DNA of 64,000 nucleotides from Tricholomella constricta. Taxonomy: Eukaryota; Basidiomycota; Agaricomycetes; Agaricales; Lyophyllaceae. The notes beneath the pieces were generated by a model. That model had not been told where the DNA came from, did no database searches, and saw only the letters and a program-made list of their open reading frames with translations. The translations under genes and the position numbers were made by a program. Every line of letters begins with the position of its first letter. Position 1 is the first letter of the stretch. Positions 1 to 64,000 of this stretch are shown here, one piece after another. The stretch is from assembly GCA_013368375.1 (NCBI GenBank), contig JAACJP010000011.1, forward strand, positions 496,001 through 560,000, given 5' to 3'.

Positions 1-26
1 CACGCCCGAATCGTATGGGTGCTGTC
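1..26 (+). pseudogene. Edge of a B-type gag cut by an LTR
   Basis: These bases encode DDHARIVWVLS, the same gag stretch that precedes the LTR at 44607. They are therefore the host-element flank of the LTR that follows, not part of family A. Because the same flank is present at 44581-44606, the copy here and the one at 44.6 kb share their insertion site. The rest of this gag lies off the left edge. Confidence 0.7.
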
Positions 27-336
27 TGTTAGGGGAACCCCCTTTCGCGCCCTCCGACGCTCACCGACCGTCCCCCCGCTCATGCGATCGCTCCCCCGAC
101 CGTTCGCGATCCCGACCCCCGACGCTCCGACCCAAGCGTCGGTGTATATACTTACACACTTCCTGTCGTTCCCATCTCTCCCTGCGCGCGCCCGACGCCG
201 ATCCCGACCACCCGACATCCCGACGTCGGCTGTCCCAACTCGTGCCCGTACCCTGAGCCACGAGGATCGGACAGCGTCGGGAACGTGTCCATACACGCGC
301 CGCAGACCATTCCTTGATTATTATGTACAGTACTCG

Positions 337-379
337 TATATAGTCGGCCCACTGGCATTGGGGATCCTTAGTCTATTCT
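337..379 (+). promoter_or_regulatory. LTR core promoter and RNA 5' end
   Basis: TATATAG at 337-343 lies 31 bp before TTAGTCTATTCT (368-379). The latter is the exact complement of the bases just after the LTR (498-509). The TATA distance and the complementarity agree that transcripts start at about 368. The start is inferred; no transcript data are available. Confidence 0.55.
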
Positions 380-400
380 CTTCGGATTCCCCTCTGCCAG

Positions 401-460
401 GTAAGCCCCTCTTTACATTCCTCACTGTACTTAATATAACTTCGGATTCCCCTCTGCCAG
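401..460 (+). other. Candidate 60-nt intron inside the LTR
   Basis: CTGCCAG|GTAAGC at 400/401 and CTGCCAG|TACG at 460/461 form a donor and an acceptor. A TATAAC branch-like motif sits about 20 nt before the acceptor. The same arrangement appears in the LTRs of D, B and the solo LTR at 26416. Length fits basidiomycete introns. Splicing itself is inference. Confidence 0.35.
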
Positions 461-497
461 TACGACTCAGCTCTGCTCGTGGGGTCGCCCTAACAGC

Positions 498-509
498 AGA
501 ATAGACTAA
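498..509 (+). promoter_or_regulatory. Self-priming primer-binding site
   Basis: AGAATAGACTAA starts 2 nt after the LTR and is the reverse complement of TTAGTCTATTCT at the predicted RNA 5' end. No tRNA-type site beginning TGG is present here. This is the layout described for Tf1, where the RNA 5' end folds back to prime reverse transcription. Confidence 0.6.
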
Positions 510-557
510 ACCTAAGACCCGGCGAGGCCGACCGATCAAGCTTCCGCGTCGAAACAC

Positions 558-1841
558 GTGTCTGCTACATGCAACCCGTCCAACACGCGCCCGCTCCGAT
601 CATCGCCCCAGCCCCATCTTGAGATGTCCGAATTCGGTGATTTTGACATGCCATCGTCTCCCCCTGCGCTTACGCCAGAAGAGCGACTGGGGAGCCTCGA
701 AACCACGATATCGGCTCTCTCCCACACCCAAACCTCCAACTCGGCCACCCTGGACCGCATCTCCTCTCTTTTAGATACCCTCATTTTGGGGAACCCCTCC
801 GCTGCCTCCCCAGCAGCATCTACGACCCCCGCGACGCCGGCGCAACCCTCGCCGACGTCTCCCCCTCCGCGATCAGGATCGCACATTCGGCCGTCGCCTC
901 CTCCCACCTACGATGGCGCACGATCGGGCGGACGTGCCTTCTGGAATGCGTGTCAGCTCTACTTCTCGCTGACCACCGGGCAGTTCACCGACGACCACGC
1001 CCGAATTAGCTGGGTGTTGTCGTTCATGCAACACGGTCGCGCTGCTGACTTCGTCGGTCGCGTCTTTCAGTGCGGGTCGGTGAAGCGCGTGTTCCCGACC
1101 TGGGACGACTTCGTATCGAACTTCGAGAAGGAGTTCTTCCTGTTTGACGAGGTCGCCGACGCCGCGCTCATCCTCGAGTCGACGGCGTATTTCCAGAACG
1201 GGCGCACCATCGACGAGTACATAGACTCGTTCAAGGCCCTGTGGGTCAAGGCCGACTACCCGGATGGTCGCCACCTGGTCCTCAAGTTCCGTCGGGGCAT
1301 GGACCCGAAGCTTTCGAAGCGACTCGGAAGCATCACCACGGGTCGGCCCAACGACTCCAAGATCGAGGACTGGCTAGCGATCGCCCGCTCCCAGGACTTC
1401 ATCATGAGGACTGAGGAGGACTTCCACCGTCGGACACCTCCGACCATCCCGTCGGCTAGCCGCCCGACCGCCCTCGTCCCCGTGCACCCAGTCGCGCCCG
1501 CTCTCCACTGGCGACCTTCTGCGCAACCAGTTGCTCCTGTTCGTGTGTCGGCTCCGACGCATGTCGCGCATGCCCCCCGAGCGCCAGCTCTTTCTCCCGG
1601 TGTCCCTATGGACATTGATCGATTCACCGGTCGCCCTGTTCGCGACGACAAGTGCCGTCGGTGCAAACAACCGGGGCACTTCTGGCGTGACTGTCCATTG
1701 CGCTTCGACGTGCGCCACATCATGCCGGAGGAACTGGATGAGCTGATCATGCAGCTACTGGCACGCAAGGATGCGATCCCGGCTGACCCGACTCCCGAGT
1801 CGGCCGACCCGACCGCCTTGGCCACGGAAGAGGATTTTTAG
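558..1841 (+). CDS. gag: Gag of chromovirus A1
   Basis: The 427-residue Gag is intact and identical in translation to the copy at 45138. It would bind element RNA and build the cytoplasmic particle. The N-terminal third is Ser/Pro/Thr-rich. A capsid-like region (about residues 115-290, FWNACQLYFSL onward) matches the gag of D and B. A CCHC zinc knuckle, CRRCKQPGHFWRDC, lies near residue 365. The reading frame ends EEDF-TAG in a run of five T. I kept the first in-frame ATG at 558; an ATG at 624 (MSEFGDFD) matches the annotated starts of the D and B gags and could be the true start. The downstream pol is truncated after about 60 codons, so this copy cannot move by itself. Confidence 0.9.
   Translation: MSATCNPSNTRPLRSSPQPHLEMSEFGDFDMPSSPPALTPEERLGSLETTISALSHTQTSNSATLDRISSLLDTLILGNPSAASPAASTTPATPAQPSPTSPPPRSGSHIRPSPPPTYDGARSGGRAFWNACQLYFSLTTGQFTDDHARISWVLSFMQHGRAADFVGRVFQCGSVKRVFPTWDDFVSNFEKEFFLFDEVADAALILESTAYFQNGRTIDEYIDSFKALWVKADYPDGRHLVLKFRRGMDPKLSKRLGSITTGRPNDSKIEDWLAIARSQDFIMRTEEDFHRRTPPTIPSASRPTALVPVHPVAPALHWRPSAQPVAPVRVSAPTHVAHAPRAPALSPGVPMDIDRFTGRPVRDDKCRRCKQPGHFWRDCPLRFDVRHIMPEELDELIMQLLARKDAIPADPTPESADPTALATEEDF
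1831..1841 (+). promoter_or_regulatory. T5 slip site at the gag stop
   Basis: The gag stop TAG (1839-1841) is preceded by TTTTT (1835-1839). Pol lies in the -1 frame and is open across this point (TTT TTA GTC GCA), with no ATG nearby. The same T5-stop junction occurs in D (7089-7095) and B (53968-53972). Slippage of the Phe codon by -1 would fuse Gag to Pol. Confidence 0.45.
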
Positions 1842-2031
1842 TCGCACAACGGGTGAAAAGTACGCCCCCGTTGTCTAGTCGTAATCGGTTCGCCCCCCTA
1901 TCTGTAGAGTACCCCAATATACTTAATATTGCTGCTACTTCTACGGGTGAATCAATCGACGAAGACGTACAATCCTTCCCTGACCAATCGCCATCTCCGT
2001 CGGTCGCTCCGACCAAGCCGACCACACCGTG
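1838..2031 (+). pseudogene. pol: Pol N-terminus of A1, truncated
   Basis: About 64 codons of pol follow gag in the -1 frame, including the conserved FLVAQRVKSTPPLSSRNRF. The match to element A ends abruptly after ACCACACCGT at 2031, where A continues at 46612 into protease. No protease, RT or integrase remains in this copy. The break joins an unrelated sequence at 2032. Confidence 0.85.
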
Positions 2032-2560
2032 ATTTCTTGGATGACGGGATGGCGCAGCTGGTCGTAACCCAGCTGCTTGATGTGTACGATGGAGTTCGCG
2101 CGGACTTGAGACGCGTGAAGGCGAGAGAGTCGACCATGGCTGAGCAACTCAGCCTGGCAAAAAAGCGACCGGCAGTGGCGTCGCCAGATCGCGGGGAGGG
2201 ACCATCGTCCCGACCCATGAAAAGACAGCAGACCGAGGTGCGTTGAGAAGAACGCACCTTATATGAACCCAGGCATCAGGAACGACGCCCGGAACAAGAG
2301 TATCGGCGGTTCGACCGCCATCCCGACCAGGAAGTGTGGCGTGATGAGCGCCCACTTGATTATGGTCCTCAATGAGAGGAGCGTCGCGAGGACCGAGGGA
2401 CGCGCGAAGTGCGTCCCTTACCGGCTCGAGAAGTCGAGCGAAGGGCGTCGACATCGTCGACATCCGCGGTGCAGGCACCGCAACAGCAACAGATAGCGGG
2501 AGCATTACTCCCACTACCGACCACGGGAGAAAGCCGGGTACGGAACCCGGAGAGAGGTTC
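2032..2560 (+). pseudogene. Decayed Arg/Glu-rich coding scrap
   Basis: One plus-strand frame is open across the whole interval except for two TGA codons (about 2244 and 2370). It reads a Leu-heptad-like start (AQLVVTQLLDVYDGV), then a strongly charged stretch rich in Glu, Arg and Asp, then a Ser/Gln-rich end. Both stops could derive from CGA by one C-to-T change. I do not recognise the protein. It does not continue either neighbour: A pol ends at 2031 and D's LTR starts at 2561. It may be part of another element's Gag or of a host gene. Confidence 0.4.
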
Positions 2561-3064
2561 TGTTAGGGCAACCCTTACGGTGGAGCGTGATCACACTGGC
2601 AAGGGGGAATCCGAAGTTATATTGATGTACAGTAACGAAGGTAAGTAAGGCTTACCTGGCAAGGGGGAATCCGAAGAGAATAGTGTAAAGGATTCCCAAA
2701 TGCCAGGGGGCCGACTATATACGAGTGTAGGACGTGAGGGCCGGTCCTCCAGAGTGTACTGTACATGTAATACTAACGAATGGTGTGCGGCGCGTGTATG
2801 GACACGTTCCCGACGCTGTCCGATCCTCGTGGCTCAGGGTACGGGCATGAGGCGGGGCAGCCGACGTCGGGATGTCGGGTGGTCGGGATCGGCGTTGGGC
2901 GCGCGCAGGGAGTGAGGGGAAGCGACAGGAGGTGAGTAAGTATGTACACCGACACTTGGGTCGGAGCGTCGGGTTGGGATCGCGATCGGTCGGTCGGGGG
3001 CGAGCGCGTGAGTCGGGGAACGATCTGTGAGCGTCGGAGAGCGTGAACGAGAGTTCCCCTGACA
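2561..3064 (-). repeat. 3' LTR of D
   Basis: The 504-bp LTR begins TGTTAGGGC and ends CCCCTGACA in plus-strand view. It follows the polypurine run AAAAGGGGGGG of the minus strand at about 3065-3077. It pairs with 8432-8935 with about ten transitions and no indel. Confidence 0.9.
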
Positions 3065-4728
3065 TGACCCCCCCTTTTGAATTGCAACGGCTCGGTGCGG
3101 GGTGACGGTGGTGAAGACGGCGGGGGATAGAGTGAAGATGCCACGGATGTGGCGCGCAGCATCAGGATTGTCGCGGTGGAACTTGCGAACCAGGTCGGGT
3201 GCGGCGACGTTCTCCCGGGGCTCCCACGAAGCTTCTTCATAGCCGTAGCCTTTCCACAAGATTTTGTACTGGAGTTTCTTGCGGAAGATGCGACTGTCGA
3301 GGATTTTGTGGATTTCGTAGTGGGGTTCGTCATCGATGATGTCTGGTGGCGGCGGAGGGTCGGACTGTTGACCTTCGATCGGGTCAGCGATGGCGGGGAC
3401 AAGCTTTATGACGTGGAAGACTGGGTGGATGCGCTTCATGGACTGAGGCAGCAGGAGGCGGTATGCGAGCGGGCCGACTCGCCTTTGCACGACGAAAGGG
3501 CCAAGGTAGCGATGCGATAATTTCTTAGACGGTCGGGTCGTGGAAATGTTGGTCGCGTCCAAGTACACCTTGTCGCCAGGCTGGTAGTCGGGCGTTGGGG
3601 CGTGTCGCTGGTTGTAATACCGCTCCATGTCGTCTTTGGCCTTTGAAAGCGCCACCTTGGCTTCCTCCTGTGCTTCCTTCATGCGCTCCACGAACTCGTC
3701 AGCCGACTCGTTCTTGGAAGCGCCCCGACGAGGCTCGAAGCCCATGCGCGGATGCCGACCAGTGTCGAGCAAGAAAGGGGTCTGCTGCGTCACCGAATGT
3801 ACATGGTTGTTGTAACTGAATTCGGCGTCGGGCAGAAGGTCCTCCCAGTCGTTCTGGCGCTCGTTGCAGAAGACCCGCAAGAACTGTTCCAGCTCCTGGT
3901 TGACGCGCTCAATCTGCCCGTCGGTCTGAGGGTGGTAGGCCGTCGAGGCCGACAGCTTGATACCCAGGAGCCGGTACAGTTCGCGCGTGAACTCGGCAAC
4001 AAAATGTGGACCTCGATCGGAGACGAATGCGTCGGGGAGACCGTGCAGCTTCCAGACATGGCGACGGTAGAGATTCGCAGCTCCCAAGGCCGAACAGGTC
4101 GTGTGCGACACGATGAAATGCGCGCGTTTTCCGACTGAGTCCACGACGTTCATGATCGCGTCATGGCCGTTGGACTCTGGGAGTTCGGTGATGAAGTCGA
4201 CCGATACGACATTCCATCGGCCTTCGGGAATTGGGAGCGGCTGCAGCTGTCCGACGGGGAGTTGGCGGCGGGGTTTGGTGCGCAAGCACATGTCGCAGGT
4301 GCTGGTGTATGAACCGATGAAGCGCGACATCTGGGGCCACCAGTAGTTGCGCGACACCAGCTCGAGCATCTTCCAGCGACCCGGGTGACCGGCGACCTTG
4401 GAGTCATGATGCTGCTCCACAATGCGTCGGCGGAGGTCAGGAACGTTCGGGACATAGATCCGTCCACGGAACGTGAGCAGACCACCTTCCTCCCCCCACT
4501 CGCCGAAGCGTAGGGAGCGGCCGGCGATCTTGGAAGCCTTGACCAGTTGTGCTGCCTTAGCGACTGCATCTTCCTGTGCGCCATCACGATTGCCTTTGCG
4601 AATCGCTTTTACCACATCGTCCTCCTCTCCGACCAGTACGAGACCCTCGATCGCGCGAATCGCGAAGAACTCGGGCTTGAGGAGCACAATGTCGGCATTG
4701 TCGCCGCTTCCATCGCCATGATCAGCGC
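3065..4728 (-). pseudogene. pol: D integrase and chromodomain
   Basis: The minus-strand frame covers the integrase zinc domain (HHDSKVAGHPGRW ... CDMC), the catalytic core (SVDFITELPES, VSDRGPHF, ERVNQELEQFL as the D,D,E residues) and a C-terminal chromodomain (ILDSRIFRKKLQYKILWKGY). The chromodomain would tether the complex to modified histones. This frame is out of phase with the RT part because 13 nt are missing near 4728. Compared with A, the pol stop TGA has become TCA, so translation would run into the LTR and stop near 2834. Confidence 0.88.
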
Positions 4729-7092
4729 GTCGGGTTTGCCCATGCTGCGTCCAGGACGGTGGTGGAGGGCAAAGTCGAAGTTGGCGAGGTAGAGCGACCA
4801 TTGGGCTTGCCGCCGATTGAGTTTCTTCGCGGTGAGGAAGTACTCAAGGTTCTTGTGGTCGGTCCAGATCTCCACCTTGTGCTTTGCGCCCTCAACGAAG
4901 TGCCGCCACTCCTCCAGAGACCGGATGATCGCTAGCATCTCCTTGTCATGGATCTCGTAGTTCCGCTCGACTGCGTTCAAGCTTTTCGAGTAGAACGCGA
5001 CCGGGTGCCACTTGCCATCGGACGGCGACTCTTGCGACAGGACCGCGCCCGTTGCGAAGTCGGACGAGTCGGCTTCGATGCGGTACGGTCGGTCGTCGTT
5101 GGGGAACATGAGGACTGGCCCCGACGTGATCGCAGACTTCAGACGGGCAAAGGCCGACTGCTCCGACTCTCCCCATCGCCAGGCGACGTCTTTGCCAGTC
5201 AAGTCGAACAGGGGTCTGGTGTGGTGTGAGAAGTCCTGAATGAACCGTCGGTAGAAATTGGTGAAGCCTAGGAACACTTGCACCTCTTTCTTGTTCTTCG
5301 GCGCCGGCCATTCCGACACTCCAGCGACCTTGACCGGATCCATTTCCGCTTGCCCGTGCGAGATGATCAACCCAAGATACTCGATCTTGGTCTGTTCGAA
5401 CTCGCATTTCTTGGGCTTTAAGAACAGCTTATGTTCGCGGAGTCGGTCCAGTACGAGTCGCGCGACCCGACGGTGTTCCTCAAGAGTCTTGGTGTAAATC
5501 AAGATGTCGTCAAGGTACACGCAAACGACACCCTCCGCAATCAGATCGCGGAAGATGTCATTCATCATGGTCTGGAATGTGGCGGGGCTATTCATGAGGC
5601 CGAAGAACATGACGAGCGGCTCGAAGAGACCGCGGTTCGTCCGAAACGCTGCCTTCCACTCATCGCCCTCCTTGATCCGAACGTTATTGTACCCCCATCG
5701 GACGTCCAGCTTGGTGAAGTACCGCGCGCCGCGGAGGCTGTTCACCAGTTCGCTAATGAAGGGCAGCGGGTACTGATTCTTCACCGTGAGCGCGTTGAGC
5801 GTCGGATAGTCCTGCACCAGTCGGAGCGACCCGTCCTTCTTCTTGATGAAGAACACCGGCGACGCCATAGGCGACTTCGACGGTTGGATCCGACCCGACT
5901 CGAGGTTCTCCTTGAGGAACACATCGAGTTCAACTTGCTCTGCGGGCAACAGAGGGTAGACCTTCGTGCCAGTCGGTGACGCGCCTGGTTCCAATTCGAT
6001 CGCATGGTCCCACTGCTTGCGATCGGGAAGCTCGTCAAACACAACCTTGGAGAAGACGTCCTCGAAGTCGTGGAGGTGGGTCGGAACGGCATCGCGGAAC
6101 GACTTAGGTGCAGAGTTCGCGGCGTGCGCCTCAGCGAGTTGCTGCGATGTCGTTTGACTGGCGCGAATGTGCATTTCGGTCGGAGGGGGGTGGATCGCAG
6201 TCGCAAAGATGCGATCGCCGTTCAGGAAGGTCTCCACCAGGAAGTCGTCCGACTCTGGATCGGGTTCCTCCATGATCGGGGTGTAGGGGAGGAACTCATC
6301 GGTGTCGGAGTCGTCTTCGACGTAGGGGCAGGTCGGGGCTCGCAGGTCGGGCTCGACTGTCGGGATTCCTTCTGCCCGACAAGCCCGAATGGCGGCTCGC
6401 AGCTTGGTGCGTGAACGACGCTCCTCCTTGACTTCAACCTTGCAGGTGTCGCAACGTGTCAGCGCTCGACTCATTTTCACCTTTCCCGTTGCCCAATCAA
6501 TGCCGGGGTTGTGGTCTCGGAGCCAGGTGAATCCGAGAATGAGATCCTGCTTCCCAATACCCGCGACCGCGAACAGAACGCGCTCGGAGTGACCGTCGTA
6601 ATGTAATACTGCGTCCACGACATATTCAATGGCGCCCGCCTCATTAGGGGTTCCGTCAACATTGTAGGCACGTGTCGGGCGATTCAGCCGTCGCGTCTTC
6701 AGCTTGTGCTTTTCAATGAAGGCAGTGTTGATGAAGCAAGCCGAAGCCCCGCTGTCAACGAGGGCAGCGAGCGAATGCGTCTCTTGGGTGTCGGTGGTCT
6801 CGAGCTCGACCTTGAGCGACAGGGATAAGGAGTCGGGGGAGGCGGCGATCACGAAGCGACGGGGCAGTCGCTTTTCCCAGCGCGGTAGTCCGCGACGCGA
6901 CGGTACAGTCGGCTCGGTCAGAGCGACCGAAGGAGATGGCGTTTGGTCAGGAGAGGATTGTACATCTTCGTCGATTGGTTCACCCGTAGAAGTAGTAGCA
7001 ATATTAAGTATATTGGGGTACTGTACAGATAGGGGGGCGAACCGATTACGACTAGACAACGGGGGCGCACTTTTCACCCGCTGTGCGACTAA
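4729..7092 (-). pseudogene. pol: D protease, RT and RNase H
   Basis: This part of pol contains the aspartic protease (ALVDSGASACF), the reverse transcriptase with catalytic YLDDILIYTK, and an RNase H domain (IEADSSDFATGAVLSQ, EIHDKEMLAII, VEIWTDHKNLEYFL). It would copy element RNA into DNA. The frame begins by -1 slippage at the gag stop (FLVAQRVKSAPP) with no nearby ATG. Relative to A, 13 nt are missing between two short direct repeats near 4728. This shifts the frame just after KPDAL and separates integrase from RT. Confidence 0.9.
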
Positions 7093-8305
7093 AAATCCTC
7101 TTCCGTGGCCAAGGCGATTGGGTCGGCCGACTCGGGAGTCGGGTCAGCTGGGATCGCATCCTTGCGCGCCAGTAGCTGCATGATCAGCTCATCCAGTTCC
7201 TCCGGCATGACGTGGCGCAGGTCAAAGCGCTTTGGGCAGTCGCGCCAGAAGTGCCCCGGCTGCTTGCATCGACGACAGGTGTCGTCCTGAACAGGACGTC
7301 CGCGGAGCCGGTCGATGTCCATAGGGACACCTGGGGGAAGAGACGGCGTCACGGGCATGCTGAGAAAGTGCGCCGGTGCCGACACACGAATGGGAGCGGT
7401 CGGTGGGGCAGTGGGTCGCCATCGGAGCATGGGCGCGACCACAGGCATCGGAATGGGGGCAGTCGGGCGACTTGCAGTCGGAACTGTCGGAGCCGACCGA
7501 CGGTGGAAGTCCTCCTCGGTCCTCATGATGAAGTCCTGGGAGCGGGCGATCACTAGCCAGTCCTCGATCTTGGAGTTGTCGGGCCGACCCGTGGTGATGC
7601 TCCCAAGCCTCCTTGAGAGCTTCGGGTCCATGCCCCGACGGAATTTGGGGACCAGATGGCGGCCGTCTGGGTAATCGGCCTTGATCCACAGCGCCTTGAA
7701 CGAGTCGATGTACTCGTCGATGGTGCGCCCATTCTGGAAGTACGCTGTCGACTCAAGGGTGAGCGCAGCGTCGGCGACTTCGTCGAACAGGAAGAACTCC
7801 TTTTCGAAGTTCGACGCGAAGTCCTTCCAGGTCGGGAATGCGCGCTTTACCAACCCATACTGAAAGACCCGACCGACGAAGTTGGCGGCGCGACCGTGTT
7901 GCATGTACGACAACACCCAGCTGATTCGGGCGTGGTCGTCGGCGAACTGTCCGACGCTCAGGGAGAAGTAGAGCTGGCACGCGTTCCAGAAGGCGCGGCC
8001 GCCCGAGCGCCGTCGTACACGGGAGGGGGCGACGGCCGAATGTGCGATCCCGATCGCGGAAGGGGAGGGGACGTCGGCAGGGGCTGCGCCGGCGTCGCGG
8101 GGGTCGTAGGTGCTGCTGGGGAGGCAGCGGAGGGGCTCCCCGAAACGATGGTATCTAAAAGAGCGGCGATGCGGTCCATGGTGGCCGAGTTGGTGGTGTT
8201 GGATTGGGAGAGAGCCGACATTGCGGTTTCAAGGCTTGCCAGTCGTTCCTCTGGCGTGAGCGCAGCAGGAGACGGAGGCGTGTCGAATTCACCGAAGTCG
8301 GACAT
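7089..8305 (-). pseudogene. gag: D gag, frameshifted
   Basis: Gag starts MSDFGEFDTPP at 8305 and ends EEDF-TAG at 7089. The N-terminal Ser/Pro-rich part (8305 to about 8005) and the capsid plus CCHC knuckle part (CRRCKQPGHFWRDC) lie in different frames. Alignment with A shows a 4-nt loss near 8003-8007, where A reads GARSGGRAFWNAC. The product would be cut off before the capsid domain. Confidence 0.88.
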
Positions 8306-8416
8306 CTCGAGACGGGACTGGGCGACGATCGGAGCGGGCGTGCGTTGGACGGGTTGCGTGTAGCAGACACGTGTTTCGGCGCGGAGGCTGATCGGTCGGC
8401 TTCGTCGGGTCTCCGG

Positions 8417-8429
8417 TTTACACTATTCT
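8417..8429 (-). promoter_or_regulatory. Self-priming primer-binding site of D
   Basis: On the minus strand AGAATAGTGTAAA begins 2 nt after the 5' LTR. It is complementary over 13 bases to TTTACACTATTCT in the LTR (8548-8560), which lies about 31 bp after TATATAG (8586-8592). Two bases differ from A's site and both are compensated in D's own LTR. Confidence 0.6.
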
Positions 8430-8431
8430 GC

Positions 8432-8935
8432 TGTTAGGGCAACCCTTACGGTGGAGCGTGATCACACTGGCAAGGGGGAATCCGAAGTTATATTGATGTA
8501 CAGTAACGAAGGTAAGTAAGGCTTACCTGGCAAGGGGGAATCCGAAGAGAATAGTGTAAAGGATTCCCAAATGCCAGGGGGCCAACTATATACGAGTGTA
8601 GGACGTGAGGGCCGGTCCTCCAGAGTGTACTGTACATGTAATACTAACGAATGGTGTGCGGCGCGTGTATGGACACGTTCCCGACGCTGTCCGATCCTTG
8701 TGGCTCAGGGTACGGGCACGAGGCGGGGCAGCCGACGTCGGGATGTCGGGTGGTCGGGATCAGCGTCGGGCGCGTGCAGGGAGTGAGGGGAAGCGACAGA
8801 AAGTGAGTAAGTATGTACACCGACGCTTGGGTCGGAGCGTCGGGTCGGGATCGCGATCGGTCGGTCGGGGGCGAGCGCGTGAGTCGGGGAACGATCTGTG
8901 AGCGTCGGAGAGCGTGAACGAGAGTTCCCCTGACA
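8432..8935 (-). repeat. 5' LTR of D
   Basis: The 504-bp LTR has a TATATAG motif at 8586-8592 and the predicted RNA 5' end at about 8560. It also carries the same duplicated GATTCCCC...GCCAG motif with donor and acceptor signals as in A. It abuts the RNase H region of E at 8936. Confidence 0.9.
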
Positions 8936-10566
8936 GATTCTCTTTCACTCAAAGGAAGTGATCCATAACGGGCTGGGCAGCGGCGGTCTTGTTCATCAAG
9001 TTGCGAGAGAATAAATCCTACGGCCATGTAGCTAGTATCAACTGATAGTATTACTGGCTTATCAGAGGTATAGTCAATTGAACGTAGTGCGGGTGCAGAT
9101 GAGACAATTTTCTTGAGGGTTTTGAAAGCTTCTTGACAACGATCGGTCCATAGAAATTCTGCATCCTTTCAGATCAACTCAGTTAAGGGTCTAACAAGTT
9201 GCGAATAATCCTTGATCCAAATACGAACTGTTCTGCAAAGGCCTAGAAAACCTCTAACTTCTTTTACTGTTGTTAGGACGGGCCAATTAAAAATCTTTTG
9301 AACACGGTCATCTGCTGGAAGTCGTCCTTCTGAATTACATTTTTGTCCAATAATGAGTACTTCTTGGCGGCAGATTTGCATTTTACTTGGAGAGAATCGG
9401 GCTCCTACACACTTGATTCGATGCATAATGCGGTGGACATCATGTGCATGTTCCCATATAAAACGGCGGATACCTGAATTTTCTTTTAATGTCTCTGGTT
9501 TTCCATCCGAGTCAAGATACTGAGATTTGGGTCCTTTAATAGGGAGATCATCGATGAATACATTAGCTTTATGAGGCATCTCATCTTGTAATACAAAAGC
9601 CATGCAATTTTGAAATTCAGCTGGAGAATTGGTATATCCCATTGGGAGAGATGTATGGCGGAGGAGTCCTAGAGGGGTATAGAAGGCAGTCATATCACGA
9701 GAAATCGGATCGAGTCTTCTGGCATCAAATCCCCAGAAGAGGTCAAAGACAGTATAACATTGGTGTTCTCCATAGGCTTCTACAAAATCATCTAGAATTG
9801 GAAGTTGGCCAGCATCACGGATTGTTACTTCATTCAAAGGTTGTAAATTATGGACAAGGCGAAGAGAACCATTCTTCTTCTTTACACAAAACCATTGATG
9901 ATGGTAGGAGGATTGACTGGGTTCATAAACACCTGCATCGATCTTGCTTCGAAGGAGCTTGATAACGTCTTCTCGAATACCAGGTGGAATAGGTATATTT
10001 CTAGTTTCCCATGGGGTGTGTGGAATGGTAGGCATAATATAATCGGAGAAGTATTCTTGGCTAAGGGAACCACAGTCTTTTTCTTCAAAGGCCAGAGTTT
10101 CTTGATTTAGTAGAAGAATATGCTTGAATAATTTTTCTTCTTCTGGCCATAAGAAATCATCGGGGTTTAAATCGATACTTGATAGACGATCTTCTGTAAG
10201 GTGTTCTGATGCTGAAAAGTTTGGTGGATGTGGAGATAATGGGGGAAGGCTATCAAGTGGATTTTGGGGAACACGGCGGTGAACTCTAGCTTCTTCAGGA
10301 AAGGTGCCCGAAACAGGGTGTACTTTCTGATCTACGCGCTTGTACATGGTGAATGACTGAGGATTTTCAAGCTTGCTGCTAAGTTCATTAGTGGGAAATA
10401 TAAAGAGATCATCATCTGACATAGATGAATCATTATACGGTAGCAGGAAATTACTAGTAGCAGTAGCTGAATCTATCGCATTTATCGTGTCTGGTTTGAA
10501 ATCTGAGGTATTCAATGGTGTGCTCTTAGCAACAACACCAAGAAGAGTGCCTGTCATTTTCATCAC
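8936..10566 (-). pseudogene. pol: E reverse transcriptase and start of RNase H
   Basis: The minus-strand frame encodes an RT domain: WFCVKKKNGSLRLVHNLQPLN, the LPMGYTNSPAEFQ block and the catalytic VFIDDLPIKGP. It continues to KEVRGFLGLCR and LTELI. A TGA at 9169 (CGA in a working copy would be one transition away) stops it, but the frame stays open into RNase H (VILSVDTSYMAVGFILSQLD) until D's LTR interrupts it at 8935. The remaining RNase H and integrase are absent from the window. The start at 10566 overlaps the preceding frame by 41 nt in another phase, so a frameshift joins them. Confidence 0.8.
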
Positions 10567-13500
10567 TTGAACTATAAAATTGGGTAGGTGGGTAGTATTC
10601 GAAATCTTGACTTGGATGCTGGGGTGGCTGTAATTGAAAATGATGAGACTCGAATCCGAATTCGGTGACAGGTGTCAGAACTTCCGAAACATTCGCGAGG
10701 AACGATTGCATTACACTGTCGGTTATATTATTGGAGTTCAGGGGCGATGACGGGGGTGTTGGTGGTTGTATAAATTCTGGAGGAGATAGTCTTCCTTCAT
10801 TGATTTGAGAATCAGGATTATCGGGGGCAGGATTAATTTGACTTGAAGTGGTGAGCGTAATAATGGGATTGGAATTTGATGGCGCCAGCAATGTAGTGTT
10901 CTGTTCTAATGTTAAACCTTCCTTTGTGACATTGAATTCATGGCTCAAGGTGGATACATATTGCATGGTATCAGGTTCGATAACCGAGTTTGTAGATATA
11001 CGCAAGGGAGTGTGAGGTTGCGAATAGGACTCATTCTGGATATTTTCAATAATTGACCTTTGTTGTAGCGCTTGAGTATGATATGGTGGTTGGTTTTCTA
11101 AGTTGGGATCGAGTTTCTTCCGTTTCAGGACACGTTGAAGAGAGGATATCAAGGAGTGATTTAATGAGGCACTGGATTCACTGTGTGGATAACTAAGTGT
11201 CTCAGACTGCTTGGTATTACAAGAAATAGGGTCCTCATTTCCTATAGACATGGCTTCACCAAAATTCTTATCTACGGCGTGGACGCTTGGCTGGCAATCA
11301 TACTGGTTAATAGCAATGGATGCTATGGGAGAAGGAAGCTTGCCTGACTTGTTTCCATCTAATTCACAGGCTGGTCTTTTGCGTGACGAGTAATCAAAGA
11401 CAATCGCAACGGTGGATGAGGCAGACAAGGACTGTGGGAAATTGTTACCCGAATTGGCTGTAACCCAGGAATCTGGCGCAGGGTCGACTTTGACATGAAC
11501 AGCAGACATCGTCGGGGACTCGAAGGGGTGAGAGAATGTAGAAATATCATTGCTGAGAGGTTCTAACGTTCCTGATTCGACGACGGGATCTAGAAAAGGT
11601 GTAAAGTCCAATGAGTCAGCTTCAGGAGCATTCATGGATGCGGGGAAGGCGAAAAACTCTTGACAATCTGTGGAATTGTGATGAAGCAGGGTAGATATAG
11701 AAGAGTGGCGGGTAGGCGGGGCATCGGGTATACTGGAGAGAGGAACCGAGAGGTGATCGGAATTCAAATGTCTACTCGTACCTGAAGAGGCTGATCGAGA
11801 AGCAAAGGGGTAGTTACCCTTCTCTTTAATTATCGAATCATGGAGTTCATACTCCGCGCATGGACTGTTGGCGAGTCTGATAAGTGTTTCGGCTGCCTCG
11901 AGATCTTCGTTCACTATTAAAGGGGCTTGGGGCTGAGGAGAATTTGGCGGCATAGACGTAACACGAGGGGAGAATAGCAGTGGTGCTTCAATACTCTGAG
12001 CAACAAAATAGTCGATATTTGATAGTGTCGCTTTCAATGCAAGATCTGAATTATTAAGTGCTGCTAAGCTGTCTGGCATTGTTGATACAGATGGAGTGTG
12101 CGCACCAAGAGCGCTCAATAACATTGGTTCAGCTATACAATAGTTGCGTTCAGGATTCTGAGGATACGGAGAGTCAGAAGAAGAGTTCAATGAAGAGGTG
12201 TTTGGAGCGTATTGCTGGCCGTGGTCAATGGAAAAGACTGGAGGTGAAATAAGCTTACTGTGCTTTAGCAAATTAGTCCACGAGGTTGTGACTTCCAACG
12301 TGGGTGGAGATTTGACTTCATCAAGTTCCTTGCTTTCTGTACCATGACTTAGCACAGATTCTAACGTGTTTATGACGGGCAAGGAATTTTCTTTCAATGT
12401 TTCATGAGATGAAAAAGAAAATTGATTCCGACTATCTAAATCCAATCTACAACCTTGCACATACTGACTAGCTGGTAGTACTTTGGGTGGCTCAACGTCT
12501 TCGTTTAGCTGTTCAAAGTCCAGGTCAGCAGCAGCAAGAGAGTTCAAGGATAAAAGAAGTTTACCAGAGTCAAATGTGCTTGGACTTGAGGATGGAGGTG
12601 TCTTACGTTTGCGTGAAGATGTCTGGAGAACCTCAGGTTCCTTGGAGGTTGTGGCTTGAGAAGGCATAGTACTGCTGCTAAACGTGAGATGTGAACAGTC
12701 AGAGAATGAATGATCATGTGCGTGCAGGCAGAGGAATGGGTTGGAATCAGCATAAGTCTTGCATTCGGTAGTGGTTGGGATTGGCGATGAGGTGTGGGGA
12801 CGAGATAATTTTGGAGATACCGGAATAGGTGAATTAGAATGTTGAGAAGGTGTTACGGGTATGGGCGACTCACTGGATAGAAGACTAACAGAGGGGATGT
12901 TCGAAGCTGGAATGAGGGCGGGCTTTAGCTCCTTTGCTGATGAATTTTGAACCATAATATCATGCAATCGAGAATGTTCTGTGTTGATATTCTTAAGGGT
13001 TGGAGGCAGTTGGGCATGATCACGGACCTGTTCGAGAGCAAGAAGGGCTGGTGCTGGAGGGCGACGTGGGAGTGCACGGGTTAGCGCAATCTGGGCTCGG
13101 GCTTTGCTGCCACCTTCAGAAATAAAGAGGGGTGTACCTAGAGTGTTAAGTTCATGTTCAAGGCGCTCAACATATCTCCGACGAGCTTCACCAGGGCTGG
13201 GAGATCGAGAAGGGGGCACTGAGAAATCTGTCATGTCGTCATCAGCATTATCAAAGTCATATGTGCTTCTCCAGTCAGCAGAGAGATCGGAATAGTTATC
13301 ATCGGAGTAGTAGGGACGTTCAGTACTTGACGGACCATTGTTATACCAATCAGTATGTTCCAGAGGACGATCTTTCTTTGGTCGGACGCGTGCTTCAAGA
13401 CGATTGATTTTAGCAATCAGTGACTCAGCGTGCGGTGATAGTTTTTGAGAACGAGGACTACGAGGATCATTTTCACTTGAGATAATCACTGGGGCAGGTA

Positions 13501-14077
13501 AGTTTAATTCGGGTGGTGGAAGAGAAGGATTGAGAGTGTGAGAGCTTGTACCAATGTTTGCGAGAACGGGCGTCGAAAGTATTGGGGACTCAGTCAGTTC
13601 TTGTGGGCCTTCAAACCATGATGGAATAGCATTCCGCCAGACTTCGTCATAGTAGAGGCCATGTGGATATGTTCCAACGTCAGCGGATACAAGTGGTTCA
13701 TAAGTGTCATAAGGTCGTACGATGGTGATGTGCATTTCGCATGAGTGTGTGGCTGGCTGAGGAGTTCCGGGACTAAACATTTGAAGGGAGGCGTCAAATA
13801 GAACTAGGTTTTCAACTTGATATCCTTGAACGATTCGGGGATCGAAACGGACACCCATTAATGAAGAGATAAGGACGGGAGAATGGTGTTCGCCATTCTC
13901 AAAAACATGATGAGCAAAGCCTTGCATTTGCCTAATCTGAGGAATGTACATGTCTGTATGGCTGCCTAGGGACTACGTGGTAGGCTGGAAGAGGAAGGGG
14001 AACTCGATTCTCGGGTATAAGGGTATATTGATCTGGGGTGTCACGATGAGTTACAGGGGTCGGAACGAGATCAGGAT
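10526..14077 (-). pseudogene. E polyprotein linker, second part
   Basis: A 1,141-residue open frame runs from 13951 to 10526, in the same phase as the preceding part. The two are separated by 126 nt with three stops. Those 126 nt contain a candidate 53-nt intron (GTCAGT...CCCCAG), but removing it alone does not restore phase. The first ~90 residues (FENGEHHSPVLISS ... VENLVLFDASLQMF) resemble a block in the first part (about 16690-17030). The rest is Ser/Pro-rich and low in recognisable structure. It lies between protease and RT, where Ty3-type elements normally have only a short connector. I do not recognise a function. Confidence 0.55.
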
Positions 14078-17000
14078 TTACTGACCTGGATGCAGGGTTA
14101 CGGATGACTGGCGTTCAGCACGAAGGACCATGATGGGGGAGGGATAGTCGTAGTGAATACATTCAGTAGCAAAACCCTGTTGCATATACGGCCGAGTAGA
14201 GTCGAAAATGCGGAAGTAAGGGCAATGGTACCTGAAGTAATGACGGGTGCCTCGACCATCGTCGACGGTGTTGAGATAGAGGCAAAATTCGGGCGTCAAG
14301 AAGTCTAAGCAGGTAGCGCGAATACCGTCGTCGATGAGGGATCGAGCTTCACGGAAGCTGTTGATAACCGGATTTACTAAATTAAAAGCTACGGCATCGT
14401 CAGCGTGTTCGTAGGGCGAAATGAAATGAGTGTCGAAGTATCCGTTGGGTCCTGGCTTCCCGTGAGGTCGGCCTTCCCAGGTAGCGGGGCTGTCTTCGGA
14501 GGTGTGACGATCGCGGGGGTACCTGGAGTCGTACGTCGAATACTTGGTGTAAGTTGTTGGCCTTGACGACGGAAGGAGGCTGTCTGCTTGTTCCCTTTGC
14601 CAGAGTTCGAGTCGGATGGCTTGGCGTTGAGGGGTCTCGGGGAAGCCTTTCCAGTCAGCTGAGATAACACGGGTGGTTCGAATAATGTTGGCGGCATTGA
14701 GGAAGGGAACGGCGAAGTCGGATTTGGAGTCGATAGATTCGGGGTCCGGAGTAGAAGGAGAGTTGTCGGTATCTAGCAGGGGATGGTTATTGGCCTCGCC
14801 TTCAAAGTCGAACATGAAATGGTGGCAGACTACTGGGGTCTTGTGCTTGGCGCACCACGCTGGGTGGCCAGGAGGGGGAGTGGATTTATCGATGGGTACG
14901 CGAATTGGGGTGTCTATACCGGCTTGAAAGGTGTCGAAGCTTCGTGCGTCGACAAATCCGTACTCATCACGGTCTTGAGTTACTCGTTGGTAAATCAAAT
15001 TCATGTCGTATTTGAAAGCAGGGCGGCTACGGGCAAGAACGAGTTCAGAGGGTGGAACGGGGGATGGAGGGGAAGCTGCACGGTCCGGAATCATGTTGAG
15101 AAGTTCGTTTACTGCATCATCCCAAGTGTCAGCATGCTGAGGGTCATCAAACACGTTCAGGTGCTCACCAATGGCATGCCCAAGTGAATCTTGAGGGAGA
15201 TCACGAGCTGCAAACCGTGGGGATACATCCATCTCGTCGCTGGAGGAGTCGGGTGTCATGAGGTCGGGAGTTGAGTCGCTGTGATCGTCCTCGTCACTAG
15301 GTTTCGCAAGGAAAGATGCTAGGAACTCTGGAGAGGCGTTAGATTCATTGTGCTCATCGTGGAGATTCGATAAAATTGACTTACACCTTAGTTGTTCGTC
15401 AACTTCGGGGTTCGTCACATTGGAATGGTCTTGGGGATGGCTGGCAGGTAGAGGGGTCGGCAGAGGAGTAGGTAATGGTACCGGATTGAGTCTTGGGGCA
15501 GGGACAGTGAGAGGCGCTGCTAGGAGTTCTGGAATCGAAGGTAGCGGGGCAAGCAGAAGGTGCTGGGATGGCGTGCGAGGTCGGAAGGGGAGAAGTAGTA
15601 CAGCGGGGTTGATCGTCGTTATCAAAGGTGATAGGTTGTTGGAAGAAGGGATGGGAGCACTCGTGCCAGTCTCGTTGGCATCCGTCGTGCTCAGAGGGTC
15701 GGGGTATCGTAATTCCCGAAGTTCGAGGGGTACGTCCTTGTCGGCAAGCCAATCGTTGGCTGTCGTTCCATCGGGTGCAGCTGAACTCATCATTTCCTGC
15801 GAAAAAACTGAAGAGGTATTGTCGTTGTCTTGAGTGAAAGATTCAGAGTGACTGGGGAAGTTAAATGTACGGGAGGAACAGTGGTCGATTACATTCGGCC
15901 GGTCTACGGTAGTGGAAGCGATATACAAGGAGTTGGGGTGGTCTGAAGGGAGCGGCTTAGGATTACGGGGAGGAGGTGAGATGATGACGGAGGTAATGGA
16001 GTCGTCTGCGGGCTTGAGCTTACGGCCTGAAGAAAGAGAATCAGGCAGGTCAGCTAGAGGCGAAAATGGATTCTGGAGAGACGCACGAATGGGTGGCAGA
16101 GGAAGAGGAGACCTTCCATCACGGCGATGGCGATTCCTGCGCTTGGCGCGTTGGGAACGAGCAGTCGAGCCAGTGTCGACGCTGGCTGCAGCAGTCGAAG
16201 AGGAGAGGGAATGCGTACCAATGGTCCTCTTCCTTCTACGTCTCGTCTTCGTCCAACCTGTCTCTTCCTCACTGCTCTCCATATCCTCATCTTCTTCCTT
16301 CTCTATCCCATCATCCCGCGTGTCGGTCGAACGTTCGAAGGGCGCACTAGCTTGGGTAGTGGCAGTCGGGGCACGATAAACGCGAACAGGCTCGACTTCA
16401 GGAAAGAGAGAGACGTCGAAGGGACGGAGCGGCCCAGCCGCAAGAGCGAGTACAGAGGCAGAGGGTTGAGGAGATGAGGGAGAGGAAGTCCGAATGATAG
16501 AGTTGATGAATTCCTGAGTGATCGGAAATTCGTCACGCGGTTGCGGATGATCGGTGCGAGTTCCTTGCGAAATCTGAGAATACAATTGGAACGGGGAAGG
16601 AGTACGGTTATCGGCTTCGAAAGTAGAAGGGGTATCGGTGACAATAGATAAATCCGGGGTGCGTCTAACAGGAGGAGGAGGAGAGGCATTGTACATGACG
16701 TTCGGCATGGCAAGGTCCTGGTCAACAAAGGTCAGGTACACATTACCAGATCGGACAGCAGGGGTTCCTGACCCATTGGGAAACGAGATCATGGACACAT
16801 CGAACAAGGCCATGTTCTCAACGAGGCCTCCGTCAAGGGGGCCAGGATCAATACGGACCAAACGGGGTGCAGCTATGATGACCGAGTGAGTTCCTTCAAT
16901 ACCGTGAGAAATCCTGTCCCATATCATGGACAAGACGTCGAGCTGGGCCCGTGTCTGCATGACCGTCATGTTGGGGACAATAGAAATGGCGGGGGGAGGC

Positions 17001-18793
17001 GGTACCACATCATTGGGAGGAAGTGCAAAGAGATAAAGCGGAGGAGGTGAGATTGAGGGCATTGAGATAGCTGAGTTAGGTTCTTCTGTTTGTGTATATT
17101 GAAATGTGGGGATATTGGTAGAGTTGAGAGCCTCATGTTCAAACTTATATACTGTTCTTTCCTGTGCAGTACAGATTTGGAGAACAATGAACCTATGTAA
17201 CCGTATGGCAAAGCCATCTGAAATCCTGAATTCCTCCATTGTCCTCTTAATCCAGTCTGATGAGAGACCATAGACTTGTGTTGACTTCAATACCTTGACG
17301 CGTTGCGCGCATGCACGTACTTGGTGGAGATCTCTGATCTGCTTAGCAAGATTTCCTAAACTGGATCCGATCTGTGAGATTGATTTAATGCTGTGCAGTT
17401 CATCAATTTTGGGAAACTGATCGAGAGATTTGATGTCATTCTGAGTCAGTTGTCGGGCTATAGTTGTATTGATTACTGGTGACTTATGATATGGGATGAC
17501 TTCCTGTGATAGATGTGAGTCATTAAACCTTGAATCAATTTTCAAGCTGTCAGATTCTAAAGTTTCAAAGTCTTCTGGAAACAGATTGATGAATTGTCGC
17601 TCTGTAGAAGTGTCAATAGGCGTGGGAATAATGTCTGAAATTTTCGATTCAGAGGGATTGAGAATCGAGTTCTGCACATATAATCCTGATAATTGCTCCC
17701 AAAATTCAGAAGAAAATTCTAAAGCTTCAATAGGGTCTTCACAAGCAATGGGGCTTTTCTGAGTGACTATTCCTACTGTAAAAGGATTAACTTGAGGAGG
17801 CTGCTGTAGATTGAAAGGATAATCCGGTCGTGGTGCACGATCTTTCACTAAGAGTTCGAGAGAAATGTTAGAGTTCTTCCGATCCTTGAAGAGGAGATAA
17901 GTTCCATCAATTCTTTCATCGATAGAGACCAAATTCTGACGCTGCCATGGACATCCGAGCAATAAATCGAAAGGCATGTCATCTCCGACGTATAAGTTAG
18001 CGATAGTTTTGACACTTCCACACCTTAATACAATGTCTGAGATATGTCCCTGGAGATTTCCTGCTCCACCATTGGCATCGCTGATGACTACCTTACGTTG
18101 AGGATCTATAGGTGTTTCTGCTAAGTCACGGACAAAATCTCGGTTAATAACATTTAATTCTGATCTGGTATCAATGATGGCCAAGACTCGCTTATCTTCT
18201 AACCGAAGGGGAATACGGATCAAACTCGTAGAGTCTCGTGAGTTTGCGGCATTTGCGGCACTTGCGGCATCTGCGGCATTTGCGGCACTTGCGGCATCTG
18301 CGGCATTTGCGGCAAATGCGGCAATGTGTTCCACTGCCGGCGGCTTGGAATTAAGGTTTTTACATTTCATCAGATCAACCAACTGATCGGAGACTTCCCG
18401 AGAAGAAGCAAGGACCTCACCGAGTCGTAACGTAAGGGGTGTGTTCAAGATCTGGGTGACTACTTGTTTTTCATCAACCTGAGCTGAAATCTGAGATTGC
18501 CTAACAGGTGCACGTGTTTTGGATTGTCCTTGTTGTTGACTTGATTGCTGTGGGTTGGTTCGAGGCGGATTGGCATCAACCATTACAACATCGTCAGTTG
18601 TCCGTTGAACTACACGTGGTTGCCTTACGTCTACAGGGGTTGGAGTGATGTCTTCCAGAGGAATTCTTGGTTCTTTGGGTGCTTTCGAAGGGCCTACATT
18701 CCGTGTTCTAAATCCATCAGCTGGTGGATCACGCTGAGGTTCTTTGCCTTTTCTGATAGGTCGAGTTACTTTATTGATTGCGTCTTTACGAGC
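14078..18793 (-). CDS. E protease and linker, first part
   Basis: This frame is open from just after the gag stop (18793) to a TAA at 14078; its first ATG is at 18583. An aspartic-protease region (IPLRLEDKRVLAIIDTRSELNVINRDF ... FDLLLGCPWQRQNLV in overlapping blocks) is at about residues 130-225 of the ATG form. The catalytic triplet reads DTR instead of DTG; GGA to AGA would explain it and should inactivate the enzyme. An Ala-rich tandem repeat precedes it. A block at 16690-17030 (SHGIEGTHSVIIAAPRLVR ... VENMALFDVSMISF) recurs in the next part. An acidic/basic stretch (EEDEDMESSEEE then RRRRKR) and a globular-looking C-terminus (about 14080-14700) follow. The function beyond protease is unknown. 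Confidence 0.6.
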   Translation of the reverse strand, partial: ARKDAINKVTRPIRKGKEPQRDPPADGFRTRNVGPSKAPKEPRIPLEDITPTPVDVRQPRVVQRTTDDVVMVDANPPRTNPQQSSQQQGQSKTRAPVRQSQISAQVDEKQVVTQILNTPLTLRLGEVLASSREVSDQLVDLMKCKNLNSKPPAVEHIAAFAANAADAASAANAADAASAANAANSRDSTSLIRIPLRLEDKRVLAIIDTRSELNVINRDFVRDLAETPIDPQRKVVISDANGGAGNLQGHISDIVLRCGSVKTIANLYVGDDMPFDLLLGCPWQRQNLVSIDERIDGTYLLFKDRKNSNISLELLVKDRAPRPDYPFNLQQPPQVNPFTVGIVTQKSPIACEDPIEALEFSSEFWEQLSGLYVQNSILNPSESKISDIIPTPIDTSTERQFINLFPEDFETLESDSLKIDSRFNDSHLSQEVIPYHKSPVINTTIARQLTQNDIKSLDQFPKIDELHSIKSISQIGSSLGNLAKQIRDLHQVRACAQRVKVLKSTQVYGLSSDWIKRTMEEFRISDGFAIRLHRFIVLQICTAQERTVYKFEHEALNSTNIPTFQYTQTEEPNSAISMPSISPPPLYLFALPPNDVVPPPPAISIVPNMTVMQTRAQLDVLSMIWDRISHGIEGTHSVIIAAPRLVRIDPGPLDGGLVENMALFDVSMISFPNGSGTPAVRSGNVYLTFVDQDLAMPNVMYNASPPPPVRRTPDLSIVTDTPSTFEADNRTPSPFQLYSQISQGTRTDHPQPRDEFPITQEFINSIIRTSSPSSPQPSASVLALAAGPLRPFDVSLFPEVEPVRVYRAPTATTQASAPFERSTDTRDDGIEKEEDEDMESSEEETGWTKTRRRRKRTIGTHSLSSSTAAASVDTGSTARSQRAKRRNRHRRDGRSPLPLPPIRASLQNPFSPLADLPDSLSSGRKLKPADDSITSVIISPPPRNPKPLPSDHPNSLYIASTTVDRPNVIDHCSSRTFNFPSHSESFTQDNDNTSSVFSQEMMSSAAPDGTTANDWLADKDVPLELRELRYPDPLSTTDANETGTSAPIPSSNNLSPLITTINPAVLLLPFRPRTPSQHLLLAPLPSIPELLAAPLTVPAPRLNPVPLPTPLPTPLPASHPQDHSNVTNPEVDEQLRCKSILSNLHDEHNESNASPEFLASFLAKPSDEDDHSDSTPDLMTPDSSSDEMDVSPRFAARDLPQDSLGHAIGEHLNVFDDPQHADTWDDAVNELLNMIPDRAASPPSPVPPSELVLARSRPAFKYDMNLIYQRVTQDRDEYGFVDARSFDTFQAGIDTPIRVPIDKSTPPPGHPAWCAKHKTPVVCHHFMFDFEGEANNHPLLDTDNSPSTPDPESIDSKSDFAVPFLNAANIIRTTRVISADWKGFPETPQRQAIRLELWQREQADSLLPSSRPTTYTKYSTYDSRYPRDRHTSEDSPATWEGRPHGKPGPNGYFDTHFISPYEHADDAVAFNLVNPVINSFREARSLIDDGIRATCLDFLTPEFCLYLNTVDDGRGTRHYFRYHCPYFRIFDSTRPYMQQGFATECIHYDYPSPIMVLRAERQSSVTLHPGQ
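18238..18326 (-). repeat. Ala-rich tandem repeat in E polyprotein
   Basis: A 27-bp period (three 9-mers GCGGCATTT, GCGGCACTT, GCGGCATCT in plus-strand view) repeats about three times. It encodes AANAADAAS-type repeats just before the protease. It is likely a slippage-prone spacer. Confidence 0.75.
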
Positions 18794-20533
18794 TCAGGTA
18801 ATCATGCGTGGTTCTTGTTCAGCAGCAAATACAACTGCCTCAGGTTCTTCATCATCTTCTTGATCTGAGTTATAATAGTCTGAGGAATCCTTAAAAGAAT
18901 CAGTTACTTCATACGGTTCAACAGTTAGTAGGTGGGATGCAAGTTGAGTACTCAGGTGACGGTCAACTGCCTGGATAATTGTTTCATTGCCATTACGCTG
19001 TACCAAGGATCCATCCTTAAAGGTAATCTTTCCGAAATCATCTCTCTTCAGCTTACCTCTCTGAACGCGATCCTGAAGCGCTACACAACTTCTCATACTA
19101 TGGCCTTCTTTTCCACAACCAAAGCATATCAAAGGTCCTCTTGGAGGAAGGTTGTATCCGTTAGGATTCTGAGACATGTGCGGAGGAGGTTGTCTTTGGA
19201 AGTTATTACCAGATGATTGTGCTGGGTAGGGCTCACGGATGGGTGCTCTTTGCTGAGGTGGCTGATTCATGAAGGGCTGTCGCATACGGTTGTTGGAGTT
19301 ATCATGCTGTGGGATGTTTAACCTTGGAGGAGGCAAGCACTGAGTTATCATGTTGTCTAACTTGTAAGCTCTGTAATAAAGAACACCATACTTGGGATCA
19401 TCAATAGATAACTCTGCAAGTTGGTCAATTAAGTCATCAACTTCACTCTTCGGAATCTTCTTAGGAGTTTCTGATATCCTGGCCTTGGGTAACTTCTTGC
19501 TTGGCTTCTGCTTCCGTCTGTATTTCTTGATGACTTCTTCATCTTCTGATTCAGATTCAGTATCAGATGAAGAGTAGTGATATCTCTTATTCTTCTTGCT
19601 CTTGGACTTCTTGTATTTTTTCTTGAGGTCTTCGTCTGATTCGGAATCTTCGTTTTCATCAGAGCTGTAATCAGAATCATCAGTCCTTCCTTTCCTTGGT
19701 TTAGCTAGATGATAGTCAAAGCGATTGCGCTCAAACATCCTTTCTACAGCTTCAACTACAGCCGCAATTGGAATAGCCTTCTTAAGAGATAAACTGGGGT
19801 TAGTAGCAATAACACGTAATTCGATATTCTGTCTGAGGTCTTTATGAATTCCTTCCCAGAAGTAACAGGCTTGTTCCTCTTCACCAATCATCCCGTCCTT
19901 GAGAAGTCTTCCACCAATGGTAACAAACTCTCGTTCGTACTTCTTCCATCTGGTGAGAGTTGTGATCTCCCTTGAGGACCAAGAGTTGACTAGGCATTTG
20001 AGGTTAGAGATGTTGTTCTCACTATCCTGTCTATCTGCATCATAATGCCAAAGCAGTTTCTTCTCGAGGGCTTTCCAATCCTGATCATGGTAGCTCTGGA
20101 GACCTTGGATGAGCTGTGTAACATTATATGAGCAATAGTCAAGGATACGGTCACATTTCTCTGGGTCTGGGACATTGTATAGCTTGCAAAGATTGTTGAA
20201 TCGACTGAGGAATCTTTGTATATCCTTGTAGTTTCCTTTGAAGATTTCTGGGGCATCCTTTGCCCGAGGTGAAGGCATTTCCGATGGGGTTCGGTTGGAG
20301 TGAGACATTGAAGATGGCGTTGATGGTAGTACCGATGGTAGTGGAGAGGATGGGGTAGTAGGTGTTAACGATGTAGTAGGAGAGTTGCTGGTAGTAGTTG
20401 GAGTAGTGCTTAATATTCCTTGAGGTAAAGGTAATATAGGAGAGTCTTGCTGAATAGATGTGATACTAGATTCAGATAATGCTCGACGAGTTGTAGTGTG
20501 TAGAGAGGGACTAGATTGACCAGATGAGGGCAT
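18794..20533 (-). CDS. gag: Gag of element E
   Basis: The 579-residue Gag has a Ser/Thr/Pro-rich N-terminus. A capsid-like region (about residues 85-290: EIFKGNYKDIQRFLSRFNN, WEGIHKDLRQNIELRV) follows. Next come a Lys/Glu/Asp-rich stretch with KKYKKSKSKKNK and a CCHC knuckle CFGCGKEGHSMRSC near residue 470. It would package element RNA. The stop is TGA at 18794-18796, and the following pol is in the same frame with no intervening stop for 1,570 codons. Either the TGA is read through or it arose from CGA. A primer-binding site lies 40 nt upstream. Confidence 0.85.
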   Translation of the reverse strand: MPSSGQSSPSLHTTTRRALSESSITSIQQDSPILPLPQGILSTTPTTTSNSPTTSLTPTTPSSPLPSVLPSTPSSMSHSNRTPSEMPSPRAKDAPEIFKGNYKDIQRFLSRFNNLCKLYNVPDPEKCDRILDYCSYNVTQLIQGLQSYHDQDWKALEKKLLWHYDADRQDSENNISNLKCLVNSWSSREITTLTRWKKYEREFVTIGGRLLKDGMIGEEEQACYFWEGIHKDLRQNIELRVIATNPSLSLKKAIPIAAVVEAVERMFERNRFDYHLAKPRKGRTDDSDYSSDENEDSESDEDLKKKYKKSKSKKNKRYHYSSSDTESESEDEEVIKKYRRKQKPSKKLPKARISETPKKIPKSEVDDLIDQLAELSIDDPKYGVLYYRAYKLDNMITQCLPPPRLNIPQHDNSNNRMRQPFMNQPPQQRAPIREPYPAQSSGNNFQRQPPPHMSQNPNGYNLPPRGPLICFGCGKEGHSMRSCVALQDRVQRGKLKRDDFGKITFKDGSLVQRNGNETIIQAVDRHLSTQLASHLLTVEPYEVTDSFKDSSDYYNSDQEDDEEPEAVVFAAEQEPRMIT

Positions 20534-20572
20534 AAACTAGGTAGCTTCAATGGTAATTAACTGGAGAAAAAT

Positions 20573-20591
20573 CCCCTCGCGGTGGGCTCCA
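20573..20591 (-). promoter_or_regulatory. tRNA-type primer-binding site of E
   Basis: The minus strand reads TGGAGCCCACCGCGAGGGG four nt after the LTR end. It begins TGG as expected for pairing with a tRNA 3'-CCA end. The specific tRNA was not determined. Element G has a related site (TGGAGCCCA) at 23996. Confidence 0.55.
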
Positions 20592-20934
20592 ATTATGTCA
20601 GTTCACACCAAGCTTTATGAAAAAGTTCAGTGTCCAGGCTCAACCGGAAGCTATTATATGCAACGGGAAGGTCACCTGGTGTTCGTTGGGGAATCTTTCC
20701 AGATATGATTACCTATGAGTGGGTTAGTTTATATCTGGTCTAGAGATGGGTGGTTAGTCAATTGTCTTTGTTAGAGAAATATATCTCAACAATATTTAAG
20801 ACAATGAGCAGCTGTGGAGTAGGTCGTTAGTGACAGTGACGAAGGTCGTAAATAGTCGTGATAAATGTCGTAGATGGTTGTGATAGATGTCGTGAGTGTG
20901 TTGTTGAAGATACTACGTGTATATGATAACTTGG

Positions 20935-21130
20935 TATACAATGACTTGATATATGATAACTTGATTAGACTTGACTTCACTTGTCTTGACTGACTTGTGT
21001 ATATAGAATGACTTGAATAACCATGACTTGACTTGACTTGACTTGACTGGCAGATGTATACGATAACTTGAATAGACTTGACGATAACTTGACTGACTTG
21101 CAGATATATACGATGACTTGAATGGACTTG
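20935..21130. repeat. TTGAC-type simple repeat in the E LTR
   Basis: Imperfect runs of TTGAC/ATAACTTGA recur here, for example at 21028-21050. They give spurious short minus-strand frames of Lys/Ser/Gln repeats. Confidence 0.7.
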
Positions 21131-21245
21131 ACGATGACGAAGGCTTCCTGATGACAAAAGATAGAATATAAGTCAGTAACAAATGTAATCAACTAACCGA
21201 TAGCTGATTAATACGAGAAACAATGACAAAATAAATCTAACAAGG

Positions 21246-21630
21246 TTGCTCACTGTCTCTTACAGTGACGAACAAGCTTGAGAGATACGGACGATGACGA
21301 ACACTAGTCTGAATCACACTCTTCTGGGCACTGCTAGGCTCGAGTAGATATATACTAGACTTGACGAAGAATACGGAGTTTGCTCACTGTTGTGGACAGT
21401 GATGAACAAACTAACTATCAGCTTGCTCACTGTTTCGTACAGTGACAGACAAGTTTAACAGACAAGAACGACAGAGAATACTAGCTCCTTCGCAACTCTT
21501 CTGGGCACTGCCAGGCTCGAGCAGGAATTCCACTAGACTGAAACTGACTTTCTGGTTTGCTCACTGTTGGCGACAGTGACGAACAAACCAAACTACCAAG
21601 TTGCTCACTGTATCTTACAGTGACGAACAA
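21246..21630. repeat. Five-hairpin array in the E LTR
   Basis: TCACTGT, a 4-6 nt spacer, then ACAGTGA occurs at about 21250, 21384, 21426, 21561 and 21604. Each is flanked by TTGC and GACGAACAA-like sequence. Between hairpins, a CTTCTGGGCACTGC[TC]AGGCTCGAG block appears twice (about 21320 and 21499). Spacers vary while the stems are conserved. It lies downstream of the TATA motif on the minus strand, so it would be in the transcribed leader. Confidence 0.7.
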
Positions 21631-21905
21631 CCTTTGGTAGATGGAAACAACAGTGTAAGGGGATGCACCGTGCGCCCACTCCTATCTGTTGCTTAGTCTC
21701 TTGCTTCCTGTCATCTGCCCCCATGGCCCCCGTCTTAGACATGCTTGCTGACCGCTCCACTGTTCTTACGCCCCTTTCGTAGTTATTATCCCACACCGAC
21801 ATCACTACTTAGATCCCTATCAGTCAGGGGTGAGTACAGGCTGTATATTGGATGAAACCACTGTTATACCACACCAGACTGGGGGGAATACTCAATTTCC
21901 TCTCC

Positions 21906-21914
21906 CTTATATAC
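21906..21914 (-). promoter_or_regulatory. TATA motif of the E LTR
   Basis: The minus strand reads GTATATAAG. It is oriented toward E's gag and lies between the upstream TGAGTCA array and the downstream hairpin array. Confidence 0.45.
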
Positions 21915-21993
21915 ATTTTGGCTACCTATGCTTACTAAGCATTGATGCAGTACAATGAATCATGTAGAGTCATATATTGTAAGTGAAGGAGTC

Positions 21994-22502
21994 AGAATGA
22001 GTCAGGGTGAGTCAGAATGTGTATTTATAGAAAGTAATGAGTCAGGATGAGTTAGAGCATATTTATAGAAATATAATGAGTCAGATGTTATAAATAAACA
22101 GCCTTGACTGTAAATGAGTCATCCTGATGCAATCTATGAGTCAGATTACATGTGTAGAGTTAAATATAGAATGGTAATGAGTCAAGTGTTATAATGACTG
22201 TAAATGAGTCATCCAGATGCAATCCATAAGTCAGATCACATGTGGAGGGTTTAATTATAGAACACTTGAGTCAGATTGTCAGAATGGAGTCATATAGACA
22301 TGAGTCATGTTGGGATATGGATTATATTTAGCACACTTGAGTCAGAATGTCAGATTTGGGTCATGTAGGCAGATGAGTCATGTGGGAGTGTGAGTCATGC
22401 TGTCATATGAGTCATGCTTACATAAGTGTCATGTGGAGCATGTGGACTATCCTGACATATGAGTCATGAAGGTGCAATGAGTCATGAGCTGCATATGAGT
22501 CA
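21994..22502 (+). promoter_or_regulatory. Array of TGAGTCA motifs in E U3
   Basis: I count 17 exact TGAGTCA heptamers, all in the same orientation, plus GGAGTCA and CGAGTCA variants, in about 510 bp. TGAGTCA is the binding core of fungal Gcn4/AP-1-type bZIP activators. The array lies upstream of E's TATA motif in minus-strand sense. It could act as an enhancer or could be a slippage-derived repeat. Confidence 0.55.
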
Positions 22503-22671
22503 TAATGACGAAACGAGTCATATGGATCCAATCAGTCAAGTTCAGGAGTTATGACTAAGCTGAGGTCACCTGACTTGTCCTTAGGATTACAGAATCATCA
22601 GAATAATGGAGTTAACCATTGCGCCATGTGGGCTGCTTAGTAATCTCTCATGATTATAAAGTTTTGCACCA

Positions 22672-22745
22672 GGCCGGGATTGAAGCAAGGTCAAAAGTGC
22701 CAAAGCAGTAGGTGCAATTTAACCACTGAGCCATTGGGCTGTTTG
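22672..22745 (-). other. tRNA-like relic (box A and box B)
   Basis: On the minus strand TGGCTCAGTGG (box A-like) is followed 47 nt later by GCTTCAATCCC (box B-like) and then CTGGTGCAAA. Further box-like pieces flank it (near 22635 and 22785). The stems do not pair well enough for a functional tRNA. A tRNA-derived SINE piece inside the LTR is possible. Confidence 0.25.
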
Positions 22746-22884
22746 TCACAAGTTAGACTTTAAACTGTTTATAAGGCAGGGATTGAACTGGTGTTATAAA
22801 ATATAAGACATTTCTTTAGAGTGATCAATTCGACTGAGTGGGCTTTTTATGTCACTTTGTCTGAAACACTTTTCAGGCGTGACA

Positions 22885-23620
22885 ACGTGTCGAGCTCAAA
22901 TTGTTCCGTGGGCAACAGGGGGTAGACCTTCGTTCCAGTTGGCAACGCGTCTGGCTCCAGCTCAATCGCGTGGTCCCACTGTTTTGCAATCGGGAAGTTC
23001 GTCAAACACGACTTTGGAGAATACACTCCAAAGTCATGGAGATGGGTCAGGACTGCATTGCAGAACGACTTGGGCACAGAGTTCGCAGCATGCACTTCAG
23101 CGAGTCGCTCCGATGTCGTTTGACTGGCACTAATATGCGCTTCAGTCGGAAGGGGGTGGATCACAGTCGTGAAGATGCGATCGTCATTCAGGAAGGTTTC
23201 TACGAGGAAGTTGTCCGACTCTGGATCAGGTTCTTCCAAGATCTGGGTGTAGGGGAGGAACTCGTCCATGTCAGAGTCGTCCTCGACGTAGGGGCTGGTC
23301 GGGGCACGCAGATCAGGCTCTGTGGTCGGAATCCCTTCTGCCTGACAGGCCTGAATGGCAGCTCGCAATTTGGTGCATGAGCACCGCTCCTCCTTTGCCT
23401 CAACCTTGCAGGTGTCGCAATGCATCGGCACCCGACTCATTTTCACCTTTTTTGTCGCCCAGTCGATGTCGGGGTTGTGGTCGCAGAGCCAGGTAAACCC
23501 GAGGATGAGATCCTCTTTCCCGATGCCTGCGACTGCAAACAGTACCCGCTCAGAGTGACTGTCATAGCGCAAAACCGTGTCTACAACATATTCAATGGCA
23601 CCTGCTGCGTTAGGGATTCC
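22885..23620 (-). pseudogene. pol: Element F: pol fragment of an A/D-like chromovirus
   Basis: The minus-strand translation from the protease C-terminus (AAGAIEYVVD ... LILGFTWLCDHNPDIDW) through the protease-RT connector to KVYPLLPTEQFELDT matches A and D pol. The section LHDFGVYSPKSCLTNFPIAKQ has two compensating frameshifts relative to LHDFEDVFSKVVFDELPDRKQ. The fragment is bounded exactly by the E LTR at 22884 and the G LTR at 23621, so it survived two insertions. Its gag and RT parts are elsewhere or lost. Confidence 0.85.
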
Positions 23621-23980
23621 TGTCACGACCGCCCCTAAACCCTACATATTCCCACGAATCACCGTACTTAAGATGGCACCACTTCCCCTAGAGACCTCAC
23701 CTCGATATTACCTATTGTTAAGACTAGTTCTCGTTCTCGTTCTCGTTTCTCTCTCTCTCTCAATTTATTCGGCTTCACACTCGTATCACTTGAGCTTGTT
23801 CATTCGAATCAGCCCCGGTGAACACCTTCGTCAACACTCACGACCTCCGAACACTCCTTCGTAGGCCGTCTTCCTTGACGAACGTCAGGCCTGTCCGCTT
23901 CAGTAGTTCCAGAATAACTCTGTAACCGACGTGCTACACAGGTCCTAACATAATATCGAGGTCTCCCCACCCACCGGACA
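23621..23980 (+). repeat. Putative 5' LTR of element G
   Basis: The interval begins TGTCACGACC exactly where F coding sequence stops and ends CCGGACA, giving TGTC/GACA ends. A TGGAGCCCAACACC motif at 23996-24009 could be a tRNA primer-binding site. There is a TCTC-rich stretch at 23730-23760. The left flank is ATTCC. No partner LTR was found, so the right boundary is tentative. Confidence 0.4.
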
Positions 23981-25200
23981 TGTCCTCGACGATAGTGGAG
24001 CCCAACACCACAGTCCGCTATCAAAACTTCGAAGGTCCCTCTTTCACACAAAGAAGACCTTCACCACCACCTTTCGAAACCTCCCCTGACTCAACAGGAC
24101 ACATGATGCAAGGGACCTTCGGAACCAACAGGTCCAGGCTGGAACACAACATTTTCCAACCAGGCCAACATGAGGGGGACTTTTTCTCAGCCAGTCAGGA
24201 CCCTCGACGACCCCTACCCTGGACCCCCTCGAACGTATTCAACCCGTCCTACCAACTCGCCACCCCCAACTATCCCCCCTTACCACCATCCGCAACAACC
24301 TCCAGACCTCTGCCCTCAAGTAACCAGACTCCCGGGTCGTACTACGAAAGGTTGAGGCACCTGGAGATGTTCCAGAGGAGGGATAGGGCTCGAGAGGAGG
24401 GACAGGGACATTTCGCTCGTCAACAAAACCCCTTTCTACATGGTTCAGACCACGAAAGGATACTCTACGAGCTCCGCATGACGCGAGAAGAGTTTTCACG
24501 TCAAGCGCACGAACTTCTAGTCGAAACCATGGCGATGGATCATCAACCTAGAACACCGGAACAATGGGCCAACCTCGTGCTGTCAACCATGCAACTACAC
24601 GAAACCCATCGACTGCCCCCACAACTGACGGTGTTGTTGCAAATGGGGGGAAACAAAAGAAGATTACACGCCCTGGCTGGAGAAATCCAGATGTCCAACG
24701 AAGGAAGAAGATTCTCCGACCCCCAAAGCGCGGGACGATCCTTCCACATGCCAATACAGGAGCCCGTTCCCTCCAGAATCGAAACTAGATTCGAAGAGCC
24801 TCCACGAGCAACAAGCACTGTCAATACACAGACAGCTTCGGCTCTACTCAGGAGAATGAACCAAGGGAACGCACCCCCCAGCCAAGAAGGGTTCGAACCC
24901 ATCGTCAAGCTAGGGACAGACGCTCGAAGAGCTCCGACATTCGGGTTCTGGGGAACCCACAACTTACAAAGAATCCCCAAAGAGAACCCCTCTTTTGAAG
25001 GACCGTTTTCCAGGCCAAATTCGGGTTTTCAGGGCCCACAGAGGACCTTCGCAAATCAAGAAGGAGTACCTCCGAGGGAACCCGATAACATTCCCCTACC
25101 TTCGTCGGAACAGGGAACCCCAACACCGCTTATTATGACTGGCAAATATCGAGCGACCCAGCTGCAAAGTGTGAAGGGCATGCCAGGGTCACGAATTTGA
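23980..25200 (+). CDS. Gag-like protein of element G
   Basis: This 406-residue frame follows the putative LTR and primer site. It is Pro/Arg/Gln-rich with a helical-looking middle (ERILYELRMTREEFSRQAHELLVETMAMDH, split here by position; about residues 165-230), which suits a Gag. There is no CCHC knuckle and no downstream pol: unrelated sequence begins after 25200. The listed start overlaps the LTR end, so a later ATG such as 24103 may be the real one. I do not recognise the family; a host protein is possible. Confidence 0.4.
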   Translation: MSSTIVEPNTTVRYQNFEGPSFTQRRPSPPPFETSPDSTGHMMQGTFGTNRSRLEHNIFQPGQHEGDFFSASQDPRRPLPWTPSNVFNPSYQLATPNYPPLPPSATTSRPLPSSNQTPGSYYERLRHLEMFQRRDRAREEGQGHFARQQNPFLHGSDHERILYELRMTREEFSRQAHELLVETMAMDHQPRTPEQWANLVLSTMQLHETHRLPPQLTVLLQMGGNKRRLHALAGEIQMSNEGRRFSDPQSAGRSFHMPIQEPVPSRIETRFEEPPRATSTVNTQTASALLRRMNQGNAPPSQEGFEPIVKLGTDARRAPTFGFWGTHNLQRIPKENPSFEGPFSRPNSGFQGPQRTFANQEGVPPREPDNIPLPSSEQGTPTPLIMTGKYRATQLQSVKGMPGSRI

Positions 25201-25321
25201 TCAACAAGGTGACACTGCTTCATCTGTACACCTTTCCATGTCGCGGTGCCCTGACGCAGAAATAATACCCAGATAGACACCTTCAGACAGAACCACAATT
25301 GCTTGGGGCCAGTACACAAGC

Positions 25322-25786
25322 ATGCACTCAATGTTTGACTACATCTTTGACTCCCGTGTCCAGGTCTTGTTGTCCAAGCTTGCCTGTCCAAACTGCCATC
25401 GTGTGAACTACGTGGTTGATCCTATCACGGGTTGTTTTTTTATACCTATGACAGATGGCGATACCTCATTGCAAACCTATGTACGCAATTTTCAGTACCA
25501 GGTGGGGTCATGGTGTCACTCATGTCAGAGTGCGTTGAGAATGGTACATACCTTTGTACACGCTCCCCCTTTGTTGGCCTTCAATTTGACACGGGGAAGT
25601 CCGACATTCTCATGGGACTTAACGGTACTTATATCAGGACAAAGGCATTGTCAGTGGCAGGTTACTTACTGCCTTGCTGGTGTCATTTACCATGGTGAAT
25701 GTGTCACGGTCACCAATTTTTACATATACATATGTCTCACTTTACTTACTTATCTGTCGTTTCTCGCTTTACTTGCTCTCTGTTGA
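25322..25786 (+). pseudogene. Fragment resembling a USP-type peptidase domain
   Basis: The frame has two Cys pairs (CPNCHRVNY and WCHSCQS) spaced like a zinc ribbon, then HAPPLLAFNLTRG, then YCLAGVIYHGE. This order resembles the C-terminal half of ubiquitin-specific proteases, where a Leu-Ala-Gly-Val/His block carries the catalytic His. After HGE the frame becomes hydrophobic and unlike the family. Both ends appear truncated. The identification rests on motif order only; it could be another Cys-rich fungal protein. Confidence 0.35.
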
Positions 25787-25882
25787 ATCAACACATCCAT
25801 TTCTGCGATACTACGTTTACTCTAAGTTCTGATACTCGAGCCTTGACTGTAGCAGTTTGATTTAATCACAAAATCTGTTACT

Positions 25883-26415
25883 ATGTCCATTCCAGTCAAA
25901 AACCCAGCTCCTCAGGCTCCGCCCTCCTCTGTTGACTCTATCGTTATCCCTGAGACACCTCCCCCTGGAATTGGTGTACAGGAACTTTGGCGCATCGTAC
26001 ATGCTGTCAGGAAATCCGTCTCCAAAGACTCTGAGCAATGCAAGACAGAGAATTTGGCTATTCTCGATGCACTTCGTGATCTCAGGTCTCAGCAACATAC
26101 TAGCCACTCCCCCACTTCGTTCACCAGCTCCTTCTCTCCACTTTTCTCTGACACTTCAGCCGCTCCTCAACCACCTGCTCCTCCCTTAAGCTCTGAAGGC
26201 TCGGGCATCCCAAAGGTCTGCAAACCGCGCATGTACGATGGAACCATCGGTCAGCTCAGTTCATTCCTTCGAGAGATCAACAACGCCCTACACCTTCAAC
26301 GTCGCTCTCTTCCTACGGACTATGACAAAGTTTTGTACTTCAGTTTTTACCTCAAGGACGGATCACCAGCATTGTGATACGCGAGTATCGAAAAGACGCA
26401 CCCCGAACTTGTTAG
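25883..26415 (+). pseudogene. gag: Element H gag, N-terminal part
   Basis: The frame starts MSIPVKNPAPQ and reaches a capsid-like region (MYDGTIGQLSSFLREINNALHL, YFSFYLKDGSPAL). A TGA at 26375 follows, but the same frame continues YASIEKTHPELVS up to the solo LTR. TGG to TGA at this position would restore Trp. The C-terminal half of the same gag lies at 27367-28006. Confidence 0.65.
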
Positions 26416-26923
26416 TGTTAGGAGAACTCCCGTTCGCGCTCTCCGACGCTCACTGGTCGTCCCCTGACTGCGCACGATCGCTCTCGTCCCGTTCCCAATC
26501 GCATCCCCGATGCTCTGACCCCAGCGTCATGGACATACTCTTACATACCCCTACACTCATTTAATCCTCTCCCTGACGCGTACCGACACCGATCCCGACA
26601 AACCCGACATCCCGACGTCGGCTGCCCGACCTCGTGCCCGTACCCTACGCCACGAGGATTGGACAGCGTCGGGAACGTGTCCAGACACGCGCCGCTGACC
26701 ATTCCCTGTCATTACATGTACAGGATACTGTAGAGGACCTGCCCTCACGTACATATGTTGTATATAGTCGTTCCCCTGACATCTGGGAATCCTTTAGTCT
26801 ATTCTCTTTGGATTCCCCCTTGTCAGGTAGGCCTGCCTCTACTACATTCCTTACTGTACATAATATAACTTCGGATTCCCCCTTGTCAGTGTGATAGCAC
26901 TCCACTGTAGGGTTGCCCTAACA
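26416..26923 (+). repeat. Solo LTR of the A/D family
   Basis: The 508-bp LTR starts TGTTAGGAG and ends CCCTAACA. It is flanked on both sides by GTTAG, a perfect 5-bp target duplication. No internal region remains, so it is a product of LTR-LTR recombination. It carries the TATA motif, TTAGTCTATTCT start region and duplicated GATTCCCC motif of the family. Confidence 0.92.
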
Positions 26924-27366
26924 GTTAGAGGACGTCCGGATGGGCGAAGGCGAGCGAGGAGCTGCAAGCCGGCACAAGCCAAGAGGGTCCTAAATGTGAT
27001 CAAGTGAGCAATCAACAGTGCGAAACGTGAAGAGGGCGACAAGAGAGCAAGCTAAGAGTTGATCAATGTATAAACCCGAAGATACTGTTATTGTTCAGGT
27101 TGGAGATATTCTATCTCCAACCCAGGCTTATATACTACATCACTGAGCCAGTGACTAAGGCGGTATGTAAAAGCGCTGACTACTGATGAGTAACAATTGT
27201 CCAGCTGACTGATAGGGATCTAAGTAGTGGTGTTGGTGTGGGAGTAATAGCTACAAAAGGGGCGTAAGAACAGTATGGCGGTCAGCAAGTATGTCTAAGG
27301 CAGGGCCATGGGGGCCGATGACAGAGAACAAGAGACTAAGCGATAATAGGAGTGGGTGCACCCCCT
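26924..27366 (+). repeat. LTR remnant related to the E LTR
   Basis: Positions 27208-27366 match the reverse complement of 21650-21830 closely (GATAGGGATCTAAGTAGTG onward). The match ends at CCCCTTACA, after which H gag resumes at 27367. A TATA-like TTATATAC lies at about 27129. The left boundary was not resolved. It appears to be an older LTR in H gag, next to which the solo LTR inserted. Confidence 0.5.
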
Positions 27367-28006
27367 TACAGAACTCTTCCACGACTTTTGTGGATTCTAT
27401 CAAGCATTTGTGGAACACATTGATGATACTGATAAACATGTTACTGCCCTCACTAAGGTCCATAAGCTCAAGCAAGAACCCAAGCCGGCTGCCAATTATA
27501 TGTCTCGCTATCGCAAGATCATTGCTGACCTTAACTTCGATGAAGACTCCAAAATCGACAATTTCTACCCAGGACTCAAAGAAACTGTCAAGGATGCCAT
27601 GGTTATTCTCCCTCATCCCAAGGCCTTCGATGACTATGTGAAGACGATTATTTCTATTGACAATAGAATCCATTGTCGTCAAACGGAGGTCAAGGAACAC
27701 CACATCAAGACTCCTAACCCTACTTCTCAACCTCGGCAACCTCCGGCTACCGCTCATGTGCCACACACTTCATCTTCCTTGTCGTCCTCCGACATCGTTC
27801 CAATGGAAGTTGATAGTATGCGCCGTGGAAAGGTTATGCCTGCTGAATGCGAGCATCGTCGAGCTAATAATCTTTGTTATTATTGCGGTCAAGATACACA
27901 CTCGGTTAATAACTGTCCCAATATGTCTGAGCATGCAAAGCATGATATGAGGGCTAGACAAGCTAAATCTATGCCCAAGGCTGATCCCAAATCGGGAAAA
28001 GCCTAA
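27367..28006 (+). pseudogene. gag: Element H gag, C-terminal part
   Basis: The frame resumes ELFHDFCGFYQAFVEHI and continues through SRYRKIIADLNFDEDSKI, typical of a Ty3-type capsid. It ends in a CCHC knuckle, CYYCGQDTHSVNNC, near residue 180 and stops at 28006. It completes the gag begun at 25883. The two halves are separated by two LTR-type insertions. Confidence 0.7.
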
Positions 28007-28158
28007 CCGGTCTCCCTTCAGAGGTCCAAGGGCTACCGGACAACAATGTAAGGACCCATCTGACCACTCTGGAGCTCATCGTCCATTCTCGGCTCGATAA
28101 CGGGAGATGGACACATGTTTCCTCACTCCACGCACCTTGTTATAATTTTGCTACAGAT

Positions 28159-28502
28159 ATGAATGCCTCGTCTCCCGACCATTTCTTTATTTTGGTTTCG
28201 CTCAATTTTACAAATCACAAACCCGTCAAGACTTTTGCCCTCGTCGACTCAGGTGCTTCGGCATCTTGTATTTGGGACGTCTTCGCTATGCGACATTCTC
28301 TGCCACGATGCACAAAGGAATTACCAATCCCAATAATAGCAGTGGACAACTGACCCATTGCCTCTGGACTCGTTTCCTCTGATGTAATTACACACCTAAC
28401 GGTGGACAAACACTCCGAGTGCATCACACTAGGCATAGTTTCTGTCCCTTTCCCTGTTAATTCTAGGTCTGGATTGGCTTTGCTGCCACAATCCACATAT
28501 CG
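28159..28502 (+). pseudogene. pol: Element H protease fragment
   Basis: KTFALVDSGASASCIWDVFAMRH holds the aspartic protease DSGA motif. The frame stops at 28352 (TGA), then continues in phase with ASGLVSSDVITHLTVDKHSEC to about 28500. It lies in the right order after H gag and is degraded. Confidence 0.65.
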
Positions 28503-28619
28503 ATAGGGATAACCACGATCTTACTCTTTCTTGCTGCAATCTCAAGCACACTTTTCTGGTTACGGTCCCCGCTAAAGGCTTTGGTCTTACGCGGCCCATT
28601 ACTACGCAAACCTCAATTC

Positions 28620-29690
28620 AAGCATGTCCTATTACCATGGCTGGCTTAGGCTTCGGTCTTGCCAACACCCCTATGTCTTCAGCACCAGCACTATCGCCAA
28701 CACCACAACCACCTCCAACGTCAACACAATATCTCAAGTCTTTCATCAACTGGACTGGCTTTGGTCGCTCTATCTTCGACAATTCTATGCCCAAACCCAA
28801 GATTTTGGTTACAACTCCAAGAAGATTCCTCAAATATGCCAAGAATGTTCCAGTTTCGCTATTTCGTTTCCATCCAACAGGATCTCCCATCTACATCTGC
28901 GCACAGTTCCTTCGAACATCTCAAACGCGCGTTCACTTCTTATCCCGTTCTTCGACCCCAACAAACCGTCCACTCTGCCCTTCTTTGCCAACTTAGGTTT
29001 CTACCCTACCTTTTCTCCAAAACGTTCCAATCTTTCTACCGTCCCCGCTGCTGAAAACCTTGCTACTTTTAGATCAGATTCATGCTGAACTTTGTGCCGA
29101 ACTTCAGTATTTGCAAGAACGTCAAGAAAAAATATTCAACACTCGTTTTTCCCTTCTCCAACTTATGCGCCCGACCAACTGGTGTGGTTGCTTTGCCAGA
29201 ATATTCGAACAACTCGACCATCACTTAAATTGGATCATTGATGCCACGGTCCCTTCCCAGTTGTTCAATGAATCAGCTTACAATCATATCAGCTATGTCT
29301 ACCATTCTATCTCTCTCGTCTACATCCAGTTTTTCACACCTCCCTATTGGAACCTTATTAAGATCCCTCTGAATTCCACCCACATTCCTCTCCACAATCC
29401 TTCCAACTCGCCGACTCTCCCCCATCTATTTCCCATATTCTCGACTCTCACAAAATAGGTCACCGTTATGAGTATTTTGTCCACTGGTCTTCCCTACCCG
29501 ACACCGACAACTCCTGAATTCCTCTCTCCGACATCCCTACCACCGCCAACAAAATCATCGACCGTTTCCATCGCCGACATCCTTGTGCTCCAAGACCTCA
29601 CCCAGTTATGTTACAATGACATTTTTCTCTTCCTACTGATACTGTACCTACTATCCCAGACACTACTGTACCTACACAAGCGGTGAATCA
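28620..29690 (+). pseudogene. pol: Element H RNase H, integrase C-terminus and chromodomain remnants
   Basis: Several frames are needed. SFEHLKRAFTSYPVL (about 28905-28960) resembles the start of a Ty3-type RNase H. LVWLLCQNIRTTRPSLKLDH followed by YLSRLHPVFHTSLLEPY (29170-29360) matches the integrase C-terminal region. ILDSHKIGHRYEYFVHW ... IDRFHRRHP (29430-29590) is a chromodomain with one TGA replacing a likely Trp. RT and the integrase core are missing. This was a chromovirus unlike A, B and D. Confidence 0.6.
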
Positions 29691-30380
29691 AGACAAATCA
29701 ACTGCCGAATCTCCCCTCTCTATGGCTGAGTCACATATTGCACTCCGGCACGACTGGCGTCACGTCAGGAGACATGTCAGCCTCGGTAGATGGTTGTGAA
29801 CAGGATTCGGTACACAATTCCACTTCATCGTTTTTACGACACCATCTACGATCCAAAAACGAAATCCTTGTTCCGTCTATGTACCTCCCCCTGCTACTAC
29901 TACTCATACAGGCCGCGTCACTTGTCCTCCCCATCGTCTCGACCCGCCATTAAGCCTTGACCATAACAGAATGCCACTTTGTTTCTTGAGTGATCTCCCC
30001 TTTAGGGTCTCGCACAATAGGATGACCACATGTGCTTCTGTGGAGCATGAAGGGTCCGACTTAGCAATTTGGAGCCTTGCATACTATTTGGGTGCCAAAA
30101 ATGCAATTATGGCTGTGTATGTTCGGGCGTAGTTATTTCGATGAGTGAACCTATATGCAAGTATAACTTGGCTTTGGTAGATAGCTGTGTCTCATACATA
30201 CACCACCTTTGAAACCGCTAGAACTCAGACCTGCCGTTTAATGGCCCACGCAACCAAGTTGCCACTTGCCGCTACACTATTCATATGTGCATCGTTGCTC
30301 CTCGTCATTGGTTCTGACCATTCACCATACCTCAACAGAACTCTGTCTACTCCTGTTTTCCGTTCTTCACTCCGTCGAAG
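29691..30380. other. No gene seen
   Basis: This is probably the 3' untranslated part of H grading into unrelated sequence. Short frames occur, none with recognisable motifs or consistent codon use. No LTR end was found for H. Confidence 0.4.
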
Positions 30381-30760
30381 ATGAAAGCGAGCCTAGCAGC
30401 TCAAAAGCTCCAGGCCAGATACACCTTCGATCGTCCTGCCGCAGTCCCAGAAGCGAAGATCCTGAACACCTTCACTGGGATCAAGCACATCTTTAACGAT
30501 CCTTCTCGCTTTTAATTTCATCTATGAGAAGTATGGATATGGATCATTCGTAAACACTGATGAAGTCGTCAAGTAAGTGAGCGCGGCCATCAATCTTTCT
30601 CACAGTTCTCATTCTTTGCAGACATGATACCGATAAGGCCATGGTAAGCTATCTACAATCAAAGCAGGGGCGATATCTGACCTGATTCCCTAGACTATGC
30701 ACGCAGTTTTGTATGTTGTGTCAATTCCATGTCATTCAAGTGATGCAGATTATCAGGTCG
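30381..30760 (+). pseudogene. Fragment resembling a Ppo-type fatty-acid oxygenase
   Basis: The frame reads LQARYTFDRPAAVPEAKILN, then TFTGIKHIFNDPSRF. One extra T near 30512 breaks the frame; the next reads FIYEKYGYGSFVNTDEVVK. Two introns are recognisable: 30573-30621 (GTAAGT...GCAG) and 30644-30693 (GTAAGC...CTAG). Splicing gives VVKHDTDKAMTMHAV. This order resembles the P450-like half of fungal psi-factor-producing oxygenases. The flanks do not continue the protein on either side. Identification is from memory of the family. Confidence 0.4.
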
Positions 30761-31413
30761 GTCTTGGCGCCGTGTTCACATCGATGCCAGATGCGCAAAG
30801 TAAATGCAATAAGAGCTTTGGTGCGACCGACTCACTCTTCTCCTCGCCTGCCCTCGATGGTGTCTGCCGCCACAGTCAGCCGTTGTGCTGGTCACCATCA
30901 CCGAGTCGCCACCGCCCCCCGTGCGAAGTTCGAACAGAGGACGAGATCATTGCAATCATCGAGCGCAAACGCCAAAGAAATCTTGCCAGGAAGTGCAGAC
31001 ACCTGGAGGGGAAGCGGGCGCGAGATCATCATCATCAAGAAGACGCCAAGTTGAAGGGCGCCCCGTTCACCACCAACCCCTCGGACGAGGAGCACGTTGA
31101 TACCAACCGTGCGCCCTTCGCTGGCCGGTCGGCCGGGCGCAGTCTCAATGCAGCATGCCATGGCCTCGGTGTACCTTTGGATGTGATTCGCGAGTATGAG
31201 ATTGTGAATGTGGTTGCTCCAGAGCCTAGACCTTTCATCGACTTTCAGAGGCCGTGGTTGGCAGTGGGGCCGTGCGTCGCCGCAGTTCATCGGCCAGACG
31301 CATTGGAGGTCTTGAGGAAAGGGCGCATTGGGCATCGTGTAGGAGGGTCATCACTGAGTACTCATGGTCGTTATGAAGAGAAAGACAGGGAAACTTGGGG
31401 AAGCTGGATTTGA
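30697..31413 (+). other. Open frame of unknown nature
   Basis: A 238-codon frame begins in the Ppo-like exon and continues through unrelated Arg/His-rich sequence to 31413. I see no domain. The composition changes at about 30760, so this is probably a chance fusion rather than a gene. Confidence 0.2.
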
Positions 31414-31697
31414 TTGAAGGATTTGATGAATTCATTCCTGAATTCCATTTTGTTCTACTTCTCTTTCTCTCTCTTTTCATTTTTGACTCGGATTTCATAA
31501 AATATATCTATCTGTAACTTGACTATGTATAACTATTACTGCTAATTATTTCGACCGGAGACTTTGATTGTACGAATGTGTCCACATGGCACATCCTTGA
31601 CCGAAGCTCGATCGGAGACTCAAAGTGAGCTATCATAGTATCTGCAGAATACCATACAGAACTTGGTCCTGCCGTTCAACGGCCGCACCTTACCTAG
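31414..31697. other. No feature seen
   Basis: AT-rich sequence with no frame or repeat that I could support. Confidence 0.4.
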
Positions 31698-32475
31698 TCA
31701 AATGCAGGCAACACTGTGTGTTTATGTGTGTCTGTATGTGTGCAAGCTGCAGATCAATAGAGATCAATTCACGGACAGTTCATCCTGCTGCTGATTCCTG
31801 CATAATAAGACCATGTTCCGTGTTTCTTTTTATCAGCGGTCATCCCAAGACGACAGCGGACACGTATGGCAGTGAGATTCTTTGATCATGTGGCTCAAAC
31901 ATGAATTCATGAGGCTCTTTCACACAGGCAACACTGTCATAACTTTGCAAAACCAAACTGATACCATCAGTTAAAGCGTTTTGCACGGCGGATTCACTGA
32001 TGACCCTCATTTTGCAAAACACCGCAGTTGACCGGTTACAACTGTGCTGACCGTTTTTTGATACCCGGCAGGACCGGTTGGACCGATTTGGGCTTGCCAC
32101 ATCAGCAAAATGGTTCGAGTCTTGTGAGCAGAACTGAAGCAATCAAAAGGGTCTCAAAATCAATTACATCGATCGTAATGTCCACAATCTAGTAAAGGCG
32201 ATTACGGCTGGATGGCAGTCCTCATAACATCATTACAATTAAATCATAAGTCATGAAATATCTGTGCTCATTGTAACCAATGTAATGATTGCATATCCTA
32301 TTACCCATTTAAAGTAGGTTACGGCAAGGCAGGGACCAATATATGGGCTTAGTACAAGGCAATAACAACACAAATATCAGAATGCAAAATTGCTTGCATC
32401 GAAATCATTTCACACTTGTGCATTGGCTAGAAATTAGAATAATGACATTAGAAGGTACAATTACAGGCAAGGGTA
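31698..32475. repeat. Dispersed repeat I, copy 1 (empty-site copy)
   Basis: This 0.78-kb sequence (starting GTCAAATGCAGG) recurs at 37816-39467. Near 32096-32108 it reads GCCACATCAGCAAAATG without interruption, which is the empty target of the hAT-like element in copy 2. It has about 90 bp (32109-32200) that copy 2 lacks. I see no coding capacity and no clear terminal repeats, so the class is unknown. Confidence 0.75.
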
Positions 32476-32486
32476 TTACAATCAGC

Positions 32487-32680
32487 GACACGCCCCGACG
32501 CCCGACTACCAGCCTGGCGACAAGGTGTACTTGGACGCGACCGACATTTCTATGACCTGACCGTCTAAGAAATTGTCGCATCGCTACCTTGGCCCTTTTG
32601 TCGTGCAAAGGCGAGTCGGCCCGCTCGCATAACGCCTCCTGTTGCCTCAGTCCATGAAGCGCATCCACCCAGTCTTCCAG
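32487..32680 (+). pseudogene. pol: Integrase C-terminal scrap of an A/D-type chromovirus
   Basis: The translation RHAPTPDYQPGDKVYLDAT ... KKLSHRYLGPFVVQRRVGPLA ... MKRIHPVFQ matches D and A pol just before the chromodomain. Two stops interrupt it: TGA at about 32558 (CGA in relatives) and TAA at about 32629 (TAT in relatives). It abuts repeat I on the left and unrelated coding sequence on the right. Confidence 0.85.
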
Positions 32681-32833
32681 AGCGCCTTAGCTTCACCGAC
32701 GACCTACTTGCACAGGAAGAGGATTATACAATTGCTGGACCAGTCACACCCAGCGCAATTGCAGAGCTGACTCGGACCGGGAGGCTTTTGGAGCTCAACG
32801 AGCTTCTTTCAAATGCAGATGCGCCAGTATAAG
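32681..32833 (+). pseudogene. Orphan protein C-terminus
   Basis: A frame of about 50 codons reads ERLSFTDDLLAQEEDYTIAG ... LTRTGRLLELNELLSNADAPV and stops at 32831. The composition looks protein-like, but I do not recognise it and nothing upstream continues it. Confidence 0.25.
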
Positions 32834-33030
32834 CATTAGGTACAGTTGAACCGGTAGTCCAAATATGTTATTTCTGTGATCTAATTGATGATTTACCTTG
32901 TGAAATTCCCTTCAAATACCAGCCGTCGAATGAGAGAGTTTGACCACCGAGCCCCCCATTCCGCTTTTGGTAATTGATGGTATTTATTTGCGCACTGTTT
33001 GTACTCACTTCAAGTTCGCGAGGCCTCGCC

Positions 33031-33228
33031 GGTCCACTTCGTTTTCAGTTCGTTCCAGTGAAGTGGAAACGAAGTGTCACTTCACTTCACTTCAATTCAC
33101 TTCGCGGCAACACTATCAAGATGGTAGTGGCATTAGGACAGGTAAGAACTTTTCAGCAACGTCACTTGTTTGTTTCTCAAATCCTTGCACCCGGGTTTCC
33201 ATACAAGCGTCCAAAAAAAACCCGGGTT
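33031..33228. repeat. CACTTC inverted repeats
   Basis: CACTTCGTTT (33035-33044) is the reverse complement of AAACGAAGTG (33067-33076), followed by several CACTTC/TTCACTTC units to about 33105. A second palindromic pair, ACCCGGGT, brackets 33189-33228. These may be remnants of a small inverted-repeat transposon. Confidence 0.45.
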
Positions 33229-33239
33229 CCTCTGAGAAA

Positions 33240-34271
33240 CAGGGTCTCCAAATAGTTTTATCCTACATTGACATCGAGTTTGTACGCACATGTCAGGCGG
33301 CATTCATCTACTTTGACTCAGACACCTGCTACGACAAGGCTGGGCAAGCCATCGTTGCGCGCTCATGGAACTTATCGGATGACCTTGGCCAGATCGAGTA
33401 TATCTTCTCTGACAAGGCTGTTATTACCCTGACTCAGGTGCGTCGTTTCCGGTATTCATTTTACATACATTTCTGAACCATCTCCAGAACTCGATGATAT
33501 TCCGCGAATGCTCTATCGCGGGAAAAGTGTACCGTGGGGACCCCGAATCGGTTCGCGAAAAACACCCAGATGTGCAGCCCGTCGCACCCCTGACGAAAGG
33601 TGCGAATCCCGCCTCCCTCCCGGCGTCGTCCTCTGGCGAATCCTCCATCGCAGCAGGCTCCAACGACGACCAGAAAGACCTCGCAACGGCCGTCCCCGAA
33701 CCGCCTGCCCCCGGCGCCACCAAGCTCTCCCCGCAAATCTTATATCACTTTTCCGACGCAACCCTCGCCGCAGGCCTCCAAGCCTCTGCCAGTGCAGACC
33801 CCAACTCCCCCGATGCAGCACACGCACAATCCTTTAATGGCTTCTTCTCCGTGCTCGCGCTCTGCCACACCGTCCTGACTGGCGTTGACCCCGAGACAGG
33901 TTCACTCGAGTACAAGGCACAAAGTTCGGATGAGGCGGTGCTCGTGTAGGCCGCGGCGAAATGTTGGATTTGTGTTCCGGGGGCGCGACGTTGATGTGCT
34001 GATGCTGCAGACGCTGTTCAGCGAAGAGCTGGAACGGTACCAGCTGTTGAACATCCTCGAGTTTACGAGCGCTCGGAAAAGGATGAGTGTCGTGTTGCGC
34101 AAGTTGGACGAGCAGGATGGGTGGATGTTTTTATTGTGCAAGGGTGCGGATACTGTTATCTATGAGAGGCTTAAGGAGGGTGCGGATGAGTTGAAGGCAG
34201 ACCAGAGACATTTAGCGGAGTTTGCCAGCGGAGGGCTGAGGACGCTCTCATTGGCGTACAAGGTCATCTAA
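33240..34271 (+). pseudogene. P4-type ATPase (phospholipid flippase) remnant
   Basis: The sequence IDIEFVRTCQAAFIYFDSD ... WNLSDDLGQIEYIFSDK leads to the phosphorylation site. An intron follows (about 33438-33488), then NSMIFRECSIAGKVYRGD. After a frameshift near 33950 comes the nucleotide-binding region: LNILEFTSARKRMSVVLRKL and LCKGADTVIYERL. Working P4 ATPases move phospholipids across membranes. Here the invariant DKTGTLT has become DKAVITLT, a TAG replaces a likely Gln at 33947, and both ends are missing. It is not functional. Confidence 0.7.
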
Positions 34272-34369
34272 GGTGGGTCTCTAATTTTTCTTTTCTCCTG
34301 AGATTTGTGATGTTGATGTAGTGAGCGTGCCATACAGCTTATCTGCGCCAAATCGTGCATCTGTTGATT

Positions 34370-35115
34370 TCAATCCCTTCTTTCAATCAGACCAATCCTT
34401 CCCCGCCCCATGCTCGCGAAAATACATACCGCCAACTCTTCCGTCTCAAGGCCGTCCATATAAAAACCATCTTTGCAGTCATCTATATCGGAATCGAAGT
34501 CACAGTTGGAGGTGCGACTTTCCTTTTACTAATATTTTGAACTACCAGCACTAAAGACGTGTAACTAACTCTGCCGGGTATAACTCGTCAGGCTTTCTCG
34601 GTGGTAAGTTCGATTGTGTCAACTGTGTTGCAGTACTGATCAATGCGTTGGGCAGGCCTTATGCTAGGGCGCATAGGTCTCATGTGGCTTAACATATTGA
34701 CGATACCACAGGTCGGTGGCCATCTAGTGGTAATCATCTACACTATCCATCGCAATCATGTATGTAACCTTCTCGCAACTGATAACTACTGTTAATCCTG
34801 TCTGTAGACTCGAAATCACGATCTAGTTCGTCCCATCCATCATCGGAAACGCAGTCGCCGTAAGTCGCGCCTGCCTGTCTCCTTTCGTGCTTCTTGCTCA
34901 TCTTGCGACAGGTCTCCCTGATTGGACTTGTTCTGAGGCCCATGTTCCAGGTCATGCTCTCACACTCCTCGAAGGTCCTCTCGCGGTGGCTCTTGACCGT
35001 CTGCATAGGATGGATCACCGGCATCGGCATGGTCGGCTCCGCTGACCTGCCCTTCCTCACCGGACTCTTGTCCTCCCGGTTTGGTACTGCCTCCCTCCAA
35101 CCACTGCGCTTCAAG
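34370..35115 (+). pseudogene. MFS transporter remnant
   Basis: Segments across at least three short introns read LFRLKAVHIKTIFAVIYIGIE, GYNSSGFLGG, GLMLGRIGLMWLNILTIPQV, FVPSIIGNAVAVSLIGLVL and WLLTVCIGWITGIGMVGSAD, then FGTASLQPL. The hydrophobic segments and their order fit a fungal major facilitator transporter. A TAG at about 34823 stands where Trp is likely, and the N-terminal half is missing. It adjoins the P4-ATPase remnant. Confidence 0.6.
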
Positions 35116-35726
35116 ATCTTCGACGCACATTTATTTCAATGCACTGACGCTGATGGTTGTAACTGTGTGTTCAGAATGGTGGGCCCATGTTGGTTACGAT
35201 GCTGGTGGTGTGGGTGTTTGTCCCGAAGGGTGTGTGGCGCGTGGACTGAGGGGGGACATTCGGGTGGACGCATTTGTGTCTTTCATTCTCTTGCTTAGGG
35301 TTTGTATCTTGTAAGGGAACACAAGGTTGACATAGACATGTTATGGCTGGAGACTTGACGCGGACGTATCAGGGCTTTAAAGTGTTGGTGCGAAGCCCTT
35401 CAGCAACTTACACAAACTCCCGGCTCGGATCTGCACCTCCTCTCAAAGGGATCATCATCCATGCGCACCCCAAATTGCTTCGCTAGGAGGGAACACATCC
35501 GAAGGGAAATTGCGACAGAAACAACACCGCGTCCTTGACAAGCGATGCCACAACTGGGGATTGACGACACGTTGCGCAAGTCCCTCGACGTACCCGGCAT
35601 GCCCTCGTTCAATCAAAGCATATAACATAGCAGCAGTAAACTAAGAGCAGGGATGACTACATACACTGGAATGATAGCTAAAGGGGGGAAAAATAGGGTA
35701 TTGAATTCGGTTATGCTCTGAACAAA
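35116..35726. other. No gene seen
   Basis: Intergenic between the MFS remnant and the minus-strand gene. Short frames at 35400-35612 show no motif. Confidence 0.45.
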
Positions 35727-36442
35727 CTAGCCCTGGAAACGCATGAACTTGGGATGAAGGACTGCAGGGCCCCGCGTCGGAATGTTAAGGAAGCGATCAT
35801 CGTGGCCCTCTTGTTTAATTCTGATCCGGATACCTTCTGGAACCATATAGGTCTCCCAGTTGGGATCGGGGTTGCCTTTGCGCAGTCGCTCCATAGACGT
35901 CTTGAACTCAGTTGAGCCATTCTTTTGTCTCTCGAAGCTTTCCTCGATGGACACGACTTCGCCGCCGCCAATGCTGTCTGAGTAAAGAGTGATGTTTTCG
36001 GGAGTGCGAATGTATTGGCCGCTCTTGTCGACAAAGTCGAGGGAGTAAGAGTGATATTGTGCCAAGTCCCCTTCAAAAACGCGGATCGAGAGGTTCGGGC
36101 CCAGTTCCGTCACCTGAATGGCCTCGCCCTCGCGGGGTTTACGCTGTCAATGTAGAATTAGTTGACCGCCGCAAAAGTTGACCAGGAGCACGAGCGACCT
36201 ACTCCGATCTGCGCGGCGACTGGGATATTCCTGGCTCTCTCGCTCTCTGCCCGTGTGTTTTTGACCGCTATGATACCGTTCTCGACCGAGCCATACTGGC
36301 TCGCGAGCACGCTCCTGACTCGGTCTATCGAAAAATTGACCTCAGTCGCGAGCTTTGCAAGAAACTCCGTCATCTCATAAGTCTCTCCACGCCGCGGAGG
36401 GGTTCGAGGTTGGAACGTAGAGGGTTGGTTGGAATGGCCCAT
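35727..36442 (-). CDS. Two-exon hypothetical protein (218 aa)
   Basis: Exon 1 runs 36442-36203 (80 codons, MGHSNQPSTFQPRTPP ... AAQIG). A 59-nt intron at 36202-36144 (GTAGGT...TGACAG) falls between codons. Exon 2 runs 36143-35727 (RKPREGEAIQVTELGPNLS ... PKFMRFQG). No stop or frameshift breaks it, unlike most of the region. The middle alternates charged and hydrophobic residues like a beta-rich soluble domain. There is no signal peptide or membrane segment. An AT-rich TATA-like box lies 40 nt upstream. I do not recognise the family. Its intactness suggests a host gene under constraint. Confidence 0.7.
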
Positions 36443-36480
36443 AGTGGGAGGCGGTAATGATGCAGCTGCGTGGCAGAGAG

Positions 36481-36488
36481 TTTAAATA
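36481..36488 (-). promoter_or_regulatory. TATA-like box
   Basis: The minus strand reads TATTTAAA about 40 nt before the start codon of the two-exon gene. Confidence 0.35.
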
Positions 36489-37053
36489 CGCCGGGCGTGT
36501 CAACATGGACGTGACAGTTTATATCCCAGCCGTGATTCGAAGGGGAACTATTGTACTAGTCTGTGCCACTGCACCTCGGCAACAAGGATTGTCCGTTCAT
36601 GATTCATGAAAACACAAGCGCTCCTATTCACGTAGGTGTCGATGGCTAGCCGTACCGTCACTGATATATTGGTCGCACTAAAGGCACAGAAAAAGATAAC
36701 AAATCAACCAATGTGTTTCAAATACGAACAATGGGATCGAGGTTTTTTACTATTGCTTGTTCCCTTTGTGTTCCTGTCCGGGAATTCTCCGAAGGGTGAT
36801 TGTTTTTAGGTGATTCTTACGGAGATGGCGCGCCACACTATTGCTGACTTGCCACGCCACGGTTCTGATAGAATGGACCTTGACACAACAAAGGAATGCT
36901 AGCCACATAATTCTATCCATCCATCCCATCCATCGATTCCAATTCTTTTGTTTTTCCAAGTGCTTCCGTTCGAGAACAGCCCTGTCTCGTTCAAGTTATT
37001 GTAATAGCCTTGCATAAATATTGCAAATCTGGTGTCGTTTCTTTCATCTTCAG
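36489..37053. other. Intergenic, no gene seen
   Basis: This lies between two divergently oriented loci. No supported frame or repeat. AT-rich sequence near 37005-37020 (CATAAATATTG) may serve the plus-strand gene. Confidence 0.4.
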
Positions 37054-37756
37054 CCTCTCGACTTTGCTTCGAAGAAGACAGTAACCACCACCGTTTCTCT
37101 GAACGTGAGTACTCGTATATCTATGTCCTATTCGTCCTCAGACTTCGGTCGATGTTATTGTGGCGGTCAGCTTCTCCAGTCACACTAGTGTCGGTCATTT
37201 CTCTCATGACAACCTGAGGCTGATTGCGAGTTTTCCAGGTTCTCTACCTATGCCATCAAGGAAGTTCATTGGCGCTTCTGGATTGTTTACCGACCAACAG
37301 CGCCAGATAGACATTGAATTCAACAACATGGGCCTTCCTGAGGGCTTTGGTCCCCGCCGCCTGCTTCATGTTTGTGTTGGATTGGGCCAGGGTGTCCTTG
37401 TCACTCAATCACAGGTCATGAATGGAGCAGATTGGATTATCGACCCTGCCCTAGGATTTGTCGATGTTCATGACCAAGGTCGCAGTCACGCTCCACTGCC
37501 GGTCCCGGTTCTAATTGCACCTGCCAATGTCTTGGTCAACGGTGCAGATGTGGGCCTAATGGGATTTCCTATGCCCTGGTGTCATCAGCTGCGAGTGGAT
37601 CGTATAAATGTTCACGTGGTCCCCCACTTCGTCTATTACCCCCATAAACGAAATGCGCCGGGGGAAGACATGGTCCGTGATCATGCCAAGCCATCGGTGC
37701 ACTTTATGCGCATCTACTATGGCGGCCATATCCAGAACTGGAGGCAGATCGAGTAA
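37054..37756 (+). CDS. Hypothetical protein, probably two or more exons
   Basis: A frame without stops reads FASKKTVTTTVSLN at 37062-37104. After a short candidate intron (37105-37141, GTGAGT...CTCAG) it continues TSVDVIVAVSFSSHTSVGHF to the stop at 37756. The C-terminal part (WCHQLRVDRINVHVVPHFVYY ... VHFMRIYYGGHIQNW) looks well folded. No ATG lies at the N-terminus, so an upstream exon is likely. The 37-nt intron is unusually short. Repeat I begins 60 bp downstream. I do not recognise the family. Confidence 0.5.
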
Positions 37757-37815
37757 ATCATAGTTAGTGTTGTGCACAGGAATTAGAATGTTAGGGCAGG
37801 ATAGCGTACATGTGT

Positions 37816-38223
37816 CAAATGCAGGCCACTGTGTGTTTATGTGTGTCCGTATGTGTGCAAGCTGCAGATCAATAGAGATCAATTCGCGGACAGTTCATCC
37901 TGCTGCTGATTCCTGCATAACAGGACCATGTTCCGTGTTTCTTTTTATCAGCGGTCATCCCGAGACGACAGCGGACACGTATGGCAGTGAGATTCTTTGA
38001 TCATGTGGCTCAAACATGAATTCATGAGGCTCTTTCACACAGGCAACACTGTCATAACTTTGCAAAACCAAACTGATACCATCAGTTAAAGCGTTTTGCA
38101 CGGCGACTGTGATTCACTGATGACCCTCATTTTGCAAAACACCGCAGTTGACCGGTTACAACTGTGCCGACCTTTTTTTGATACCCGGCAGGACCGGTTG
38201 GACCGATTTGGGCTTGCCACATC
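37816..38223. repeat. Dispersed repeat I, copy 2, left part
   Basis: This closely matches 31698-32105 (copy 1) and is interrupted at 38224 by the hAT-like element. It ends with GCCACATC, which is repeated after the insertion. Confidence 0.78.
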
Positions 38224-39172
38224 TAGTGATTGTCACGGGTTTCAAAACCCGTGGGGGTTTTGGGTAGGGTACGCTGGGGTACGGGTCCGGGTTGGAATCT
38301 GTTAACCCCGCCCGTACCCGTACCCCCAGCGTGGGTTGGGCGGGTTAAGCGGGTTTACTCAGCGGGTTTTCGAGGCGGGTTTTCCTTAAACGGAAAGATA
38401 ATATAGGCCCGGAGGGCGCGGCCTACCCCCAACATCAGCAAAATGACCCAGCAGTAGGCAATGTCATATGATCGGTTGTTATGTTTGTGATTGTGTAGAG
38501 TCTGACAATGGGCTTGAATCTCTATCTCAATATATGCAATCAGTTACACCATTCTCCAACCTGGTCGCAATGTCTCCAATCTCTTCAAGTCAGTTACAGT
38601 TGATTATCAATATTCTATGTTGCTCGCGCCTTGACCACGATACGGTTGTGAACCCAGGACTTGTCAGACTTGTGAACCAGTCACTCTCCACAGGCAAGCC
38701 TCCAGCTGCCGACTTCAACAAAAAAGCAACCTCAAGCTCCAAAGAACTTGAAAGAAGTCACAAAAGTGAGTGTGGGACAAACCATTTTTTGAGCAGACAA
38801 TGGCTGAAATTTTGTACAGCAACTTGCAAATGGTTCAGATGACTAACTGCCTGTTACCGCTGGTGACATGTTGAAGAAGGGCTAGGATGAATGTACCCAG
38901 CCACCCATGTGCCGTCAAACAAAGCGCGTTTATGCGTTTCGTCTCAAGACCAAACGCGTAAACAACGGCACGTGATCATGTGATGAAGGCAGATTGGGAT
39001 GAACTTCTTCTGTTTATTTAGAGACCCGTCGGGGGTTTCTTAACCCGTGGAACCCGTAAGAACCCCTACCCATACCCGCCAAAACCCTTACCCCACGTCG
39101 CGGGTACGGGTTTCTAAGGGTATGGGTACGGGTAGCCCTGGAAAACCCCAGGGTTACCCGTGACAATCACTA
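38224..39172. mobile_element. Non-autonomous hAT-like DNA transposon
   Basis: The 949-bp element begins TAGTGATTGTCACGGGT and ends with its exact reverse complement (17-bp perfect inverted ends). It is flanked by the 8-bp duplication GCCACATC. Copy 1 of repeat I (32.1 kb) shows the uninterrupted target. An 8-bp duplication and TAGTG-type ends fit the hAT superfamily. The subterminal regions are rich in ACCCGTACCC-like motifs. The 124-codon frame inside (38468-38842) has no transposase motif, so it would depend on an enzyme supplied elsewhere. Confidence 0.85.
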
Positions 39173-39467
39173 GCCACATCAGCAAAATGTAAAGATTACG
39201 GCTGGATGGCAGTCCTCATAACATCATTACAATTAAATCATAAGTCATGAAATATCTGTGCTCATTGTAACCAATGTAATGATTGCATATCCTATTACCC
39301 ATTTAAAGTAGGTTACGGCAAGGCAGGGACCAATATATGGGCTTAGTACAAGGCAATAACAACACAAATATCAGAATGCAAAATTGCTTGCATCGAAATC
39401 ATTTCACACTTGTGCATTGGCTAGAAATTAGAATAATGACATTAGAAGGTACAATTACGGGCAAATT
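39173..39467. repeat. Dispersed repeat I, copy 2, right part
   Basis: This resumes at GCCACATCAGCAAAATG and matches copy 1 to the segment ending AAGGTACAATTAC. It lacks about 90 bp present in copy 1 at 32109-32200. Confidence 0.75.
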
Positions 39468-39693
39468 ACGGGAGGACAATTGATTGACTGGGACGAACGT
39501 CCCGCGAACATGTTTGCCGGACGTCCGTGGACATGACATAAGCTCCATGAGTCAGCCAGCCAATGCTTGTTTGGTTGGTTTGGCTACAGCCTCTACATGT
39601 TATTGTCTGCACGCCGCTGGTCCATCGTTGACAAGACTGCTTCGACTACTGCTGTACTTAAGCGTCTTTCAGCAATGTAATTATTATCACACC

Positions 39694-40737
39694 ATGTCCA
39701 ATACTTCTCTTGAGGCTCTCGCGATGATTTTGCACCGCCATCCTGACCTTGCAGCTGTGCTTGATTTCACATCACTACTGAAATTCATCTACCTCATTGG
39801 CATTCTCAAACCTTTTCTATTGATCCTACAGCCGGCCTTCAATACTCGTCCCCCAGAACAATTGCCTGTCAATGTGCACGACTTCCTCAAGGTCTCGATG
39901 AATCTCAGCGATGATCTGACCAAGCTTGCCTGGGGGACATTGCGTGTTCTTGCATGGGAGTACTTCCAAAATGCAGTGGATGCCAGACAGCTGGGGCAGG
40001 AGTATATTCAGCTGTTTATTGATTATGGGCTCTGCCGTGGTATCGGTACGTCATCCAGATCTTCCATGTAGTGCCTTATTCACAGGCTTTCAGCCTTTTA
40101 TCATTTCTGCCCACCTCATCGTGTCTGCATTGACCCCGCTTGTGTTCTGAAGACACGCGGCATTGCTGGGGATAATCGTCCACGGGACCTTGTCGAAGCT
40201 ATCACCTTTCAAGTTACAGTTTTCACTCAAGACTTTGGACCGATTCCCGGCCAATCAACATCTATGTATTGCCGTCGTAAGATCCATTTTGTTGACCAGA
40301 GGGCTTGTCCTAATTGCTTCACAGAGTGCAAAACCCGATATCATCCCAATTACTACGTCCACAACAATGCGTCAACTCGTACATACTATCTGGGGCCCTT
40401 TGATTTCATCCATGTAGCTCAACATGTTTTCATTGTGTCACGCACATGTGAGCTTTTTACGACCATGATGGTCAATGCTTGGTGTGTCTTTGCTTTCGTT
40501 ATCCAATAAATATTGGCTCACGCTATGAATAGGACTTCCGCAACCAACTGTGCAAAAATGTACCTGGGTCGTGGTGGCCACTGCGGGCACCTGCCGGTGA
40601 CCCCCCACGTGATCGGTTTCCCGTGCCAAAATCCTTGCTCTGGTAACGTCGCCAAGACGTCGCTGCCCGTCGACCATATACACCCCCGAAAAGGCAAGGT
40701 CTCACTCCTTGGAAGTGCCGATCGGAGAAAACGATGA
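39694..40737 (+). pseudogene. KDZ-transposon-associated CxC5-like protein, truncated
   Basis: Three exons splice cleanly: 39694-40045, 40094-40481 and 40533-40737. The introns are 48 and 51 nt, and the frame is kept. The product would be 314 aa. It carries a cysteine cluster: FCPPHRVCIDPAC, YCRRKIHFVDQRACPNC, then ECKTRYHPNYYVHNN, ending CELFTTMMVNAWTSATNCAKMY. This resembles the CxC5-type cluster found in proteins with KDZ transposases in Agaricomycetes. The expected KDZ transposase domain is absent: after about residue 257 the sequence turns unrelated. The cluster is proposed in that family to bind DNA or chromatin. Identification is by motif memory. Confidence 0.55.
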
Positions 40738-41128
40738 ACCTTCGTTCGAGGAGTGTTCTATCGAAGGCCGGTGAGTCTCGATGTGCTCAAACCAGTGTTT
40801 GGTTGCCCCTGCAGGTTCTCTTCTAACACGACTATTTAGATCATACTCATTGTCTTCAATCTATTCGATCTGTTCGAACTCGCCGAACGCGAAAAACGAA
40901 GTATTTGGCTTGCTGATTGAAGTGATTGGCACGGTCGATCATCGCAAACGACATCGGCGCGTGCCATCGAAGATATCGTCACTCGTAACTTTCGATCGAG
41001 CCTCAATCCCTGTTTCGTTTTCTTCGGGTGTGGGTGTGGAGGTGTCTCAGCTTGTGCTGATCTCCCCCACGCTGTCAGCACTGTGTCTCTTTTCTGATCA
41101 AGTGACAACCCTTCTAGCCCGGTACCAT

Positions 41129-42831
41129 ATGCCCAACATCGTCGAGAGGCCGTACGAAGCCAGTGATCTGTGAGTAGAGGATTTTTATGATGAGAACAGG
41201 TGTTACTGACTTTTTCAGGACTGTAAAGAAGGCGGTGCTCCTGGAGATGGTCAAACGGCAGCGCGAAAAATGGCCACTCGCTTCGTTCAACCCGTCAAAA
41301 ACCAGAGTCGAGACTCTGAAGGAACACCTCCTGTCAGGAGGGTTCACAAAGCAGGTGATCTTCGATGATACCGTGCTGGAACCCCCTTGCGCTGCGGTTG
41401 CCGGCCCTCGGAGCTCACCAGCATCTGCAACAGGTATGTACGTGCTCTGCATGCACGGGCTTGCAATGACATGAACGGACTTGCAATGACACCCATTAGA
41501 TCAGCCAGAGAACGTGACGGAGCCTTCACTCCTTCAGGCGGAGGGAGGCGACTTGAGGCATGATTCAACAAGTGAGAGTCCATCACAATTCACACTTTTG
41601 CAGTCCTCTCATCGTTCAACTTCATAGAAACTCCTCCTCCTTGAACAGCTGCACCGTGTTTGAATGTAGCACTGCTTGAACTCCAGGCTTCGAAGGATCA
41701 AGAGGATGAGGTAAGTCATCATCTCAGAATCAATGCTGCTGCAAAAGTTCGAATCAATATTCCAGCTCTACAGACGACACGAAGATCTCCGCCAGGTCCG
41801 TCTGTTGATCGAAGAATGGGAAGACACATCGGCTGTCAAGAAACGCGTCGAAAACGTAGATCTGCGACCACTCGAGGTTTGTCCAGCTGGTGATTGGGAT
41901 GTTCGATCCGCCAATGTCCTCCGCGCGCTCCAAAGCTCATTCTCGGCAATCAAAGGCAGGTCCTTCATTGAGTCACGCTATGTTGCTTATGTTGCTTGTA
42001 CTTAACAGGTGTTGTGAAGGTCTCCATCCCTGACTCAACAGACCACGAATATCGACGATGCTTCGCGAACATAGCTCATGATGGAAAGCCTTTGATGGAC
42101 ACCGAGACCAAGCCAGCCACTTTGAGAGTTCAAGACGCAACAATACAGCTCATCATCGAGCACGTGCGTATCTCTTTTTCCTTGCTCAGCCATGCGTACT
42201 TCTATGGTTAGGACTAGATACCTTCTGGAGTTGCGCATATGCGCAAAACCACTCAAACTGTGCGCACGGGCTGCAAACACATTCACGATGATTCTGACAA
42301 TGACTCTAATTGGCGGAGAGCGACGGATCGAAAACTGGCGAGGAATACAGCTGCCTCCAAAGAAGAAGAGCGAGAAGACATTGAGTGGCTGAAGCGTCAA
42401 GCCGCTACTCGGCCTGGCTACGCGGAGTTTTGTTCCAACCGCAATCGAAAACTGAACAATCCAACGCGAGTCCGATTTTGGACCTTCGCCGCTACTTTTT
42501 CAAGCACTCATCACAAGGCATATCTCGACATTCCTGTACGTGTTTTCCTCTCACTTTTTGATGCTTATGTGAATGGTCTTCTCTCTTCTTCGACCAGGGC
42601 AATCACCGTAAGATTCGGGTCACCAAGAAGGCAATTATGGATGCTCTGGGCATCGGAACTACGGCTCTTGCAGAGGCCGAGAACATGAGCAGGATTATAG
42701 GCATATACGGTGAACAAGGCGGCTTCCACCGATCCCAGGACGTCGTTGACGCGCTGCAAGATGAGGAGCTCGTAGGCTCAGAGATCTTGGCGTCGTTCTT
42801 GATACAATGGGAGCGGGACCACCCAATCTAA
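41129..42831 (+). CDS. Multi-exon hypothetical protein
   Basis: Likely exons with consistent phase are 41129-41169 (MPNIVERPYEAS), 41219-41433 (KKAVLLEMVKRQREKWPLAS) and 41500-41571. Further exons include about 41732-41957 (QLYRRHEDLRQVRLLIEEW), about 42010-42160 (VVKVSIPDSTDHEYRRCFA), about 42250-42535 and 42599-42831 (KIRVTKKAIMDALGIGT, ending ERDHPI). Introns at 41170-41218 and 41434-41499 have standard GT-AG ends. One junction near 41957 would need a GC donor. A Lys/Arg-rich segment and an acidic DDSDNDSN run are present. An upstream exon pair at 40734/40815 may also belong. Family not recognised. Confidence 0.45.
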
Positions 42832-42952
42832 CATTTATTATCTCTTAACATTTATTATCTCTTAACGTCTATTATATCTCTGTTGTTATCTCTCTGACTA
42901 GTAAAGACGGCCACAATATTGGGAGCTTGAGCATGGGCACCAACAGGCGTGA

Positions 42953-43651
42953 GTGAAGAAAAATGTGTTGCATTGCATGGCTTCACCGTGGCGTCACTTT
43001 TTTCAAGTCCGCAATCAAGAACTTTTGTCTGCTACAACCACTGCTGCCACCGCTGAAAAAAAATCTTCTGCACCTCCCTCTTCTCAAGACGCACTTAGGA
43101 TACTACATATACAAGGTAAAGTCTCGTACTTTTCTTCTGGGGCCGTTGCTCTCAGCCCACTACGATACAGTGTGTTTGGCTACTTCAGGCATCAAACCTG
43201 GGGCCAAGGAGACAAACACGCTGTATAGTAGGGGGCTGGGAGCAATGGCCTTCTGTACTCAAATTATTCACTGATATTATGCATTGATAGTTGATAATTC
43301 TTTCTTGAGCTTAAGGTTGACTATGCGTTCTGTATGTTTCTCCAGCATTTTCTCCAGCTTGAAGCAGGACAGGCTAATCTATTGGGACTGAAGACGCGTT
43401 CTGGCATCACATTCTCGCCATATGACATGATACCCATCTATTGCGCCAAGGATTTCGACTTCGCGTCGCTGCTTCAACAGTCAACGCGCCTGGAGTCCGA
43501 GGATCTTGAGGACAATAATACTGCCTGCGATGCTGCTGAGGTGGCAATGGTTGAACGTGAAGTGTTGCCCGAATCAGAGGATCAGCGTCTGCTAAAACGA
43601 CTACGGGTGGCTATGCCTAGCTCATCTACCAAAATTCCTGAGGCCGTTTGA
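42953..43651 (+). other. Possible exons of an unknown gene
   Basis: Two frames look coding: about 43004-43110 (FQVRNQELLSATTTAATAEK ... ILHIQ, then GTAAAG) and 43334-43651 (LQLEAGQANLLGLKTRSGIT ... SSSTKIPEAV). The second ends 41 bp before B's LTR. No domain is recognised, and an intact gene could not be assembled. Confidence 0.25.
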
Positions 43652-43691
43652 GCACGTCCCGCCGGCATTCTATTCGCTGAAAGAAGCGAAC

Positions 43692-44081
43692 TGTTAGGGG
43701 AACACCTGTTCGTGCCCTCCTACGCTCATCGACCGCCCCTCGACACGTGTGATCGCTCCTGCCTGATCGCGATCCCGACCCTGATGCTCTGACTCCTGTC
43801 GTTTCCCTCCCTTCCCTGTTTAGGCCTGACACTGTTTCCCGATCACCCGACATCCCGACGACGGTTACCATCAGACAGCATCCGGAACCGCTCGTTATTA
43901 TCACATGTACAGTACACTAGTATATAGCCGGCCCCCTGGCATCTGGGAATCCTTTACACTATTCTCTTTGGATTCCCCTTTGCCAGGTAAGCCTTACTTA
44001 CCTTCGTTTGCTGTACATCAATATAACTTTGGATTCCCCTTTGCCAGCACGACTAAGCTCTGCTCTAAGGTCGCCCTAACA
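43692..44081 (+). repeat. 5' LTR of chromovirus B
   Basis: The 390-bp LTR starts TGTTAGGGG and ends CCCTAACA. It carries TATATAG at 43921 and the predicted RNA start ACACTATTCT at 43956-43965. It also has the duplicated GATTCCCCTTTGCCAG motif with GTAAGC between. It is shorter than the LTRs of A (469) and D (504), chiefly in the upstream region. Confidence 0.88.
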
Positions 44082-44083
44082 GC

Positions 44084-44093
44084 AGAATAGTGT
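44084..44093 (+). promoter_or_regulatory. Self-priming primer-binding site of B
   Basis: AGAATAGTGT, 2 nt after the LTR, is complementary over 10 bases to ACACTATTCT in B's LTR. The next three bases (CTC) no longer pair, unlike in D. Confidence 0.5.
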
Positions 44094-44207
44094 CTCTTAG
44101 AAACCCGACGAAGCCGACCGACCAGCTTCTGCGCCGAAACACGCGTCTGCTACACGCGACCGTCCAACACGCGCTCGCTCCGATCGCCCGCCCAGTCCCG
44201 TTTCGAG

Positions 44208-44606
44208 ATGTCCGAATTTGGTGACATGCCACTCGAACGACCGTTCTCTCCCTTCCTCACGACGGAGGAGCGGTTGGCGAATATGGAAGCCACGATTTCG
44301 GCTCTCTCCGCCTCCAACACCTCCAACACGGCCTCTATGGATCGCCTCTCCGCTCTTTTCGAAAAACTCATGTCGGGGAGACACGACCCCTTCGCTGCCT
44401 GACACGGTCCCTCCGCCGCCCGAGACGACCCCTCCGCCGCCAGGCTCTCTGCGATCGGGATCGCACCACCTCCGACCGTCGCCCCCTCCCATTTACGATG
44501 GCGCCCGTTCGGGCGGTCGCGCATTCTGGAACGCCTGCAACCTCTACTTCTCCTTGTGCGAGGGAAGTTTCGCTGACGACCACGCCCGAATCGTATGGGT
44601 GCTGTC
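44208..44606 (+). pseudogene. gag: B gag, N-terminal part
   Basis: Gag starts MSEFGDMPLERPFSPFLTTE. Near 44380 the frame shifts (DTTPSLPDTVPPPP in the second frame continues to GGRAFWNACNLYFSL and DDHARIVWVLS). A then interrupts it at 44606. The C-terminal half resumes at 53162. Confidence 0.88.
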
Positions 44607-45075
44607 TGTTAGGGGAACCCCCTTTCGCGCCCTCCGACGCTCACCGACCGTCCCCCCGCTCATGCGATCGCTCCCCCGACCGTTCGCGATCCCGACCCCC
44701 GACGCTCCGACCCAAGCGTCGGTGTATATACTTACACACTTCCTGTCGTTCCCATCTCTCCCTGCGCGCGCCCGACGCCGATCCCGACCACCCGACATCC
44801 CGACGTCGGCTGTCCCAACTCGTGCCCGTACCCTGAGCCACGAGGATCGGACAGCGTCGGGAACGTGTCCATACACGCGCCGCAGACCATTCCTTGATTA
44901 TTATGTACAGTACTCGTATATAGTCGGCCCACTGGCATTGGGGATCCTTAGTCTATTCTCTTCGGATTCCCCTCTGCCAGGTAAGCCCCTCTTTACATTC
45001 CTCACTGTACTTAATATAACTTCGGATTCCCCTCTGCCAGTACGACTCAGCTCTGCTCGTGGGGTCGCCCTAACA
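44607..45075 (+). repeat. 5' LTR of A
   Basis: The LTR is apparently identical to 27-495. It differs from its own 3' LTR at five sites, four of them in CpG (for example GACGCT versus GATGCT). Confidence 0.95.
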
Positions 45076-45089
45076 GCAGAATAGACTAA
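44917..45089 (+). promoter_or_regulatory. A promoter, RNA start and self-priming site
   Basis: TATATAG at 44917-44923 precedes TTAGTCTATTCT at 44948-44959. The complementary AGAATAGACTAA lies at 45078-45089, two nt after the LTR. A candidate intron (GTAAGC...CTGCCAG) is at 44981-45040. Confidence 0.55.
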
Positions 45090-45137
45090 ACCTAAGACCC
45101 GGCGAGGCCGACCGATCAAGCTTCCGCGTCGAAACAC

Positions 45138-46421
45138 GTGTCTGCTACATGCAACCCGTCCAACACGCGCCCGCTCCGATCATCGCCCCAGCCCCATCTT
45201 GAGATGTCCGAATTCGGTGATTTTGACATGCCATCGTCTCCCCCTGCGCTTACGCCAGAAGAGCGACTGGGGAGCCTCGAAACCACGATATCGGCTCTCT
45301 CCCACACCCAAACCTCCAACTCGGCCACCCTGGACCGCATCTCCTCTCTTTTAGATACCCTCATTTTGGGGAACCCCTCCGCTGCCTCCCCAGCAGCATC
45401 TACGACCCCCGCGACGCCGGCGCAACCCTCGCCGACGTCTCCCCCTCCGCGATCAGGATCGCACATTCGGCCGTCGCCTCCTCCCACCTACGATGGCGCA
45501 CGATCGGGCGGACGTGCCTTCTGGAATGCGTGTCAGCTCTACTTCTCGCTGACCACCGGGCAGTTCACCGACGACCACGCCCGAATTAGCTGGGTGTTGT
45601 CGTTCATGCAACACGGTCGCGCTGCTGACTTCGTCGGTCGCGTCTTTCAGTGCGGGTCGGTGAAGCGCGTGTTCCCGACCTGGGACGACTTCGTATCGAA
45701 CTTCGAGAAGGAGTTCTTCCTGTTTGACGAGGTCGCCGACGCCGCGCTCATCCTCGAGTCGACGGCGTATTTCCAGAACGGGCGCACCATCGACGAGTAC
45801 ATAGACTCGTTCAAGGCCCTGTGGGTCAAGGCCGACTACCCGGATGGTCGCCACCTGGTCCTCAAGTTCCGTCGGGGCATGGACCCGAAGCTTTCGAAGC
45901 GACTCGGAAGCATCACCACGGGTCGGCCCAACGACTCCAAGATCGAGGACTGGCTAGCGATCGCCCGCTCCCAGGACTTCATCATGAGGACTGAGGAGGA
46001 CTTCCACCGTCGGACACCTCCGACCATCCCGTCGGCTAGCCGCCCGACCGCCCTCGTCCCCGTGCACCCAGTCGCGCCCGCTCTCCACTGGCGACCTTCT
46101 GCGCAACCAGTTGCTCCTGTTCGTGTGTCGGCTCCGACGCATGTCGCGCATGCCCCCCGAGCGCCAGCTCTTTCTCCCGGTGTCCCTATGGACATTGATC
46201 GATTCACCGGTCGCCCTGTTCGCGACGACAAGTGCCGTCGGTGCAAACAACCGGGGCACTTCTGGCGTGACTGTCCATTGCGCTTCGACGTGCGCCACAT
46301 CATGCCGGAGGAACTGGATGAGCTGATCATGCAGCTACTGGCACGCAAGGATGCGATCCCGGCTGACCCGACTCCCGAGTCGGCCGACCCGACCGCCTTG
46401 GCCACGGAAGAGGATTTTTAG
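45138..46421 (+). CDS. gag: Gag of chromovirus A
   Basis: The 427-residue Gag is intact and identical to the A1 copy. It would assemble particles and bind RNA through its CCHC knuckle CRRCKQPGHFWRDC (about residue 365). The capsid-like middle (VLSFMQHGRAADFVGRVFQ ... EYIDSFKALWVKADY) aligns residue by residue with D and B. The stop TAG at 46419 is embedded in TTTTTAG. Pol follows at once in the -1 frame. An internal start at 45204 (MSEFGDFD) matches the annotated starts of D and B and may be the real initiator. Confidence 0.93.
   Translation: MSATCNPSNTRPLRSSPQPHLEMSEFGDFDMPSSPPALTPEERLGSLETTISALSHTQTSNSATLDRISSLLDTLILGNPSAASPAASTTPATPAQPSPTSPPPRSGSHIRPSPPPTYDGARSGGRAFWNACQLYFSLTTGQFTDDHARISWVLSFMQHGRAADFVGRVFQCGSVKRVFPTWDDFVSNFEKEFFLFDEVADAALILESTAYFQNGRTIDEYIDSFKALWVKADYPDGRHLVLKFRRGMDPKLSKRLGSITTGRPNDSKIEDWLAIARSQDFIMRTEEDFHRRTPPTIPSASRPTALVPVHPVAPALHWRPSAQPVAPVRVSAPTHVAHAPRAPALSPGVPMDIDRFTGRPVRDDKCRRCKQPGHFWRDCPLRFDVRHIMPEELDELIMQLLARKDAIPADPTPESADPTALATEEDF
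46411..46421 (+). promoter_or_regulatory. Candidate -1 frameshift site at the gag-pol junction
   Basis: GATTTTTAG places TTT in the P-site when TAG enters. A -1 slip gives TTT TTA GTC GCA CAA, the start of conserved pol sequence FLVAQRVKS. No ATG exists in the first part of pol. The T5 run is kept in D and B. Confidence 0.45.
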
Positions 46422-49407
46422 TCGCACAACGGGTGAAAAGTACGCCCCCGTTGTCTAGTCGTAATCGGTTCGCCCCCCTATCTGTAGAGTACCCCAATAT
46501 ACTTAATATTGCTGCTACTTCTACGGGTGAATCAATCGACGAAGACGTACAATCCTTCCCTGACCAATCGCCATCTCCGTCGGTCGCTCCGACCAAGCCG
46601 ACCACACCGTCGCGTCGCGGACTACCACGCTGGGAAAAACGACTACCCCGTCGCTTCGTGATCGCCGCCTCCCCCGACTCCTTATCCCTGTCGCTCAAGG
46701 TCGAGCTTGAGACCACCGACACCCAGGAGACGCACTCGCTCTCTGCCCTCGTTGACAGCGGAGCCACTGGATGCTTCATTAACACCGCCTTTGTTGAGAA
46801 GCACAAACTGAAGACCCGACCGTTAAACCGCCCTACACTAGCCTATAACGTCGATGGAACCCCTAACCAAGCGGGCGCCATCGGATATGTTGTAGACGCG
46901 GTTCTACGCTATGACGGTCACTCCGAACGGGTGCTGTTCGCAGTCGCAGGCATCGGGAAGCAGGATCTCATCCTCGGATTCACCTGGCTTCGAGACCACA
47001 ACCCCGACATTGATTGGGCGACGAAGAGGGTGAAAATGAGTCGGGCGCCGTCGCGTTGCGACACCTGCAAGGTTGAGGCCAAGGAAGAGCGGCGCTCGCG
47101 CACCAAACTGCGAGCTGCCATTCGGGCCTGTCGGGCGGAAGGAATTCCGACCACAGAGCCGGATCTGCGTGCCCCGACCAGCCCCTACGTCGAGGACGAC
47201 TCTGACACGGATGAATTCCTCCCCTACACCCCAGTCATGGAGGAACCCGATCCAGAGTCGGACGACTTCCTCGCGGAGACCTTCCTGAACGGCGACCGCA
47301 TCTTTGCGACTGCGATCCACCCTCCTCCGACTGTGGCGCACATCCGTGCCAGTCAAACGACATCGCAGCGACTCGCGGAAGCGCATGCCGCGAACTCTGT
47401 GCCCAAGTCGTTCCGCGACGCCGTTCCGACCCACCTCCACGACTTTGAGGACGTTTTCTCCAAGGTCGCGTTTGATGAACTCCCCGATCGCAAACAGTGG
47501 GATCACGCGATTGAGTTGGAGCCGGGCGCTTCGCCGTCCGGCACCAAAGTCTACCCACTGTCGCCGGCGGAGCAAGTCGAGCTCGATGCGTTCCTCAAGG
47601 AGAACCTCGAGTCGGGTCGGATCCGTCCGTCGAAGTCACCCATGGCTTCGCCAGTGTTCTTCATCAAGAAGAAGGATGGTGCGCTCCGGCTGGTGCAGGA
47701 CTATCGGACACTCAACGCGCTTACGGTGAAGAACCGGTACCCACTACCACTCATTAGCGAACTGGTGAACAACCTCCGCGGCGCGCGGTACTTCACCAAG
47801 CTGGACGTCCGATGGGGGTACAACAACGTTCAGATCAAGGAAGGCGACGAGTGGAAGGCAGCGTTTCGGACGAACCGCGGTCTCTTTGAGCCGCTCGTCA
47901 TGTTCTTCAGCCTCACGAACAGCCCCGCCACATTCCAGACCATGATGAATGACATCTTCCGCGATCTGATCGCCGAGGGTGTTGTTTGCGTGTACCTCGA
48001 CGATATCTTGATTTACACCAAGACTCTCGAGGAACACCGTCGGGTCGCGCGACTCGTACTGGACCGACTCCGCGAACATAAGTTGTTCTTAAAACCCGAG
48101 AAATGCGAGTTCAAACAGACCAAGGTCAAGTATCTTGGGCTGATCATCTCGCACGGGCAAGCGGAAATGGATCCGGTCAAGGTCGCTGGAGTGTCGGAGT
48201 GGCCGGCGCCGAGGAACAAGAAGGAGGTGCAAGCGTTCTTGGGCTTCACCAATTTCTACCGACGGTTCATCCAGGACTTCTCGCACCACGCCCGACCCCT
48301 GTTCGATCTGACGGGCAAGGACGTTGCCTGGCGCTGGGAAGCGTCGGAACAGTCGGCCTTTGACCTCCTGAAGTCTGCGATCACGTCGCGACCAGTGCTT
48401 GCATTCCCCGACGACGACCGACCGTACCGCATCGAAGCTGATTCGTCCGACTTCGCGACGGGCGCGGTCCTGTCACAAGAGTCGCCATCTGATGGCAAGT
48501 GGCACCCGGTCGCGTTCTACTCGAAGAGCTTGAACGCAGTCGAGCGGAATTACGAGATCCACGACAAGGAGATGCTGGCGATCATCCGGTCTCTGGAGGA
48601 GTGGCGACATTTTGTGGAAGGCGCAAAACACAAGGTAGAGATCTTGACCGACCACAAAAACCTGGAGTACTTCCTCACCGCGAAGAAACTCAATCGGCGG
48701 CAAGCCCGCTGGTCGCTCTACCTCGCCAACTTCGACTTCACCCTCCACCACCGTCCGGGACGCAGCATGGGCAAACCCGACGCCCTGTCGCGTCGCGCTG
48801 ATCACGGCGACGGAAGTGGCGACAATGCCGACATCGTGCTCCTCAAACCCGAGTTCTTCGCGATCCGTGCGACCGAGGGTCTGGTACTGGTCGGAGAAGA
48901 AGACGATGTGCTGAAGGCGATTCGCAAGGGCAATCGCGACGGCGCACAGGAGGACGCGGTCGCGAAAGCAGCGCAACTGGTCAAGGCATCCAAGATTGCC
49001 GGTCGCTCCCTACGCTTCGGCGAGTGGGGGGAGGAAGGCGGTCTGCTCACGTTCCGTGGACGGATCTATGTCCCGAACGTTCCTGACCTTCGCCGACGCA
49101 TTGTGGAACAACACCACGACTCCAAGATCGCCGGTCACCCGGGTCGCTGGAAGACGTTAGAGCTGGTGTCGCGCAACTACTGGTGGCCTCAGATGTCGCG
49201 CTTTGTCGGTTCCTACACCAGCACCTGCGACATGTGCTTGCGCACGAAACCCCGCTGCCAACTCCCCGTCGGACAGCTGCAGCCGCTCCCAATCCCCGAA
49301 GGTCGCTGGAACGTCGTATCGGTGGACTTCATCACTGAGCTCCCTGAGTCCAACGGCCACGACGCGATCATGAACGTCGTGGATTCGGTCCGAAAGCGAG
49401 CGCACTT
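46418..49407 (+). pseudogene. pol: A pol: protease, RT, RNase H, integrase N-terminal half
   Basis: Domains in order (residues from 46433) are protease with ALVDSGATGCF (Asp near 108), RT with VYLDDILIYTK (near 520), and RNase H with IEADSSDFATGAVLSQ and LTDHKNLEYFL. The integrase zinc domain (HHDSKIAGHPGRW ... CDMC, near 894) and first catalytic Asp (SVDFITELPES, near 964) follow. The small LTR element enters after KRAH-F at 49407, between the first and second catalytic Asp. Until that insertion there is no stop or frameshift. Joining to 51637 restores the frame, for a Pol of about 1,340 residues. Confidence 0.93.
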
Positions 49408-49577
49408 TGTAAAAGATACAGTGAGACTAGTGACCTTGCGATGCCCCAAGTGCGTATGACCCAATTCTATAGTGAGAAAAGGTGACTACACAGGCGTAGG
49501 GACGGTGGTACAAGGTTAAAAGCTAAAGAGAGTGGCTGTGCTAGGAATGACCAAATAAGGCCTGAACCGTCCTTACA
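49408..49577 (-). repeat. 3' LTR of the small element
   Basis: This 170-bp repeat matches 51462-51631. The minus-strand polypurine tract lies at 49578-49589. Confidence 0.85.
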
Positions 49578-50021
49578 TACCCCCCTTTCAGATTGTATCC
49601 ACAATCTCAACCATAAGAAAAAAAAAAAAATTCCTAACCTCCAATGCGTCCTCATCCATGTCTTGTGGTTCGCTTGTCGGTAGATGTTGTCCATCCTATA
49701 TGGTTGTGATATCCTTCCTTGATCAGTCATCCTATCCCTCCCATATGCCCTCCAAAATCGGTGCCGGGGTCCACCTATCTTCCCCCCCCTCCGAAAAAAA
49801 AGAAGAGGTCGGAAGATGAACAAAATGAGGGATGGGTGGGTGGGAACGAGCATAGTCGTCCAAAAAGCGCATAAGCATGGTCATGGAATCATAAGGCCCA
49901 TTATTGTTGTGAGCAAAACTCGAAAACGCTCTAAGAGGTCGCACATGAGGTGTTCTAGTGGTTCGAGCATGTAGCGCCATCCGGATTCGAACACTTGATG
50001 TTCTAGTGGGTCGAGTCAACC

Positions 50022-50316
50022 ATGCTCTAGTGGGGCAAAAACCATGGGCTCCATCACGTCGAGTACCGTGAACTCTAATGGGACGAGTACCAGGTGACTC
50101 TAGCAGGCCGAGCAACGAAGGCTCGGGTGAGTGAAGGACTGGTAATCTTGTGAGGCGAGCATGGCCTAACATGCTCTAGTGGGGCGAGAACCATGGGCTC
50201 CATCACCTCGAGTAACGTGAGCTCTAATAGGACGAGTACCAGGTGACTCTAGGAGGCCGAGCAACGAAGGCTCGGGCGAGTGAAGGACTGGTAATCTCGT
50301 GAGGCAAGCATGGCCT
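50022..50316. repeat. 149-bp tandem duplication inside the small element
   Basis: Units start at 50022 and 50171 (ATGCTCTAGTGGGGC) and include GACGAGTACCAGGTGACTC. CTCTAGTGG-like motifs recur outside the units as well. The repeat creates look-alike minus-strand frames with no motif. Confidence 0.75.
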
Positions 50317-51461
50317 CCTCTAGTGGGTCGAACAGCATTCGAGAACATCAGACGATGCATACTCTAGTGGATCAAATACCCCATGTACTAAAGGGATGAA
50401 CGAGTGCGAAGGATTGGTGTCACGAGCAGATGATGGGAATGGGGGCGTGAATGTCGATATCAAGTCGGCGTCGAGTGGTGTCCGATTCGGTGATATTACT
50501 GCAAAGGTCTCAACCCTTAGGCCAATCTCATGGGACAGGCCCAGGTACCACGGTGATACAGGTGAGGCGCGTAGGTGCGAATGGTACATGCAACCAAGGC
50601 CTCCTAGATACTAGATAGCATGAGATATCCCGGTACCTGCTCGCACACATTGGGAGACGCATATGCAATGAATGGCGACCAGTGTCGAAGACGACAGGTA
50701 GAAGGTGAATGGGGGTCGGATTCACTAGAAGGGTGGGGAAGGCGGTGCATTTCCGCACATACCCACGCAAAAGCGCATAGAAGAGTGCCAGCCAGAGGCA
50801 CTACAACACAGAATCCCAGATTCTGGAGTAACCACAAAAGGAGATGTTGGGGAGAGAGGAGGGGATGTAAATGGCCTAGAATGCGATGTGAAACAGCCCA
50901 GGGACATCCCAGAACATGAGCAGTTTGGTGTGGTAGGGGGTGGGGGTGAAGAATGTTGAGCACATCACCAAATGCGAACAGCTGAACGGAATGCCGTAAA
51001 CCTATATATCGGCAGAAAGCGTTCGATGAGACAATTCCAACGAATCAATAATGGAACAAATCCGTGTAGCGGTTGCTGAGATATAATCGAAATGGTGAAA
51101 AAGTGCGAATTTGTTGATGGGGGAGGAGGAGGTGGGTGTGGGGGGCCATCCAGGTATCAGCAGGACCAGAAAAGCGACGCCTTGAAGGTGCAAAAAAGAC
51201 CTAAGGACCAGGGGCCCTGGTTCCAGAGATATAGCCCAACCCTTCTGCCACATCACAACCTTCCCTCAACACAAGACCCAGATCCTACCCAAACCTCTCC
51301 CAATCCTTCCAACAGTGACAGGGCCCAAGATTCAGAACAAAAACTAGGCCCAGAGAGTGGTAGATGGTCCAGAAATCAGAGAAAAGCAGGTTTGCAGTGT
51401 GTTGCCAGAATCTCCACTATAGCCTCAGTGGGGGGCCACCAAGGCTGGATACGCAAAAAAA

Positions 51462-51631
51462 TGTAAAAGATACAGTGAGACTAGTGACCTTGCGATGCCC
51501 CAAGTGCGTATGACCCAATTCTATAGTGAGAAAAGGTGACTACACAGGCGTAGGGACGGTGGTACAAGGTTAAAAGCTAAAGAGAGTGGCTGTGCTAGGA
51601 ATGACCAAATAAGGCCTGAACCGTCCTTACA
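51462..51631 (-). repeat. 5' LTR of the small element
   Basis: This repeat is the same as 49408-49577. On the minus strand it is followed by TTTTTTTGCG and, 27 nt on, TGGTGGCCCCCCACTGA, a possible but unproven primer site. Confidence 0.82.
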
Positions 51632-51636
51632 CACTT

Positions 51637-52687
51637 CATCGCATCGCACATGACCTGTTCGGCCTTGGGAGCTGCCAACCTCTACCGTCGTCACGTCTGG
51701 AAGCTGCACGGTCTCCCCGACGCATTCGTCTCCGATCGAGGTCCACAGTTCGTAGCCGAGTTCACGCGCGAGCTGTACCGACTCCTGCGTATCAAGCTGT
51801 CAGCTTCGACGGCGTACCACCCGCAGACCGACAGGCAGACTGAGCGCGTCAACCAGGAGCTGGAACAATTCCTGCGGGTCTTCTGCAACGAGCGCCAGAA
51901 CGACTGGGAGGACCTGTTGCCCGACGCCGAATTCAGTTACAACAACCATGTACACTCGGCGATGCAACAGACCCCCTTCCTGCTCGACACTGGTCGGCAT
52001 CCGCGCATGGGCTTTGAGCCGCGTCAGGGCGCTTCCAAGAACGAGTCAGCCGAAGAGTTCGTGGAGCGCATGAAGGAAGCCCAGGAGGAAGGTAAGGCGG
52101 CGCTTGCAAAGGCAAAGGACGACATGGAGCGGTATTACAACCAGCGACACGCCCCAGCGCCTGACTACCAGCCGGGTGACAAGGTGTACTTGGACGCGGC
52201 CGACATTTCTACGACCCGACCATCTAAGAAGTTGTCGCATCGCTACCTCGGCCCTTTCGTCGTGCAAAGGCGAGTCGGCCCGCTCGCATATCGTCTTCTG
52301 TTGCCTCAGTCCATGAAGCGCATCCATCCGGTCTTCCACGTCGTAAAGCTTGTCCCCGCCGTCGCGGACCCCATTGAAGGTCGGCAGTCTGATCCACCGC
52401 CGCCCCCAGATATCATCAACGACGAGCCCCACTACGAAGTCCACAAAATCCTCGACAGCCGCATCTTTCGCAAGAAACTCCAGTACAAGATCTTGTGGAA
52501 AGGCTACGGCTACGAAGAAGCTTCGTGGGAGCCCCGGGAGAATGTCGTCGCCCCCGACCTGGTGCGCAAATTCCACCGCGACAATCCCGATGCTGCGCGC
52601 CACATCCGTGGCATCTTCACTCTGTCCCCCGCCGTCTTCGCCACCGTCACCCCGCACCGAGCCGTTGCGATTCAAGAGGGGGGGTGA
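51637..52687 (+). pseudogene. pol: A pol: integrase core, C-terminus and chromodomain
   Basis: The pol frame resumes at FIASHMTCSALGAANLYRRH. The second catalytic Asp (VSDRGPQF) and the Glu (ERVNQELEQFL) follow, then the C-terminal domain (KKLSHRYLGPFVVQRR) and chromodomain (ILDSRIFRKKLQYKILWKGYGYE). It stops AIQEGG-TGA at 52685-52687, inside the polypurine tract. The phase is exactly that of the upstream part once the insertion and one CACTT are removed. Confidence 0.93.
52675..52687 (+). promoter_or_regulatory. Polypurine tract of A
   Basis: AGAGGGGGGGTGA immediately precedes the 3' LTR and overlaps the pol stop. It would prime plus-strand DNA. Confidence 0.75.
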
Positions 52688-53156
52688 TGTTAGGGGAACC
52701 CCCTTTCGCGCCCTCCGATGCTCACCGACCGTCCCCCCGCTCATGCGATCGCTCCCCCGACCGTTCGCGATCCCGACCCCCGACGCTCCGACCCAAGCGT
52801 CGGTGTATATACTTACACACTTCCTGTCGTTCCCATCTCTCCCTGCGCGCGCCCGACGCCGATCCTGACCACCCGACATCCCGACGTCGGCTGTCCCAAC
52901 TTGTGCCCGTACCCTGAGCCACGAGGATCGGACAGTGTCGGGAACGTGTCCATACACGCGCCGCAGACCATTCCTTGATTATTATGTACAGTACTCGTAT
53001 ATAGTCGGCCCACTGGCATTGGGGATCCTTAGTCTATTCTCTTCGGATTCCCCTCTGCCAGGTAAGCCCCTCTTTACATTCCTCACTGTACTTAATATAA
53101 CTTCGGATTCCCCTCTGCCAGTACGACTCAGCTCTGCTCGTGAGGTCGCCCTAACA
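52688..53156 (+). repeat. 3' LTR of A
   Basis: The 469-bp LTR is followed by CTGTC, the target duplication, and then by B's gag (LSYMQHERAADFV). Confidence 0.95.
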
Positions 53157-53972
53157 CTGTCGTACATGCAGCACGAACGAGCTGCCGACTTTGTCAGTCG
53201 GGTATTCCAGTTCGGAACCGCCAAGGACGTCTTTCCCGCCTGGAAGGACTTCGAAGACACCTTCCGCGGCGAGTTCTTCCTCTTCGACGAAGTCGCCGAC
53301 GCCGCGCTCATCTTGGAGTCGACGGCGTACTTCCAGAATGGTCGGTCGATCGACGAATACATCGACTTGTTCCGATCCCTGTGGGTCAAGGCAGGCTACC
53401 CCGATGGGCGCCACCTGGTCCTCAAATTCCGTCGGGGAATGGACCCAAAGCTTTCGAGGCGACTCGGAAGCATCACCACGGGTCGCCCGCACGACGAGAA
53501 GATTGAGGAGTGGCTGAGGATTGCCCGCTCTCAAGATTTCATCATGAGGTCGGAGGACGACTTCCACCGTCGGATGGTCCCGACAAAGGCGCCGGACAGC
53601 CGCCCGACCACCGCTGTAGCTGCACGATGGGCGTTCGCTACTGCCCCCACTCCCATTCCCACTCCCGCTTTGGCTCCCCCCGCCCCTCGCGCTCCCATCG
53701 CACCGGCCCCTAGGCCGCTCCCCCAGGGCGTCCCGATGGATGTAGATCGGATGCGCGACCGGGTCGCACCTGCCGACGACCACTGCTTCCGGTGCAAGAA
53801 GAAGGGTCACTACTCGCGTGACTGTCCCTTGCACTGGGACATGCGCCACATGCTCGATGACGAGCTGGAGGCGCTCATCATGGAGCGTCTAGCCCGCAAA
53901 GACGCAGTTCCCACCGACCAGACTCCATCGTCGGCCGACGCGGGCGCCTCTGACGCCGAGGAGGGTTTTTAA
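53157..53972 (+). pseudogene. gag: B gag, C-terminal part
   Basis: After the CTGTC duplication, coding resumes as SYMQHERAADFVSRVFQFGTA. It continues to the CCHC knuckle CFRCKKKGHYSRDC and ends DAEEGF-TAA at 53972, again in a T5 run. The open frame reported from 52935 begins inside A's LTR, which is accidental. Confidence 0.9.
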
Positions 53973-54493
53973 TCGCACAACGGGTGGAACGTACGCCCCC
54001 GTTGTCTAGTCGTAATCGGTTCGCTCCACTGTCCGTAGAATATGCCAATACACCTATTATTGCTGCTATTCCTATGAGTGAACCGACCGACAAAGACGTA
54101 CAAAACCCCTCCGACCCGACGACACCAATCGCAGTCGCAAAGCCGATCGCTCCGTCGCGTCGTGGCCTACCCCGCTGGGAAAAGCGACTTCCTAGTCGCT
54201 TCATCGCCGCTGCCTCCCCCTGCCCCAGATCCCTGTGGCTCAACGCTGAACTGGAGACCACCGACACCCAGGAGTCGCACGCCGTCACTGCGCTAGTGGA
54301 CAGCGGAGCGACCGGCAGCTTCCTCAACATCGCTTTCGTCGAGAAACACAAGCTCACGACCAAGGTGCTTAGTCGGCCATCCCCGGTTTACAACGTAGAC
54401 GGCACCCTCAACGAAGGCGGTTCGGTCTCTTGCATCGTAGAAGCTGTCTTGCGATACAATGGTCATACCGAACGAGCCGTCTTCGGGGTCACC
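53969..54493 (+). pseudogene. pol: B pol: N-terminus and protease, first part
   Basis: The -1 frame reads LIAQRVERTPPLSSRNRFAP, then the protease ALVDSGATGSFLNIAFVEKH. It is cut at ERAVFGVT by the solo LTR. The TCACC target duplication bridges to 54963. Confidence 0.9.
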
Positions 54494-54962
54494 TGTTAGG
54501 GGAACTCCCTTTCGCGCCCTCCGACGCTCACCGATCGTCCCCCCGCTCATGCGATCGCTCCCCCGACCGTTCGCGATCCCGACCCCCGACGCTCCGACCC
54601 AAGCGTCGGTGTATATACTTACACACTTCCTGTCGTTCCCATCTCTCCCTGCGCGCGCCCGACGCCGATCCCGACCACCCGACATCCCGACGTCGGCTGT
54701 CCCAACTCGTGCCCGTACCCTGAGCCACGAGGATCGGACAGCGTCGGGAACGTGTCCATACACGCGCCGCAGACCATTCCTTGATTATTATGTACAGTAC
54801 TCGTATATAGTCGGCCCACTGGCATTGGGGATCCTTAGTCTATTCTCTTCGGATTCCCCTCTGCCAGGTAAGCCCCTCTTTACATTCCTCACTGTACTTA
54901 ATATAACTTCGGATTCCCCTCTGCCAGTACGACTCAGCTCTGCTCGTGAGGTCGCCCTAACA
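54494..54962 (+). repeat. Solo LTR of family A in B protease
   Basis: The 469-bp LTR, nearly identical to A's LTRs (for example GGGGAACTCCC here versus GGGGAACCCCC), is flanked by TCACC on both sides. No internal region remains. Confidence 0.95.
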
Positions 54963-55807
54963 TCACCCAGTTAGGCAAGCACGACATGATCCTCGGGTTC
55001 AACTGGCTTAAAAACCACAACCCCGAGATCGACTGGGAGACCAAAGAGGTGAAGATGAGTCGCTGTCCGACGCAGTGCGACACCTGCAAGGACGAGGTCA
55101 AAGCCGATCGGCGCGCACGTACCAGAGTGCGCGCAGCAATCCGCGCCTGTCGAGCTGACGGCATCCCGATGACTGAGCCCGACCTACGAGCCCCGACCAA
55201 CCCATACGTTGAGGACGACTCTGACGATGACAAGTTCCTCCCCTACACTCCGATCCTGGAGGAACCCGACCCAGAGTCCGACGACTTTCTGGTGGAAACC
55301 TTCCTGAACGGCGATCGCATCTTTGCGACCGCGATCCACCCGACTCCGACCGCGGAACATATTCGGGCCAGCCAAACGACATCGCAGCGACTTGCGGAAG
55401 CGCACGCTGCTAACTCCGTGCCCAAAACGTTCCGTGACGCCGTACCCACCCACCTCCACGACTTTGAAGACGTCTTCTCCAAAGTCGCATTTGATGAGCT
55501 CCCAGAGCGCAAGCAATGGGATCATGCCATCGAACTGGAGCCGGGCGCATCGCCGACCGGCACGAAGGTCTACCCGCTGTCACCGGCGGAACAGGTTGAA
55601 CTCGACGTGTTCCTCAAAGAGAACCTCGAGACAGGTCGTATCTGACCGTCCAAGTCGCCCATGGCATCGCCGGTCTTCTTCATCAAGAAGAAGGACGGGT
55701 CGCTCCGACTGGTACAGGACTATCGGACGCTCAATGCGCTGACAGTGAAGAACCGATACCCGCTGCCCCTCATTAGCGAACTGGTGAATAACCTTCGCGG
55801 CGCGCGG
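54963..55807 (+). pseudogene. pol: B pol: protease end to RT start
   Basis: The frame continues QLGKHDMILGFNWLKNHNPE through the connector to KENLETGRI. It meets a TGA at 55643 where relatives have an Arg codon, then runs on as [20 protein letters not shown] to VNNLRGAR. Element C interrupts RT at 55808. Confidence 0.9.
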
Positions 55808-55994
55808 TGGAGTAGCGCGGCAGCGCCACTCTGAGCGCGCAGGAGCCACCGCAGACGCTATTTGTACATGTTTGGCAGGGACTTCCGAGCATTAGTCAGC
55901 CGTAGATAACAATCCGGGAGATCAGACAGGAAGATCTTCACGAGAATACATTACCATTCCAAGCCAGAAGCAAAGAGCAATTCAGCCTACTCCA
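55808..55994 (+). repeat. 5' LTR of C
   Basis: The 187-bp LTR begins TGGAGTAG and ends CTACTCCA, a perfect 8-bp inverted pair. B's RT codons stop exactly at 55807. Confidence 0.75.
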
Positions 55995-55996
55995 AC

Positions 55997-56013
55997 TGGT
56001 GACGACAGCGATT
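55997..56013 (+). promoter_or_regulatory. tRNA-type primer-binding site of C
   Basis: TGGTGACGACAGCGATT begins two nt after the LTR with the TGG expected to pair with tRNA 3'-CCA. The tRNA was not identified. Confidence 0.5.
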
Positions 56014-56158
56014 CTTTCCCACGTACTACGCGAACTACAGAGAACAGAGACGACAAGCGGATCAAAAGCGGAAAAGATAACGCAAGGAAGAACTTCGGCA
56101 CGAAAAGCTGGCGCCTCGACGACGCCCAACGCTACCCAGAGACGCACAAGGCCGATTC

Positions 56159-57592
56159 TTGGCTTTCCGCGACCAAACGCCCGCGCTGTCACCCACAACC
56201 CCTACGACGAACTCGTCTCGGTCAAGCAGCCCCGACTCATACGGACTCCAGAGCCGTAGCCCCACAGCACCCACATCGCCACCGCCGATCCCCAATCCCA
56301 TTGCCAGTTCTTCAGACGACGACATGCCTGCCAACGTCGAGCCCTTCTGGGGCGATCGCCCAGACGAAAGCGGCCAGGATTTTTTTCGCTCATTTAATCG
56401 CGCTATGGGAGACAAGACAGACGAAGTCAAACGTAAGCTGTTCGTCAACTACTTGCACGCTGACGGCGAAGCAGACGAATGGTACGCTGCGCTACCTGCG
56501 AATGTCCGCAGCGATTGGGCCCTAATCGAACAGGAATTCCACACGCGATGGCCGAGGGCAACGGTCGCAAGGAAAACGGCGATGGAGTATGAGGAAGAGA
56601 TCCTAGCGCTGAAGCTAAAGGAGGAGAGTGTGGGGCTGAAGGAAACCGTCGCGGGAAGGGAGGTCTACACGCACATCGCGTGGGCCGATAGGATGGGGGT
56701 GCTCGTTACCAGAGCAGGACACATGGCCGGCGCGACGTACATCGGCCTCGTGCGTCGCAACCTACCGGGCCTCATACGGGACAAGGTTGTCGGCACGCCC
56801 GCCCATTGGGGGGCCTTCCTCGCAGCCGTCTGCGCAGTCGACATCGATCTCATCAGGGAAAGCGCCGCCGAGCTAAGAAGAGAACGGGAGCGACAGAAAA
56901 GGATCGACGAGCGCATGAGGATGCTCGAGACGATGAACTCACCGACGCGCGCAATCCGAACGCAGCTGGCACACACTAGCATCACCGCCGCGACGTCCGG
57001 AACCAGACAGAGCAGCACCAACGACGGCAACCCATTCCTTGGCCGGGGGGGAGGGCAAGGGAGTCTGTCGTACGGAATAACGACCCCTGCAACGGGAGGA
57101 GGGGGGATGGTACGCAGTGGTGGCGGAACGGGGGCTAGGGTACCGAGGCCACCCCCCACAGAGGCCGATCGCGCGGCGCTGAGAGCGCGTCTGGCGGAGA
57201 TGATCCACCACCCCAACACCGACGCAGGCCGCACCGCCCACCAGGCCCAGCAAAGGGCCTGGATCGAACGCCACGGCGCCGAGACCAAGGTAACGGAGCT
57301 CACGCCGTACCCCCTACGCCCTGGAACGCTCCCGGTGAACTCAAACGAATGTTTCGGATGCGGCCTCACAGGCCACATCGCACCCAGATGCACACTCCTA
57401 GTGGAACGGCGACTCAACATACGGGAGGCGGATTGGCGAGCCATCTGCCGCAGCGTACTGCGCACCCCATTCGCAACCCCCGTCCGCTATGTGGTCATCG
57501 ACGACTACGGGGGTGTTGCCACCGTCGAACCAACAGCTTACATTGAGGAAATCGACGAAAGCCAGGGAAATGGGGAAGGGCCGTCCGAATGA
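56159..57592 (+). CDS. gag: Gag of element C
   Basis: The 477-residue Gag is uninterrupted. A capsid-like region (VEPFWGDRPDESGQDFFRSF ... DEWYAALPANVRSDWALIEQ, about residues 60-130) precedes a helical Lys/Arg/Glu-rich stretch. A CCHC knuckle, CFGCGLTGHIAPRC, lies near residue 400. The start shown may be too early, because an internal Met at 56324 (MPANVEPFW) begins the conserved part. The stop TGA overlaps the pol ATG as ATGA, which suggests termination-reinitiation. Confidence 0.82.
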   Translation: MAFRDQTPALSPTTPTTNSSRSSSPDSYGLQSRSPTAPTSPPPIPNPIASSSDDDMPANVEPFWGDRPDESGQDFFRSFNRAMGDKTDEVKRKLFVNYLHADGEADEWYAALPANVRSDWALIEQEFHTRWPRATVARKTAMEYEEEILALKLKEESVGLKETVAGREVYTHIAWADRMGVLVTRAGHMAGATYIGLVRRNLPGLIRDKVVGTPAHWGAFLAAVCAVDIDLIRESAAELRRERERQKRIDERMRMLETMNSPTRAIRTQLAHTSITAATSGTRQSSTNDGNPFLGRGGGQGSLSYGITTPATGGGGMVRSGGGTGARVPRPPPTEADRAALRARLAEMIHHPNTDAGRTAHQAQQRAWIERHGAETKVTELTPYPLRPGTLPVNSNECFGCGLTGHIAPRCTLLVERRLNIREADWRAICRSVLRTPFATPVRYVVIDDYGGVATVEPTAYIEEIDESQGNGEGPSE

Positions 57593-57785
57593 GAGCGGAA
57601 CGGGCGGCCCAAAAGCAAGAAACGGTGAAAGCAGAGGTCCCCGACCAGCGACGAGAGGTGGACGGGGACGGGATGGACGCTCGCGACGGGGAATTGGCAC
57701 AATGTGTAATTCGAGAGAATACAAATATTGTTGATGTCTACGCCGTCGGCAGAGCGCCAACCACAGCGAACGCAGGTAAGGAAGC
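57589..57785 (+). pseudogene. pol: C pol, N-terminal piece
   Basis: Pol starts MRAERAAQKQETVKAEV, overlapping the gag stop. It runs to TTANAGKEA, where the inverted-repeat element enters. Joined at the duplicated GTAAGGAAGC, the frame continues APFLHTINLLGPKGE at 60282. Confidence 0.75.
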
Positions 57786-58129
57786 AGTACTTTACACTCC
57801 CCCTGGTGTTCCTCATGGAGTCCATGGAGTCCGCGGAATCCCTGTGGATTCCCCGTGGATTCCCTGTGGATTCCCCGTGAATTCCGTGGAATCCATGGAC
57901 TCCACAGGGAACATGTAAGTCCATAAAAAACTACAAGTCCCCTACAATATGAAGAGGAATCCCTGTGGAGTCCGCATGGACTCCACAAACCTGGACTCGG
58001 GAACACTCTACCGAAGTCACAGTCATCCACCCTCTGTGGGCATTGTGCTCAGGAGACAATGATATATCAAAAAAATCATGTATTTTCTACTCTACAAAAA
58101 TAAAACAACAAAATAAAAAAAAAGAGATA

Positions 58130-59860
58130 AAGAAAGTGGTAGTGGTGGGGTCGTCATCATCGTCGTGGCCGTGGTCATCGAGTGGTGCCGTCGCCGTGGT
58201 GGTGGTGGTGTCGTCGCCGTGTTGTGGTGGTGGTTTGGTGGTGGTGATGCCGTCGCCGTCGTCGTGGTGTTGTGGTGGTGGTGGCCATCGTCGTCGTCGT
58301 GTGGTGGTGATGATGGTGTGGTGTGGTGGTTTGGTGGTGCCGTCGCCGTGGTGGTGGTGGTGTCGTCACCGTCGTCGTGGCCGTTGTGCCGTCGTCGTCG
58401 TGTTGTGGTGGTGGTGGCCATCGTCGTCGTCGTGTGGTGGTGATGATGGTGTGGTGGTGGTGGTTTGGTGGTGCCGTCGCCGTGGTGGTGGTGGTGTCGT
58501 CGCCGTCGTCACCGTCGTCGTCGCCGTCGTCACCGTCGTCGTCGCCGTCGTCACCGTCGTCGTCGCCGTCGTCACCGTCGTCGTCGCCGTCGTCACCGTC
58601 GTCGTGGCCTTCGTGCTGTCGTCGTGGCCGTTGCGCTGTCGTCGTCGTGTCGTGGTGGTGGTTTGGTGGTGGTGATGCCGTCGCCGTCGTCGTCGCGTTG
58701 TGCTGGTGGTGGCCATCGTCGTCGTCGTGTGGTGGTGATGATGGTGGTGGTGCCGTCGTCGTCGTCGTGTGGTGGTGATGATGGTGGTGGTGCCGTCGCC
58801 GTTGTCGTCGTGGTGGTTGTCGTGGTGGTTGTGGTGTGCCATCGCCGTCGTGGTGGTGGTGGTGCCGTCGCCGTCGCCGTGCCGTTGTTGGGGTGGTGGT
58901 GTTGTGGCCGTGGTGGTGGTGTTGTGGTGGTAGTGAGGTCGTCGCCGTCGTGGGGGTGGTGCCGTCGCCGTCGCCGTCGCCGTGCCGTTGTTGGGGTGGT
59001 GGTGTGGTGGCCGTGGTGGTGGTGTTGTGGGGTGGTGTTGTGGTGGTAGTGAGGTCGTCGCCGTCGTGGGGGTGGTGCCGTCGCCGTCGCCGTGCCGTTG
59101 TTGGGGTGGTGGTGTGGTGGCCGTCGTGCTGGTGGTGGTGGGATGCAGGTGTGTGGTGGTGCCATCGCCGTCGTCGTGGCCGTTCGTCGTCGTGTCGTCG
59201 TCGTGGGGCCGTCGCCGTCGTCGTGGTGTTGTGGTGGTGGTGGTGTGGTGATGGCGTGGTGGTGTGGTCGCCGTTGCCGTCATCGTGGTATTGTTGTAGT
59301 AGTGTGGCCATCGTGGTGGTGGTGGTGGTGGTGGTGGTGGTGAGGTGGCGGGGTCGTTGTCGTCTTCGTGGTGGTAGTGGTGAGGTCGTCGTCGTGGTGG
59401 CCATCGTGGTGGTGAACGCGGGTGGGGTTGTCGTCGTCGTCGTGGCCGTCGCCGTCGTCGTTCGTCGTCGTGCCGTTGTCGTGGGTGGTGGTGGTGGTGT
59501 GGTGGTGGTGCCGTCGTCGTCGTCGTGCTGTTGTCGTCGTCGTCATGCCGTCATCCATTGTGGTCGTCATCCAGTGGTCTCATGGACCTGGTGGTGTGGA
59601 AGCTGGTGCACGTGGTAGTCAGTGCTCGTGGCGGTGGGCGCAGTCGACGCACCTGGGGGCTCTCCCCCAGCTGGGGTCTGCCCTTTTCCGGCCCTCTCCT
59701 ACCACTGTCGTTGTCGTCGTTATCGCTATCGTTGTCGTCGTTGTCGTTGTTGTTGTCATTGTCGTCGCCGTTGTCGTGGCGTGGTGATGGTGGTGGTGGT
59801 GGGTGGTGGTGGTGGGTGGTGGTGGTCGTCATGTAGCGTGAGCGTCACAAGCACGTGCAT
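58130..59860. repeat. GTG/GTC compound microsatellite (1.7 kb)
   Basis: Nearly pure G, T and C on the plus strand, built from GTGGTG, GTCGTC and GCCGTC triplets. An 18-bp period repeats at about 58497-58606, and a period near 100 bp recurs with starts at about 58879, 58979 and 59088. All long frames here on both strands (Val/Trp/Arg or His/Thr/Asp runs) are artefacts of the repeat. Confidence 0.92.
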
Positions 59861-59905
59861 CAGCGTTTTGCCAATATGTAACATGCCCTTTGTTAGTTGT
59901 GAACT

Positions 59906-59984
59906 GGACTAGTGGCCTAGTGGTTTAGCGCGACACGTTCAAATCCTCGATGTGGCAAAGCAAGGGTTCGATTCCTGCTGGTGC
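59906..59984 (+). other. tRNA-like pol III boxes
   Basis: TGGCCTAGTGG (59913) and GGTTCGATTCC (59965) match box A and box B consensus, 52 bp apart, followed by CTGGTGCAAAT. The T and acceptor stems do not pair, so it is not a working tRNA. The TGGTGCAAA end resembles that of the relic at 22672. Confidence 0.3.
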
Positions 59985-60281
59985 AAATAATTTTGCATTA
60001 GAAAATTGCGGCGCACGGAGTCCGTTGATTCCATGCTGTCCTTGTGGATTCCATAAGGAATTTAGTCCGCGCGGATTCCAAGATTCCGTGTGTTCCACAC
60101 GGAATTTGCAAGGACTCCACAAGGACTGACCTGGACTGGACTCTTGGATTTGAGTGGTATCTCAGCCACACATTGTCCACATGGACTCCTTATGGATTCC
60201 ATGGAATCCGCGGACTCCACAAGGAGTCCATGGAATCCATATGGAATTACCAGGGGGAGTGTAAAGTCCTCGTAAGGAAGC

Positions 60282-62384
60282 TGCGCCCTTCCTGCACACG
60301 ATCAACCTCCTGGGACCAAAGGGGGAAAGGTTACCAGTCACCGCGACGTTCGACGACGGTGCAATGGTAGGAGCCATGTGCAGCCGGGTATTCGTGAGGA
60401 TGAAGTCGGAGCTCACAAACTGGGGTCCTTCGACACGTCGATTACGCATGGCGGACGGGAAGGTGGTGGAGGCGGAAGCGGCATGGCATGGCGACATAGA
60501 GATAGCGGGCGTCCGGGCGAGGGGAGCGTTCGAAGTGTTTGACAGCGGCGGTAGTTGGGATTTCTTGTTCGGAAAACCGCTAATGCTGGCGTTCGACGCG
60601 GTCCACCGCTACAGACTCGACGAAGTGCAGATCGGAAGCGCCGACACCACCGCTACGCTCCACAACGAGAACCCCGATGCGCAGCGAGAGGAGACCCATG
60701 GGGAGCCAGACACACATAGGGCAGAGCCGACGCTAGTGACCGCAATGGGGGGGCAGGCTGAAGCTGCAAAGCAACCCCCCGCGAGGCAAGTCCCCACATC
60801 CAGACCGTTGACCAAAGACCGGGTTGACCAGCCAGACAATCAGCCACCGTTAAGCAAACAGGAGGAAAAGACGGGGGGGCACGACAAAGCGGCGGCAAAG
60901 CACTACAGGAAGGCCTGGGTAGAAGACGAGGAGGACGTCGAAGGGGAGACGCAGACGCCCAGCGACGGCGTGAGAGCAAAGCGGGAGAACGATGCGGGGG
61001 AGCGCGAGAGCGGCGCAGATCATCCCCCACCCAGGCAAGTCCCCACTCTCGCCGCCACGGGCGGCACACCCACCATACAGATTGACGAGCACATGCGGCA
61101 AGGGTCAGAACCGGCAGCGGGAGAAACGGAAACAGACGCCAAGAAGAGCACAGCGCTCAAGGTGGATGTGAGGCGGAGCAGGGCAACAAAGTGGATGGGA
61201 GCCGGCCAGCGACGGCATCAGCGCTTCCACACAAGAACACTCGGCGCACTGAGGTCACGCAGCGCGCACAGGCGCAAGCGCGCTCACGAACTGGCAGCAC
61301 GCACGACAGATACGACACCCGTGTTCCATGTGGAGACAGACAACACCAACGAACACGACAACGGTGCTGACATACCCGTTGATGACCTCCGCCGCGACGA
61401 CGAGGGTATATTCACGCGCAAAACCAACCCATTCAAGGCGGAAAGGGTGGCCGAGATCCTACGATGCGTCAAGATCGGGGATGACCTCACGCCAGAGGAA
61501 CACGCGATCGTGCGCGCCCTCATAGCAGAATACGCTGACGTCTTTGCATTATCGGTAGGGGAAGTGTTCACGGTGGATGGCGCAGTGCACAGGCTGAACG
61601 TGCCACCCGACGCCAAATTTTCGTCGAAAGTCCGCCAGAAGCCCCTTACGCCACCACAACGAGAGTACCTGCACGGGAAAGTGGATGAAATGCTTGCGGC
61701 GGGAATCATCGAAGCGTGCAGCCCCAATGACGTTAAGTGTGTGTCACCCACCACATTGCCCCAGAAGGCCCATCAAGGCTCGGGGCTCACGCTCGATGAG
61801 CTCAAGCAGCGGGTAAACGAGCAGTGCGTGATCAATGGATTTGACCCGCAGTTCCAGGTCGCACCCCGAAGTGAACCCACACCGGACGACGAAAAGCCGC
61901 ACGGAACACCGAAGTGGCGAATCTGCCAAAATTTCGGTGAAGTCAACAAAGTAACAGAGATCGCACCGATGCCGCAGGGCGATATCCGAATGAAACAGCA
62001 GAAGCTGAGTGGCCACCGCTGGTTGTCCCTCTTTGACTTTGCATCAGGCTTTTACGCGGTGGAGATGGCGGAGGAGTCACGACCTTACACGGCATTCTAT
62101 GTCGAGGGCAGAGGTTATTTTTGGTACCGCCGAATGCCCTTTGGACTCACGGGGGCGCCATCCACCTTTGCGAACGTAACTGCGAACAGCCTGCACGATT
62201 TGCTGGCTCAAGACATCATCGAGCTCTTCGTCGATGATGGGGGGATGGCTGCGAACGAATTTGGGGAGATGATTGCGAAACTGACGCTATTGTTCCGCAG
62301 AGCCCGGGAAAAGAAGCTGTCTATTTCCGCGGCGAAATCAGAATTCTGTGTTTCGTCGGGCGTATTCGCTGGCGCTTCAGTCGA
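60282..62384 (+). pseudogene. pol: C pol: protease and reverse transcriptase
   Basis: The frame opens APFLHTINLLGPKGERLPVT with protease motif TFDDGAMV (Asp-Asp-Gly in place of Asp-Ser-Gly). A long hydrophilic linker follows. RT then reads WRICQNFGEVNKVTEIAPMP, RRMPFGLTGAPSTFANV and the catalytic ELFVDDGGMA near 62230. Before 62385 the frame must shift to stay in pol: the current frame stops at 62407 (SVERTEYSPT). The ATG at 60364 lies inside the protease motif and is not the real start. Confidence 0.8.
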
Positions 62385-64000
62385 AAGGACGGAGTACAGC
62401 CCGACTTGACAAAACTTACCGCGATCGTGAATTGGAAGACACCAGAAGATGCGCTGAACCTCGCGGCATTCCTCGGACTCACAGGATGGTTTCGAGACCT
62501 GATCAAGGGGTACGCGCTAATCGAGAAACCACTACGCGACTTGTTGCGCGAAGTGGAAATGCCGTCAGGATGCTCAAAGTCGGTGTACCGACGGACGATG
62601 TCAGGATGGCAACTTGCCAACAGATGGACGACCGAGCACGATAGGGCGTTCATTGAATTGAAGAGGTTACTGACATCGGAACCCGTACTACGAGCACCGA
62701 AGTGGGACGGGACGCACTTCATCATCACAAGCGATGGGTGCCAGGACGCCTTCGGCGCCGTACTCGCACAGCGATTTACCACAGAGTTACCAGGAGGGAA
62801 AACCGTTACGAAACTGCACCCGCTAGGTTTCGCGTCGAAGCGCACCTCGCGGGCGGAGGGGAAGTACAAACCTTTTCTCCTTGAGTTCGCAGCGCTGAAG
62901 TTTGCGCTTGACAAGTTTTCCAACATTGTGTGGGGGTTCCCTGTCGAAGTCGTAACGGATTGCCAAGCACTACGCGACGTGCTCACCAATGACAAGCTTA
63001 GTGCGACACATGCATGCTGGCGCGACGGTATACTGGCTCACCAAATCGTCGATGTCAAGCATGTACCGGGTCGGACGAACGTGGTGGCCGATGGGCTTAG
63101 CAGAGCAATGGAGGGTAAGCCCAACGAGGAGGGCGATGGTAGCGAGTGGGTGGTAAGCGAGGATTGGGAAGCTGCAACCGGACTGGTCCACGACATCTTC
63201 CGCGTGGCAGAGTGGTCCAATGTCGACGCTCTGCGCCACCGTTTTGCGGCGGAACCGATCTTCCTCGAAGTCATCGAGTCCCTACATGAGCTGGACACGG
63301 GAAAAACAGCGAGAGAACGAAGACGGGCGAAACATAGGGCAATGGATTACATGATTGAGGACGACAGGTTATACAAGGTGGGGGGAGGACATAGGGCAAG
63401 GGCGAGAGCACGAGTGGAGTGCGTGACGAAAAACGAAGCAATCGAAATGGCCAGGGTGGAACACTTGAATGGCGGACACTGGGGGCGCGACGCCGTCAAG
63501 CGACGACTGACCGACACGATATGGAGCCCCGGGCTCGACGCGTCGGTCATGGATGGCATCAAGGGATGCGGGAAGTGCAAAAACTTTGGTGGTACGCATT
63601 TACACTCACTGTTGAATCCAATTACGCGACGCCACCCTTTCGAGCTCCTGGTTGGAGACTATTTATCGCTACCGACCGGCACGGGCGGTTACCACACGCT
63701 GGGAATGTACCTTGACACGTACTCGCAGCACGTGTGGGCGCACAAGTTCAAGACGGCGGGCACGGCGAAGACCACGGTCGAATCACTTGGCCGCATATTC
63801 CAAGATTTCGCTCCTTCGGAATCATTCATGGTTGACGGAGGACGGCACTTTGACAATAAGGAGGTCAGGGAGTTCTGTGGCAAATGGGGGACAGAAACGC
63901 ATGTGGTAGCGGCCTATTCACCCTGGGTGAATGGGCTGGTCGAAGGTACGAACAAGATATTGCTCCACGTCTTAAAACGGCTCTGCGCTCCGAATTTAGG
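62385..64000 (+). CDS. pol: C pol: RNase H and integrase (open to window end)
   Basis: A continuous 538-codon frame starts KDGVQPDLTKLTAIVNW. It contains RNase H (IITSDGCQDAFGAVLAQRF, LLEFAALKFALDKF, VVTDCQALRDVL, HVPGRTNVVADGLSR). The integrase zinc domain is HLNGGHWGRDAVKRRL ... CGKC, and the catalytic residues lie in VGDYLSLP, MVDGGRHFDN and LVEGTNK. It has no stop before 64000, so C's integrase C-terminus and 3' LTR lie beyond the window. The frame is shifted from RT by one lesion near 62380. Confidence 0.85.

Follow-up and report, generated by a model that had tools for sequence, protein, structure and literature searches.

A large coding insert between protease and reverse transcriptase in a Ty3-type retrotransposon lineage of Tricholomella constricta

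Among basidiomycete Ty3/gypsy elements, PosPlaTy3-5 is described as carrying a dUTPase between protease (PR) and reverse transcriptase (RT), and the elements of the survey that reports it range from ~4.4 to >13 kb (PMC2864245). Capture of a dUTPase at the PR-RT junction is known, and the lineage analyzed here goes well beyond the cases described in that source, with ~2,500 selected, unrecognised codons at this junction and extra ORFs elsewhere. We studied one copy, element E, in a window of 64,000 nt, which is the whole stretch of DNA analyzed (T. constricta assembly GCA_013368375.1, contig JAACJP010000011.1, positions 496,001-560,000, forward strand).

The element, its copies and its frames

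Judged by its sequence, E is a decayed and truncated copy of a Ty3-type (Metaviridae) LTR retrotransposon, a membership indicated by LTRs and by the pol order RT, RNase H, integrase. In ORF3 of copy L010, Pfam detected RVT_1 (197-377), an RNase H-like domain (442-571), H2C2 (717-772) and rve (789-879), the last at 31.7 bits, slightly below its cut-off of 32.6. All features of E given below lie on the minus strand. The sole LTR left in the window (TGTCACG...TGACA, 20596..22884) matches those of a fuller copy on contig C4, which spans ~20.8 kb and has LTRs of ~2.15 kb. After the LTR, a stretch beginning with TGG, TGGAGCCCACCGCGAGG (20575..20592), is a putative primer-binding site and is also found after the LTR-like end of the sister family C5. 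The LTRs are flanked by ACGC on both sides in the C43 copy, and by CCGT and ACGC in the C4 copy. At its other end, E is cut off at position 8935 (no strand), where an LTR-like repeat of another element starts. A sequence on C96 was dropped as an independent copy, being 99.8-99.9% identical to window positions 8155-28165. Integration beside tRNA genes was likewise dropped, since ARAGORN (bacterial code) found no tRNA genes in the window or in 14 loci.

An earlier note on this DNA had described one giant polyprotein, with two open frames in the same phase. The positions of these frames (14078-18583, 1,501 aa, and 10526-13951, 1,141 aa) and their shared phase in the window copy hold; the single polyprotein does not, as less decayed copies encode ORF1 (Gag-PR-X1), ORF2 (X2) and ORF3 (RT-RNase H-integrase) as separate frames. 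The shared phase reflects decay of the window copy, in which the ORF1 end is short by ~260 nt and a 1-nt difference follows farther along. Copy C4:371k lacks ~254 nt at the ORF1 end (alignment gap columns), and C4:348k shows the same BLAST pattern. The ORF1 end is complete in four copies (L009, L011, L015 and L019), in three of which ORF2 occupies another frame; in L011, it shares the ORF1 frame through that copy's own 1-nt junction deletion, with two stops between. We dropped the idea that the missing ~260 nt are a spliced intron, since their visible ends do not read GT...AG.

ORF1 begins with gag (18797..20533, open frame 18794-20533), which includes a CCHC knuckle-like motif (zf-CCHC, only E 0.21) and which a stop in the window copy severs from the remainder of ORF1. 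A DUF4100-like stretch (18359..18520; PF13352, E 3.5e-5, 24.5 bits, below the 27.9 cut-off) precedes the aspartic protease (17948..18214), whose Pfam matches are weak (Asp_protease_2, E 0.026; gag-asp_proteas, E 0.066; both below cut-off) and whose active site reads DTR in the window copy and DTG in L009 and L011. Beyond it come X1, a C-terminal extension of the Gag-PR frame (14081..17840, left limit approximate), X2 (10529..13951, open frame from 10526), and RT at the start of ORF3 (9172..10566, open frame from 9169; RVT_1, E 1.6e-12).

The PR-RT distance is ~7.75 kb in the E lineage, compared with 261-306 bp in four insert-less families of the same genome; less ~0.3 kb, this leaves an insert of ~7.45 kb and bears out the large insert proposed earlier. 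The gap contains the last part of ORF1, a Gag-PR-X frame of ~2,200 codons, and the separate ORF2 of ~1,140-1,180 codons. ORF1 is unbroken over 2,199 codons in C4:1.99M and 2,219 in C3, and the young C3 and C43 copies, which have lost pol, still carry Gag-PR-X1 and ORF2. Relatives lacking the insert, which if intact the earlier note would have taken as evidence of accidental sequence, do exist, but they belong to other families (C25, C4:287k, C53 and C26), with pol 48-50% identical; relationships were judged from pairwise pol identities. The insert was present, at least in part, in all four insert-related lineages seen (E, C5, and the broken C21 and C29), and it is colinear at the protein level between E and C5. 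Overall, the insert occurs in E and its sister family, is missing from the next relatives, and comprises two frames, repeats and a C-terminal domain.

The insert evolves under purifying selection, part of ORF2 near neutrality

Estimates of omega were lowest in the C-terminal domain (0.09-0.13) and the repeats (0.10-0.20), followed by the Ser/Pro linker (0.26-0.39) and ORF2 overall (0.35-0.41), and codons 400-800 of ORF2 were near neutral (0.60-0.88, intervals including 1). The intervals lay below 1 in 5/5 pairs for the linker, and in well-sampled pairs for the C-terminal domain and repeat A. Since dS against C5 was saturated in most regions, omega was not taken from C5 pairs. A dN/dS near 1, as anticipated for accidental open sequence, describes neither ORF1 nor ORF2 as a whole. 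ORF2 is also open beyond chance: its own frame contains no stops, compared with 48 and 99 in the two other sense frames, and the frame with repeat B is open for 1,139-1,344 codons in C4:1.99M, C3 and C43, 982 in C70 and 945 in C5.

The two blocks noted previously are indeed alike (BLASTP E 3e-11, 33% identity over 84 aligned residues), and their refined limits define repeat unit A in X1 (16715..17047) and repeat unit B in X2 (13706..13939). The unit is ~95 aa long; ORF1 contains a single unit in both families, whereas ORF2 contains one in E and two in C5. As had been observed, a stretch rich in Ser, Pro and Thr (0.36 and 0.33 of residues) comes after each block. In X1, the Ser/Pro-rich linker (15134..16714) holds an acidic tract (16262-16303) and a basic tract (about 16208-16240), and leads to a C-terminal domain (14081..15133, containing CAKHKTPVVCHH), whose end is lost to the window copy's ~260-nt deletion. 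This domain, suspected from the window alone, is supported; it spans ~430 aa at 45% identity between E and C5.

Structure prediction of the repeat unit reached pLDDT 68, with a helix at low confidence. Foldseek gave no match to this model at E <= 0.001 (707 PDB and 1,154 BFVD matches up to E 10). VIA-align ranks 1-11 comprised seven entries titled TFIIA and four Pol II pre-initiation complexes, in which the TFIIA identity of the chain is assumed from chain numbering, with LptF rows close behind (4.3 and 4.2). The model thus weakly resembles TFIIA beta-barrels, a likeness in fold only: single hhalign comparisons of the repeat with host TFIIA pieces gave E 0.84 and 0.39, no sequence support.

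Against ~5.8 billion proteins, of which only those 0.55-1.75x the query length were admitted, ORF1 matched only the host's own P0001 and ORF2 matched nothing. The candidates sharing most words were scored: 7,983 (ORF1) and 7,982 (ORF2), searches in which low-complexity stretches may hide relatives, and 1,958 in a further ORF1 search. Among the best candidates scored, there were 21 matches for repeat B, 12 for the C5 C-terminal piece and 20 for C5 repeat B2. All scored matches sit in places of the element lineage, and a host-gene origin was therefore dropped. The element was not recognised in the literature searched, in which coverage of subscription journals was poor.

At the ORF1-ORF2 junction, a patch nearly invariant among copies (13941..14108) includes an intron-like GTCAGT...CCCCAG, with GTAAGT...CACCAG as its C5 counterpart. 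The ORF2-ORF3 junction (10520..10534) reads TGCTAAGAG in E and TGTTAAGAG in C5. ORF2 is +1 to ORF1 and ORF3 +1 to ORF2 in E, as opposed to -1 at both junctions in C5, and a programmed frameshift common to both families was accordingly dropped. RNA structure at the junction did not exceed chance (z 0.57).

Copies that have pol retain further ORFs as well (bZIP-like, unknown and transmembrane), and both E and C5 show conservation of these ORFs. The bZIP-like ORF4 lies downstream, outside the window copy; it scores 24.5 bits against bZIP_2 in E (gathering 22.3; 28/54 profile positions) and stays below cut-off in C5 (bZIP_2 17.6; bZIP_1 19.9 against 27.6). The transmembrane ORF is small and separate from the insert.

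What the insert may do

The explanation we favor, at roughly even odds (about 0.5), is that a giant Ty3-type lineage gained ~2,500 accessory codons between PR and RT, with X1 and X2 serving scaffold or regulatory roles. The contrast in PR-RT distance, low omega, colinearity with C5, repeats in both frames and the unbroken ORF1 all argue for an accessory insert, as do the lack of transmembrane-like segments and Pfam matches in the insert and the conserved ORFs beyond pol. The near-neutral ORF2 codons, the low-confidence repeat helix and a TFIIA likeness without sequence support speak against it, as does the failure of the searches to return a homologue of known function or of modelling to give a usable C-terminal domain (pLDDT 30); the case for a regulatory role is thus indirect. 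ORF1 would yield Gag-PR-X1 at the Gag level with no frame change, and the element's own protease may release X1; X2 and Pol would need a further step, such as splicing, reinitiation or a frameshift. X1 and X2 would then consist of small folded units separated by Ser/Pro-rich, disordered linkers that hold acidic and basic tracts. Their binding partners may be nuclear or chromatin proteins of the host, or one another, and through such contacts they would steer expression, entry into the nucleus or the choice of target. We infer a non-envelope module for host interaction or regulation, a reading with which the element's own conserved bZIP-like ORF agrees.

That X1 lies in frame with Gag-PR, and persists with ORF2 in young copies devoid of pol, would also suit a role as an additional structural protein that is joined to Gag and enters the particle, with the repeats as oligomerisation modules. 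We consider this unlikely, given the long Ser/Pro-rich linkers, the absence of any capsid- or matrix-like match in Pfam and sequence searches of the insert, and other Ty3-type families of the same genome that manage without it. Somewhat less probable still is that the C-terminal domain might be an unrecognised enzyme, by analogy with the dUTPase reported between PR and RT (PMC2864245). The strong constraint on this domain and its His, Cys, Trp and Asp residues conserved between E and C5 fit catalysis; yet Pfam returned no match in the insert, dUTPase included, for window frames (E up to 1) or insert domain pieces (E up to 10), PDB sequences gave nothing better than E 0.31, and the structure model (pLDDT 30) offers no usable fold. 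Doubtful, too, is the suggestion that E represents a "complex" fungal Ty3-type element, much as complex retroviruses carry accessory genes, in which TFIIA-like X1/X2 units would engage the host pre-initiation machinery alongside a bZIP-like factor and a membrane protein. If so, the divergent, recombining island at ~13,700-17,000 would mark a conflict front with the host or rival copies.

An Ogre-like intron, by which splicing would remove most of the insert and bring PR and RT together, leaving the insert's frames as by-products or translated from unspliced RNA, might be read from the intron-like motifs in the nearly invariant junction patch. It is improbable: these motifs delimit only ~50-65 nt at one junction and do not span the insert, a frame-keeping splice-pair scan gave weak sites only (the C5 ORF2-ORF3 junction lay outside the scan), and constraint acts at the protein level across the insert. 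A displaced envelope-like gene would account for a large, variable, recombining region, but we reject this identity as scarcely credible. A 19-residue hydropathy scan of E and C5 detected no transmembrane-like segment in the insert, the peaks (E ORF1 1.27, E ORF2 0.87, C5 ORF1 1.37, and 1.2 over the first 734 codons of C5 ORF2) falling below the usual threshold of ~1.6, and the element has its separate transmembrane ORF. Equally remote is accidental open sequence or a decayed non-coding insert. Ser/Pro-rich stretches easily stay open and the intervals for some parts of ORF2 include 1; against this, the omega intervals below 1 and colinear conservation with C5 already contradict it for X1 and repeat B, parts of ORF2 excepted.

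Comparison with known systems

The insert adds two protein families to which the database searches returned no match. Relatives lacking it reside in the same genome and allow a natural comparison, and the lineage gives an opening to study the role of accessory genes in a retroelement of a filamentous fungus. Plant Ogre/Tat elements, as described in PMC6317226, are likewise giant Ty3-type elements with long LTRs and Gag-PR set apart from RT-RH-IN. Ogre has an intron as the separator and also carries a second, archaeal-type RNase H, whereas the separator in the E lineage is coding and constrained at the protein level; the only RNase H region that Pfam detected is in ORF3, and a divergent extra copy in the insert may escape it. 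Burro of planarians, also a giant Ty3-type element with several extra domains, including a dUTPase-like one between PR and RT, is reported to exceed 30 kb and to carry recognisable MATH/TRAF-C, BCL-2, SUMO-like and Env-like domains (PMC6431247), none of which Pfam returned for E pieces. The LTR elements of bdelloid rotifers resemble the E lineage in having extra ORFs after pol, as well as a dUTPase between PR and RT, and differ in what these ORFs encode: esterase, exonuclease and Env-like proteins in that account (PMC5408684), as opposed to bZIP-like, unknown and transmembrane ORFs here. PosPlaTy3-5, like the E lineage, is a fungal Ty3-type element with additional coding sequence at the PR-RT junction. 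Its insert, as reported, is a known enzyme (PMC2864245), whereas the E lineage places ~2,500 codons there, with two unrecognised domains in two frames, in an element of ~20.8 kb.

Layout and copies of the element

In the window, the Ty3-type LTR retrotransposon E lies on the minus strand. Its sole LTR there (20596-22884) accompanies a PBS-like stretch, the gag gene (18797-20533), a protease recognized only weakly (17948-18214), a long open frame running to 14081, a second open frame (ORF2, 10529-13951) and the start of the reverse transcriptase (RT). The element is severed at 8935, where an LTR-like repeat of a different element starts, and the lost portion was not found across the rest of the window. 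In this adjoining LTR element, two LTR-like repeats (2560-3064 and 8431-8935) are ~97% identical, and the gag-pol frames lie at 4609-7916. The window copy of E is decayed: it has DTR in place of DTG at the protease active site, and gag is split from the remainder of the ORF1 frame by a stop.

Searching the whole 44.1-Mb assembly with the 1,501-aa frame as query returned 31 matches, of which 24 rows fell in 11 places and seven were limited to the protease region. The places were the window (contig C11), C96, C43, C3, C70 and three on C4, with more distant ones on C5 (a sister family of E), C21 and C29. The C96 copy, 99.8-99.9% identical to the window over 20 kb, was excluded from the independent copies. 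C96 is a 21-kb contig matching window 8155-28165 at that identity (L036, L037), and may be either an unmerged allele or a recent duplicate.

ORF1 (Gag, protease and the first part of the insert) forms a single frame of 2,199 codons in the C4:1.99M copy and 2,219 in the C3 copy; it is interrupted by one stop in the C43 copy, and the C70 copy has several frame breaks. The C4:1.99M copy (C4:1983667-2004475, ~20.8 kb, LTRs of ~2.15 kb, unequal flanking tetramers CCGT and ACGC) carries ORF3 (RT-RNase H-integrase, 1,137 codons) after the insert frames. Pol is absent from the C3 and C43 copies through one common deletion (L012 and L016 versus L010:1510-6305, a C4 copy). Since C43 has lost pol and yet has near-identical LTRs (~3 differences in 2,150 sites) with ACGC on either side, we infer that it is probably a young non-autonomous derivative, mobilized in trans.

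Three more ORFs lie 3' of pol in the pol-bearing loci L010, L018 and L020, in the same order in C5 (L014); the window copy terminates short of them. They are a bZIP-like ORF (L010:5173-5619; L014:4201-4704), an unknown ORF of 179 aa in E (L010:5824-6360; L014:4971-5450; 45% identical between E and C5) and a small transmembrane-like ORF with one segment (L010:6696-7040; L014:6155-6529; 30% identical). The bZIP-like ORF of E scores 24.5 bits against Pfam bZIP_2 (cut-off 22.3), and the C5 version falls under the cut-off. At G000:C9:412868-412978, 37 residues within a 306-aa open frame are 65% identical to this ORF; the frame could be its source gene or belong to a related element.

Origin and content of the insert

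In a pol search that scored 41 of 1,078 candidates, identity to E was 75% for C5, 48-50% for four families (C25, C4:287k, C53 and C26) and 44-45% for many others. In these four families the protease and pol matches are 261-306 bp apart, as against a protease-RT distance of ~7.75 kb in E (protease end approximate); judged by these distances and the pairwise pol identities, the simplest account is that the insert was gained on the branch leading to E and C5. Open-frame lengths of the two matches are equal in three of the four, so protease and pol probably share one frame there. The earlier note had held that intact relatives lacking the insert would mark it as accidental open sequence: relatives without it exist at 48-50% pol identity, but E, C5 and the broken C21 and C29 hold all or part of it.

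The two alike blocks described from the sequence proved to be a ~95-aa unit, present once each in ORF1 (repeat A) and ORF2 (repeat B) of E; C5 carries a single unit in its ORF1 and two copies in its ORF2. Four alignment positions are invariant across nine aligned rows. ORF1 closes with a domain of ~430 aa, in which E and C5 have 45% identity. Ser/Pro/Thr-rich linkers separate the units and the domain and, as the earlier note had also described, include an acidic and a basic tract. Its impression that no known retroelement domain is recognizable held as well: no Pfam family and no PDB sequence (best E-values 0.31 and 2.3) matches the ~95-aa unit or the C-terminal domain. Per 100 residues, E-C5 identity in ORF1 is 49-69% to residue 900, 22-43% for 901-1800, 40-41% for 1801-2000 and 51-57% over the final 200.

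Selection and probable recombination across the insert

We estimated omega by the Nei-Gojobori method, for ORF1 between copy L009 and the C3, window, C43 and C4:371k copies, and then between C3 and the window. In that order, values were 0.099, 0.119, 0.090, 0.211 (only five changes) and 0.126 for the C-terminal domain; 0.197, 0.105, 0.173, 0.355 (only two changes) and 0.131 for repeat A; 0.304, 0.389, 0.264, 0.280 and 0.317 for the linker; and 0.147, 0.349, 0.147, undefined and 0.332 for the stretch directly past the protease. The yardsticks gave 0.137, 0.273, 0.152, 0.385 and 0.240 (gag) and 0, 0.114, undefined, undefined and 0.154 (protease), and pol within the E family gave 0.12-0.18. For ORF2, comparing the window copy with five others, omega was 0.11-0.19 in repeat B, 0.35-0.41 over the whole frame, 0.37-0.65 at codons 95-400 (some intervals include 1) and 0.25-0.43 at codons 800-1120. 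The C-terminal domain, both repeats and the linker lie well under 1, and these low values are conservative because post-insertion decay drives omega towards 1; a dN/dS near 1, which the earlier note had tied to accidental sequence, does not hold for ORF1 or for the whole ORF2 frame but is compatible with ORF2 codons 400-800 (0.60-0.88, intervals including 1).

In 100-nt steps, the flanks of the window copy are mostly 91-100% identical to other copies, except for a 70% step at 18300 across an alanine-rich repeat. An island at ~13,700-17,000 is mostly ~80-96% identical, with single steps from 36%, where lengths differ, to 100%, and the nearest copy changes from step to step. Between L009 and the window, dS rises from 0.049 in gag to 0.363 in the C-terminal domain. 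Such a mosaic is what recombination of diverged lineages would be expected to produce, and omega gave no sign of positive selection in the island.

At the ORF1-ORF2 junction, which falls inside this island, the window differs from five other copies at two of 163-164 sites, as against 34-43/410 upstream and 21-24/218 downstream; the downstream contrast depends on the window copy, because the others are near-identical there (0-5/218 among themselves). This patch, in which the C3 copy has a 1-nt deletion, contains an intron-like GTCAGT...CCCCAG in E (GTAAGT...CACCAG in the corresponding position of C5). A short recombination tract is another possible cause of its low divergence. At the ORF2 stop, E (window 10520-10534) and C5 (start of L014) have TGYTAAGAG in common, although the two differ in how ORF3 is framed relative to ORF2.

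A proposed complex Ty3-type element and its precedents

The most economical reading is that E is a complex Ty3-type element, in which the Gag-level polyprotein and a second frame would provide accessory proteins made of small folded units joined by disordered linkers. As enzyme, capsid and transmembrane features went unrecognized and a neighboring ORF is bZIP-like, these predicted proteins may be regulatory or host-interacting, as opposed to structural or enzymatic. A basidiomycete element with a dUTPase between protease and RT has been described (PMC2864245), the intron of Ogre is another precedent (PMC6317226), and Burro (PMC6431247) and bdelloid elements (PMC5408684) provide further precedents. 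The plant elements described carry extra ORFs mostly 3' of pol (PMC7264820), and an orchid element bears an RNA demethylase ORF (PMC9289625).
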